Virus record (IMG/VR): IMGVR_UViG_3300015360_000011
Location: 1-40,433 of that record
Length of the DNA: 40,433 nucleotides
Source: a virus
Direction: 5' to 3' (one strand)
In this document: piece after piece, positions 1 through 40,433 of the stretch
Layout of the letters: each line of letters begins with the position of its first letter
How positions within the stretch are numbered: position 1 is the first letter of the stretch
Notes under the pieces: generated by a model
What the model was told of the DNA's origin: nothing
Seen by the model: only the letters and a program-made list of their open reading frames with translations
Databases searched by the model: none
Made by a program: the position numbers and the translations under genes

Positions 1-58
1 AAGTGTTGGCGTTTTTCCGTCTAGTGCTTTTATTCCACCTTTATTATATCCCCGAGAA
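1..58. repeat. Terminal direct repeat (copy 1), identical to 40376..40433
   Basis: Bases 1-58 are identical to the last 58 bases of the window. Both copies lie in the same reading frame of one methyltransferase gene, which becomes continuous when the ends are joined. The overlap is therefore most likely the assembly overlap of a circular or circularly permuted molecule of 40,375 bp. A true short terminal repeat cannot be excluded from sequence alone. Confidence 0.95.
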
Positions 59-861
59 GTTTGCACCATATACAACCCCGTCTTTGCACCTCTACCACCA
101 CCGAGAGCTGATAGACCTACTGACTTGCCCTCTGGAGAGTAGATGCGGTCGGCTTGTCCACCTTTGCCGATTTGACCGATGCGTTGAGTTACATAGGTTT
201 CATTAGCCGAAGCGTTTTCGTAGTTAGTTCTCAATGTATTTGTTTTTTCTGGGTCTATTTTTACAGCAAAGTTTTTTGGTCTGTTTAGTACGTATTTTAT
301 TCTTTCGTTGTTCAAAAAATACTTCTCATCAACCTTTTGCTCCAGAATATCCTTCAACAATATCCCTCTATCCTCTGGTAATGTTACATTTGGTATATTA
401 GTCCAAAATAATCGCTTTCTATTCTGGGCAGATACAAGTGCGGCGTTAATCATAATCGGCTCTACCCCTAGAGTTTCTGTAATAAGTGCCTTTGCTTCTT
501 TTGGCATACTGTTTACATTCTCAAGAATAAAATACTTTGGTTTTACTTTGTGCAAAATACGAACATACTCCCAGAATAAGCCTGAGCGTTCTCCGTCTAG
601 TCCTTTACGGTCTTTCTTTGCTATGGATAGGTCTTGGCAAGGTGAGCCACCGATAAGCAAATCTATCTTGTGTCCGTTTGATACTGGTGATAAAAGATTT
701 TTCACATCCCCCACCTGCACAATGTCAGGATAATTCTTTGCTGATATTTGCATAGCGTACTTGTCAATTTCACTTGCGTAATACGCCTCTACAGGTATTC
801 CTGCTCTTTCTAGTGCTACTCTTGCACAGGAAATTCCATCGAAAAGTGATAGTACTTTCAT
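1..861 (-). CDS. DNA (cytosine-5) methyltransferase, N-terminal 287 codons; continues across the circular junction to 40157
   Basis: This enzyme would transfer a methyl group from S-adenosylmethionine to cytosine C5 in DNA, probably to hide phage DNA from host restriction. Reading from the ATG at 861, the protein starts MKVLSLFDGISCARVAL (motif I), has the catalytic SPCQDLS near residues 73-79 (Cys75), ENV at 114-116 (motif VI) and AQNRKRLFW (motif VIII). Joined to the part at the far end of the window it is 359 residues with a normal motif X. The pattern resembles the short phage C5 enzymes with an SPCQ(D/N) centre. The start follows an AAAGGAG site that belongs to the repeated gene-boundary cassette. 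No cognate restriction gene is visible. The family call is secure; the target sequence is unknown. Confidence 0.94.
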   Translation of the reverse strand, partial: MKVLSLFDGISCARVALERAGIPVEAYYASEIDKYAMQISAKNYPDIVQVGDVKNLLSPVSNGHKIDLLIGGSPCQDLSIAKKDRKGLDGERSGLFWEYVRILHKVKPKYFILENVNSMPKEAKALITETLGVEPIMINAALVSAQNRKRLFWTNIPNVTLPEDRGILLKDILEQKVDEKYFLNNERIKYVLNRPKNFAVKIDPEKTNTLRTNYENASANETYVTQRIGQIGKGGQADRIYSPEGKSVGLSALGGGRGAKTGLYMVQTSRGYNKGGIKALDGKTPTL

Positions 862-864
862 AGG

Positions 865-897
865 TTACTCCTTTTTAGTTACTGGTTTTTTAACCAT
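865..897 (-). CDS. 10-codon leader ORF carrying the boundary cassette
   Basis: A tiny ORF, MVKKPVTKKE, lies just upstream of the C5 methyltransferase. Its last codons contain the AAAAAGGAG site used by the methyltransferase start 4 nt after its stop codon. The tail matches the LTKKE/LTKKD tails of several other genes in this genome. I see no clear ribosome site for the tiny ORF itself. It may be a translated coupling peptide or simply the remnant 3' end of a lost gene. Confidence 0.3.
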   Translation of the reverse strand: MVKKPVTKKE

Positions 898-901
898 CGT
901 C

Positions 902-1192
902 TTACCATAGATCTATACTCCTTAATTCTGGGGTATTGTTATTCGCTATCTGTTGTGTGGTCGCCGGCGGGACCTTACCAAGCTCTACCGCGATTTGGTA
1001 GGCTTCCCTGCGGTCAACAAAGCGACCATTGTATCCACGACCTATTACCCAGAATCCCTCAGTATCTAGTGTTGAAAAGTCTCTATCGAATTTCCCCATT
1101 AACCAAATACAATCGGCGTGCCTCTCACCAAACCACACCTCACCAGTCGAATGTTCTTTTATCGCGGAGCAGATAATTTTATCTTTTGTCAT
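902..1192 (-). CDS. Small phage protein with GRFVDRREAYQIA motif, unknown function
   Basis: A 96-residue protein. The stretch GFWVIGRGYNGRFVDRREA, followed by an Ala/Val helix and GKVPPA, matches a motif (GFxTSxGRFVxRxEAxxIA) that I recognise from many small phage and bacterial proteins of unknown function. No catalytic residues can be named. The start is supported by AGAGGGA 8-9 nt upstream. This leader (start codon, A-tract and the CCCCAGAGGGA block) is repeated almost exactly before a 29-codon ORF at 29654..29743. It is the last complete gene before the C5 methyltransferase. An upstream TATACT hexamer at 1224-1229 may be its -10 element. Confidence 0.8.
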   Translation of the reverse strand: MTKDKIICSAIKEHSTGEVWFGERHADCIWLMGKFDRDFSTLDTEGFWVIGRGYNGRFVDRREAYQIAVELGKVPPATTQQIANNNTPELRSIDLW

Positions 1193-1396
1193 AAAAAATC
1201 CCTCTGGGGTTTTTACTGTGTAGAGTATACATCTAAAGTTTTAGATTTGACATAGACGGAAAAAAGAAGTAGTCTTAATGTAGATATACTGAACCAGGCT
1301 AAACGCTTTAATGATACTTCATGCTCAACAGCGAGGAGTTTCCAAAGAGGTTGTAACCTGGTTTGGTTGTTTTCAGATAGTCCAAATAGATCGACA
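1193..1396 (-). promoter_or_regulatory. Intergenic region, possible minus-strand promoter
   Basis: About 200 bp with no convincing gene. On the minus strand TATACT (1224-1229) would place a transcription start about 25 nt before the gene at 1192. The -35 position (TGTCAA at 1247-1252) is poor. A short dyad, CTAAA-GT-TTTAG at 1233-1244, lies between them. The promoter call is weak. Confidence 0.3.
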
Positions 1397-1627
1397 TTAT
1401 CCCTTACGGATCTCTTGATTGGTTGGGAGTCTTTTATACACATACACCTCGGGTTTGTGCTTGGGATGTCTCTGCTCGTGGAGTTCGCCTCGTAGAGCAA
1501 CTAAATCAATGATTCCACTTGCGAAGTCCTCTAGTCCAAAATCTTCAAGTGAGAGAATTTTTCTGCAAGTCTCACAATGGAGCTTTACTTTGTTTCCGAC
1601 TGCGTTTTCGATCGTATTGATCTTCAT
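1397..1627 (-). CDS. Small Cys-pair protein, unknown function
   Basis: A 76-residue protein starting MKINTIENAVG. It contains HCETC (a possible half zinc site or thiol pair), a phrase SGIIDLVALRGELHEQRHP with His residues, and a basic C-terminus. I do not recognise the family. An upstream TTG (1645) would add six residues but has no ribosome site. The ATG at 1627 also lacks a Shine-Dalgarno site and is preceded at 6 nt by TATCAT, a pattern shared with other genes here. It lies between the HNH-like gene and the 902..1192 gene. Coding status is likely but not certain. Confidence 0.6.
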   Translation of the reverse strand: MKINTIENAVGNKVKLHCETCRKILSLEDFGLEDFASGIIDLVALRGELHEQRHPKHKPEVYVYKRLPTNQEIRKG

Positions 1628-1657
1628 GGGTATATGATACACCAAATAGTCAATCTA

Positions 1658-2023
1658 CTAATCCCCCCTCTTGTCTAGTCCCCAGAAACGCCTCCAGATC
1701 ATATTTATTGCCCAATCATTTCCCTCATTGCTTAGCCCTAGCCCCTCTGTACCCGCCCTGTTTATGTGATCTTGTAGGTGTTCGCCTGTGGTTAATATAC
1801 GCCCATTTTCTACAGTGTTATATTTTGGATCAGCCCTGTTGTGAGAGATGTGTGCCGCCTCCAGATTTTCCGTCTTTCCACTCCAGACACTCCTGTGCTT
1901 ATCACGATCTAGTATCTGCTTCCTAACTCCCTTTGAAAATGCAAACTCAGACAATAGTAAAATACCACCGATAACGGCGAGGGTGGATAATAACTCAGAA
2001 GGCTTGTGACCTTCTGGCGACAT
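1658..2023 (-). CDS. Membrane-anchored HNH-endonuclease-like protein
   Basis: A 121-residue protein. An N-terminal hydrophobic stretch (LLSTLAVIGGILLLSEFAF, about residues 12-30) looks like one membrane segment. The rest contains LEAAHISHNRADPKYNT, then NGRILTTGEHLQDHI and NDWAINMIWRR. The spacing AAH-N-H resembles an HNH/EndoVII-type beta-beta-alpha metal fold: general base His, central Asn, last His. The ATG at 2023 overlaps the upstream stop (TAATG) with GGGGG just before it. A GTG at 2071 in the same frame, preceded by GGAG, is an alternative start. The position right after the holin and endolysin genes is odd for a nuclease. The domain call is by eye only. Confidence 0.6.
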   Translation of the reverse strand: MSPEGHKPSELLSTLAVIGGILLLSEFAFSKGVRKQILDRDKHRSVWSGKTENLEAAHISHNRADPKYNTVENGRILTTGEHLQDHINRAGTEGLGLSNEGNDWAINMIWRRFWGLDKRGD

Positions 2024-2397
2024 TACAGCCCCCAGCCCCGTAGGATGTTTGGTAATTGAGTAATCCCCCACATAATCGCTCCACCCACAATCCCACCGAC
2101 TACTCTGTAAGTATTAAACTTTGTCTTATCATCGTGGTATTCAGCTTTTAGAGCATAGAGGTCTTTAACTGCCTCAGTAGGATTAGTTTCAGTCACTAGC
2201 TTTTCAAGTGCAGTTATTCTCATTCCATTTGTTTTAATCTCTGCGTCATGCCCAATCAGTCGCCCGTTTACATTCTCTTTAATCTCTTTTATGTCTTGAG
2301 TATATTGCTTGGTAAAAGAACCAAAGTTGGCGATTAGAGTTACCAGTCCGTCATGGTCAGTAGGTGATAGTGTGGCTGGTACATTAACATCAGTCAT
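2023..2397 (-). CDS. Holin-like or lysis accessory protein: coiled coil plus C-terminal membrane segment
   Basis: A 124-residue protein. Residues about 30-95 form a polar, heptad-rich helix (KEIKENVNGRLIGHDAEI, ITALEKLVTETN, KAEYHDDKTKF). The C-terminus is one hydrophobic segment (VVGGIVGGAIMWGITQLP). This layout is that of XhlA/hemolysin-type lysis accessory proteins and some phage spanin- or holin-like proteins. It sits between a two-segment holin candidate and an HNH-like gene, in the same direction as the endolysin. Its start follows the upstream stop directly (TAATATG) without a clear ribosome site, which suggests coupled translation. Confidence 0.65.
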   Translation of the reverse strand: MTDVNVPATLSPTDHDGLVTLIANFGSFTKQYTQDIKEIKENVNGRLIGHDAEIKTNGMRITALEKLVTETNPTEAVKDLYALKAEYHDDKTKFNTYRVVGGIVGGAIMWGITQLPNILRGWGL

Positions 2398-2398
2398 A

Positions 2399-2668
2399 TT
2401 AGATAGGCATTGTTTTAGCGATTATTGATTTCTCACCGTATCCAAATCTTGAGTCCAGGTAGTCTCGTAGGAACTTACCAAGAGCAGGAATAAACCCTGC
2501 TAGAAATGATACGCCGGCAAGCCTAAGCCACGCCTCTGGGTTATTAAGGTCCATAGGGATTAGAAAAGCCTGAGCTAGTCCTGCCCCGATTGCTCCACGC
2601 ACCCCTCGATAAACGAGGATTTTCCATTCTGGAAATACCTGATCGGCTGTTTTGATTTTTCGCTTCAT
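2399..2668 (-). CDS. Probable holin (two membrane segments)
   Basis: An 89-residue protein starting MKRKIKTADQ. Two hydrophobic stretches, GVRGAIGAGLAQAFLIPM and WLRLAGVSFLAGFIPALG, are joined by a short polar turn. The N-terminus is basic and the C-terminus mixed charged. Size, topology and position immediately after the M23 endolysin fit a holin that opens the cytoplasmic membrane at the end of infection. The ATG at 2668 has GGAG 9 nt upstream, placed inside the last codons of the endolysin gene. A TTG at 2683 is less likely. Confidence 0.7.
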   Translation of the reverse strand: MKRKIKTADQVFPEWKILVYRGVRGAIGAGLAQAFLIPMDLNNPEAWLRLAGVSFLAGFIPALGKFLRDYLDSRFGYGEKSIIAKTMPI

Positions 2669-2669
2669 A

Positions 2670-3668
2670 TTATTTGACTCCAAATATTTTCTTAATAATA
2701 TCTATTATACTTTGTTTCTTGATAATTATATCAGTATGGTTGGGTAGGTTCGCAATCTTTGTTTCAAGGGTCGTTAGTTGAGTCTTGAGACTCGCAATCT
2801 CGACGACGAGTGCTTCAACTGTTTCTTTGTACTCCTTGGCTTTAAGAGTAGCTTCAGTAGCTCTCTCTTCCAATAAATCAGTTAGCTTATCCTCTTTAGT
2901 TATCAAGGTATCAATAGCTGAAAGGGTTTCCACTTCTTCTTGTCTAGTTCCTAGTTTTCCAGCTACTTTGGCTAGGTATTCATTATATTGTTTCCTGAAT
3001 CCGTCTGAGCTAGCGCCCGCCTCTATTCTTTGGGTATTGCACTCGTCATACTTCTTGGTCCAGCCTGATACCTGCTCGACATAATTACTTACTTGCTGTC
3101 TTTGTTCAGCTAGATCACGCTCTAAGACTGTGATTTTGTCTTGTAATGTAGTATCGCTCGTATTTACTCCTTTTCCCCATTCTATAACATATTCCTCAAC
3201 TCCTGGAAGTTTAACAGTTTTTCCAGTGTCTCTGGGATACATGGGATCTAAATAACCATAATTAAATTGTTTTGATCGATATTTATTCGATCCGTTCTCT
3301 AATATTAGAAAGTTAAAGTGAACGTGTTCGCCATTTGAATTACCAGTGTCATCCATCTCTCCAATTTGCTGTCCAACTTTAATCTCTTGCCCAGAGATAA
3401 CCTTGATTTTTTGCATATGACAGATATAAACACCACATTGCTGTTTATAGTCTTCAATAACACAGTATTCACCGTAGTTTTTATTAGTTGAAACAAAAGC
3501 CGTACCAGATATTGGAGATCTAACAATAACCTCTTTGTTTTTATGTCCAAAATCCACTCCCTCATGTCCCTTTAGTCCAAACTGTGCATAGTAAGAGGGA
3601 TTATTCATGTAGTTTTGAGTTACATAAAACCCGTCTTCTAGGAAAGTATCAAATAGTTTGTATGTCAT
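2670..3668 (-). CDS. M23-family peptidoglycan endopeptidase (endolysin) with C-terminal coiled coil
   Basis: A 332-residue protein. The N-terminal ~150 residues carry the LytM/M23 zinc peptidase signature: GHEGVDF (His35, Asp39), His84 in YICHMQ, and GEHVHF (His115, His117). Such enzymes cut peptide cross-links in peptidoglycan. Residues about 175-310 are a long charged helix with heptads (ITVLERDLAEQRQQV, VVEIASLKTQLTTLETKI), ending in a basic, isoleucine-rich tail (IIDIIKKIFG). No signal peptide is visible, so release probably depends on the adjacent holin candidate. The long coiled coil is unusual for a simple endolysin, and a virion-associated lysin is an alternative. A GGAGG site lies about 12 nt before the ATG. 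Confidence 0.88.
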   Translation of the reverse strand: MTYKLFDTFLEDGFYVTQNYMNNPSYYAQFGLKGHEGVDFGHKNKEVIVRSPISGTAFVSTNKNYGEYCVIEDYKQQCGVYICHMQKIKVISGQEIKVGQQIGEMDDTGNSNGEHVHFNFLILENGSNKYRSKQFNYGYLDPMYPRDTGKTVKLPGVEEYVIEWGKGVNTSDTTLQDKITVLERDLAEQRQQVSNYVEQVSGWTKKYDECNTQRIEAGASSDGFRKQYNEYLAKVAGKLGTRQEEVETLSAIDTLITKEDKLTDLLEERATEATLKAKEYKETVEALVVEIASLKTQLTTLETKIANLPNHTDIIIKKQSIIDIIKKIFGVK

Positions 3669-3677
3669 ACAGATCCA

Positions 3678-3734
3678 TTACCTCCTCTCTCCGCTGATAT
3701 TCTCTACTATCTCACTGTTAGGTAGTTGGTTCAT
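3678..3734 (-). CDS. 18-residue ORF with a perfect ribosome site before the endolysin
   Basis: The ORF MNQLPNSEIVENISGERR starts at 3734 with AAGGAGGT at ideal spacing. It ends 9 nt before the endolysin ATG, and its last codons (GAGAGGAGG) supply the endolysin ribosome site. It could be a coupling leader that sets endolysin translation, or a short peptide with its own role. Confidence 0.45.
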   Translation of the reverse strand: MNQLPNSEIVENISGERR

Positions 3735-3746
3735 AGACCTCCTTAT

Positions 3747-4058
3747 TTATACTGGTTTTACTTCTGGCTTTTCCTTAGTGTCTTTTACTTCTGGCAGGAC
3801 CAAATCTACCCCCACTAGGGCGGATATCTTATCTCTTTCTGGCATAATTTCGGTGAAGTCCTTCCGAGCCTTTGCTACAGCTAGTAGAACGGCATTCACA
3901 CTAGAACTAGGGGACATAACGATATCCTGTTCTTCTAGAAAATTGCGGGGTGCTATTTTCCCGAGTGAGTCCTTTTTTTCTGCTTCTTCTGAGGAATATC
4001 TTACGCGGACAACTAACTGTTCCGCTACCTGTCTAATTGTAGATATTACTGTCTTCAT
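3747..4058 (-). CDS. Unknown 103-residue protein
   Basis: A soluble, charged protein starting MKTVISTIRQVAEQLVVRVRYSSEEAEK, with a Pro/Lys/Glu-rich tail (KDTKEKPEVKPV). I do not recognise it. It lies between the glycine-rich fibre protein and the endolysin. There is no Shine-Dalgarno site. Instead TATACT (4065-4070) ends 6 nt before the ATG, a pattern seen at several other genes here that may mark leaderless transcripts. Confidence 0.75.
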   Translation of the reverse strand: MKTVISTIRQVAEQLVVRVRYSSEEAEKKDSLGKIAPRNFLEEQDIVMSPSSSVNAVLLAVAKARKDFTEIMPERDKISALVGVDLVLPEVKDTKEKPEVKPV

Positions 4059-4122
4059 ATGATTAGTATATCACCATTAACCCACTCCTCAGAAAACCCT
4101 GGAACTGTGAATATACAATTCA

Positions 4123-4947
4123 TCAAACCCCCATCATAAGCATGGTTGAGGTTGTGCCTGAAGGGAATAAACTTGTTAGGTATCTAACTATTACTATTCC
4201 TAATCCACCGTTGCCCGCATTTCTTGTGCTGTCAGCTCCTCCACCGCCACCTCCACCAGTGTTTGTGCCACCACTTGTTCCTGGTGTTCCAGCTCCATTA
4301 CCACCATTGCCGCCTCCGCCAGTTCCACCAGCTCCAACTCCTCCACCAGCATAACTTCCACCCCCACCACCGCCAGCATAATTGACCGATGAACCAGAAA
4401 TACTAGATGCTGATCCCGCACCTCCACTCTTTCCAGAGTATCCCGTGCCACCAGATCCTACCGCACCCGCACCCCCACCACCGCCAGCTCCACCAAAATC
4501 AGTGTTTTTCCCGCCATTGTTTCCTTGACCACCAGTACCAGCTCCAACAGACCTAGTGTCGCACGCTCCGCCTCCTGATCCGCCAGCACTGGCGTTTCCT
4601 ACGGTATCACTATCTCCACCCCCACCACCAGTAGAAGTGATTGAATCAAAAACAGAGTTTGCACCGTTTAACCCAATCCCACCACCAGCAGGTGCTATCC
4701 CCCCAGCTCCAACAGTTACTGTCTTTCCTCCAATCGTAATTGATAAAGTCCCCGTCCTCATTCCTCCAGCACCACCACCTCCCACGCCCCGACTAGATCC
4801 ACTATAATTACCACCCGATCCACCGCCAGCCACAACTAAATAATCAACATCTATTGCCTTATCTGTCGTAAAAGTTCCACTACTTGTAAAAGTATGGATT
4901 GTATATGATCCAGAGGTTGTTATCGTTCCACCAGTTGGAAGTGCCAT
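4123..4947 (-). CDS. Glycine-rich receptor-binding or adhesin-type virion protein
   Basis: A 274-residue protein. The N-terminal ~45 residues (TTSGSYTIHTFTSSGTFT, then DYLVVAGGGSGG) match the start of the Gly-rich domain found at the tips of many phage fibres and surface proteins. Residues about 46-250 are runs of Gly with Ala/Ser/Asn (GGGGG, GGAGG, GTGG), which in known phage adhesins pack as polyglycine-II helices. The C-terminus (GLGIVIVRYL) closes the domain. It most likely contacts the host surface. Its neighbours are an Ig-like small protein and a repeat fibre protein. The gene is low-complexity, so open frames on the opposite strand (Pro-rich) are artefacts. Confidence 0.8.
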   Translation of the reverse strand: MALPTGGTITTSGSYTIHTFTSSGTFTTDKAIDVDYLVVAGGGSGGNYSGSSRGVGGGGAGGMRTGTLSITIGGKTVTVGAGGIAPAGGGIGLNGANSVFDSITSTGGGGGDSDTVGNASAGGSGGGACDTRSVGAGTGGQGNNGGKNTDFGGAGGGGGAGAVGSGGTGYSGKSGGAGSASSISGSSVNYAGGGGGGSYAGGGVGAGGTGGGGNGGNGAGTPGTSGGTNTGGGGGGGADSTRNAGNGGLGIVIVRYLTSLFPSGTTSTMLMMGV

Positions 4948-4950
4948 ACC

Positions 4951-5184
4951 CTACGCCCCCGTTACGCTACTAGACCCCTGTACCACTCCGCTTGTAGCGT
5001 TGTTTGTGTCTAAAATAATTATGTCTACTGAAATGTGCTTGTATGTATTAGCCGTATCTACCTGTACCCTATATTGAAGCTTATCACTATCAATGTCTGT
5101 TCCTGTAAAGAGTAAATCTGGCGTTGTTGATACCCCCGTGGCTACATCATTTGGAGTATTGAGAGCTACTGTTGGTGCTGCCAT
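4951..5184 (-). CDS. Small beta-sandwich (Ig/FN3-like) structural protein
   Basis: A 77-residue protein. APTVALNTPNDVATGVSTTP and LLFTGTDIDSDKLQYRVQVD match the opening strands of Ig-like or fibronectin-III-like repeats that often decorate phage tails and heads. It is about one domain long and appears C-terminally short (ends SSSVTGA). The start follows the upstream stop within TATAATATG and has no ribosome site, suggesting coupling. Probably a virion accessory protein. Confidence 0.65.
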   Translation of the reverse strand: MAAPTVALNTPNDVATGVSTTPDLLFTGTDIDSDKLQYRVQVDTANTYKHISVDIIILDTNNATSGVVQGSSSVTGA

Positions 5185-5185
5185 A

Positions 5186-6397
5186 TTATACGTTTTTGAT
5201 ATAGAATACTGTTACAACTAATGATGATGTTGATGCCGAGCATTGTGCAGTCCATGAAGTATTTACTGTCGTTTGTTTCCAAGCTGCGTCAATAGGTAAC
5301 ATAAAGCCTCTCACATCACCCGCTGGGACATATAATTGACCCTTAGAAGTCCCTGCCGTAACATCACGAATGGTAACTGATGTGGCTGTAGACCCAGTGT
5401 TTGCTAAAATAACTCCATAAATATCAATAAAAGTAGATGCAATAGCAGTTACTATGGTGGTTTCCGTTGTTGAAGCTGTTATTGTGGTTGTTTGGTCTCC
5501 TTTGAGATCTCTTGGTGCAGACCCTACCATGACACGACCCTTTAAGTCGGTAGAAATCTGGGTGTAGTCCCCCGTTGTACCAGATCCAGTAGCGAGGGTG
5601 TCATTTCTAACTCCAAGTGCAAAGACTCCCACGTCACCTGATGTATGTGCTGCGTCTTCTTCTTTACCAAGGTTTGCAGCCGCAGTTCCAGGAGTCAAGG
5701 TTGTAGTGCCTGTGAGAGTTGTTACAGTTGTGACTGCGGCAAGGGTACTAGCAGGCTTTAGAAGCGTGTTGATTGATGTGTCAACGGTATCTTGTTTGGC
5801 TGATGTAGCAAAGCCTGTTATAGCTGCTGGTGGAGTTAAGGTCGTAACCTGTGCAGCTGTCAAAACTACTGGAGTTGATGCTGCTGCTAAGGCTTGACCT
5901 TGTGCAGGAATGTTGTCTGTTTTTGCCTTAATTGATGCGAGATTTCCACCTGTTTCATTAGCGAAGTTGGTGATCGCAGCTGGAGGTGTAAGTGTAGATA
6001 TTTGTGCAGCAGTCAAGACTACGGGAGTTGAGGCAGCCGCCAGTGCTTGACCTTGTGCTGGGATTTTATCTGTATTTGTTTTAACCGAGGCTAGATTTCC
6101 CACCTCAGTAGCAAAGCCTGTAATAGCGGTATTGACGTTTAGTTTACCAAGTGTGTCAGTAGATAGTAGTTGATAATTTGTCCCATCTGTTCCAAGTATC
6201 AATATTCCAACATTTGCCCCAGCAACCACCTCTCCATCCGTGACTGCGGCGTGCGCAGTCAGTCCCGTGGTAATAGTTGCATCAACTTTAAGTCGTTTAG
6301 TGGTTGGATCTGCCTCAACTACCACTACAGTATTATCAGATGATGACTTGGCTATTAATCCAACAATTCCATTGTTATCTCTTGGTGAGCTTGTCAT
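5186..6397 (-). CDS. Repeat-containing tail fibre or virion surface protein
   Basis: A 403-residue protein, rich in Thr/Ala/Val. Residues about 94-143 and 144-194 are two copies of a unit containing NLAS(V/I)K, a TD(K/N)IPAQGQALAAA core and TPVVLTAAQ, a phrase common in virion proteins of many environmental phages. The C-terminal ~120 residues (from VMVGSAPRDL) look like a beta-rich domain ending VVTVFYIKNV. The role is inferred as fibre or decoration. There is no Shine-Dalgarno site: TATAAT (6404-6409) ends 6 nt before the ATG. Confidence 0.75.
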   Translation of the reverse strand: MTSSPRDNNGIVGLIAKSSSDNTVVVVEADPTTKRLKVDATITTGLTAHAAVTDGEVVAGANVGILILGTDGTNYQLLSTDTLGKLNVNTAITGFATEVGNLASVKTNTDKIPAQGQALAAASTPVVLTAAQISTLTPPAAITNFANETGGNLASIKAKTDNIPAQGQALAAASTPVVLTAAQVTTLTPPAAITGFATSAKQDTVDTSINTLLKPASTLAAVTTVTTLTGTTTLTPGTAAANLGKEEDAAHTSGDVGVFALGVRNDTLATGSGTTGDYTQISTDLKGRVMVGSAPRDLKGDQTTTITASTTETTIVTAIASTFIDIYGVILANTGSTATSVTIRDVTAGTSKGQLYVPAGDVRGFMLPIDAAWKQTTVNTSWTAQCSASTSSLVVTVFYIKNV

Positions 6398-6411
6398 AAT
6401 TTAATTATACT

Positions 6412-7161
6412 CTATATATTCAATTCTGCTTGTGCACGGGACAACTGTTGACGTGCATCCCTGATTTCCATTTCCCGCTCCGAGAGTTTCGCCTCCCTTT
6501 GAGTCAGTGTTTCATGTTTTGCGATAAGAATTGCCTTTTTTTCTAGGAGTTCTTTTTTAAGATAATTTAATTCTGTGTTTATATATGCGTTTGCTAATTT
6601 AAACTTAGCTGCGTCTGCCTGCATCGTTTCGGCTTTTAACTTTGCCGATACTAGTTGTTCCCGGGTCTGCTTTACTACAATAAGGGTTTCCTCAGCGTCT
6701 TGATCGACCATGCGCCTCTTTAGAAGGACGTAGGACTTATTCTTCTTTATTTCCGCTCTCTGGGTGTCATTCTGTGCGTTTTCCCAGACTAACTCATCTG
6801 CGAGATCAGCGTAGTATTCGGCTATATCTAGGTAGGAACGTTCTTCTTCTGCCAACTTTTGCTCATGTCCTTCGACCATTCGCTTTTCTAGTTCTAGTTC
6901 CTCTAACATTCTACCCTTGCGAGATTCGAGATCCTTTAATTCTGCCTCCCTTTGGATTTTATTGGTTTGGTCAAATATTCGATTAGACTCCCTTAGATCC
7001 TCAAATTCTCTATTGAGGAGTTTAATTTCCTCGGTTAGTTTTAGTTTTTGTTTATTTAGGTAAAATAATTCTTGGTTTACTCTCTGAATTATCTGTTGGT
7101 CCTCAACGGATACGACCTTCTCAGAGACGGCAAGGCTGGTTGGTATAGTTCCTGTTTGCAA
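6412..7161 (-). CDS. Long coiled-coil protein, probably virion-associated
   Basis: A 249-residue protein. Nearly the whole chain after residue ~20 is charged alpha-helix with heptads (RVNQELFYLNKQKLKL, REAELKDLESRKGRML, EREMEIRDARQQLSRA). No enzymatic motif is seen. It starts at a TTG with AAGGAG just upstream. Lying between two virion-type genes, it may be a structural rod, a fibre chaperone or an assembly factor. Confidence 0.65.
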   Translation of the reverse strand: MQTGTIPTSLAVSEKVVSVEDQQIIQRVNQELFYLNKQKLKLTEEIKLLNREFEDLRESNRIFDQTNKIQREAELKDLESRKGRMLEELELEKRMVEGHEQKLAEEERSYLDIAEYYADLADELVWENAQNDTQRAEIKKNKSYVLLKRRMVDQDAEETLIVVKQTREQLVSAKLKAETMQADAAKFKLANAYINTELNYLKKELLEKKAILIAKHETLTQREAKLSEREMEIRDARQQLSRAQAELNI

Positions 7162-7170
7162 AGTAACTCC

Positions 7171-7632
7171 TTATGCGGCGACTACATTCCCATCGGATGA
7201 AATCGGACGCCAAATACAATAAAAGTCTACTTCACCTGCCGTGATATTAGTTGCTCCAACGGTTGCAAATATTGCGGTTGTTACTACATTTTCAGGGGGG
7301 ATTAGAGCAGTTACTATTTTGAATATTGTAGCAGTTGCATCAGCGTATATTTCACCAGCACCTAGGGTTGTGGCGTCGGCAATCTGAGCAAGACATAAAG
7401 CTGTCGATCCGGTTACTCCTACTGAGAGAGTGGCGGCACCAACTAGGTCAACAGAACAAATACCAATTACTTTGGCATATACCATGCCAGTGACAGTGAA
7501 CAGGTCTACCGTTCCGGTTGCGCCACCTCCGGCAACGTTCGAGAACGTTACTGCTTTCTTAGTTATTAAACCATCAGTTGTTATTGGGACAAAATTTGCA
7601 TCGCGGTTAAATGAAGACGTTGTTTTTACCAT
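7171..7632 (-). CDS. Small virion structural protein (beta-rich, decoration-like)
   Basis: A 153-residue protein of Thr/Ala/Val/Gly composition, for example GGGATGTVDLFTVTGMVYAK and a C-terminal FYCIWRPIS. Composition and position among virion genes suggest a head decoration or surface protein; I cannot name a family. The gene lacks a Shine-Dalgarno site and has TACAAT (7639-7644) 6 nt before the ATG. A strong hairpin stands immediately upstream. Confidence 0.65.
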   Translation of the reverse strand: MVKTTSSFNRDANFVPITTDGLITKKAVTFSNVAGGGATGTVDLFTVTGMVYAKVIGICSVDLVGAATLSVGVTGSTALCLAQIADATTLGAGEIYADATATIFKIVTALIPPENVVTTAIFATVGATNITAGEVDFYCIWRPISSDGNVVAA

Positions 7633-7652
7633 ACAATTATTGTATCACTTGT

Positions 7653-7682
7653 GTAAAGACCCCGTATTTCAGGGGTCTTTAC
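7653..7682. terminator. Perfect 11-bp hairpin between virion genes
   Basis: GTAAAGACCCC (7653-7663) and GGGGTCTTTAC (7672-7682) are perfect inverted repeats around an 8-nt loop. On the plus strand it is followed by ATTTTGG; on the minus strand, the direction of the genes, no clear U-run follows. It sits between two co-directional genes. It may be a factor-assisted terminator, an RNA-processing or mRNA-stabilising stem, or a remnant boundary. Confidence 0.6.
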
Positions 7683-7702
7683 ATTTTGGTTTCTAACTGT
7701 TA

Positions 7703-8200
7703 TTAAGCGAAAATACCTGATTGAGCGACCATGCGCCATACAGTACCGTCACAAACAAAGGTGATCGCGTCATTTAAGACCGCGGTACCTTGGGTGTTTG
7801 TAAGCGTGGTTGTAGATAGGGTTGTTCCTGTTGCAGATGTCTTGTACTTCATAGTTCCACCAGTAATGGTGAATCCAGTCGTAACATTAGACACTGTGAA
7901 CGTATACCATAGTCCGTTTGCAGCTGTTGGTAGTGTCCAAGAGGGAGACCCACTAGTGGCGCGGTTATTGAATACCTGTCCGCATTGTGCGGCGGTCAAT
8001 ACAACAGTTGCTCCAACTAATGCACTGTCAGTGACTATTCTCAAAGAACTAGCGCCAGTTGGTGCTGCAGTAAACGCTGGTGCTGCAGTAAATGTCGAAA
8101 CTCCTGTAACGGCAAGGGTGCTACCCAATACCACTGCTTTATTAGTATTTAATCCGTGAAATTTAACTACTGGAATATAGCTTTCAATTGTAGGTGTCAT
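7703..8200 (-). CDS. Virion structural protein, beta-rich
   Basis: A 165-residue protein. It contains VVLTAAQCGQVF, similar to the VVLTAAQ phrase of the 403-residue fibre-like protein, and a C-terminal AITFVCDGTVWRMVAQSG, which resembles the last strands of phage fibre or decoration domains. The start overlaps the stop of the zinc-finger gene (TAATG) and has a weak AAGAAGA site. Probably exposed on the virion. Confidence 0.65.
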   Translation of the reverse strand: MTPTIESYIPVVKFHGLNTNKAVVLGSTLAVTGVSTFTAAPAFTAAPTGASSLRIVTDSALVGATVVLTAAQCGQVFNNRATSGSPSWTLPTAANGLWYTFTVSNVTTGFTITGGTMKYKTSATGTTLSTTTLTNTQGTAVLNDAITFVCDGTVWRMVAQSGIFA

Positions 8201-8349
8201 TATTTATCTTCTTTCTTCCCAGATCCATCACAAGATGGGCACATTTCTGTGGCCTGAGAACTATATTGTTTATTATTTTCGGGAAGAACTAAGCCAGTTG
8301 CCTGACAATCCTCACACTCTATAAGTTTTACTACTTTTTTCTTACTCAT
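8200..8349 (-). CDS. DnaJ-type zinc-finger mini-protein
   Basis: A 49-residue protein beginning MSKKKVVKLIECEDC. It has two Cys pairs in the context CEDCQATG and CPSCDGSG, that is CxxCxxxG and CxxCxGxG, like the zinc-binding repeats of DnaJ. One zinc site is expected. The start at 8349 has AAGGAGATT in ideal position, so longer versions are not needed. Located between the capsid genes and the decoration-like genes, it may assist assembly or be regulatory; this is inference. Confidence 0.75.
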   Translation of the reverse strand: MSKKKVVKLIECEDCQATGLVLPENNKQYSSQATEMCPSCDGSGKKEDK

Positions 8350-8446
8350 AATCTCCTTTATATTTCTCCCTCTCTGGTCAGATTGCCAGGTCAAGGGCGG
8401 ATAATGTCCTGGATTTGATGTGATCTCCTCCAGGTTATTAAATTAC

Positions 8447-9175
8447 TTAGTCAATAACTAGTCGTACTGCACTGTACTCAGTTGCGACACCTACTAAGGC
8501 GTCACAGACAGCCACTACTGGTTCAGCTGAGGCACCAAGTACGTCAGTTCTGTCAGTAACAGCTCCAGTTGCAGCGGCGATAAGGTCAGCGCCAAGAGTT
8601 GCAGCGGAACCGATCAGCACGCTCTGAATACCCCTGGTTTTAAGCCATGAGTAATAAGAGGCTGTCGTGTCATACACTGGTACTCCTGCGGCGCGGGCTA
8701 TACTAACTGCGGCAACGATGGATTTTCTCCATGTGTTGTGCACAAGCGCGAACTCATCAGTTGTAAGAACAATCGCGGATTTAACTCTGCGATCTAGCGT
8801 AACAACTAATGTAGCGGCGGAATCAGCGGCCGGGTGACTGATGATTCGGTACTGCTCTCCCTGAAGACCGTTATCAACGGCTACAAAGTATCCGTCTGCG
8901 TATTCATTCGCAACGACTGCGGTTGCGCCAAGCGTAACCCTTATTTTGTTGGTCGTGTTAGCGGCGTATGAAGCGTTAGCTGCACAGTTGCTATGATTAG
9001 GCTTAGCTGCTGGCTGGGTCATAATGAACCCACACACAACGGCTGAGGCGCCGATCTGAGCATAACGATAAGAGTCTCCCCACTTATCAATTCCGCGTGC
9101 ACCTACTTGGTGCATTTGGACACTTGACTCTGTGTAGGGATCCAGGTCAAAAATTGCTGGTGATCCTGATAACAT
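8447..9175 (-). CDS. Virion structural protein next to the major capsid
   Basis: A 242-residue protein. SYRYAQIGASAVVCGFIM near the N-terminus and an Ala/Val/Thr-rich body resemble proteins that follow the capsid gene in many environmental phage genomes. A head-decoration or minor-capsid role is likely but unproven. AAGGAGGACC precedes the ATG. Downstream, 8350-8446 holds only a weak hairpin (CCTGGA/TCCAGG) and the next ribosome site. Confidence 0.7.
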   Translation of the reverse strand: MLSGSPAIFDLDPYTESSVQMHQVGARGIDKWGDSYRYAQIGASAVVCGFIMTQPAAKPNHSNCAANASYAANTTNKIRVTLGATAVVANEYADGYFVAVDNGLQGEQYRIISHPAADSAATLVVTLDRRVKSAIVLTTDEFALVHNTWRKSIVAAVSIARAAGVPVYDTTASYYSWLKTRGIQSVLIGSAATLGADLIAAATGAVTDRTDVLGASAEPVVAVCDALVGVATEYSAVRLVID

Positions 9176-9203
9176 AAAAGGTCCTCCTTATTTATTAATT
9201 AAT

Positions 9204-10271
9204 TTATACTCCCGTAACACCTGTCAGACGACCCAAGGTCTTTGGATTGAATGACGTGAAGTTACCAAGGAGATACAGGTGAGCGACCATACCATATTGG
9301 TTGATCGGATTCATGAAGTCTGTCCATTGGAAACCTGTGTATTTACTCGGAGCATCACTGTAGGTGTTGTCCATGTCAACCTTGCCAAGACTGATCTGTT
9401 TCATGTCTTTGTCAGCAAGTCCATACCACTGGAGGTCTTTTTCGTTGAGCATCCAGATAGTTCCTGATGGAGCCTTCTCATCTGCTACCCAAGAAATGCC
9501 TCTGTAGGTAAGTGCGGCATATCCTTGTGCACCATTTAACTGACCTGCGGACACAACTCCCGCACTGGAACGAGTAACCATTGGTTGACCGTTAGCTTGG
9601 TAGTTGGATCTAACCATTGGAGTCAAGAGTGATTCGTATAGATCCCATTCTCCCTCTCCGGAAACGATAACACTTGGGCGGCGTCTCATAGAAGAACCCG
9701 AGCTCACGTTACTCGTAAGAGTCGCGAGGTTGGTCAGACTGAGATTACCACCAGACGCAGTACGAGTTGATTTAATGGTTGGATAGGTTGTGCGGGAAAG
9801 TCCACCAAGAGTGACAACAGAAGTACCGTCATCATTAAGTGCGTCTAGTCCGATGAAGTCTTTATTTGAGTTTCCTGTTCCGTCGCCGTAAAGCATTTCT
9901 GCGACATCATCAAGTGCGTCTTGCTGAGCGGACTCAGTTTCAACAGCAACGAGGTCGAGGACCTGTGCATCGGTTCGGTTAACCGCCTTTTCCATTCCGG
10001 GAATTGCGATTGGCATTTCATAACCACGAACATCGTAGGTCATAAGTACGCGCGTTTCAACGGTACTGGTTGAGTGAGTGTCAAGACCAGAGAAAGAACC
10101 ACCAAGAGAACTCTTGCCGATTTTTAGTGGTTTGCTCATCTGATGACCGCGCCATTTAGCAGCGTTGCTTAGAAAGCGGAAAGAAATAAAGTTGTCGCTC
10201 AAAAATGTATCAACCGCAGCTGGGATGATTTCATCTTGAGTTATAGTCGTAACCCTGTTAGAAAATTGCAT
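9204..10271 (-). CDS. Major capsid protein (HK97-type fold)
   Basis: A 355-residue protein. QDEIIPAAVDTFLSDNF near the start, the long E-loop-like region (SSLGGSFSGLDTHSTSTVE), AEMLYGDGTGNSNKDF with GLDAL, and the C-terminal FMNPINQYGMVAHLYLLGNF are typical of phage major capsid proteins. Size and order (terminase, portal, small gene, capsid) agree. It is expected to form the icosahedral shell. It has a ribosome site (AAGGGG) and probably its own promoter at 10326-10353, which fits the high copy need. No separate maturation protease is visible nearby. Confidence 0.88.
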   Translation of the reverse strand: MQFSNRVTTITQDEIIPAAVDTFLSDNFISFRFLSNAAKWRGHQMSKPLKIGKSSLGGSFSGLDTHSTSTVETRVLMTYDVRGYEMPIAIPGMEKAVNRTDAQVLDLVAVETESAQQDALDDVAEMLYGDGTGNSNKDFIGLDALNDDGTSVVTLGGLSRTTYPTIKSTRTASGGNLSLTNLATLTSNVSSGSSMRRRPSVIVSGEGEWDLYESLLTPMVRSNYQANGQPMVTRSSAGVVSAGQLNGAQGYAALTYRGISWVADEKAPSGTIWMLNEKDLQWYGLADKDMKQISLGKVDMDNTYSDAPSKYTGFQWTDFMNPINQYGMVAHLYLLGNFTSFNPKTLGRLTGVTGV

Positions 10272-10325
10272 AAAGCCCCTTTTATTAAATAAAACTAATA
10301 ATTGGGTTTATGACCTCTATATCAA

Positions 10326-10353
10326 AAGATACATTATTCTACGCAAATGTCAA
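10326..10353 (-). promoter_or_regulatory. Sigma70-type promoter for the major capsid gene
   Basis: On the minus strand TTGACA (10348-10353) is separated by 16 bp from TATCTT (10326-10331). The expected start is near 10319, about 48 nt before the capsid ATG. It lies exactly in the gap after the preceding gene, so it could give extra capsid transcripts. The -35 box is perfect and the -10 box matches at 4 of 6 positions. Confidence 0.6.
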
Positions 10354-10354
10354 G

Positions 10355-10630
10355 TCAGAGTTTTGATATTGCCTCAGATAGATCGGCCATGACCTTTTTG
10401 AAAGGCTTTCCTTCTTGCACATATTGATCTCTTGCTGTTTCGTGAAGTTTAGAAACAATGCCCCAATCTGTCGCCCGTTTGTCTTCTTGGGAATCGTTCC
10501 TCTCATCTTTTAATGCGGCGGCTACTATAGAATTGGTATTGGGGAGCTTCCCTAACCGAGCCTTTAGAGCTGCCTCTCTTTTCTTATTTTCCTTTTCGTA
10601 ATCTCCCATTGATTGAACCATGTCGTTCAT
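10355..10630 (-). CDS. Small helical protein between portal and capsid, possible scaffold-like
   Basis: A 91-residue, highly charged, probably all-helical protein (YEKENKKREAALKARLGK, KLHETARDQYV, VMADLSEAISKL). The start overlaps the portal stop (ATGA) and uses a GGAGG site within the portal gene's last codons. A small charged helical protein directly before the capsid gene often assists assembly, but I cannot assign a family. Confidence 0.65.
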   Translation of the reverse strand: MNDMVQSMGDYEKENKKREAALKARLGKLPNTNSIVAAALKDERNDSQEDKRATDWGIVSKLHETARDQYVQEGKPFKKVMADLSEAISKL

Positions 10631-12651
10631 AGTGAACCTCCTTCTGACGGCTTTTGTCCGCCAAATCGACTAGTTAATGCTTGTAAAAATCCTTGTGGTT
10701 GTGCGGGAGGGGCTGGAGGTGCGGGATTGCCAGAATTATTAAGAGATCCTTGTGCCCCCGCCATCGTGGCCTTAATGTGTTCTATCATCAACTGTTGTAC
10801 TTCGGGGTCAAGGGTTTTAAATTCTGGACTTTGAATATATTGGTTAAACATGGCGATATATTCTTTTGTTGGGTTTACTTGTGGGGGAACATTCTCTCCC
10901 TGCTTAATTCGCTCAATTACCGCCCCAGCCTGTGCCTGGTTCTGATCTCCTTCACCCATGCCCAACACTTCACTCATGTATTTGTCGGGGGTCCAAAGGA
11001 AGTAGACTAGGCGCTTAGCAAATTCCCTGGGATTAGGGAGGTGTAGTTTTTGAGCAAATGATAATGGGTCTATACGTCCACCTAATTTAGCTAGTTCAAT
11101 AGCTTCTCTACGATCTGATTCCTTATCGTTTGGCATAGAGGAACCAGACTCTATACCAATAAGGAGACCGTCTCCTATTTTGTGCTTATTAAACTCAATA
11201 TGTGAGGTAGTTCCAGTGTCTCCGGTGTAGGGGACAAAATGGGTTTCGTCTCCAAAGACCTTGTATAGTTGAGTCATCCATCTATATACCTGGGTGGAGC
11301 CAGCTTCAAGAACTTCTAGGAGGGGACCCATGCGACCCAAATCAGACCTTTGGCTCATGACCTCTTGTCCAAGCGTTGGGGATGTAGTTGCCTCACCCCG
11401 TAGGGGAGCGTGTACACCAAAGATATTGTCGATTTCGTTGCGAGCGTCTATCTTATCGGTCAGGACGTATGAGGGGAGTTGGGGTGGAGCCTCGCGCTTG
11501 AAAGCCTCACGAACGTCCCCGCGTGCCGCAATTGACTGAGAAGGATCACCGTTATATTTTTGAATGTCTTTGGCGTTTACCATTATGGTATTGAAAACTT
11601 TAGTGGAGTTAGCGGCGTCAGCACTCTCTACGATTTGACGTCCCCGCTTCTCTAGTACGTCTTGGAGAGTTGCGGCTTGTTCGGTAAGGGAGGTATCGTC
11701 ATAAATCCATCTACCCAGCCTTAGGTATGTGAATGGAATGAATGGCTTCATTGGTCTAGAGAAATAGTTATTGCGCTTTGGGTCGTCATAAACATAGTAA
11801 GGATTCTTACCCGAACCAAAGAGAATATCTTTACACTTCCAGGCAATGCCCTCTTTTTTGACTCCATTATCAAAGTAGGAGAACCACACTTCGTAGTAGT
11901 CAATCATAGTCCCTAGACCTTTTTTGGTCTCCTTGCCCTCATTAATATGAGCTAATTGATAAATCTCTTTTTTCTTTAATGGGAATAGGGAGAGTAAATC
12001 CTCTGCTGACTTTCTCATATTTTGAGCCAGGAGTGAGATGTCATTTAGGTCAGAGGTTTCAGCGTCAACGATAATTTTCTGAGGACGTATCGAGCTTACC
12101 TTACAATCCCCAGTGAGCTCTCCATTTTCGGTAAGAACTCCAGCATTAAAGTCCCACTCAACCTTAACCCAGCCGATACGGTATCCAATGAGTAGGTGGC
12201 GGATTGCCATTTGGAGTGCACCTTTGACATTCAGGACCCGCGCCTTTTCTAGTAGAACATGGCCATAGTCTTCGGCTAGTTGGCGAGCAACGTCGGAGTC
12301 TGCCCCAGCCGTGATTACGGGTGATGGGGTCTTGGTGGTGAGATTGGGAGCGAGGGTTTCAACGGAGAGGAAAATTCTGTTATCGCGGTAGGGGGTTTGG
12401 AACTTATAGAGCATGGATTTCCCGCCAACTTCTAAATTCTTATTCAACCAACGATCTTGGTTTTCTTGCCTGACCCTATCTAGATCTAATTCTTTGTTGT
12501 AAAAGGAAATTCCGTTCTCAATGCGTTTGCCAATAATCTCTAGAATTACTGAGTCTTCAAGCCCTAGTCCTAGCGCTTGTTCTTCTTCTTGGGCACCCTC
12601 TAACCTATCTGATGTTAGATCGTTATTTGGCAGGGAATTTGGGATGTTCAT
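10627..12651 (-). CDS. Portal protein
   Basis: A 674-residue protein. The N-terminal half contains a helical stem-type sequence with LDLDRVRQENQDRWLNK. The middle has a wing-like region with FGVHAPLRGEATTSPTLGQ and RRGRQIVESADAANS-type phrases as found in portals of podovirus-type phages. The C-terminal ~80 residues are Gln/Pro/Ala-rich (APPAPPAQPQGFLQ). As the dodecameric DNA gate it would bind the terminase encoded upstream and the adaptor encoded at 38 kb. There is no Shine-Dalgarno site: TATAAT (12658-12663), overlapping the upstream stop codon, ends 6 nt before the ATG. Confidence 0.85.
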   Translation of the reverse strand: MNIPNSLPNNDLTSDRLEGAQEEEQALGLGLEDSVILEIIGKRIENGISFYNKELDLDRVRQENQDRWLNKNLEVGGKSMLYKFQTPYRDNRIFLSVETLAPNLTTKTPSPVITAGADSDVARQLAEDYGHVLLEKARVLNVKGALQMAIRHLLIGYRIGWVKVEWDFNAGVLTENGELTGDCKVSSIRPQKIIVDAETSDLNDISLLAQNMRKSAEDLLSLFPLKKKEIYQLAHINEGKETKKGLGTMIDYYEVWFSYFDNGVKKEGIAWKCKDILFGSGKNPYYVYDDPKRNNYFSRPMKPFIPFTYLRLGRWIYDDTSLTEQAATLQDVLEKRGRQIVESADAANSTKVFNTIMVNAKDIQKYNGDPSQSIAARGDVREAFKREAPPQLPSYVLTDKIDARNEIDNIFGVHAPLRGEATTSPTLGQEVMSQRSDLGRMGPLLEVLEAGSTQVYRWMTQLYKVFGDETHFVPYTGDTGTTSHIEFNKHKIGDGLLIGIESGSSMPNDKESDRREAIELAKLGGRIDPLSFAQKLHLPNPREFAKRLVYFLWTPDKYMSEVLGMGEGDQNQAQAGAVIERIKQGENVPPQVNPTKEYIAMFNQYIQSPEFKTLDPEVQQLMIEHIKATMAGAQGSLNNSGNPAPPAPPAQPQGFLQALTSRFGGQKPSEGGSL

Positions 12652-12658
12652 GCGTTAA

Positions 12659-12910
12659 TTATAGTACAAAGCGAAAAATAATTTTGCAACGGTGGCAAAG
12701 AATGTCTAAATAGTTCTTTTCAGTGGGGACAGATCCGTCATCCCGAATGTGGGCGGGTTGGCCTTCTAGTTGACAAATAATGTGCCCACAGTTGAAGCAG
12801 CGAAAGCTGCGGGCCTCACCGCTTATGTTTCTCATCATCACTGTTACAATTTCATTATTGCCAGTGTGCTTAGTGGGGACAAGATCATTTTGGACGACTT
12901 TTATTATCAT
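12659..12910 (-). CDS. Com-like zinc-ribbon protein between terminase and portal
   Basis: An 83-residue protein with CFNCGHIICQLEG and CHRCKIIFRF, the two CxxC knuckles of a small zinc ribbon similar in layout to phage Com-like regulators and to zinc ribbons often found beside terminase genes. One zinc is expected to bind between residues ~38 and ~75. The ATG overlaps the terminase stop (ATGA). The role is unknown; Com proteins regulate translation in Mu, but that role should not be assumed here. Confidence 0.8.
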   Translation of the reverse strand: MIIKVVQNDLVPTKHTGNNEIVTVMMRNISGEARSFRCFNCGHIICQLEGQPAHIRDDGSVPTEKNYLDILCHRCKIIFRFVL

Positions 12911-14544
12911 ATGTTTTTCCAGCTACGTCCTCCTGCGGACATGTTACGATCTATTATTTCATCTAGATCTAAAGCCGGCACCGTATTATCATGATTTGAC
13001 ATGAATCCGCCGCGACGCTTCTCGCGATAAACTTCTTCTGTGTCTATGATACCACCAACGTCTATTGTTTGTTCTAATGCGGTACGCCACAATAATAAAG
13101 CGTGACACCAATGATCTGGCTTGCCATCTACCGTCTTCCACTTTGACTTAAATATTCCATTATTGTCCTGCTCGACAGTGCGATACATTTGCATCCAGTG
13201 AAAAATCATTCCCTCCATTTCTGGAGCCGTCAAGTTGAATTTTAAATCACCTGAATTAATCTCCGCAACTAGGAAGTCAAACATCTTAGTTCGATCAGTC
13301 CTGACCATCGACTCAGACGTATCCCAATAAACCATTCCCATCGTCTTTTTATCTGGCTGGTAGTAGTGGAGGAATACCTTGCCGGGATACTTCTGGGCGA
13401 ATGTCCTAGGTACGTTGGGGTAGGGGAGCGCGTCAATCACCATCGAGGCAGAATACTGATTTCGGAGCCTTTCAATCTCTCCCCAATCCTCAGTAACCCC
13501 ATACTTAAACACTCCCATACGATTCCCGATAACATAGTGCTTTTTAATCCCATTGTCCACTCCCATACAGACGTTATTCATAGAGTTGTACCCAGGAGAG
13601 AGACATCTAATAAAGGCTTCTCGGGTTACGGAGCTATCTTTGGTAACGTAGGGCAGGCCTAGGGTAAAGTTGTGGAAAATTGAGGCGTCTCCGAGACTAT
13701 TGGCGATGATGTTACTAGCTGGGATCCAGGGAACGAACAACTGAGAGATCCAGTAGCCAGCAACCTCACGATTTGGGTACTTAGCGATCCACCTACCCTG
13801 CCTTAAATCTTCCCGAGTGAGTTCATTGTGGCATGAGGAACAAATCTTCTGCCTCGTCTCTAAATTGATGTTGTCGGGCCAGATCATATATTGTTCTAGG
13901 CGACAATGACGACATTTAATCATCCAGTGCTTCTGTGTTGACTGTTGAAATAGCATATCTACCCCCCTATTGGGAGTTGAGGGGTTAGAGAACTGCCATT
14001 CCCATCCTAGTTCGGGACGGGTGCGGAGAGAGTCGTCTAGACGGGAGCGATACGTCTCTAAAACCTTAGTATTAGACCGATCATACTCATCTTCAATCAG
14101 AATATTAGCCGAAATAGAAATAGCCTCGGTGTCGTCGTAGGCTCCACGATAATAAATAAACCGAGGACCCATTGGGGTTTTAATTTCCTTGAGGGAAAGA
14201 GAGTCTGTTTCCACAATGTCGCGGATAAAGGGATTGTTCTGAATAATTGGGTTAACTTTGGGAATAACAAAGTCTTTGGACATGTTGCGGGAGGGGAAGG
14301 TATGGATAATGTTGGCACCAGCATAGTAAGCTAGGTGGAATGAGCGAATAATGGCTAGGGTGCTCCAGCCGATTTGTGCACACTTAATGATGGCCTGTCT
14401 AGGAGTGTTGTCTAGGTAGGGCTCGATCATAAATTTATGATCCGAGAACTCCATCTCCTCAGCCGTTTCATTCTTGATTTTATTATTAATACACCAAGCA
14501 ATGGCGTTAAATGACTCAGCTTGTCTTAGGTCTATTTGACTCAT
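12907..14544 (-). CDS. terL: Terminase large subunit (GpA-like packaging ATPase/nuclease)
   Basis: A 545-residue motor that would pump DNA into the head and cut it. The Walker A variant is KCAQIGWST (54-62), Walker B is ANILIEDEYD (147-155), and a zinc-finger insertion has CRHC (211-214) and CSSC (235-238), characteristic of GpA-type terminases. The C-terminal nuclease domain starts at MGVDNGIKKH, with acidic residues in VIDALPYP and a final PDHWCHALLLW. It follows an HNH gene and precedes the portal. The probable small subunit is far away at 23.8-24.4 kb. Confidence 0.93.
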   Translation of the reverse strand: MSQIDLRQAESFNAIAWCINNKIKNETAEEMEFSDHKFMIEPYLDNTPRQAIIKCAQIGWSTLAIIRSFHLAYYAGANIIHTFPSRNMSKDFVIPKVNPIIQNNPFIRDIVETDSLSLKEIKTPMGPRFIYYRGAYDDTEAISISANILIEDEYDRSNTKVLETYRSRLDDSLRTRPELGWEWQFSNPSTPNRGVDMLFQQSTQKHWMIKCRHCRLEQYMIWPDNINLETRQKICSSCHNELTREDLRQGRWIAKYPNREVAGYWISQLFVPWIPASNIIANSLGDASIFHNFTLGLPYVTKDSSVTREAFIRCLSPGYNSMNNVCMGVDNGIKKHYVIGNRMGVFKYGVTEDWGEIERLRNQYSASMVIDALPYPNVPRTFAQKYPGKVFLHYYQPDKKTMGMVYWDTSESMVRTDRTKMFDFLVAEINSGDLKFNLTAPEMEGMIFHWMQMYRTVEQDNNGIFKSKWKTVDGKPDHWCHALLLWRTALEQTIDVGGIIDTEEVYREKRRGGFMSNHDNTVPALDLDEIIDRNMSAGGRSWKNI

Positions 14545-14548
14545 AGGT

Positions 14549-14836
14549 CTATTCTACCCCACGATGAGTCATGAACACCACCTCCCGCTCCTCTTTGGTC
14601 ATATGGTTGTCTAGGTAGTCATGACATTGATTACAGGCGGAGAGCCATTGTTGAAGCGCGGATAGGAGGTGAGTTTGACCGCGATACCATAAGCGCTCGT
14701 GGCGGTGAGCGGGGGCGTGGGCTTCGTGCCAACAACCATCAAATGCGATCTCACAATATGAAAGACCGAGGTTCTCTGCAATAGTCGCGATCTTATTCCT
14801 CTCACTCCTATTAATTAGTCCGATTTTACCGTGCAT
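14549..14836 (-). CDS. HNH-type endonuclease-like protein
   Basis: A 95-residue protein from MHGKIGLINRS. Cys pairs (CEIAFDGC and CNQC) flank AHAPAHRHERLWYR, and the final HDYLDNH fits a treble-clef HNH layout. HNH proteins beside terminase genes are known to aid packaging or cos cleavage in several phages, which is the likely role here. GGAG lies 10 nt before the ATG at 14836. A longer start at 14863 lies inside the rusA gene and is less likely. HNH assignment is by motif only; some metal ligands are replaced by His. Confidence 0.75.
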   Translation of the reverse strand: MHGKIGLINRSERNKIATIAENLGLSYCEIAFDGCWHEAHAPAHRHERLWYRGQTHLLSALQQWLSACNQCHDYLDNHMTKEEREVVFMTHRGVE

Positions 14837-15177
14837 ATTTCTATAGCTCCGACACGACTCCATAATTTAATAGCATGAGCATTCCAAACATGAGAGTCCT
14901 CCGTGCATAGGGCGTCTAGGTAGGCTTTGAGGTAATTATCAATATCGGGCCGTTGTTGGTGGGGCTTGCCTATCATTGAAGTCTGGTGTTTGAGAGACCA
15001 GGAGGGTGGCATAGGAACATGAAAGATTATCTTTATCTCATCGGGGACAGTGTAGTTGGGAATCTTTAGTCTGAGCTCGTCACAAAAGGATCGGTAGCGC
15101 ATTACGACATCCCTTGTGTTCCATTTGTCCGATCTAGTCATCCTAGGCTTCGGGCACGGGTTTATTGTGATAAGCAT
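14815..15177 (-). CDS. rusA: RusA-type Holliday-junction resolvase
   Basis: A 120-residue protein with PCPKPRMTRSDKW at the N-terminus and RPDIDNYLKAYLDAL (76-90). The paired Asp78/Asp80 and Asp88 or Asp94 match the acidic site of RusA. It would cut four-way junctions during recombination or clear branched DNA before packaging; the place next to terminase favours the latter. It overlaps its upstream neighbour by 35 bp. Typical length for the family. Confidence 0.9.
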   Translation of the reverse strand: MLITINPCPKPRMTRSDKWNTRDVVMRYRSFCDELRLKIPNYTVPDEIKIIFHVPMPPSWSLKHQTSMIGKPHQQRPDIDNYLKAYLDALCTEDSHVWNAHAIKLWSRVGAIEICTVKSD

Positions 15178-15403
15178 AATACGTTTCTCTCAGTTTTTTA
15201 CGTTCTGGTGAATCATACCACTCTTGTTCTGTCATAACTCTAAATAGATTATCTCCCGGGTCAGGAAAATAGTTTTTACCAGTAGCCTTCATCTTTAACA
15301 ACCCTGCTTCTCTTCTCATCCCTATGACTCGGCATGGCTCACTACAGTATTTATTATTCCTCTTATCAGTCATATCCCTTCCACACGCATAACAAGTGTT
15401 CAT
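15143..15403 (-). CDS. Small zinc-finger protein
   Basis: An 86-residue protein with CYACGRDM and YCSEPCRVIGMRR, a short treble-clef or MYND-like zinc knuckle at residues 4-24. The rest is a charged helical tail including MTEQEWYDSPERKKL. The start overlaps the upstream stop (ATGA) with GGAGGAG in the preceding codons. Function unknown. Confidence 0.75.
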   Translation of the reverse strand: MNTCYACGRDMTDKRNNKYCSEPCRVIGMRREAGLLKMKATGKNYFPDPGDNLFRVMTEQEWYDSPERKKLRETYYAYHNKPVPEA

Positions 15404-15549
15404 ATCTCCTCCTTTTTCTTAAATCCAAATAGGCTCTCCCACCCAGGAGGCAGGTCTCTAGAGGACTTTTTGTTGCACTTCAAGCACGTATCCTTGTAGT
15501 GATTTTTCATTTGTTTGCAGTACTTGCAGTATTTAAGTGTCCAGCTCAT
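15400..15549 (-). CDS. 49-residue zinc-ribbon protein
   Basis: MSWTLKYCKYCKQMKNHY is followed by CLKCNKK: two CxxC pairs 12 residues apart, so one zinc ribbon. The C-terminus KKKEEI supplies the AAAAGGAGGAG site of the next gene. The start follows the AAAAAGGACTAACCTATG boundary cassette. Function unknown. Confidence 0.75.
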   Translation of the reverse strand: MSWTLKYCKYCKQMKNHYKDTCLKCNKKSSRDLPPGWESLFGFKKKEEI

Positions 15550-15552
15550 AGG

Positions 15553-15894
15553 TTAGTCCTTTTTAGTGAGTTTTTCTAGTTCTTTCTCAAATTCAGTTCC
15601 CCTGTATATTTTAGATTTTATCATTGCCTTTGCGTATCGAGTTTCAAGAAGTTCTTTACTACCTCTATTTAATTTTGGTTCTCTATACATTGAGGCTATA
15701 TAAACTAGGTCTGAAAGTTGTTCTTGCTTCTCGTTATTTTTCCTCTCTAAAACTTGAACATAAAAAGAAGCCAGTTCAACAAATTTTAGTTTTCCATTCA
15801 TTAGCCACTCATATACAACGCCCTCTTTGGTTAGTCCTTTTTCAATAAGAAAGTCATCCAATAATTCAAATATTTTTTCTGTTTGTGTTTTCAT
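15553..15894 (-). CDS. Unknown 113-residue helical protein with LTKKD tail
   Basis: The protein starts MKTQTEKIFELLDDFLIEKG and ends EKELEKLTKKD. Mainly helical and charged; no motif recognised. The final LTKKD codons form the AAAAAGGA ribosome site of the next gene, one of the repeated boundary cassettes. The ATG overlaps the stop of a 13-codon ORF (MTDTLNNIKEREK, 15891-15932), whose GGGAG gives its ribosome site. Confidence 0.75.
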   Translation of the reverse strand: MKTQTEKIFELLDDFLIEKGLTKEGVVYEWLMNGKLKFVELASFYVQVLERKNNEKQEQLSDLVYIASMYREPKLNRGSKELLETRYAKAMIKSKIYRGTEFEKELEKLTKKD

Positions 15895-15912
15895 TTCTCC
15901 CTTTCTTTTATA

Positions 15913-16053
15913 TTATTTAATGTGTCTGTCATAGGTTAGTGATCCAATAAAATCTCCAAAATAATTTCGTACAATCATATTCGCCTTTTTTACCTTGGAA
16001 GCATATAAAATTAGAGTTATAAACAGCACCAGAATCATCAAATAACTTTGCAT
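15913..16053 (-). CDS. Possible 46-residue membrane protein (alternative frame)
   Basis: The ORF MQSYLMILVLFITLILYA, then KVKKAN, is a clean single-membrane-segment protein with a positive inside-type flank. AGGAAG stands 8-9 nt before its ATG. It overlaps, in another frame, the ORF at 15929..16093 that follows the boundary cassette. Either or both may be translated. Confidence 0.45.
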   Translation of the reverse strand: MQSYLMILVLFITLILYASKVKKANMIVRNYFGDFIGSLTYDRHIK

Positions 16054-16093
16054 ATACTAATCTTCCTATTTTTATTATTTGTTCGCTTTTCAT
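15929..16093 (-). CDS. 54-residue small protein after the boundary cassette
   Basis: MKSEQIIKIGRLVYAKLFDD begins directly after the AAAAAGGACTAACCTATG cassette and ends at WRFYWITNL. Soluble and mixed in charge; family unknown. It shares most of its length with a membrane-protein-like ORF in another frame. The cassette start is the best evidence in its favour. Confidence 0.5.
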   Translation of the reverse strand: MKSEQIIKIGRLVYAKLFDDSGAVYNSNFICFQGKKGEYDCTKLFWRFYWITNL

Positions 16094-16110
16094 AGGTTAG
16101 TCCTTTTTGG

Positions 16111-16314
16111 TTACTGGTTTGTAAAAATAATATCCAGTGGTTCTTCTACTATTTTTATTACTTGGTCATCAAATAATTGTGGCAATATAAAAATCAAAGA
16201 GTTCATTTGCTCATTGTTGAGAGCAACTTGATAGGTTTTATTTTCATTACTAATTAAAACAACACACGTTAGTTTGCCTTTTTTCCAAATAAATCCTTTA
16301 TTTTTGGCTGTCAT
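16111..16314 (-). CDS. Unknown 67-residue protein
   Basis: MTAKNKGFIWKKGKLTCVVL begins after a good copy of the boundary cassette. It is a small beta-rich protein ending DIIFTNQ. The DNA over its stop codon (ACCAGTAACC, then AAAAAGGA) nearly repeats that before the C5 methyltransferase. Function unknown. Confidence 0.7.
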   Translation of the reverse strand: MTAKNKGFIWKKGKLTCVVLISNENKTYQVALNNEQMNSLIFILPQLFDDQVIKIVEEPLDIIFTNQ

Positions 16315-16336
16315 AGGTTACTCCTTTTTGGTTAGT

Positions 16337-16387
16337 TTATATCTTTATTTTTAATGTAAACGGATTTGTTAATTTTGTTTCTGTCAT
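16337..16387 (-). CDS. 16-residue ORF between methyltransferase and next small gene
   Basis: MTETKLTNPFTLKIKI starts by ATGA overlap with the methyltransferase stop, with AGGAG 10 nt upstream. Just after its stop comes the AACCAAAAAGGAG cassette for the next gene. It looks like a gutted gene: a cassette-type start (MTET) followed soon by a cassette-type end. Confidence 0.4.
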   Translation of the reverse strand: MTETKLTNPFTLKIKI

Positions 16388-17610
16388 AAAAGTATCTCCT
16401 GGATATTTGCCATCCTAGCCTCTGCTATCTTGCAGTATTCTGCATCAAGTTCAATTCCTATAAAGTCAAATCCTTCTATTTTACAAGCCTTGCCAGTAGA
16501 GCCACTACCCATGAAGGGGTCAAGACAGATCCCCCCCTTTGGGGTAAACATCCTAACTAGGTATTGCATGAGCTTAGTTGGCTTCATAGTCGGGTGGGTT
16601 GAGCCATCTCTATCTCGCTTTGAAGCCTTCGCTTGATATGTGAAGCTAGCACCTTCTCCTTCTTCGTAAGGGCAAGTCTTAAAGAAGCGTGAGGCACTTC
16701 CTGAGTCCGTATAGCCCTCAACCTCGTTAAATCTTTCATAATTTTTCCCACTCATAGCAATGTTAGGAAGTTCTTTCCTGCTGACATTCTTACCTTGAAC
16801 TGACTTACTATCAGGAAACAACCCTACCACCTCATCACTTCCATCGTGGATAAAGTTTGCAGGGAATCTGCCTTGAGGACGAAACTCATTCAAGTCTCTA
16901 GCCATCAGTCCCTTATTCATAGCTACCCCACCTTTTTCTGCCGATTGACTCTGTTCTCTATCCCATTCTTTTGCGAATGACTCTTTTTCGCTATCGTCTA
17001 CTTCCACCCTCGAACCATCAATATTAATTCCTCCCGTTCCCCACTTCAATACGTTCTCTGCAATAGTGCTTTCAGACAGTGGCTTGCGTGCCATACAAAT
17101 AGGCTCGTGGCTTGGTTTTAGAGCTGTACCCCAGCCTTCGTATGGTGATGAGCCTTTGGTGTCTACAAACTTTTCCTTGAAACCACTACCTTTCCCACCA
17201 CTTCTATCGTTTCCGCTCCAAGCAACGCTTCCTTTTTGAATAGCACCGCCCCTTTCATCTTGCTCTTCCCTCTCATTCCCCTGCAACTTATCCACGCTTT
17301 TTCCTATATTCAAACTTTTTGGGAATCCTGAACCGTATACCCACATAATCTGATCTCGTATCTCAAATCCTGCATCCTCAATGGCAACAGCCATCCGGTG
17401 ATAGGTTCTTGAGCCACCAAATGATAGTAAGTGTCCACCTGGTTTTAGTACTCTGATAGCTTCTTGCCATATCTCAACACTAGGAATCTCATAATCCCAT
17501 TTCTTGCCCATAAACTTCAAGCCGTAGGGGGGATCAGTAACGATACTATCCACGCTATTATCTGGTAGCTTCTTCATTACCTCTAAACAATCACCGTTGT
17601 ATAGTTTCAC
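16384..17610 (-). CDS. Beta-class DNA N6-adenine or N4-cytosine methyltransferase
   Basis: A 408-residue enzyme. DPPY (26-29) lies near the N-terminus (motif IV) and DPFMGSGST near residue 364-372 (motif I) comes after a ~330-residue middle region, the order of the beta class. The middle carries the target-recognition part. It would methylate phage DNA using S-adenosylmethionine, most likely against host restriction. It starts at GTG with GGAGGACTAGCT upstream, a variant of the cassette. No partner nuclease is seen. Base (A or C) cannot be told from DPPY alone. Confidence 0.93.
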   Translation of the reverse strand: MKLYNGDCLEVMKKLPDNSVDSIVTDPPYGLKFMGKKWDYEIPSVEIWQEAIRVLKPGGHLLSFGGSRTYHRMAVAIEDAGFEIRDQIMWVYGSGFPKSLNIGKSVDKLQGNEREEQDERGGAIQKGSVAWSGNDRSGGKGSGFKEKFVDTKGSSPYEGWGTALKPSHEPICMARKPLSESTIAENVLKWGTGGINIDGSRVEVDDSEKESFAKEWDREQSQSAEKGGVAMNKGLMARDLNEFRPQGRFPANFIHDGSDEVVGLFPDSKSVQGKNVSRKELPNIAMSGKNYERFNEVEGYTDSGSASRFFKTCPYEEGEGASFTYQAKASKRDRDGSTHPTMKPTKLMQYLVRMFTPKGGICLDPFMGSGSTGKACKIEGFDFIGIELDAEYCKIAEARMANIQEILL

Positions 17611-17612
17611 AG

Positions 17613-17948
17613 CTAGTCCTCCACTTTCTTTTTATTATCATATATAGCTAAAAACTTATTACCATCTGTTTGAGTATCAACACAAATCATTGTGTAATCT
17701 TTGCCTTCATAAACCCACTTAGACAAAAATCTCTGTTTATAAATTGAATCTACATAATAGTCGTCACTTTTGTCTATCAAGCCTGTTTTTGTTTTAGAAA
17801 ATTCAACACCTTCTAAAAAAACTTTACCTTGTAATCTCCACCAGTATTCCCTTCTGTCATCAATTGGAAATGCTACCCAATCTTCTACATAACCAAAGTA
17901 TTTGTATATTTCTTCTTGCAGTTTAAAGTATTTATCTAGTGCTTTCAT
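17613..17948 (-). CDS. Phage protein of unknown function (DWVAFPIDD type)
   Basis: A 111-residue protein. EEIYKYFGYVEDWVAFPIDD then REYWWRL resembles a small family I recall from phage accessory regions, with no known role. Acidic and aromatic-rich, no membrane segment. It lies between a zinc-type small protein and the methyltransferase and uses the GGACTAACCCATG form of the boundary cassette. Confidence 0.75.
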   Translation of the reverse strand: MKALDKYFKLQEEIYKYFGYVEDWVAFPIDDRREYWWRLQGKVFLEGVEFSKTKTGLIDKSDDYYVDSIYKQRFLSKWVYEGKDYTMICVDTQTDGNKFLAIYDNKKKVED

Positions 17949-17951
17949 GGG

Positions 17952-18185
17952 TTAGTCCTCATCTTTCATAAAATCTGGTTTTTCTTTATTTAGCATAACA
18001 GACGGATTGGGATAATATTTTTTACTACAGGTTTCACATTCTATCTCATACGCAAAGAAGCCATCCCAATGGTTTTGGTGTCCATCTTCACAGAACCAAT
18101 CCATGCAAAGGTCTGTTCCCTTCCACTGGATAAATGTTGAGAGTGGTTCACCGTATTTTATTTCTTCATTTTGTGTGTCTGTCAT
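17952..18185 (-). CDS. Small Cys/His phage protein (FIQWKGTDLCMDWFC type)
   Basis: A 77-residue protein. STFIQWKGTDLCMDWFC, then GHQNHWDGFFAYEIEC and CSKKYYP make a likely single zinc site (Cys, Cys/His, Cys-x2-Cys). The phrase FIQWKGTDxCMD is common to small phage proteins of unknown function. It starts MTDT after the cassette. Function unknown. Confidence 0.78.
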   Translation of the reverse strand: MTDTQNEEIKYGEPLSTFIQWKGTDLCMDWFCEDGHQNHWDGFFAYEIECETCSKKYYPNPSVMLNKEKPDFMKDED

Positions 18186-18188
18186 AGA

Positions 18189-18557
18189 TTAGTCCTTTTT
18201 GGTTAGTTTTTTTTCAGAGCTTGATGTATATGGCAGTCCACTTAGATTTATTGTATTTAAAGCTTGATATCTAGTAATAACTTCTAGTTTTTCTCCTTTA
18301 AAATCAATTACTCCCATTCTTTGTATCTTCCACAAGTTGTCTTTAACATCATCTACTATTTTTTTTGTTTTTGTTTTTTCTTCTGCTACGGCTTGGTTGA
18401 TGGCGGAGGTTATGAATGGCAACAGTTTTATTTCAAGCATGTTCCACATCAGAAACCTAGACACATACTCCCCACCCCTACCCATGGTAGGTATTTCGTA
18501 ATATACCTCTTTCTTTATTTTCTCTAGCTCTTTCTCCCACTGTTTACTATCTGTCAT
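18189..18557 (-). CDS. Unknown 122-residue protein with LTKKD tail
   Basis: MTDSKQWEKELEKIKKEVYY begins after the boundary cassette, and the protein ends SSSEKKLTKKD, whose codons carry the AAAAAGGA site for the next gene. Mostly helical, no motif recognised. It has a full cassette at both ends, so it is a good example of the exchangeable gene unit seen in this region. Confidence 0.75.
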   Translation of the reverse strand: MTDSKQWEKELEKIKKEVYYEIPTMGRGGEYVSRFLMWNMLEIKLLPFITSAINQAVAEEKTKTKKIVDDVKDNLWKIQRMGVIDFKGEKLEVITRYQALNTINLSGLPYTSSSEKKLTKKD

Positions 18558-18560
18558 AGG

Positions 18561-18734
18561 TTACTCCTTTTGTGCCTTTAGTAATCTACTATAATATTTC
18601 TTAAACTTAGGGCTAACAACCATATATCTTGGTTGGTGTGTAGATGACTCAAATACTTCTTTACTACCCATCTGTTCCCCCTCACAATCACATGGCTTAG
18701 GTCGTCCGCACCACTGGCAGTCTCGGTTGGTCAT
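18561..18734 (-). CDS. 57-residue Cys-rich (zinc) protein
   Basis: MTNRDCQWCGRPKPCDCEGE has four Cys at residues 6, 9, 15 and 17, probably one zinc knuckle. The rest is a basic, Tyr-rich tail (RYMVVSPKFKKYYSRLL) ending KAQKE, whose codons hold the AAAAGGAG site of the next gene. The start overlaps the stop of the first repeat-family gene (ATGA), behind AAAGGAGGAAGT. Confidence 0.75.
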   Translation of the reverse strand: MTNRDCQWCGRPKPCDCEGEQMGSKEVFESSTHQPRYMVVSPKFKKYYSRLLKAQKE

Positions 18735-18958
18735 ACTTCCTCCTTTTGTTCATCTATCTCTTTAATCTTTGCTAGATAGGATTCCCGTTCTGGGATTACT
18801 ATTGCTTTGAAGGATTCCCATGCTAGGTCTTCCATTGCATTTCGTTCTTTATCTGCTAGGTCTAGCATTGCATCTCGGGCTTCCCGTGCCGGTTTTACTA
18901 TTGCACCGAAGGAGATAAATGCCTCGTCTTTTTGTTGTTGTTTCTTTGTAAGTTTCAT
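18731..18958 (-). CDS. Hendecad-repeat protein 1 of a five-gene tandem family (75 aa)
   Basis: After the head MKLTKKQQQKDEAF, the protein is about five 11-residue units beginning A(I/M), for example AIVKPAREARD, AMLDLADKERN and AIVIPERESYL, and ends KEIDEQKEEV. An 11-residue period gives a right-handed or surface-lying amphipathic helix. A 39-bp stretch (18867-18905) is identical to one in the neighbouring paralogue (19058-19096). The EEV tail codons encode the GGAGGAAGT ribosome site of the next gene. Function unknown. Confidence 0.8.
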   Translation of the reverse strand: MKLTKKQQQKDEAFISFGAIVKPAREARDAMLDLADKERNAMEDLAWESFKAIVIPERESYLAKIKEIDEQKEEV

Positions 18959-19096
18959 ACTTCCTCCTTTTGATTATTTATTTTTTTAATATTTGCATAG
19001 TAGGCTTTATTTACTAGAAACACTATTGCATTAAAGGCTTTTTCTGCTGGGTCTACTATTGCATCTCGGGCTTCCCGTGCCGGTTTTACTATTGCA
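18867..19096 (-). repeat. 39-bp exact direct repeat inside two hendecad genes
   Basis: Bases 18867-18905 and 19058-19096 are identical over 39 bp (coding around KPAREARDA). This gives direct DNA-level evidence that the tandem genes or their repeat units duplicated recently. Confidence 0.9.
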
Positions 19097-19224
19097 TTAC
19101 AGGCTTCCTCTGCTGACCTTACTATTTCATCTCGGACTTTCATTGCTGGGATTACTATTTCTCGGTAGGTTTCCCATAGCTTTTCTTCTTGTTGTTTCTT
19201 TGTTAGTTTCTTTGTTAGTTTCAT
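18955..19224 (-). CDS. Hendecad-repeat protein 2 (89 aa, longest member)
   Basis: Head MKLTKKLTKKQQEEKLW (the LTKK phrase is doubled), then about six 11-residue units such as EIVRSAEEACN, AIVKPAREARD and AIVDPAEKAFN, and tail KKINNQKEEV. It contains the single Cys of this protein within a repeat. The start and stop overlap its neighbours by ATGA. Unit number differs between the paralogues, as expected from unequal recombination. Confidence 0.82.
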   Translation of the reverse strand: MKLTKKLTKKQQEEKLWETYREIVIPAMKVRDEIVRSAEEACNAIVKPAREARDAIVDPAEKAFNAIVFLVNKAYYANIKKINNQKEEV

Positions 19225-19382
19225 ACTTCCTCCTCTACTTGATTATCTATTTTTTTAATCTTTGCTTGATAGGCTTCCCATGCTGGGTCTAATATCGCAT
19301 ATCGGACTTCCTCTGCTAGTTCTACTTTTTTAGTGAAGGCTTTCGTTGCCTTGTCTTTTTGTTGTTGTTTAGTTAGTGTCAT
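19221..19382 (-). CDS. Hendecad-repeat protein 3 (53 aa, shortest member)
   Basis: The 53-residue ORF MTLTKQQQKDKATKAFTKKV continues into AILDPAWEAYQ and ends KKIDNQVEEEV. It has only two or three clear repeat units. It keeps the family head, the family tail and both ATGA overlaps with GAGGAGGAAGT ribosome sites, so it is a true member and not a gap. Confidence 0.8.
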   Translation of the reverse strand: MTLTKQQQKDKATKAFTKKVELAEEVRYAILDPAWEAYQAKIKKIDNQVEEEV

Positions 19383-19603
19383 ACTTCCTCCTTTTGATCA
19401 TCTATTTCCTTACACTTTGCTTGATAGGCTTCCCATGCTGGATCTATAATTGCATCTCGTTCTCTATCTGCTAATGTTACTTTTGAATCTCGTTCTTTAT
19501 CTGCTTGTTCTATTTTTGCATATCGGTCTTCCGCTGATGACTTTACTATTGCAAAGTAAGGTTTCCACGCCTCGTTTTTTTGTTCATCTTTTGTTAGTTT
19601 CAT
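19379..19603 (-). CDS. Hendecad-repeat protein 4 (74 aa)
   Basis: Head MKLTKDEQKNEAWKPYF, units AIVKSSAEDRY, AKIEQADKERD, SKVTLADRERD and AIIDPAWEAYQ, tail KEIDDQKEEV. More polar in the middle than its paralogues. Same ATGA couplings and encoded ribosome site. Confidence 0.82.
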   Translation of the reverse strand: MKLTKDEQKNEAWKPYFAIVKSSAEDRYAKIEQADKERDSKVTLADRERDAIIDPAWEAYQAKCKEIDDQKEEV

Positions 19604-19791
19604 ACTTCCTCCTTTTGATTATTTATTTTTTTAATATTTGCATTGTAGATTTTCCATAGCTCTTCTTCTTTTACTAGGTAGGCTTTCTCTGCTGACCTTA
19701 CTATCGCATCTCGGGCTTTCCATGCTGGTTCTATTTTTGTATTGAGGGCTCTCCATTCTTTGTCTCTTTGTTCTTGTTTTGTTAGCGTCAT
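19600..19791 (-). CDS. Hendecad-repeat protein 5 (63 aa)
   Basis: First member in the direction of transcription. Head MTLTKQEQRDKEWRAL, units around IEPAWKARD, AIVRSAEKAYL and ELWKIYN, tail KKINNQKEEV. Its start overlaps the stop of the Cys-rich 159-residue gene, whose own tail DKEEA carries the same AAGGAGGAAG site. Confidence 0.82.
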   Translation of the reverse strand: MTLTKQEQRDKEWRALNTKIEPAWKARDAIVRSAEKAYLVKEEELWKIYNANIKKINNQKEEV

Positions 19792-20267
19792 GCTTCCTCC
19801 TTATCTAATGGTTTGTCTATAAATGAGAGGAAAGCATTGTAATAATCAGGAGCGCCTCCGTCTTTTATTCTTTCAGCAACAGCACCTCTTGTTTCATTTT
19901 CTAATTTGTCAGAGAGGAGTCGTTGATTGTTTTGGTCAAACATCGCTACGATATACATAAAGTTATCGCCTACATTTTTAATATCTTTTATCCTAGCGAT
20001 TTTTTCCTGAGAATAACTTGGCTCATCACCCATAGTAGACCAGAGTTCAATCGCTTTTTCTTTTAGCTCGTTGAATTGCTCGTCTGTTGGTGGGGTGTAA
20101 TAAAGTTGAGGCTTGCGTAGGTTCCCCTGCAGATACTTTAACCATAACTTTTTTGCTATTTCTAGTTCTTCTAAGCAAGAGTTGCATGATTTTAACTCTA
20201 GACATTCCCAGGGAAACTCGCAACACTCTAAACACAATTTATCTTTACAGGCTTTACAGTAGCTCAT
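19788..20267 (-). CDS. Cys-rich N-terminal, helical C-terminal phage protein
   Basis: A 159-residue protein. The first 31 residues hold nine Cys (MSYCKACKDKLCLECCEF, then CLELKSCNSC), probably two zinc sites. Residues about 60-140 (FNELKEKAIELWSTMGDE, NVGDNFMYIVAMFDQNNQ, ETRGAVAERIKDGGAPD) match a small domain that I recall from many phage proteins, of unknown role. The last codons (LSFIDKPLDKEEA) share 24 identical bases with the 3' end of the C5 methyltransferase gene. First gene upstream of the hendecad array. Confidence 0.8.
   Translation of the reverse strand: MSYCKACKDKLCLECCEFPWECLELKSCNSCLEELEIAKKLWLKYLQGNLRKPQLYYTPPTDEQFNELKEKAIELWSTMGDEPSYSQEKIARIKDIKNVGDNFMYIVAMFDQNNQRLLSDKLENETRGAVAERIKDGGAPDYYNAFLSFIDKPLDKEEA
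19806..19829 (-). repeat. 24-bp exact repeat at a gene 3' end (pair of 40172..40195)
   Basis: These 24 bases, coding SFIDKPL, recur exactly in the 3' end of the C5 methyltransferase gene at 40172-40195. The two proteins are otherwise unrelated. Both repeats are followed by a Lys/Glu tail with the next gene's ribosome site. Confidence 0.95.
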
Positions 20268-20318
20268 ATATCTCCTAATATTTAATAACCTTTAGAGTAT
20301 TCCCGGGCGGAATAACAA

Positions 20319-20627
20319 TCACTTTCCGCTTTCATATAGCAGGTAGTGCTTGAGACAGATGTGGCCGGGCATAGGGGTCATCTCTCCTAGTGTAGCGTTA
20401 AAGACGGCGTAGTCAGGCCTGAAGGGTCCAGAGAGCTTACAGGAAGGGATGAGGCAGGGGGACAATTTAAGTTCTACCTTTGGTAGTATTGGGGCATTGT
20501 TTATATATTTTTTTTCTACTGGAGAGACGATTGCGAATGGAATATTCTGTTTTGTCACTTCAAATGGCAAGTTTTGGAGCTCATTTGATAGATGTCTGTA
20601 CAGATTTTTAATCGAAACTTGTCTCAT
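20319..20627 (-). CDS. Phd/YefM-like DNA-binding regulator with C-terminal zinc-type domain
   Basis: A 102-residue protein. MRQVSIKNLYRHLSNELQNLPF, then NIPFAIVSP (1-37) matches the N-terminal DNA-binding fold of Phd/YefM antitoxins. The C-terminal half has CLIPSC and HICLKHY, likely one zinc site (Cys, Cys, Cys, His). No toxin gene is next to it, so a repressor role is more likely than a toxin-antitoxin pair. It is the first gene of the leftward module, directly after a strong promoter and a 7-bp inverted repeat that is a good candidate for its own operator. The ATG lies only 7 nt from the -10 box, so its mRNA is probably leaderless. Confidence 0.8.
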   Translation of the reverse strand: MRQVSIKNLYRHLSNELQNLPFEVTKQNIPFAIVSPVEKKYINNAPILPKVELKLSPCLIPSCKLSGPFRPDYAVFNATLGEMTPMPGHICLKHYLLYESGK

Positions 20628-20634
20628 TCCTAAG

Positions 20635-20663
20635 ATCTTACCAGAGTATATTTAGAATGTCAA
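20635..20663 (-). promoter_or_regulatory. Strong sigma70 promoter, leftward module
   Basis: On the minus strand TTGACA (20658-20663), 17 bp spacer, TAAGAT (20635-20640). The predicted start coincides with the ATG of the Phd-like gene at 20627. This is the best promoter in the window. Confidence 0.85.
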
Positions 20664-20665
20664 TA

Positions 20666-20685
20666 CCTATGTCTGTATACATAGG
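20666..20685. promoter_or_regulatory. Candidate operator, CCTATGT-N6-ACATAGG
   Basis: A perfect 7-bp inverted repeat just upstream of the -35 box of the Phd-like gene. One arm with its flank, TATACATAGG, recurs at 20979-20988, close to the start of the rightward block. One regulator could thus bind both sides of the divergent region. Confidence 0.55.
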
Positions 20686-21088
20686 GGATATTTCCTAAAT
20701 TTTTTCTAAAAAATTCAGCGAATGGGTGTAAGGATAAAAATTCCTAGTTGGCGAGAGACTCTTTCAGGGGGGTATGGGGGGGTACGAAGATTACCCGAAC
20801 GTCGCACAATAATCATTTTACGACATGGCTACCAGGCTAACACATATACATAATCTTATATAGGCCTAACAATCTAAGCCATTGTATATTTAATTACCGC
20901 ATAATTACCGCATTACCGCATAATTACCGCACAGTGCGATTATTTTGCGGTAGGACTGGCGGGGCAGGAGTTGACGCTTATACATAGGTGGCAAGGATAG
21001 CGGGTTGTGTGTGTAGCCAGTGTGCATTGCTATCGACTGATTGGGCGTGATAGTATCGGTATATTATTATTCAACAGGAGGTCATACA
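20686..21088. other. Divergent intergenic control region, about 400 bp, no gene
   Basis: Between the Phd-like gene and the first rightward gene no ORF is convincing. Contents seen: an A/T-rich stretch (20696-20715), two G-runs (G6 TAT G7 near 20767-20782), the iteron-like array at 20891-20952, TTGACG at 20971-20976 with the operator-like half-site next to it, and weak rightward -10 candidates (TAGTAT 21051-21056, TATATT 21060-21065). A replication origin or a complex operator is the natural guess. Confidence 0.6.
20891..20952. repeat. Iteron-like array TAATTACCGCA with inverted copy
   Basis: TAATTACCGCA occurs at 20891-20901, 20902-20912 and 20921-20931; a shortened copy TTACCGCA is at 20913-20920; and the inverted core TGCGGTA is at 20946-20952. 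Spacing of 11 bp (one helical turn) is typical of iterons at replication origins or of tandem repressor sites. No replication initiator gene is recognised nearby. Confidence 0.75.
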
Positions 21089-21529
21089 ATGACACATTCT
21101 AGAGAAAATACCTACAACGTAGAGGTAAGACACTACGACAGTTATACGGGGGGCGGTGCCAGGGTTTACGAGTTTGGAACGCTTGCCAAGGGATGCACCG
21201 CTGGCGGGTGTGGTTATGATCGCAACGGTTCAGCTCTTGCAAACTGGCTAATGACCAAACCAGAGTTCGCCGAGGGGATTAAGCACATACTAGCTAATTC
21301 TGGGTCAGGCGATAAGCCGACGGGACTCTATGGACTAAGCCACTACAACCCAATCACACACAAGCGACAAAAGAGAGCCAGTAAGAACACCGCAAGCCGG
21401 GTTGATGGGGCATGTGGTATGTCTAGCGTGAGCCGGATTGTGGAGCACTTGGGCGGATCAGTGCTATACGCTGGCGGTAATAAGTCTAGTAACTTTTACA
21501 TAGTAACACTCAAGGGGGGTACAAAATGA
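21089..21529 (+). CDS. First gene of the rightward block, unknown (146 aa)
   Basis: The ATG at 21089 follows AGGAGGTC at good spacing; an in-frame TTG at 21041 is unlikely. The protein contains KGCTAGGCGYDRNGSALANW, GLYGLSHYNP and DGACGMSSVSRIVEHLGG. Small, soluble, Gly-rich, family not named; similar small proteins of unknown function occur in phage genomes. It ends LKGGTK, the first of the GGTK tails whose codons hold the GGGGGG ribosome site for the next gene. Confidence 0.78.
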   Translation: MTHSRENTYNVEVRHYDSYTGGGARVYEFGTLAKGCTAGGCGYDRNGSALANWLMTKPEFAEGIKHILANSGSGDKPTGLYGLSHYNPITHKRQKRASKNTASRVDGACGMSSVSRIVEHLGGSVLYAGGNKSSNFYIVTLKGGTK

Positions 21530-22149
21530 AAATGACAATAGAGCAAGTAGAAAACGGCAAGCTAGAGACAACCATTATCGGAGACTATAGTATAGAGATA
21601 CTACAGCATGATGATTCGAATAGTCGAGAATGGGACAACATAGCTACGCTATACTGCCGGAATAGGAACTACAAACTAGGTGATTATCAGATCCCAAAAT
21701 CATACAATAATAACGAGGGCGACACGCTCAATATTGATGATCAAGCCGATTTTGAGAACTGGCTAAAATCGGAGGGGGTGGAGATTCTAGCCATTAGGCC
21801 ATTGTCACTGTATGACCATGGCGGAATATCAATAAGCATGGGAGGCGGGCGGGATCAGTGGGACAGTAGTAGTATCGGATGGGTAGTAGTAACCAAGGCT
21901 CAAGCCGATTTAATGGGCATAGACGATCGATCAGAAGAGAATCTGGTCAAAATCATGGGCGTGGAGGTCAAAATATATGACCAAGACCTAACGGGTGATG
22001 TGTGGGGGTACACTGTCGAGAAAATAACACATTGTGAGCATTGCCAGAGTGACACGTCCGAAGAGGTCGACAGGTGTTATGGGTATTATGATGACGACAG
22101 CCTATTACAAGCCATAAACGAAAACTTACCAGAGGGGGGGACAAAATGA
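21526..22149 (+). CDS. Widespread phage protein of the LSLYDHGGISIS type, unknown role
   Basis: A 207-residue protein. RPLSLYDHGGISISMGGG, WDSSSIGWVVVTK and VKIYDQDLTGDVWGYTVE match a phage family that I recognise from many unrelated phages (YDHSGITxS, WDSGQVGxI, YDxYLxGDVYGF), without known function. A Cys pair (CEHC) lies near the C-terminus. It ends PEGGTK and is joined to both neighbours by ATGA overlaps. Confidence 0.85.
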   Translation: MKMTIEQVENGKLETTIIGDYSIEILQHDDSNSREWDNIATLYCRNRNYKLGDYQIPKSYNNNEGDTLNIDDQADFENWLKSEGVEILAIRPLSLYDHGGISISMGGGRDQWDSSSIGWVVVTKAQADLMGIDDRSEENLVKIMGVEVKIYDQDLTGDVWGYTVEKITHCEHCQSDTSEEVDRCYGYYDDDSLLQAINENLPEGGTK

Positions 22150-22295
22150 CAACAATGACAAAATCAGAGGCATACAAAAGAGGTTTTGTGATATGGGAAG
22201 CAAACGAAGCGGGTACCTTTTACGCTAGAAGTCAGAAAAGGGAAGCCAAAGATTATGGCAAAGTCTATCAATTAACAGCAGGGGGTACAAAATGA
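22146..22295 (+). CDS. 49-residue small protein with GGTK tail
   Basis: MTTMTKSEAYKRGFVIWEAN, with ARSQKREAKDYGKVYQL and tail TAGGTK. Basic and helical. It starts by ATGA overlap after GGGGGGGACAAA and ends by ATGA overlap with the clamp-like gene. Function unknown. Confidence 0.72.
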   Translation: MTTMTKSEAYKRGFVIWEANEAGTFYARSQKREAKDYGKVYQLTAGGTK

Positions 22296-22828
22296 CAATT
22301 GACACAAGCAAGGCCAAGATATTTAAAGCATTGTTAGCGTGTGCAAGCACTGAAGCCGTAAGGCCAGCACTAACGGGTGTTTATGTAAAGGATGGTATCG
22401 GTTACGGGTCTGACGGGTTTATTCTAGCCAAAATGAGAATCGACACACAAGGTGAGGGGATTATCCCCGCCGAACTAATCAAGCAATCTAACACAGACCT
22501 TGCAGAGATAAACGACACTGGAGAAGTAACCATGCCAGGTAAAACCGACAGCGTTACTATGCCACTAGTGTCTGGAGAATTTCCAGAAGTTGAACACCTT
22601 GTTACCAAGTGGCAAGAGACAGCGAGCGCCAGCGGGGTGACTGTAGGCCTAGGTCTGGGAGTGCTTGAGTCTCTGGTTAAGTCAATGAAGCTTGCCCAAG
22701 TGGTAAGCATTAAGCTCGAGATACCGCTAGATAATAGAGATTGTATAGTTGCGACCTCAATGGAGGGCACACGTCCCGACAAAGATCAAAGGGATATTCA
22801 ATACTATTTGATGCCATTTTTTATATAA
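22292..22828 (+). CDS. Compact sliding-clamp-like (DnaN-fold) protein
   Basis: A 178-residue protein. RPALTGVYVKDGIGYGSDGF then ILAKM resembles the domain-2 start of bacterial beta clamps (RxxLNG, TDGHRLA); SGEFPEVEHLV matches the GRFPDY segment; and the C-terminal QYYLMPFF matches the YxxMPxR end of DnaN. DnaN is about 370 residues in three domains per subunit; this one has room for two small domains. It could tether the host polymerase or a phage factor to DNA, or trap the host's clamp partners. No phage polymerase is present. Fold assignment is by motif reading only. Confidence 0.72.
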   Translation: MTIDTSKAKIFKALLACASTEAVRPALTGVYVKDGIGYGSDGFILAKMRIDTQGEGIIPAELIKQSNTDLAEINDTGEVTMPGKTDSVTMPLVSGEFPEVEHLVTKWQETASASGVTVGLGLGVLESLVKSMKLAQVVSIKLEIPLDNRDCIVATSMEGTRPDKDQRDIQYYLMPFFI

Positions 22829-22854
22829 ATTAGTCACTATACAGGAGGTGCAAA

Positions 22855-23031
22855 ATGAAAATAACTAAAAAATTAGCACAGATGAGGCTCGAATACCTAC
22901 GGGGTGAGATCGAGGCCGAGCGGATAAGCTATGGAGAGACAGCAGAGATACAATCAATCGCTAAATTTATCAAGCCAGGAGATAATTTATTGCTTGAATG
23001 GGCAGGAGTGCCGGAAGGGGGGACAAAATGA
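22855..23031 (+). CDS. 58-residue phage protein (YGETAEIQSIAKFI type)
   Basis: MKITKKLAQMRLEYLRGEIE, then ISYGETAEIQSIAKFI and LLLEWAGVPE. The phrase YGExAELQxLAxxIxPGDxxLLEWAGVPE is familiar from small proteins in many actinophages and other phages; role unknown. CAGGAGGTGC precedes the ATG, and it ends EGGTK with an ATGA overlap into the next gene. Confidence 0.8.
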   Translation: MKITKKLAQMRLEYLRGEIEAERISYGETAEIQSIAKFIKPGDNLLLEWAGVPEGGTK

Positions 23032-23249
23032 CAATCAACGAAGCAGAGAGAGCGGTACCGACATCAGTGTTTGACTATGAGAGCCAGTACCTAGATAAGG
23101 ACATCGCACAAGATATAGCTAACGGCGAGGGGTGCTGTATCTGTCGGGTGGTGTGTGATCGGTCTCTATGGTTAGATAGTGATGGGTTTGTGTATTGTGA
23201 CGATTGCCAACCAGACACAGGGGACACGGCACATTATATCTACGACTAA
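23028..23249 (+). CDS. 73-residue zinc-knuckle protein
   Basis: MTINEAERAVPTSVFDYESQ, then GCCICRVVC and YCDDC: two Cys pairs about 20 residues apart, likely one treble-clef or ribbon zinc site. The start at 23028 uses the GGGGGGACAAAATG cassette. It is followed by a 70-bp gap holding an imperfect hairpin near 23261-23287. Confidence 0.75.
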   Translation: MTINEAERAVPTSVFDYESQYLDKDIAQDIANGEGCCICRVVCDRSLWLDSDGFVYCDDCQPDTGDTAHYIYD

Positions 23250-23330
23250 CGATACTATACCCTGTACCCTAAGGGGTGCAGGTATATAACATTGTTATAT
23301 CATTGTAACTGTTAGGGGGTGAGTATTATT
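23250..23330 (+). promoter_or_regulatory. Short gap with imperfect hairpins before the DUF2958 gene
   Basis: TACCCTGTACCCT and AGGGGTGCAGGTA pair with a bulge, and ATAAC-ATT-GTTAT forms a second small stem. These could attenuate or stabilise the transcript before the last two genes of the block. No clear promoter is seen. Confidence 0.35.
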
Positions 23331-23654
23331 ATGCAATTAATGACAAAAGAACTACAAAGAAAATTTGAGATAGTAGGAGCACAAGACGGCAAGGGGATTA
23401 ACGCTACCGTACTTGCCCACTACTTCAACCCTACGGGGCGGGGTGACTGGTACGCTACGGAGTACGACCCGGAGAGTGGAACATTTTTTGGGTTTGTGTC
23501 TATATTCGGCGATCATTGCAACGAGTGGGGATACTTCACGATTGCAGACTTGCAAGGGTTAACCCTACCACTAGGGTTATCGATCGAGCGGGATAGACAC
23601 TATACACCGAGACCGATTAGTTACCACTTGAAGCAACTAAGGGGGATACAATGA
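23331..23654 (+). CDS. DUF2958-family protein
   Basis: A 107-residue protein starting MQLMTKELQRKFEIVGAQDG. AHYFNPTGRGDWYATEYDPE, FFGFVSIFGDHCNEWGYFTI and LGLSIERDRHY match the DUF2958 family, small proteins common on plasmids, phages and other mobile elements and of unknown function. Usual length is about 110 residues, so it is complete. The ATG at 23331 has GGGGGTGAG 7 nt upstream; the GTG at 23319 lies inside that site. Confidence 0.9.
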   Translation: MQLMTKELQRKFEIVGAQDGKGINATVLAHYFNPTGRGDWYATEYDPESGTFFGFVSIFGDHCNEWGYFTIADLQGLTLPLGLSIERDRHYTPRPISYHLKQLRGIQ

Positions 23655-23707
23655 TTATTGCCATAATGATCATAGTCAACATTGTGTTGCTATTGATCTT
23701 GGAATAG
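23651..23707 (+). CDS. 18-residue hydrophobic peptide (membrane micropeptide)
   Basis: MIIAIMIIVNIVLLLILE starts by ATGA overlap with the DUF2958 stop, after AAGGGGGATAC. Apart from one Asn and the last Glu it is wholly hydrophobic and long enough to cross a membrane once. It ends the rightward block. Possibly a translated micropeptide, but chance cannot be excluded at this size. Confidence 0.5.
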   Translation: MIIAIMIIVNIVLLLILE

Positions 23708-23714
23708 CTAGGAG

Positions 23715-23743
23715 AGCGGGGGGCGATAACATCAAACCCCGCT
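23715..23743. terminator. Hairpin at the convergent end of the two transcripts
   Basis: AGCGGGG (23715-23721) and CCCCGCT (23737-23743) form a 7-bp GC-rich stem with a 15-nt loop between converging genes. No U-run follows on either strand, so a bidirectional, factor-aided terminator is the most one can say. Confidence 0.5.
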
Positions 23744-23753
23744 AATCAGTAAC

Positions 23754-23769
23754 TAGTATATATATACTA
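23754..23769. repeat. 16-bp perfect palindrome TAGTATATATATACTA
   Basis: A perfect A/T palindrome right after the convergent hairpin. It may be a protein site or an easily melted element; function unknown. Confidence 0.5.
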
Positions 23770-23798
23770 CATATCCCATATGTAAAGTATGTATCTAG

Positions 23799-24416
23799 TT
23801 AAGGTTTTTCCGGTATATTTGGCGGTTCTTTAGTAGAATCACTCGCGCGCGGGATCGGGAGAGGCGCTGGCTTAAAATCGCTGACAAAATCAATAAACTG
23901 TTGGTTAAAATCTTTCTGTTCCTGTTTTGGAGTACTAAAATAGTTATACTGGATATTTTGTGTTGCAATTACCGGGGCTGCTACTGGTGCCTCTACTGGT
24001 TTTAATCCCATTATTTCAGTTACCCTGGAGGCTGCCGTCATTCTTATTGCCCAATCATCATGTAGTTCTGCGTTCCTACCATATGGTTTTTTAGCGTCTA
24101 GTGCTTCGGTTATGACATTTACAACCTTATCTGCAACAGTCATGTTGTATTTAGTTAGTGAGGTATGATCTAGTAGTTTTAAAAACCTTTGTACCCCTTT
24201 TTGTTGTGTAAATTGTTTTATTGAATACCTTCTTTTATACCCAGCTGCCATGATTGCCTTAGTGGGAGAATTAAACTGCCCAGATAATAGATTTTGCACC
24301 GCCTGGGCTTGCCGTTCAGTTGGAGCAGAATACTCTGGAGAACCCTTTTTATATCTTCTGCCAATGGGTGACCTCCTTACTCCGTTATCAAGATCTTCAA
24401 ATGTTAGTTTTGCCAT
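23799..24416 (-). CDS. Probable terminase small subunit (phBC6A51-type HTH)
   Basis: A 205-residue protein. TERQAQAVQNLLSGQ, KAIMAAGYKRRYSIKQFTQQ, KGVQRFLKLLDHTSLTKYNM and VNVITEALDAKKPYG, then AIRMTAASRVTEIMGL follow the pattern of phage small-terminase or phBC6A51-like proteins: HTH, then a helical oligomerisation part. The C-terminal ~60 residues are Pro/Gln-rich. It would bind the packaging site and load the large subunit. It is the last gene of the leftward module, about 26 kb away from terL along the transcript (9.3 kb on the map). Confidence 0.65.
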   Translation of the reverse strand: MAKLTFEDLDNGVRRSPIGRRYKKGSPEYSAPTERQAQAVQNLLSGQFNSPTKAIMAAGYKRRYSIKQFTQQKGVQRFLKLLDHTSLTKYNMTVADKVVNVITEALDAKKPYGRNAELHDDWAIRMTAASRVTEIMGLKPVEAPVAAPVIATQNIQYNYFSTPKQEQKDFNQQFIDFVSDFKPAPLPIPRASDSTKEPPNIPEKP

Positions 24417-24582
24417 ATCTCATCCAATTCCATAGCCTAACCAATAAATGGAAAGGCTTCAATATATATAAATCTCTAGATTCATCTAGCTCTTTAACAA
24501 AACCCCACGCGCGCGTAGGACCCTTGAAAGTTACGGTCCTTCCGCCGATCATTAGATTTCTTGCTCTTTTGACTATTATCAT
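24397..24582 (-). CDS. Unknown 61-residue basic protein
   Basis: MIIVKRARNLMIGGRTVTFK with KGPTRAWGFVKELDESRD and a C-terminal amphipathic part (FHLLVRLWNWMRYGK). It is coupled to its upstream neighbour by ATGA and overlaps the next gene by 20 bp. Family unknown. Confidence 0.6.
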   Translation of the reverse strand: MIIVKRARNLMIGGRTVTFKGPTRAWGFVKELDESRDLYILKPFHLLVRLWNWMRYGKTNI

Positions 24583-24866
24583 AGGTCTATTTCTTTCATT
24601 TCAGATTTAGATAGCTTATAACTAGGCATCATTTCTGGGTAATGCTTAAAAAATTCACGATTAGGCTTTCCGTCTGCATATGGTTGTATCATATCAGCAC
24701 CACTGTGGTCTCTTTGCTGTTGTATTCTGTCTAACCTAGAGATGGGTATGTCCTCACTTGGGGAGTAGCCTGGGTCTACGTCTTTATTTTGGCATTCTAG
24801 ACATGGCATTACCCCGTATATTTGGTGTTTTCGTGCCTCGGCTGTTTTACACCTTGGACAATTCAT
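24579..24866 (-). CDS. Zinc-ribbon-like small protein
   Basis: A 95-residue protein. CPRCKTAEARKHQIYGVMPC then LEC gives two Cys pairs (CPRC, CLEC) 16 residues apart, likely one zinc. The rest is polar (SRLDRIQQQRDHSGADM) and ends KLSKSEMKEIDL. Proteins of this plan occur near terminase or replication genes in phages; role unknown. Confidence 0.72.
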   Translation of the reverse strand: MNCPRCKTAEARKHQIYGVMPCLECQNKDVDPGYSPSEDIPISRLDRIQQQRDHSGADMIQPYADGKPNREFFKHYPEMMPSYKLSKSEMKEIDL

Positions 24867-25057
24867 TTCTTCCCCATCAAGAACTTATAATGCTTCTCTA
24901 CGCCAGGAACTACTATTTTCTTCATAGACTCTAGTTCACTAGGAGTAAATACCTTCTTTTCTAGCAGTAGCGAGATTAGAGTGGCAAACATTACGTCTGT
25001 TTGAAATGCTATATGCTCTATTTCGGCGATCATCATAACATTAGTGGGTTGTGTCAT
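24863..25057 (-). CDS. Unknown 64-residue helical protein
   Basis: MTQPTNVMMIAEIEHIAFQT, then FATLISLLLEKKVFTPSEL and VEKHYKFLMGKK. It looks like a small helical protein; no membrane signal is strong enough. AAGGAGAAAC precedes the ATG, and it overlaps the upstream gene by 17 bp. Confidence 0.68.
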   Translation of the reverse strand: MTQPTNVMMIAEIEHIAFQTDVMFATLISLLLEKKVFTPSELESMKKIVVPGVEKHYKFLMGKK

Positions 25058-25301
25058 TGTTTCTCCTTAATACTCTATCTAATTTATCGGATTTAGCAGC
25101 TTCCATCTGTGCTTCCTTCTTTAGTTCTTCTGCCTCCTCCTCTGGGGTTATCTCGTCTATAATCCCTGGCTCATCCTTGTGAGTTGTAGGAGTCGCGGAG
25201 CTGTCGGGAAATGTAAGCCGGTTATAATCTTTCATGGTCAGCTTAATGCATGACCAGGTCCCGTCTTCCTCCTTTACCATCACGAATTCAGTTTTACCCA
25301 T
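25041..25301 (-). CDS. Unknown 86-residue acidic protein downstream of groEL
   Basis: The start at 25301 (MGKTEFVMVKEEDGTWSC) overlaps the last codons of groEL and has GAGGAC upstream; longer in-frame starts lie inside groEL. EEEAEELKKEAQMEAAKSDK suggests a charged helix. Family unknown. Coupled translation with groEL is likely. Confidence 0.65.
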   Translation of the reverse strand: MGKTEFVMVKEEDGTWSCIKLTMKDYNRLTFPDSSATPTTHKDEPGIIDEITPEEEAEELKKEAQMEAAKSDKLDRVLRRNNDTTH

Positions 25302-26868
25302 TATTGCCGTCCTCATGTGTGGCGATAAGCACGTCAGTTGTAAGGATACTAGTTCCAACACTTATTGCATTTTCTAGGGATAGTCGCACAACCTTTGTTG
25401 GGTCGATTATTCCCTGGTCCCGTAGATTACATATTGAGTTGTCTTGCTGATTATATCCAAGACCAATTACGACGTTTTGTAGCTGGCCGGCCACATCCCG
25501 TGCTTCGCTTTCTGAATTGCCTGCGTTCTCAAGTAGCTTCATTACGGGGCTTGTGAGGACTTTTTTCAGTAGCTTTTCTCCCAAGGTATTCTCCTTCATT
25601 TCTCGACCGATCATAAATAGTGCCATTCCGCCTCCTAGGACTGTTCCTTCCTCCCTTGCAGCAGTTGCGGCACCAATGGCGTCTTTTACGCGTTCAATCT
25701 TCTCCCTCATATCAATCTCAGTTTTTGCGCCTACCTTAATTACCGATACTCCCTTAGTCATTCTAGCTAGTCGTCCTTGTAGCTTTTCTTTCTCGTATAC
25801 CGATTTCTCGCCTGCTATCTGTTTCCTGAGTACTTCGGCGCGTTCCTTAATTAGCTCCTCAGATCCCGCCCCTTGTACGATTACTGATCTCTCTCGTCCA
25901 GCGACAAATGACTTGGAGCGGCCAAGCCATGACTCTGGGTTTGTTATGTCTATGGTAGTTCTATCGGAAAGTACGGTTGCTCCTGTGACTATGGCCATGT
26001 CTGATAGATAGGCTAACTGCTCATTTCCCCCTCCTGGGGCTCTTGTGCTAACACAGTTTAGGTTACCTCGCATCTTATTGGCGACTAGAGTTAAAAGAGC
26101 GTCACCCTGAATGTCCTTTGCGATTACAACCACGTTCTTACTTACTTTAGTGACTCCATTTAGGAGTGTAAGCATTTCGGAGTTGAGAGATAGGCTTTTA
26201 TCAATGATTATATATCTGGGGTCATCAATTACTGCCTCCAGACGATTCTCATTGGTGATAAACCTAGGATCCTGATATCCCCGGGAGTATTCCATACCCT
26301 CTGTGTACTCAACTCGAGTGTCGCCCGTTGTTCCTTCCTCTACAGTTACTAAACCGTCAATCCCGACGTGGTCAACGGCCTCCGCCACTAGTTTTCCAAT
26401 CTCTAAATCAGCACTACTAATTAGAGCCACCTTCTCTATGTCTCTCTTGTCTGTTACTGGTACTGACAACTCTTTAAGTTCTTCTAAGATTGAGGGGAGT
26501 TTTTCATATATTTGTTTTCGTAAGACCATTGGGTTTGATCCCTTGTTAATTAGCTCTAACCCGCCTTTTACTATCTCGTATGCGAGTAGGGTTGAGGTTG
26601 TAGTGCCGTCTCCTGCCTCATCGTTTGTCTTTTGGGCAGCTTGGCGCACCAGCTCGACTCCCATCATCGTGAACTCGTCTAGACTTCCCACCTCCCTAGC
26701 TACGGTAACTCCGTCGTGGACTACGATTGGTATTCCATAGCTGCGCTGTATTGCTACGTTACGCCCCTTGGGCCCGAGGGTTGTGGTTACGGCATTAGCC
26801 AATAACTCGACTCCATTAAATAGTTTTTTTCTTGCTTCATCCTTAAAAGACATTACTCGATATTGCAT
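25294..26868 (-). CDS. groEL: GroEL-type chaperonin
   Basis: A 524-residue group I chaperonin. The equatorial ATP site is intact: GPKGRNVAI, DGVTVAREV (Asp of E. coli D52), NDEAGDGTTTSTLLA (D87) and the catalytic Asp equivalent to D398 in RVKDAIGAATAAREEG, followed by LGGGMAL. The apical groove keeps GY and F of E. coli 199/204, the two Leu of 234/237 and LTLVA for 259-264, but Tyr203 is Arg. The conserved apical loop APGFGDRRKAM is changed to APGGGNEQLAY. The C-terminus ends EDGNNG without GGM repeats. The divergence fits a phage protein paired with the groES gene upstream. It would refold virion or phage proteins. AAGGAGCGCC precedes the ATG. Confidence 0.95.
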   Translation of the reverse strand: MQYRVMSFKDEARKKLFNGVELLANAVTTTLGPKGRNVAIQRSYGIPIVVHDGVTVAREVGSLDEFTMMGVELVRQAAQKTNDEAGDGTTTSTLLAYEIVKGGLELINKGSNPMVLRKQIYEKLPSILEELKELSVPVTDKRDIEKVALISSADLEIGKLVAEAVDHVGIDGLVTVEEGTTGDTRVEYTEGMEYSRGYQDPRFITNENRLEAVIDDPRYIIIDKSLSLNSEMLTLLNGVTKVSKNVVVIAKDIQGDALLTLVANKMRGNLNCVSTRAPGGGNEQLAYLSDMAIVTGATVLSDRTTIDITNPESWLGRSKSFVAGRERSVIVQGAGSEELIKERAEVLRKQIAGEKSVYEKEKLQGRLARMTKGVSVIKVGAKTEIDMREKIERVKDAIGAATAAREEGTVLGGGMALFMIGREMKENTLGEKLLKKVLTSPVMKLLENAGNSESEARDVAGQLQNVVIGLGYNQQDNSICNLRDQGIIDPTKVVRLSLENAISVGTSILTTDVLIATHEDGNNG

Positions 26869-26876
26869 GGCGCTCC

Positions 26877-27107
26877 TTATTTTTTAACTGTTATAGTTTC
26901 TGGCAACATCTCTGGGGTGACAACTCCTGCCATCATGAGGGATTTTTTATTTATAATCCTCTTGCCGTCTGTTCCTGTGACCTGAAAGAAGTCTGAGCCT
27001 GAGAGTAGGCGGTTAGAGACTGTGGCGTATGACTCAAATACTCCAAGGGTCATCTCCCTCTCTAGTCCGATTACTAGAAATGTTTTTGGTGTTTTGCTTA
27101 TTTTCAT
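26877..27107 (-). CDS. Unknown 76-residue protein before groEL
   Basis: MKISKTPKTFLVIGLEREMT, FESYATVSNRLLSGSDFFQV, then KRIINKKSLMMAGVVTPEML. A small beta/alpha protein, family unknown. It has a TTAGGAGCC ribosome site and lies between the membrane proteins and groEL in what looks like one operon. Confidence 0.7.
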   Translation of the reverse strand: MKISKTPKTFLVIGLEREMTLGVFESYATVSNRLLSGSDFFQVTGTDGKRIINKKSLMMAGVVTPEMLPETITVKK

Positions 27108-27122
27108 ATGGCTCCTAAGTAT

Positions 27123-27359
27123 TTAATAATTTGCTATACTGATTACTAGAATGGTCATCGCGATTAACCAGATAGCAGTACGGATGCGGCTATTTGATCT
27201 CTGTAGTGCGCTTATTTTTTTGTTCATCATGTATAAATCCGCCGCTAATTCTACCCTCATGCGAGCTATGAGGATCTTATCAGAGATCACTTTCTTTACA
27301 AATCCACTCTTATTAAATTTTCCGCTTTGGTTTCTCTTTAGGATATATATCTCGCTCAT
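27123..27359 (-). CDS. Small tail-anchored membrane protein
   Basis: A 78-residue protein. The N-terminal ~55 residues are basic and helical (KRNQSGKFNKSGFVKKVISD, RVELAADLYMMNKKI). The C-terminus (IWLIAMTILVISIANY) is one membrane segment. It overlaps its upstream neighbour by ATGA, with GAGGAGG before the ATG. Function unknown. Confidence 0.7.
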   Translation of the reverse strand: MSEIYILKRNQSGKFNKSGFVKKVISDKILIARMRVELAADLYMMNKKISALQRSNSRIRTAIWLIAMTILVISIANY

Positions 27360-27691
27360 TTTGCCTCCTCATACAAATCAATGCATTTACTAGCTGCAAC
27401 AAGAGTAACTTCTTTTAATTCCTTCTTGTCTACTCGGGCATACAGATCCCCTACTTGACTAGCGGTATATTTTTCCTGTACTACCTTTAGCCCACAGTCA
27501 CAAAATTGGAAATTTGCATTCTCTCCAAGACATCCATCTATAAATATTTTTTCTTCTTCTGATGTCCACCTATTTGAGGGGGTTGTGTAAGCTATTGGGG
27601 CTGGGGTCTCCTTGCTCTTTTCACTTAACAGGAAGCTAATTAAAATTATGCTCCCCAAGACGATCAGGGTGTATTTTATAACCTGGTTCAT
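27356..27691 (-). CDS. N-terminally anchored or secreted four-Cys protein
   Basis: A 111-residue protein. VIKYTLIVLGSIILISFLLS is an uncleaved anchor or signal peptide. The outside part has FIDGCLGENANFQFCDCGLK, VVQEKYTASQV and SKCIDLYEE, that is Cys, CxC and Cys in a layout known from small exported bacterial proteins. It may act at the cell surface, for example in superinfection exclusion; that is inference. It is coupled to groES by an ATGA overlap. Confidence 0.72.
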   Translation of the reverse strand: MNQVIKYTLIVLGSIILISFLLSEKSKETPAPIAYTTPSNRWTSEEEKIFIDGCLGENANFQFCDCGLKVVQEKYTASQVGDLYARVDKKELKEVTLVAASKCIDLYEEAK

Positions 27692-27984
27692 ATCTCTCCT
27701 ATTCTACCGACAATGTCGGCATAACCTACGATCGAGTATTCTCGACCGCCAACAATAAAATTAGTTGAACCGTATTTGCGGTATAGTAGGAGGTCCCCCA
27801 CCTCTATACCTCGATCAGTGAATGGATCGAAATGACTGACATCTCCTGTTAACCCTCCATCATCGACAACCCGACCCATTTCCTGTTTCTTTTCGGTTGC
27901 AGCAAACAAGTCTCCTACAGCGGTAATGTCATCTAATTTGACCTGTTCAACTACTACCATGTTACCTGCGGCTTTTATTTTCAT
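27688..27984 (-). CDS. groES: GroES-type co-chaperonin
   Basis: A 98-residue protein starting MKIKAAGNMVVVEQVK. The fold markers are the first strand (NMVVVEQV), the mobile loop (ITAVGDLFAATEKKQ), MGRVVDDGG, GIEVGDLLLYRKYGSTNFIV and the final YADIVGRIGEI. In E. coli the loop tip that docks GroEL is GGIVL; here it reads VGDLF, so it may be tuned to the divergent phage GroEL. TTAGGAGAAAAT precedes the ATG; a longer frame start at 28017 is unlikely. Three small genes separate it from groEL. Confidence 0.88.
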   Translation of the reverse strand: MKIKAAGNMVVVEQVKLDDITAVGDLFAATEKKQEMGRVVDDGGLTGDVSHFDPFTDRGIEVGDLLLYRKYGSTNFIVGGREYSIVGYADIVGRIGEI

Positions 27985-28138
27985 ATTTTCTCCTAAGCGA
28001 CTTGAGCTCTTTGTCAATCGCGTTACATATAAACCTACTTCTACTTACTCCCTGTGATTGGTAAGCAATCATTAGTCTTTCAAGTAGTTCACTATCAACC
28101 CAGATAGTAACAATATTAGAAACCTTCTTTGATTTCAT
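27962..28138 (-). CDS. Ribbon-helix-helix DNA-binding protein
   Basis: A 58-residue protein, MKSKKVSNIVTIWVDSELLE. The pattern is strand NIVTIWV, helix SELLERLMIAYQSQG, turn, helix SRSRFICNAIDKELKSL, then a basic tail (RRKYENKSRR), as in CopG/Arc-type regulators. It overlaps the end of the upstream gene by 23 bp and the start of groES by 23 bp, so it sits directly at the head of the chaperonin genes and may control them. Confidence 0.82.
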   Translation of the reverse strand: MKSKKVSNIVTIWVDSELLERLMIAYQSQGVSRSRFICNAIDKELKSLRRKYENKSRR

Positions 28139-28985
28139 TTACCACCTCTATTGTCTTGTTTGATGTTAATGATCCATCCGGATTGACTTCGTTATCACGA
28201 ATAAATCCTGCAAACATCTCCTTGACTAAGTCTACCGCCTTTTTGAGGTATTCTAGAGTTGCAAGGTTTCTGATGAATGAAGGGTTTCCTTCTTCGTCTT
28301 TGGTAAGCTCGTACTTAATTACACTATTAAATCCCCACTTGGTCTCCACCTTCTGGGTAGAAAGCAATACTTCAAATGCGAACATTGGGGTGTTTTTAGT
28401 ATAGAGCTTGACTTCTTTTCCAAACTGCCACATGAAGTCTAGGCGCGTTCCAGAAACAAACGTGACGAATGGCGTTTGGTTGGCTAGGATCATTCCCCCA
28501 ACTAGCTGTGTGAACTTTAGTTTGAGTGTGCCGTCTTCATTTCTCTTTAGCGTTTCTCCGTCTAATTCTTTTGTGGTTGTATAAAATCCTCTTGAAACTG
28601 CCAACAGGGAACATAGGACAGAGGGGAACTCCTCTTTAGTTGGGGAGTAATACAGTTGACCTGGGGTAGAGAAATTTCCGTTTTGGAGTAAGTTTTTCGA
28701 GTTGGCCTCTGTAATCTTTAGTTGTGGGAGAGCTCCAGAGGATATGTTCTCTGTTCCGACTCCTGCGTTTTCATTAAAGAACATCCTAATGTTTTCTGGG
28801 AGTACCAGGGACTTCATCTCTTTCTCTCGTAGTGCGGTGACCTGAGATTCTTGTTTCCTCTCCCATGGTTCTAGTTCTTTTGCTGGGTCGTTTGCTGGTT
28901 CTGATTTTAACATTTCTCCCGCCTTTCGAAATTTTTTGATAGCTTCTTCCTTCATGGCTTCTTCTAAAGGGTCAAAGCGTTTCAT
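28116..28985 (-). CDS. Possible phage ssDNA-binding or recombination-associated protein
   Basis: A 289-residue protein. The N-terminal ~55 residues are charged helix. From NAGVGTENISSGALPQLKIT through LVGGMILANQTPFVTFVSGT it is beta-rich, and the C-terminus is helical and acidic (VEVVNE-type end). The phrase GxGTENIxxxxLPxLKI is familiar from phage proteins proposed to bind ssDNA and found with recombination nucleases; the upstream neighbour is nuclease-like. Assignment is tentative. It has an AGGAAAAAAC site before the ATG. Confidence 0.6.
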   Translation of the reverse strand: MKRFDPLEEAMKEEAIKKFRKAGEMLKSEPANDPAKELEPWERKQESQVTALREKEMKSLVLPENIRMFFNENAGVGTENISSGALPQLKITEANSKNLLQNGNFSTPGQLYYSPTKEEFPSVLCSLLAVSRGFYTTTKELDGETLKRNEDGTLKLKFTQLVGGMILANQTPFVTFVSGTRLDFMWQFGKEVKLYTKNTPMFAFEVLLSTQKVETKWGFNSVIKYELTKDEEGNPSFIRNLATLEYLKKAVDLVKEMFAGFIRDNEVNPDGSLTSNKTIEVVNEIKEGF

Positions 28986-29038
28986 GTTTTTTCCTAATAT
29001 ATATTAATATGTTCTACTTATGTAGACCTATTAGGATT

Positions 29039-29455
29039 TTATACTATATTTATGGGGATGTCAAGAGAGCTGTTTTTCTCTTGTACGATGTATATGTATC
29101 GCTCTAGGATCCCTTTGTAATTGGGAAAGATATCCCTCATGGCCTCCCTTGTCTTGGGGCATTTGGTAACGTTAAATACTAAAAGACGTTTAGAGGTGGT
29201 TAGATAGTAGGCAACATAGCACTCCTCCTCATCGTGCATCAATGAATAGAGAACTCGTTCCGTCGAAATAAAATACTTGGGATAACTACGTTCTTTGATC
29301 TCCACCGCCAATCTGACAATTACTGTCTTTCCATCACTGTATGAGAATTGATATGGTAGCTCCCCGGTTATTTCGTTCTCAGCTATTGTGAAACCATCAA
29401 ACCCTAGTCCTAGATCGGGTATCTTACTAGCTATTATACTTTGATAAGATGGCAT
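29039..29455 (-). CDS. PD-(D/E)xK nuclease-like protein
   Basis: A 138-residue protein from MPSYQSIIASKIPDLGLGFD. SYSDGKTVIVRLAVEIKERS, then PKYFISTERVLYSLM and CYVAYYLTTSKRLLVFNV follow the core of small PD-(D/E)xK enzymes, with acidic residues in the second strand and ExK in EIKERS. Such phage proteins may act in recombination or DNA breakdown. The ATG at 29455 has TATAAT (29462-29467) 6 nt upstream and no Shine-Dalgarno site. Starts at 29470 or 29479 in the same frame are possible. Confidence 0.55.
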   Translation of the reverse strand: MPSYQSIIASKIPDLGLGFDGFTIAENEITGELPYQFSYSDGKTVIVRLAVEIKERSYPKYFISTERVLYSLMHDEEECYVAYYLTTSKRLLVFNVTKCPKTREAMRDIFPNYKGILERYIYIVQEKNSSLDIPINIV

Positions 29456-29479
29456 ATTATTATTATACATTATAGCCAC

Positions 29480-29653
29480 GACAAAACTACCTATATAAAG
29501 CCCCGGTCATAGGTGGCTAAACTAGGTTAGAGATACTCCCTGTATAAGGTTGTATTCTCCCCATACCATTCTGCTTTTTTATCGACACCTCCTATCCGTT
29601 GCAGAATAGGGAGTCAGCATAATTGTGTGTCTGTGAGCCGAGTAACTGCTTGT
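29480..29653 (-). other. Intergenic stretch without a recognised gene
   Basis: Only very short ORFs of 13-15 codons occur. A weak stem, CTCCCTAT with ATAGGAG, covers an AGGAGG sequence near 29589-29613 (minus strand), which could be a regulatory leader of the nuclease-like gene. I see no tRNA-like fold. Confidence 0.4.
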
Positions 29654-29743
29654 CTAAGCTCTCACATCAAATGGTAGTGCAGTGGGGGTCGATTCAACGA
29701 CTCCTTCCTCTGTTTTATCTTGTATATTTGATAAGTTAAACAT
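29654..29743 (-). CDS. 29-residue peptide after a shared leader
   Basis: MFNLSNIQDKTEEGVVESTP with tail TALPFDVRA. It follows CCCCAGAGGGA and an A/T tract almost identical to the leader of the gene at 1192. Two promoters and an inverted repeat lie upstream, so it is the first ORF of the transcript that leads to the nuclease-like gene. Acidic; function unknown. An in-frame ATG 63 nt upstream lies too close to the -10 box to be used. Confidence 0.55.
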   Translation of the reverse strand: MFNLSNIQDKTEEGVVESTPTALPFDVRA

Positions 29744-29762
29744 AAAAAAATCCCTCTGGGGT

Positions 29763-29782
29763 GTATACCATAAATGATATAC
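29763..29782. promoter_or_regulatory. Candidate operator: 20-bp imperfect inverted repeat
   Basis: GTATACCAT and ATGATATAC are inverted repeats with one mismatch around AA. It lies just downstream of the predicted start at about 29802 and could bind a repressor such as the ribbon-helix-helix protein encoded in this operon. Confidence 0.45.
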
Positions 29783-29808
29783 AACCCAAAAGGATCTTGT
29801 TTTCATTT

Positions 29809-29837
29809 ATTATATCACCCCATTACAGTTTCTGCAA
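29809..29837 (-). promoter_or_regulatory. Sigma70-type promoter, chaperonin/nuclease operon
   Basis: On the minus strand TTGCAG (29832-29837), 17 bp, TATAAT (29809-29814). Perfect -10 and spacing. The predicted start is near 29802. Confidence 0.75.
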
Positions 29838-29844
29838 TAACTAA

Positions 29845-29872
29845 AATATATACCTAATTTGTTAAAAGTCAA
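29845..29872 (-). promoter_or_regulatory. Second, upstream promoter of the same operon
   Basis: TTGACT (29867-29872), 16 bp, TATATT (29845-29850) on the minus strand. A dyad CAAGT-ACAC-ACTTG (29870-29883) overlaps its -35 box and may be an operator. Confidence 0.6.
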
Positions 29873-29883
29873 GTACACACTTG

Positions 29884-30171
29884 TTACATTCCCGATTCGC
29901 CTAGTTTCTGTTGGCGTTTGATTAGTGCTTTAGTAATGACGTTTGCTTCATTTGGTAGTGAGTTTCCTAGTTGTTTAATTCCCTCCCCCGAGGCGCTCTG
30001 TGGGGGTTGTGGGGCTCCACCTGGTGCTGGGGCTCCTGGAGCAGTGGTGAGCGGGTTTCCGGGAACTGGAGCGTTTGCAGCGGGCGCTCCACCTGGAATG
30101 GCGGCGGTTGAAGCCTCCTGTCCAGAGCGACGTCTAAAGGATTCCTGAATTGCTGTTATGTCGATTGCCAT
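29884..30171 (-). CDS. Pro/Ala-rich virion-associated small protein
   Basis: A 95-residue protein. The middle is disordered (APAPGGAPQPPQSASGEG), with short helices at both ends (ITAIQESFRRRSG, VITKALIKRQQKL). Last gene of the virion module, after the large internal-virion-like gene; perhaps a cargo or assembly factor. TACAAT (30178-30183) lies 6 nt before the ATG, overlapping the upstream stop. Confidence 0.65.
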   Translation of the reverse strand: MAIDITAIQESFRRRSGQEASTAAIPGGAPAANAPVPGNPLTTAPGAPAPGGAPQPPQSASGEGIKQLGNSLPNEANVITKALIKRQQKLGESGM

Positions 30172-30175
30172 ATAT

Positions 30176-32665
30176 TTATTGTACTCCTACTTGGGTCCCC
30201 TGCGGCGCTATAAATGGATTTTTTACTAACATCTCTCTGATATTAGTAAACCAATCCCTGGCCGATTTCTCACTACTATATTCGGTTGGCATATTAGCCA
30301 TCATGACTTCATATTCTCCAGCGTTAAGAACTCCAGCTCCGCGAGCTTGGTTAACTAGGCCCGCAGCAAGCGATCTCATGTTGTTATAACTTTTAACCTT
30401 ATCTGATAATTCTTGATTTGTTATCTTTTTAATAGATTGTTCTCCGGCCTTTAATACTCCAGTTATTCCAACCGAAGTTTTTCCAATTGAGAGAGACTTT
30501 CCATCTTTGGAGAAGTAGAGATTTTCCATTACTCCCAGACCCTTTTCAAGTGATTCTTGCAATCTTTGGGAGTTAGTTTCTTTTGTTACGCCATTAACCG
30601 TCTCAACCTGAGCCGCTATTGCCTTGAGTTCTGTTATGTTTTTCCCGCCAGTTGCCTGGAGATCCGCCAGCATTGCCAGTCCTATCTCCTCTTGTGTTGG
30701 CAGACCATTTCCAGATGGCGCTCCTGCCGCTGAATTTTCACCAAATCCATATTCTTTTAGACCAGATTCTGGGACCTGAATTATCTCTCCCGTCTTACTA
30801 TTCTTAACATCGTATGTTTTTTCTGGTGCAGTGGGAGCCTCAGGAGCTCCTGGTATTGCCGTCTGTTCAGAGGTGGGTGCACTTGATACTCCGCCGTTAT
30901 CACTATTTTGTTGACTGAATTTTTTAGTTAGTGCGTCTTGGATTCCCTGTGCAACAACCCCCATGTCTACATTCTTAAACATTCCAGTGCCATTACTTTT
31001 TATTTTTCTAATCAAGGCTATTTGGGTTTCTTTTTTGTTCCAGAGTGTTCTAAGGGCCTGTAATCCTCCGACCGAAGCAACTGCTACCGCTCCAGCTACG
31101 GGATTTGAAGTTGTAGCTATAGCATTTAATCCAGCCATTGCGGGGAATGATTGTAGTAGTTTTTGAACTAAATCTCCAGAGATTGCCTTATCTCCCCTTA
31201 CTATTGATTGGCCCATCTTTTTATAAGCCATGTCGTACAACTGAGTTAATTGGTTTAGGTTTTTTACATCCTCAGAGTCTATTCCTTTTTCTAATTGTCT
31301 CTTGAAGAAGTCTGATACCGAGGCGAATGTGCTAGTTGTTATATTAGTAGTCCCACTATCTCCAAACGCCGACTCTCCGAGACCTTGAAATTTTGTTTTA
31401 AGACTTTGGATTTGTACCCATGTTAAATTTCCGTCAGTTGTGGGCCATTTAGCAATATCGTCTATTGTAAGCTGTAATGCCTCTACTGCTCCCGATGTTC
31501 CAATATTCCCCTGTTCTGGTGCCAGTTTTTTCAGCATAGAGGAGAGTTCTTCGATCACTGTTTGGTGTGCAACTCCCCCTGGTTGCTTAGTTAGGGCGTC
31601 ATCTAGCTTACCCATTACTTCATTTTTTCTCTTAACAAAGTAATCAACCAAATCCTGCCCGGTCATTCCAGGCTTCCAATTCTGAACGTCGCGAGCGACA
31701 ATTTCTTTTGATGGATCCAATCCCGTTAAATGTTTGAATTTAGCGGTTTCTGAGGGAGCCCACCCGATTATGCGATTTAACATATTTACAGGTCTTTTTT
31801 CTACTGCTTCTTTTATTTTTGAACCTGCTCCAAATACTCCAGCAATCACTCCGCCCGTTGCGGCACCAGCTCCAGCTCCCTTCATGGTTCGCTTCCACCA
31901 TTCTTCACTGCTGTCAGTGTCAGTTATTCCAGAGACTGCCCCACTCGCTGCTCCATTTGCCATGCCGGTCATTACTTTCTGGACTAAACTAGCGCCCTCC
32001 AAAGCCTTTGCTGTAGGCATAAGCCATGTGGCAGCCTCCCCCATTACTCCAACAGACTTGCGGGATGCAAATTTTAAGTTGGCATTATTGAATGAAATTA
32101 GAGTTTTCCTAGGAGTATTCATGTCTGGGTGAAGTGGGTTATTATATCCAGTATCAGTTAATACGTCTGTTTTTCCTTGATCTTTCAAATCCCCCTCAGT
32201 TATCCCAGATTTTGCCCTATAATCCTCTACTTGGGTACTAAGTTCTCCACCAGTTTTTTCTATTCCAGCAGACACAGATCTTCCTTCTGCGAGTAAAGCA
32301 GCCTTTTTTAAGGGATCATTTTCATTTCTAGCCATTAGGGCTAGTTCTCTCATCTTTGCACCTTGATCTTTTTGCTGTGCACCAACCTTTCCGATAACAT
32401 CTTCTCCCCCAAGCACTCCTTTTCCTAATTTATATCCACCCGTGACAATATCAACTACCCCCTTAATTCTAGGAGTTAAGAAATTCGCAATCGAGCCCAC
32501 CACTCCGCCAGATTTTTCTGGTGCTACTGTCTGTGTCGATGTAGGCTCTGTGTTGAAATTTTGTGCCCCGCTTTTCTGCTGAATAAGGCTTGCAATATCT
32601 TCATCCTTATATCCCTTAGCTTTGGCAGCTGTAATAAATTGTTGTAATTTGTTTGGATCTATCAC
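30176..32665 (-). CDS. Large internal virion or DNA-ejection protein
   Basis: An 829-residue protein. The N-terminus (ITAAKAKGYKDEDIASLIQQ) is a short helical motif often found at the start of very large phage proteins. Residues about 200-270 include small-residue-rich, membrane-active-like helices (GAGAGAATGGVIAGVFGAG). Long helical regions follow, then a Pro/Ala linker near 600. No enzymatic motif is seen. In short-tailed phages, one or more such Ala/Gly-rich proteins ride in the head and build the ejection channel. It starts at GTG with TTAGGAGCAAT upstream. Confidence 0.65.
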   Translation of the reverse strand: MIDPNKLQQFITAAKAKGYKDEDIASLIQQKSGAQNFNTEPTSTQTVAPEKSGGVVGSIANFLTPRIKGVVDIVTGGYKLGKGVLGGEDVIGKVGAQQKDQGAKMRELALMARNENDPLKKAALLAEGRSVSAGIEKTGGELSTQVEDYRAKSGITEGDLKDQGKTDVLTDTGYNNPLHPDMNTPRKTLISFNNANLKFASRKSVGVMGEAATWLMPTAKALEGASLVQKVMTGMANGAASGAVSGITDTDSSEEWWKRTMKGAGAGAATGGVIAGVFGAGSKIKEAVEKRPVNMLNRIIGWAPSETAKFKHLTGLDPSKEIVARDVQNWKPGMTGQDLVDYFVKRKNEVMGKLDDALTKQPGGVAHQTVIEELSSMLKKLAPEQGNIGTSGAVEALQLTIDDIAKWPTTDGNLTWVQIQSLKTKFQGLGESAFGDSGTTNITTSTFASVSDFFKRQLEKGIDSEDVKNLNQLTQLYDMAYKKMGQSIVRGDKAISGDLVQKLLQSFPAMAGLNAIATTSNPVAGAVAVASVGGLQALRTLWNKKETQIALIRKIKSNGTGMFKNVDMGVVAQGIQDALTKKFSQQNSDNGGVSSAPTSEQTAIPGAPEAPTAPEKTYDVKNSKTGEIIQVPESGLKEYGFGENSAAGAPSGNGLPTQEEIGLAMLADLQATGGKNITELKAIAAQVETVNGVTKETNSQRLQESLEKGLGVMENLYFSKDGKSLSIGKTSVGITGVLKAGEQSIKKITNQELSDKVKSYNNMRSLAAGLVNQARGAGVLNAGEYEVMMANMPTEYSSEKSARDWFTNIREMLVKNPFIAPQGTQVGVQ

Positions 32666-33615
32666 ATTGCTCCTAACATGGTGGCATATAAATCATTTAA
32701 ATCTTTATTTCTATTTGCTTGTTCTGTATTAACTTTTGTCGGTCCCACCAATACATATGATCCATTACTACTAGCATTAAAATTATTTGTTTTTGTTGGT
32801 ATTGTTATTCCTGTTGTGCCCTTACCACTCCCGTCTTTATAAGTCGTGTATTTCTTCATTGCGTTATCAAAACTCTGTTGGTCAGATACTGTTTTACCAA
32901 GGCGCCTTAACATGTCGCTAGTTGATCCTGATAAGTCGGTGACTCCAGCGGCTCCTGCGGCTGACTGAATTTTACGGTAGTAGTCTTGTTCACTGCGAGC
33001 GTCATCAGTTGCTTTCTGCCATTCCATATCACTAATGGTGTTGCCCCTAGACCACTTGGCATATATCTGGTCTATAGACGTTTGTCTGTCTGCGGTAAAC
33101 CCGGTGAGAGCCCGGGCATTACGATCAACGAGGGCGGAATATTGGAATTGAAGTGGTTGTAGATCCATCTCTTGTCCTTGCATTGCAAGTCCAGTTTTAA
33201 CTCCAATACCCTGCATTCCTTCGCTGATTGCCCCTTGAATGCGTCCTAGTCCAGTAGTGAGCTTAGATAGATTCTCCTGCATTGGCTGACCCTCTGCGGC
33301 GACCATGCGGTTTTTCATGGCCTCTGTAACCATAGATTCGCGGGTACGCCCAGCGATGTTTTCTGGTAGTCCGCTTATTGTGTCTTCTAGTCTGTTAATT
33401 TCTTTTGAGATGTTCCCGGCGGTAGTCCTGAGTTGCGGGATCCCTGCTTCGTTTTCTAGGTTTGTGTAAATGTCTAGAGGTTTCTCTCGAGCGGACATTG
33501 CAGCCATCAGGGGATCAATCATTTTCTGCTCTCCCGCAAACTGTGTGTCAAGATATGATCCGACTGTTGGGACTCCTGAGATGTCTGGTGCTGTCGCTTC
33601 TCGTATTTCTGGCAT
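32662..33615 (-). CDS. Virion protein, helical, probable internal/ejection component
   Basis: A 317-residue protein. Mainly helical (EINRLEDTISGLPENI, KLTTGLGRIQGAISEGMQGI, RNARALTGFTADRQTSIDQI), with a flexible Gly/Thr/Asn-rich C-terminus (YVLVGPTKVN and DLYATMLGAM at the end). Its neighbour is the 829-residue protein, which it overlaps by 4 bp. There is no Shine-Dalgarno site: TATAAT (33623-33628) ends 7 nt before the ATG. Confidence 0.65.
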   Translation of the reverse strand: MPEIREATAPDISGVPTVGSYLDTQFAGEQKMIDPLMAAMSAREKPLDIYTNLENEAGIPQLRTTAGNISKEINRLEDTISGLPENIAGRTRESMVTEAMKNRMVAAEGQPMQENLSKLTTGLGRIQGAISEGMQGIGVKTGLAMQGQEMDLQPLQFQYSALVDRNARALTGFTADRQTSIDQIYAKWSRGNTISDMEWQKATDDARSEQDYYRKIQSAAGAAGVTDLSGSTSDMLRRLGKTVSDQQSFDNAMKKYTTYKDGSGKGTTGITIPTKTNNFNASSNGSYVLVGPTKVNTEQANRNKDLNDLYATMLGAM

Positions 33616-33631
33616 ATTTTTAATTATACAC

Positions 33632-33901
33632 TTATGAAAGCGTTATACTTTTCCAAGTAGACCCCGTATAGACATATAACTTAAAATCGTCAGTTTGGAA
33701 GTATAGCGCCCCTGCTAGTTCTCCAGTTGTGGGTCTCTCACTTGCAATTCCTGCTCTAATAAATCTTACACCCTCTCCGACATGCCTAGTTTTTATCGTT
33801 CCACTAGGTATCATCGTCTGAGTAATTCTCCCATTTAGGGATCGGTCAACCTCAGATTTAATCATCCCTTCAATAATTATCTCGTCTTTGTCGTCGATCA
33901 T
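33632..33901 (-). CDS. Tail-fibre-end type small protein
   Basis: An 89-residue protein. ERPTTGELAGALYFQTDDF, then LYVYTGSTWKSITLS at the end matches the short beta-type domain that ends many phage tail fibres and appears as stand-alone proteins. The start overlaps the nozzle gene's stop (ATGA); AGGGGAG precedes it. Confidence 0.78.
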   Translation of the reverse strand: MIDDKDEIIIEGMIKSEVDRSLNGRITQTMIPSGTIKTRHVGEGVRFIRAGIASERPTTGELAGALYFQTDDFKLYVYTGSTWKSITLS

Positions 33902-36900
33902 ATTCGGGACTCCCCTGCTAGGTCATCGAACTCCAAGGCTGTGCCGTAGTATTCTGGACTTGTGGTGTTAGTTGTAGCTATGATTGTTGATACCTGGAAC
34001 TCGTTGAACCTATTGTCGTTGTTTGGGAGCTGGGTTCGTAGTTCTTTCTTGTCGGCAGTATTTTCAGTTCCAAGAGGTGTCCAAGAATCATTGCGATCTA
34101 ATTTTATTTCATTTGAGATAGCATCTCCGCTGACTAATTTCTTAAAGTATGAGCGTAGGTAGAATAATAATTTCTCGTTTGAAATCTTGCCCAGATCAGA
34201 AATCAAGGACTCATAGCGTCCGCTAAGGAACGGTGAGTTGTCGGGAGATACCACGTCTATCCCATATGTTGTGTTGTATTGCCACGAGATCATTAGCTCT
34301 TTCCCCACGGGGTAAGTCATGCCGATTCTGAGTCCTGTGGCCTTTTTTATACCAATCGACAGCGGGTAGTCATATGAGAGCGACGGGGGGATAACATCTG
34401 AAATCTGACCGTATGCGTAAACTCCCTGAGAGAAGTCTGCACTATCCGTATTTAATCCCATTCCAAGGTGCACTAGGGACCTCCAGGTACAGGTGGCCTT
34501 GGGGGCTACCTCAATATATTTTTTATCGGTCATTCTAGGCATTCGCTTAATCACCTTTACCTCTCCACCATTAAACTCACAGTAGTCTCCAGAGTATCCA
34601 GCCACAAATCCTAGCGGTTCTCCAGAAATTATAGAGTTTACCGCCCCTTGCTTTACTGGCACGAAATCGTTATAAGTTTTACTAGTCCCGTCCCACATGA
34701 ACAAGAATCCGTAGTCGTAGTCAAAGATATTGTTGCCGAGGGCGATCCCTGCGACTAGGTATCCTCTCCATAGTCCAAGACATCTAATATTAAACCCCGA
34801 CGGTAGCGTTATGGCGTGGGGGTTATATATGGCCCCGTCCCAGGTAGCAATATACCTACCATTTGCGATGGCTAGTTTATTTCCAATCTGTTCACAATGA
34901 TGATAGTCGGAATCGACTAAGAATTGATAGTAAGTGTGGAAGTCTGCCGTCTCTAGATCAGACGCCGTAGTTGTTACCACGGTCCCATCAGCAACTGTCG
35001 AGGTAAGGTGGAAGTGATACGAGGCCCCAATAAGGGGGGTCCACGCTGTAAGGGTAAATTCATAGTCGCCAGTGTTAAGGTTAGCAAGCAATACAGTCGC
35101 CACCGCTACTTCTTTATTTAAGGCGTCATGAATTGTGAGAGTCCAGTTGCCAGTTCCCTTGGCTGCGATGTTTACCTCCAGGGTTTTCTGAGGATCCTTG
35201 GCTGGCACGAATGTTTGCCGATGTGTAGCCGCCTCACTTATCGCGGTAGTTAAAGTATAGGTGTTTCCAGAAGTGTTTAGCTCTTGGTCTAGGTCTCGTC
35301 TTGTAGTTGGAGCCGAGAATGGCACGTCAGTTGTAAATACAGCGGTGGCTACATTAGTAAGCGTGTTTGCTCCAGAAGTTTCATCAGTCAGGGCATTGTC
35401 TAATTGATGATATGCAACTAGGTTTGCAGAACCTCCAGAAGTTTCAATCAGGTTATTGGTAACCTGTTCCCCTGCGGTACGAACATCGCTCCACAGTCGG
35501 ACATCATCAACCTTGGCTGGTAGAAAGTTCTCTGCAGCTCCTGCGGCATTAAAACTAGCCCCGATTGCGTATAGGGCTGTGCTGTTATAAATAGAAGTTA
35601 ATGTGCCAGTAGAGTTTCCGATAGTAACGGCGTCTACGTAGAAAGTTGCCAGGGAGGTCGAGGCTTTCCAGGTAACTCCGAATCTATACCATTGAGATGA
35701 GATTAATCCAGCTGAAATAGTTTTTGTTAGGAATTCCTCATTCGTCCCATTTGAGGATATTGCAAGGGTCATTTGATGGGATGTTGTTGTTACTAATCCT
35801 TGATCATTAATCACGTTGATAGTAGGGGTTGTTGTCCCGGTATATGATGTGTAGTAGTCGAGATTAATACGCCCAGCCCCACCAGCACCTCCCGAGTTAG
35901 TGTTTCCAACTCCACCAGCAGCTCCTGGTGCAGTTATTAGTGCCGATCCAAGAGTGGCTGTTTGAGCCTTAATAAGAATTGATCCTCCAGCTCCGCCTCC
36001 TCCACCAGTTTCCCATGATGTAGCCCCTACTACGCCTCCAGATATTATTGATCCAGTTATGGTTATTGTAGTTCCAGAAATAAATATTATTGCGCCTCCT
36101 GCCCCGCCAGCGTTCCCTGGATCTGGTGCGTGACCACCTCCAACCCTGGCTCCTCCACCTCCTCCTCCCATTAACATGGTAGTTAGGTCAGTAGTTCCCA
36201 CTACCGATCCACCATATCCCCAAGAGCTTGAACCGCCGCCATTGACTCCAGCCACACCATTACCTCCACCTCCTCCTGAGCCCGACTGATAGTCAGATCC
36301 CGCACCACCACCATTGCCGTTAGCTGCTGTTAGCTCATTTGCCCCCAGCCCTGGAGTTCCTTCCCCTTGTAGTGCATTAGTAGTTGCGCCAGCCGTTCCC
36401 CCCCTAAACCCTTTACCAGTTCCACTAATTGTTCCGGTTCCAGTTATGGTTCCACTAGCCACAAACCCAAGTATCCCACCAACTGTTCCATTCCAAGCCT
36501 TGGCGGTTAGGGTAATTCCAGAGTTAATGGTTACGTTTGTATATTGTTTAAATACGAGTACTTGCGCACCAGTTGTGTATGAGTTGGAGAGCACAGCATC
36601 TAGGGTGATTGTTCCAGCAGTATATCCATTAACAGTGCGACGCTCCCACTTACCAGCTCCTGTCCCCTGAGTTTGATGAATCATGATAAGTTGCCCGACT
36701 GCGAAACTAGCATTGGTTGCAGATAAAGTGCTTGCAGCAGCTGTACCTGTACAGGCCGAGTCTATTGGGGTGTCGGTTGTGTTAATTGAAACAGTATATG
36801 CCCCGTCAGAACCGTTTCCAAAATAACCAGAAATACCATTAAGGTAAAAGTTATATGATCTCTGATTACCATTCTTGAGCCATTTAGAGACTAGGGTTTT

Positions 36901-37464
36901 AGTCTCCCCAACTGCTGGGAGAGAGGATAACTTAACAAATATCTCTTGTGAAATATCTGAGGTTTGTGAAAGTGAGGCTGAGTCTGGGGCCGTAGCATAC
37001 TGAGTAGTTCCATTTAGGGTTAGAGAGTGGGTGTTTGTTGGGATTCCACCCTCTGCTCCAAGAAAGTCATCAACAAAGGTTGGGGTGGAGGTGAGGGGAC
37101 CGTAGCGTCCTATTACTTTGTCACTAGGATAATATAAATATCCGTCTTCCCCGTAGTATTTAAGACCATTCCCACTATTGTTGGCTATAGTGCGCAGATT
37201 AGTCCAGGTATGATTATTGGCGTGTTTGTAAAGGTTTCCAGCATTGCCGATTAAATATGTATTCGTTCCCTGCCGGTCACCCGCCATCACCAAATCAACT
37301 ACGACCGAACCTGATTCTTTTACCGTTCGGGGAAGGAGCGTTAACTTATTTGGCTCGGAGCGGTAGTTGACCGATTCGGCCCACAAGAATGTAGACTTAC
37401 CTCCCTCCTTTTCGCTTTCGGAAAGTCCGGAAAACCTTTTAATCTCTAGTGGGATTTTGGCCAT
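33898..37464 (-). CDS. Large tail nozzle-like protein with LamG domain interrupted by a glycine-rich insertion
   Basis: A 1188-residue protein from MAKIPLEIKRFSGLSES (ATG at 37464, right after the adaptor stop; a longer frame start is unlikely). The N-terminal ~140 residues and the C-terminal ~330 (YYQFLVDSDYHHCEQIGNK, IATWDGAIYNPHAI, FLFMWDGTSKTYN) resemble beta-propeller tail-tube/nozzle proteins of short-tailed phages. Between them a LamG/concanavalin-like domain starts at SLTLNGTTQYATAPDSASLS (about 148) and is cut after NFYLN (about 209). A ~340-residue domain with FAVGQLIMIHQTQGTGAG and long Gly runs follows. LamG resumes at NDQGLVTTTSHQMTLAIS (about 552) and ends near 700. It probably forms the tail tip and binds host glycans. 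Confidence 0.78.
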   Translation of the reverse strand: MAKIPLEIKRFSGLSESEKEGGKSTFLWAESVNYRSEPNKLTLLPRTVKESGSVVVDLVMAGDRQGTNTYLIGNAGNLYKHANNHTWTNLRTIANNSGNGLKYYGEDGYLYYPSDKVIGRYGPLTSTPTFVDDFLGAEGGIPTNTHSLTLNGTTQYATAPDSASLSQTSDISQEIFVKLSSLPAVGETKTLVSKWLKNGNQRSYNFYLNGISGYFGNGSDGAYTVSINTTDTPIDSACTGTAAASTLSATNASFAVGQLIMIHQTQGTGAGKWERRTVNGYTAGTITLDAVLSNSYTTGAQVLVFKQYTNVTINSGITLTAKAWNGTVGGILGFVASGTITGTGTISGTGKGFRGGTAGATTNALQGEGTPGLGANELTAANGNGGGAGSDYQSGSGGGGGNGVAGVNGGGSSSWGYGGSVVGTTDLTTMLMGGGGGGARVGGGHAPDPGNAGGAGGAIIFISGTTITITGSIISGGVVGATSWETGGGGGAGGSILIKAQTATLGSALITAPGAAGGVGNTNSGGAGGAGRINLDYYTSYTGTTTPTINVINDQGLVTTTSHQMTLAISSNGTNEEFLTKTISAGLISSQWYRFGVTWKASTSLATFYVDAVTIGNSTGTLTSIYNSTALYAIGASFNAAGAAENFLPAKVDDVRLWSDVRTAGEQVTNNLIETSGGSANLVAYHQLDNALTDETSGANTLTNVATAVFTTDVPFSAPTTRRDLDQELNTSGNTYTLTTAISEAATHRQTFVPAKDPQKTLEVNIAAKGTGNWTLTIHDALNKEVAVATVLLANLNTGDYEFTLTAWTPLIGASYHFHLTSTVADGTVVTTTASDLETADFHTYYQFLVDSDYHHCEQIGNKLAIANGRYIATWDGAIYNPHAITLPSGFNIRCLGLWRGYLVAGIALGNNIFDYDYGFLFMWDGTSKTYNDFVPVKQGAVNSIISGEPLGFVAGYSGDYCEFNGGEVKVIKRMPRMTDKKYIEVAPKATCTWRSLVHLGMGLNTDSADFSQGVYAYGQISDVIPPSLSYDYPLSIGIKKATGLRIGMTYPVGKELMISWQYNTTYGIDVVSPDNSPFLSGRYESLISDLGKISNEKLLFYLRSYFKKLVSGDAISNEIKLDRNDSWTPLGTENTADKKELRTQLPNNDNRFNEFQVSTIIATTNTTSPEYYGTALEFDDLAGESRI

Positions 37465-37465
37465 A

Positions 37466-38383
37466 TCAGGTAAGCCCTGTTGGATAAAAATTAGGATTAA
37501 TGGATAGACTATTTTCGTCTGTTCTACCATTAATTATTATCGAGCTTCCAGAGGTTGAATACTCCATTTGAGCGTCAATTAATCCTTCCTTGAATTGTTT
37601 CTCATACATAGAAGCTAGGAATTTATCGCGCCTATAGAATGCAAAGTATTGCCAGAGCGCGTATTGTACTGGCAGTTCGTGAGTAGACTCAGGGAGCCTA
37701 CAGACCTCTCCGATGGTATATGCAGATGTTCCAGCGGCGATTGAGGTTCCTACATATGGGGTTTCTAGGGTAATGGTTGTTGCTGTTGGGGCGGCAGTTA
37801 TGTAATGCCACTCGGAGTCGTCGTTAATCTTGAATATCCTATTAACCATTTGAGATGTCCAGGTTGATCCAGAACCAACTACCGCCTTAGTGGCAGTAGC
37901 TAGGGTGGTGATTGTGCCAGTAGTATAGTCCGCTTGAGAGAGGTCTTTGGAGTTGCCAAAATACGAGACGGTAACGAGGTTCGCACTAGATGGAATGGGC
38001 CAGAGATAAATAGTCCTACCCTTGATGTGGGCGTATTTAAGATAATTTGAGGTTGACTGAGTTGTGGTCGCGTTTATCTGCCCCCACCATTTTGGGTCCT
38101 CTATTAAATTATCCATATGATGCTGAGTTGTACCCACGGTAACGTACATGCTATTTAGAGAAATAAATCCACGTGGTAAAACATATCCCTGGTTATTGGT
38201 CCCAGAAACCGCGTCCGTGATGGTTGTAAAAGTTTTTGTTTGTTCGTTTACAAAAATATCTAGGGATCGCTCGATTTTATGAACACCAATATTAATTAGG
38301 TTTTTGAAAAGAATAAGATTAGTTGTGTTGAAATCCGATGACAATGATTGTACGAGCTCGTATTGATTTTGATAACTTAGCAC
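37466..38383 (-). CDS. Head-tail adaptor (tail tubular A-like)
   Basis: A 305-residue protein. The N-terminal helices (YELVQSLSSDFNTTNL, LINIGVHKIERSLDIF) and the C-terminal ELPVQYALWQYFAFYRRDKF are typical of adaptor proteins that dock under the portal in short-tailed phages. A beta-domain (GSGSTWTSQMVNRIFKINDD, WHYITAA, TITLETPYVG) is inserted, as known from many such proteins. The best start is the GTG at 38383 behind GGAGGG; a TTG at 38401 would add six residues. Next gene is the nozzle-like protein, the usual order. Confidence 0.72.
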   Translation of the reverse strand: MLSYQNQYELVQSLSSDFNTTNLILFKNLINIGVHKIERSLDIFVNEQTKTFTTITDAVSGTNNQGYVLPRGFISLNSMYVTVGTTQHHMDNLIEDPKWWGQINATTTQSTSNYLKYAHIKGRTIYLWPIPSSANLVTVSYFGNSKDLSQADYTTGTITTLATATKAVVGSGSTWTSQMVNRIFKINDDSEWHYITAAPTATTITLETPYVGTSIAAGTSAYTIGEVCRLPESTHELPVQYALWQYFAFYRRDKFLASMYEKQFKEGLIDAQMEYSTSGSSIIINGRTDENSLSINPNFYPTGLT

Positions 38384-38439
38384 ACCAAGCCCTCCAAACA
38401 AGTATTGGGCTGATGTGCCTCATGCTAACAATTATACAC

Positions 38440-39234
38440 TTATTCTAATTCGTCCATGTGGGAGTCGGCAATTTGTCTAGGAGTCTTCCCGCGAATGGTG
38501 GTTGCGTAGTTAACTTCTGTTTTTGAGGGAGAAACTTCTTTAGAGGCTCCACCCATCTTTCGTGCTAATTCCTTATTGTCTTTATTTACCGGGGGGACAA
38601 CTACTGGATTAACGGGATCCACGGTGGCGACCTTATTTAGTTCCTTGTATACTCCGTATGCTAATTTGAATGAAGGAATCTTATACTTCATGGCAAGTTC
38701 CGTGAGATTGTTATCAAACTTAATGTACTCCTGCGTTCCCTTGGCGGGAATTTCCTCGCCTAACGCCCTTAGATCGTCGATTTCTGATGTGAGGGTGTCA
38801 TTGATGGCGTCTATATCGGATTGAACCTTGGCGCTGACCTTGGCACTTTGTATTCTATTGTACTCAACCGCCTTATCAAAAACCTCTCCCCATCCCTTTG
38901 GCTCCCAATCTTCTGCGACGAATGGGGCTACTTCTTCCTCTTTTGGAGCAACCACTGGCTTTGGGACACGACCCATTGCCTCATCAATCATTTTCTGTAC
39001 TTCATTCTTGGTGAATTTTTCTTCTACTACTGGTTCGATGATGGGTTCTATTACTGGCTCAACAACCGCCGCCACAACTTCTGGAGTTATTGGTTCAACT
39101 TCCTTATCGTTAAAGAAATTAGAATAACGTATTTTTTCGTCTTCATTGAGTTCTTCTTTGTGTTCTTTTAAGACTGAGATGTCGGTAGAGGTAAGCTCAT
39201 CTGGATCTAGGTTTCGCACGTCATCTAAAATCAT
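38440..39234 (-). CDS. Acidic, Pro/Val-rich protein, possible scaffolding protein
   Basis: A 264-residue protein. Acidic helices at the start (LKEHKEELNEDEKIRYSNFF), a low-complexity Pro/Val/Glu stretch (EPVIEPIIEPVVEEK), a helical centre (SAKVSAKVQSDIDAINDTL) and a basic end (GGASKEVSPSKTEV, RGKTPRQIADSHM). High charge and few aromatics fit a capsid scaffold, but the capsid gene is far away at 9-10 kb, so this is only a suggestion. GGAGGG precedes the ATG. Confidence 0.6.
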   Translation of the reverse strand: MILDDVRNLDPDELTSTDISVLKEHKEELNEDEKIRYSNFFNDKEVEPITPEVVAAVVEPVIEPIIEPVVEEKFTKNEVQKMIDEAMGRVPKPVVAPKEEEVAPFVAEDWEPKGWGEVFDKAVEYNRIQSAKVSAKVQSDIDAINDTLTSEIDDLRALGEEIPAKGTQEYIKFDNNLTELAMKYKIPSFKLAYGVYKELNKVATVDPVNPVVVPPVNKDNKELARKMGGASKEVSPSKTEVNYATTIRGKTPRQIADSHMDELE

Positions 39235-39839
39235 AGTTGACCCTCCTCAACCCCTAGTTCTGTAGATAATTGGACATCACTTAACTTAGAAAAAGACTTT
39301 ATCAGTTTCTCGTCCATTGTGAGTCCCATGACATCTTCTGCGTAAGTCAAAAGCTTCTGTCTCTCTGTTGTTGGTTGGTGTTCCAAAATCTTTTCTTCCA
39401 TTTTCTTAATTACGGGATCAACCGCTTCTTCCTTTTCTTCTGGGAGAATGAAGTTGTCTTTTGGTGAACCCTCTCGTTTGCGAGATAGGATGTTTTCTAG
39501 CTCACTCCCCTTATTTAACTCCTCTACCTTTTTGTTGAGAATTTCCCCCTCACTTAACATTTCTTCCGGGACAATTATTTCTTCCGATATAACTATTTTG
39601 GCGGCGTACTTAAAGCGCATGGCCCTGTCGTTTGTGCGGATTTTCTTATGAGTAAGGATCTGGTCTATCAGCTTTCCTACTGCGTGATCTGCTAGGAATC
39701 TAGGATAGCGCGCTACTTCCCCGGCCTTGATGTTGTACGGACGAGTACCGGCGGAGCGGTTATATTCAAATGAGAAATCTTCTGAGTCTATATTCTGGAT
39801 TGTAACTATATCGTATTCAGCTGGTTTTAAATCTGGCAT
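39231..39839 (-). CDS. Phage structural/assembly protein (NIDSEDFSFEYN type)
   Basis: A 202-residue protein. TIQNIDSEDFSFEYN, RPYNIKAGEVARYPRFLADH and AVGKLIDQIL match a family that I recall from virion modules of environmental phages (iNIDdExF, pgE, PxFLAxHAxKHLID). The C-terminal half is charged helix. It overlaps the next gene by ATGA; GAGGAG precedes the ATG. The 72-bp gap after its start side holds only A/T-rich sequence. Confidence 0.72.
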   Translation of the reverse strand: MPDLKPAEYDIVTIQNIDSEDFSFEYNRSAGTRPYNIKAGEVARYPRFLADHAVGKLIDQILTHKKIRTNDRAMRFKYAAKIVISEEIIVPEEMLSEGEILNKKVEELNKGSELENILSRKREGSPKDNFILPEEKEEAVDPVIKKMEEKILEHQPTTERQKLLTYAEDVMGLTMDEKLIKSFSKLSDVQLSTELGVEEGQL

Positions 39840-39911
39840 GTTAACTCCTCATAGGGATAATAATAATTAATTATTACATATATATATATTAGATGTCAAA
39901 TTATTTGTGAA

Positions 39912-40154
39912 TCACGTCCCCTCTTTGCTAATCTTGTGCCAGCAATGCTCGCCGATCCTGTGTCTTGTCTCCTCGATCGCTAAGCGATCCTCACGGATCC
40001 CATATGCAAAGGTTCCATGCTCTAGGCATATCATGTTAAACAGCCGTAACTCCATTTGTCTTGCCAGCTCTCCATACTTTTTGAGCTGATCGTTAGCGGT
40101 AGGGTCTAGAATGTTTACGGGAGTTAGATAGAGAGGTAGTGGTTTAGCCTTCAT
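39912..40154 (-). CDS. Unknown 80-residue protein downstream of the C5 methyltransferase
   Basis: MKAKPLPLYLTPVNILDPTA, QLKKYGELARQMELRLFNMI, then REDRLAIEETRHRIGEHCWH. Partly helical with conserved-looking His/Cys at the end. The start is 2 nt after the methyltransferase stop, with AAAAAGGAGTAATTATG (cassette copy). Family unknown. Confidence 0.7.
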   Translation of the reverse strand: MKAKPLPLYLTPVNILDPTANDQLKKYGELARQMELRLFNMICLEHGTFAYGIREDRLAIEETRHRIGEHCWHKISKEGT

Positions 40155-40156
40155 AA

Positions 40157-40433
40157 TTACTCCTTTTTGGTTAATGGTTTGTCTATAAATGAGAGAATGT
40201 GAGCTACTACATCGACATTAAAAGCGTTGCCTAACATTTTGTACTGCTGAGAATTGCTTACCCCATCGCAATATCCATCAGGAAGTCCCTGAAGTCGCAT
40301 ACACTCTGTAGGGGTTAGCTTGCGGATTTGGGAGTTTTCTACAAGATGATTATTATGTTCCCAAGCAGAACTTGAAAGTGTTGGCGTTTTTCCGTCTAGT
40401 GCTTTTATTCCACCTTTATTATATCCCCGAGAA
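40157..40433 (-). CDS. DNA (cytosine-5) methyltransferase, C-terminal part (joins 1..861)
   Basis: C-terminal portion of the enzyme that starts at 861; the last 58 bases are the duplicated overlap. It contains RKLTPTECMRLQGLPDGYCD (motif IX region) and QQYKMLGNAFNVDVVAHIL (motif X), then the tail SFIDKPLTKKE. The tail codons hold 24 bases shared exactly with the 3' end of the unrelated gene at 19788 and then the AAAAAGGAG ribosome site of the next gene. Total length of the joined protein is 359 residues. Confidence 0.94.
   Translation of the reverse strand, partial: SRGYNKGGIKALDGKTPTLSSSAWEHNNHLVENSQIRKLTPTECMRLQGLPDGYCDGVSNSQQYKMLGNAFNVDVVAHILSFIDKPLTKKE
40172..40195 (-). repeat. 24-bp exact repeat at a gene 3' end (pair of 19806..19829)
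   Basis: Identical to 19806-19829, both coding SFIDKPL in the same frame near the stop codon of otherwise unrelated proteins. Confidence 0.95.
40376..40433. repeat. Terminal direct repeat (copy 2), identical to 1..58
   Basis: See copy 1. Removing one copy leaves a circular unit of 40,375 bp with an intact methyltransferase gene over the junction. Confidence 0.95.

Follow-up and report, generated by a model that had tools for sequence, protein, structure and literature searches.

A probably complete 40-kb phage genome with a GroEL and a divergent GroES, shared by most of its relatives

Introduction

Bacteriophage T4 supplies only a lid, gp31, and uses the GroEL of its host (PMC9598537), the chaperonins of the jumbo phages EL, OBP and AR9 work without a co-chaperonin (PMC9598537; PMC7185714) and, according to the virioplankton survey of Marine et al. 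2017 as cited in PMC9611531, viruses that bear GroEL are likely to exceed 70 kb. The virus record IMGVR_UViG_3300015360_000011 (here called the window: the whole stretch of 40,433 nucleotides) was originally predicted to be a small phage that encodes both GroEL and GroES, with the ATP-site residues of GroEL intact. The locus hence raises the question of whether such a small genome carries a chaperonin of its own, where the two genes came from and what they do. The genes, the ATP residues, the fold and the co-inheritance of the pair are observed, and the explanation that we consider probable is that of a working group I chaperonin with its lid, inherited within the phage lineage and folding phage proteins.

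Genome of the window

The window carries an exact direct repeat of 58 nt at its two ends (1–58 being identical to 40376–40433), leaving a unit of approximately 40,375 bp, and these identical ends indicate that it is a complete genome. It encodes a terminase, a portal, a capsid protein and an SU10-type adaptor, and thus represents a tailed phage. The features used in the analysis are as follows:

1–58, no strand: terminal direct repeat, copy 1
9204–10271, minus strand: major capsid protein (phrog_9953, E 9.3e-46)
10627–12651, minus strand: portal protein (phrog_156, E 5.4e-14)
12907–14544, minus strand: terminase large subunit (phrog_675, E 2e-85; PF05876)
24579–24866, minus strand: 95-aa protein with an N-terminal CxxC, a conserved neighbour between GroEL and terminase
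25294–26868, minus strand: GroEL (group I chaperonin), 524 aa (PF00118; PHROG 5725; AlphaFold2)
26877–27107, 27123–27359 and 27356–27691, minus strand: three small ORFs in the GroES–GroEL gap, without family match
27688–27984, minus strand: GroES (co-chaperonin), 98 aa (PF00166; AlphaFold2 Cpn10 fold)
28116–28985, minus strand: 289-aa protein, upstream in the same minus-strand gene run as GroES and GroEL, without family match
29036–29064, minus strand: promoter-like site TTGACA-17-TAAAAT before the 289-aa gene (11/12 consensus match only)
33898–37530, minus strand: 1210-aa protein, conserved in the lineage, without family match
37466–38401, minus strand: SU10-type adaptor protein (PF24175, E 3.4e-14)
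40376–40433, no strand: terminal direct repeat, copy 2

The GroES and GroEL genes are not adjacent, being separated by 819 nt that contain the three small ORFs. Promoter-like sites were found 19 times against an expectation of 14.3, so that a single site such as the one before the 289-aa gene carries little weight.

The two chaperonin subunits

Both genes are preceded by a ribosome-binding site: AAGGAG lies 4 nt before the ATG of GroEL (an alternative ATG at 26850 would give a protein of 518 aa) and AGGAG lies 5 nt before the ATG of GroES. GroEL matches Pfam Cpn60 (PF00118) over its whole length with 149.7 bits (cut-off 34.3), NCBIfam NF000592 'chaperonin GroEL' with 516.6 (cut-off 397) and PHROG 5725 with 389.5 bits, and GroES matches Pfam Cpn10 (PF00166) with 31.6 bits (cut-off 21.1); given these scores and the ribosome-binding sites, neither is a chance ORF. 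The score of GroEL against the equivalog TIGR02348 lies below the cut-off (506.3 versus 582.1): judged by its family scores the protein belongs to the broad GroEL family, and the TIGR02348 result gives no licence to equate it with bacterial GroEL. The best score of GroES against the NCBIfam co-chaperone GroES models likewise stays under the cut-off (35.9 versus 96), and by its sequence the protein is a divergent GroES.

The AlphaFold2 model of GroEL (pLDDT 81) reaches a TM of 0.83 to GroES-bound GroEL, compared to approximately 0.55 for unbound forms. Its best structural matches are group I chaperonins, and the sequence alignment contains no large apical insert, the protrusion of group II being absent. 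The model of GroES (pLDDT 80) matches Cpn10 crystal structures at E 1.4e-6 and the T4 gp31 structure 1g31 at E 6e-4. In E. coli-type numbering (with the Salmonella row as reference), the window GroEL keeps GDGTTT, G32, D52, D87, T89–T91, I150, S151, D398, G414, G415 and D495, together with the R197/E386 pair. The prediction that both subunits of a chaperonin, with intact ATP-site residues, are encoded by a small phage is hence borne out by family scores, fold, residue alignment and the 58-nt ends. A single-ring architecture for GroEL was considered since the inter-ring positions differ, and was dropped as the alignment is too loose in this region.

Retention of the pair among relatives

Single-sequence scans of IMG/VR and of the GTDB genomes returned no close copy of the window GroEL. 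Searching IMG/VR with an alignment of three GroEL sequences identified 14 contigs with a GroEL 46–58% identical to that of the window, of which 13 encode a terminase of the window's type (47–60% identity) and 13 a GroES; all 11 that are not short fragments contain a full-length capsid gene (49–68% identity). GroES gave no match by tblastn against annotated phages, and a profile search was needed to find it in the relatives. For contig G014, an apparent GroEL identity of 67% arose from a fragment, with the full protein being 47% identical to that of the window. Only two annotated phage records exhibit a clearly related capsid, MW202566 and MG269973.

Relatives were also retrieved independently of GroEL, through a capsid scan (best 80 of 271 relatives) and a terminase scan (best 80). 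These two scans, which used capsid or terminase alone, yielded 24 distinct contigs with a length of 34 kb or more, and GroEL is present in 21 of them; the absence of the genes from related phages, which would have spoken against the original prediction, is thus confined to a few relatives. The three contigs without GroEL (G020, G021 and G023; 40–43 kb, absence checked by tblastn) encode capsids 48–53% identical to that of the window. In these, the interval from the 317-aa gene to the portal, where GroEL would be expected, is contiguous by coordinate reading, such that the lack of GroEL is not due to a break in the assembly. The existence of these relatives indicates that the capsid family does not strictly need a phage GroEL.

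Terminal repeats are present in the window and in G007 (45.3 kb), G009 (40.9 kb), G014 (38.0 kb), G025 (39.9 kb) and G032 (39.8 kb), and MW202566 (39.0 kb) and MG269973 (38.8 kb) are circular records; the eight members with evidence of completeness thus span 38–45 kb. The window shares capsid and portal and the conserved gene order with this lineage, and its GroEL falls inside one supported group.

Gene order and co-inheritance

A mostly conserved order recurs across the lineage: portal, capsid, 242-aa protein, adaptor, 1210-aa protein, 317-aa protein, GroES, GroEL, CxxC protein and terminase, with G027 and G033 as exceptions in which GroEL lies on the opposite strand. The gene neighbourhood of GroEL is common to approximately 25 contigs. 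The order of the two chaperonin genes could be read in 26 contigs, and in every one GroES precedes GroEL on a common strand (in G014 around the contig end), mostly within 0.5 kb, and at approximately 10 kb in G013 and G016.

The distances in the GroEL tree are correlated with the corresponding distances for the capsid (rho 0.82), portal (0.73), terminase (0.93), 1210-aa protein (0.82) and GroES (0.75), and none of these values was equalled in 1000 permutations. Such correlations speak of joint inheritance and not of physical interaction, as shared descent of the genome suffices to produce them.

Proposed role of the pair

From these observations we infer the following course of events. GroES and GroEL would be read from one minus-strand gene run together with small phage genes; GroEL would assemble into heptameric rings that use ATP, and the phage's own GroES would cap the ring. 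The resulting cage would fold phage proteins, most likely virion proteins, which are produced in large amounts, where the chaperonin of the host may be scarce or unsuited to them.

The pair could instead serve a purpose other than virion folding, such as stabilising replication or lysis proteins, interfering with host defence or forming mixed rings with the host GroEL. Such a role would fit the operon neighbours, which are small genes of no assigned function and not virion genes, as well as the relatives with similar capsids that live without the pair. We consider it unlikely, as nothing supports it directly and the kept catalytic residues would be unneeded by a decoy. Given the GroEL-less sisters, an alternative client or a need that depends on the host is possible.

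Docking of GroES to GroEL

The original prediction described unusual docking surfaces, and the alignment agrees in each particular whilst showing which of them are peculiar to the window. Position 203 of GroEL is Arg instead of Tyr, and within the phage group this Arg is found only here. The FGDRRKA loop is replaced by GGNEQLA and the GGM tail is missing; this loop varies widely across the phage group, and the tail is absent from every member. Lys51 is replaced by His (HDGVT versus KDGVT) in nearly all members, and His51 may serve to mark the group. On the side of GroES, the predicted VGDLF in place of GGIVL reads AVGDLFAA in the alignment, with D-L-F in register with the tripeptides of the relatives, many of which exhibit a hydrophobic first residue, and with IVL in bacteria. 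Model confidence is low across the loop (mean 56), as expected for a flexible loop.

A putative contact between the loop Asp of GroES and Arg203 of GroEL is an attractive idea drawn from a single case: as Arg203 is unique in the group, a comparison of covariation between GroES loop and GroEL groove is without power. That GroEL and GroES of the window form a private pair is plausible from their sequences.

A different reading separates the two proteins, with GroEL working free of GroES, as a holdase or a self-closing cage like those of EL, OBP and AR9, and GroES serving the host GroEL in the manner of T4 gp31. The unusual docking positions (Arg203 and the D-L-F loop) would suit such an arrangement, as would the distance between the two genes in G013 and G016 and the independence from a co-chaperonin of those phage chaperonins that have been studied (PMC9598537, PMC7185714). 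Against this, GroES is found with GroEL lineage-wide and diverges in step with it, most positions of the GroEL groove are still hydrophobic in the window, and the window GroEL is no closer to EL than to bacterial GroEL. We therefore regard the separation of the two proteins as improbable, and a GroEL that depends on the phage GroES appears the better fit.

Origin of the pair

A maximum-likelihood tree was built from 51 GroELs. The 30 rows of the phage group, which come from phages with virion genes related to those of the window, lie on one side of a branch with a support of 96/97, and the GroELs of the sampled bacteria and of other phages all lie outside. The support was 98 after thinning of long branches and use of a mixture model. 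The bacterial rows represent Pseudomonadota, Bacillota and Actinomycetota only. The expected clustering with phage chaperonins and apart from the sampled bacterial ones was thus recovered, and the opposite outcome, a near-identical sequence inside one bacterial genus, was not: the window GroEL stands outside all sampled bacteria, its best identity to them being approximately 43%. Identity within the phage group falls to 23%, compared to a minimum of 51% among the seven bacterial and plasmid GroELs sampled, which indicates either a great age of the group or its rapid evolution.

In the capsid tree, phages without GroEL occupy at least two branches, namely G019 (a 31-kb fragment) and the G020–G023 set beside MW202566, and these branches read as losses. 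Together with the presence of the pair in most relatives of similar size, the trees argue that it is an old, inherited part of the phage lineage, present since its common ancestor, and was not taken up recently from a host.

Recent capture from a bacterial host, or host DNA contaminating the assembly, could be argued from the universality of GroEL among bacteria, from the presence of bacterial GroEL contigs in the annotated phage collection and from the sampling of the tree without CPR bacteria, and is nonetheless largely refuted and very improbable in view of the low bacterial identity (46–57% being reached with nearer kin phages), the group support, the shared neighbourhood and a GroEL divergence that tracks that of the capsid.

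Host

MG269973 is the only relative with a stated host, the record giving candidate division TM7 (now Saccharimonadota). It contains a Cpn60 with a GroES-like ORF just upstream, and its partner is G033 in the GroEL tree as well as in the capsid tree. A capsid scan of the GTDB genomes gave no match and hence no prophage or host bin. By analogy with the host field of this one record, a CPR-type (Saccharibacteria) host is possible for the window. A more far-reaching statement, in which a widespread lineage of approximately 40-kb phages of ultra-small CPR (Patescibacteria) hosts has, as part of its core genes, an ancestral private pair that docks through an Asp facing Arg203 and folds virion proteins without the host GroE, is one that we advance tentatively and hold to be doubtful as a whole.

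Comparison with known systems

Phage GroEL/GroES pairs are already known, and two members of the present lineage are already annotated in GenBank. MW202566.1 ('Myoviridae sp. cthkR962', Caudoviricetes; 38,956 bp, circular, from Manatee Spring water) resembles the window in its capsid (approximately 40% identity), portal and adaptor and in that groEL is directly preceded by a GroES gene, annotated mhsp60; it differs in a GroEL that is 36% identical and a terminase unmatched by that of the window, and is represented solely by its annotated record. MG269973.1 (TM7 phage DolZOral124_53_65; 38,840 bp, circular) exhibits a related capsid (36.5%) and a Cpn60 within the same GroEL group, although this GroEL is approximately 26% identical on a long branch and the GroES is not annotated as such. 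The Flavobacterium phages elemo (60 kb) and immuto (160 kb) and Cellulophaga phage phi38:1 (72.5 kb) also combine GroEL with an adjoining annotated GroES; unlike the window they have larger genomes, no related capsid was found in them and their GroELs fall outside the group, with the GroES of elemo following GroEL. The full pair of the window is hence no singular case, as most relatives of 38–46 kb encode one and the phages of 60, 72 and 160 kb have annotated pairs as well.

The chaperonins of EL, OBP and AR9 are, like that of the window, phage-encoded, ATP-using relatives of GroEL. The EL protein is 22% identical to the window GroEL and distant in the tree (OBP and AR9 were left out), and the 51-row tree gave no common descent of the two to the exclusion of bacterial GroEL. 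T4 gp31 and the window GroES are phage co-chaperonins of the same fold, with the window additionally encoding GroEL.

We found no description of a small-genome lineage with an ancestral pair in the literature searched, and chaperonins go unmentioned in a study of Patescibacteriota phages from groundwater that appeared in 2025 (PMC12911398). As a coherent lineage of 38–46 kb, these phages break the published rule that a virus with GroEL has a genome above 70 kb, as far as this is conveyed by the citation of Marine et al. 2017 in PMC9611531. They spend approximately 5% of their genome length on GroEL and GroES and have kept both through deep divergence. If a Saccharibacteria host were to hold for other members, this would point to protein folding as something that limits phages whose hosts are ultra-small bacteria. 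Within a single capsid family some phages encode a chaperonin and others lack one, and this offers a natural comparison for the purpose of phage chaperonins.

Chaperonin genes and their distribution

AlphaFold2 models the GroEL of this phage (window 25294-26868, minus strand) in the shape of a GroES-bound subunit, with a TM-score of 0.83 as against ~0.55 for the unbound state. Among the contigs whose capsid protein is related to that of the window, L107 (G020), L108 (G021) and L116 (G023) are 40-43 kb in length; neither GroEL nor GroES was found in these three by profile search, and the terminase of the window showed no match to theirs. These relatives offer a natural set for comparison.

Within the collection of annotated phage records, AFYI01000007, AGRM01000005 and OR846590 are bacterial or probably bacterial contigs filed as phage: each encodes an ordinary host GroEL, which makes these records a pitfall for claims of phage chaperonins.

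Other features of the window

18731-19791, minus strand: five small paralogous genes in a row (products of 53-89 aa)
16384-17610, minus strand: DNA methyltransferase (phrog_67 match)
4123-4947, minus strand: repetitive glycine-rich protein (phrog_2295, unknown function)

The five paralogues all begin with MKLTK or MTLTK, are made up of amphipathic 11-residue repeats (such as AREARDAIVDPA) and exhibit a lysine-rich stretch followed by EEV at the C-terminal end; relatives at 41% are present in contig G002, itself related to the window phage. For the methyltransferase, residues 2-405 cover only ~224 positions of the phrog_67 profile, which suggests a large insertion within the enzyme. At the glycine-rich gene, the GC skew displays a sharp excursion (-0.40).
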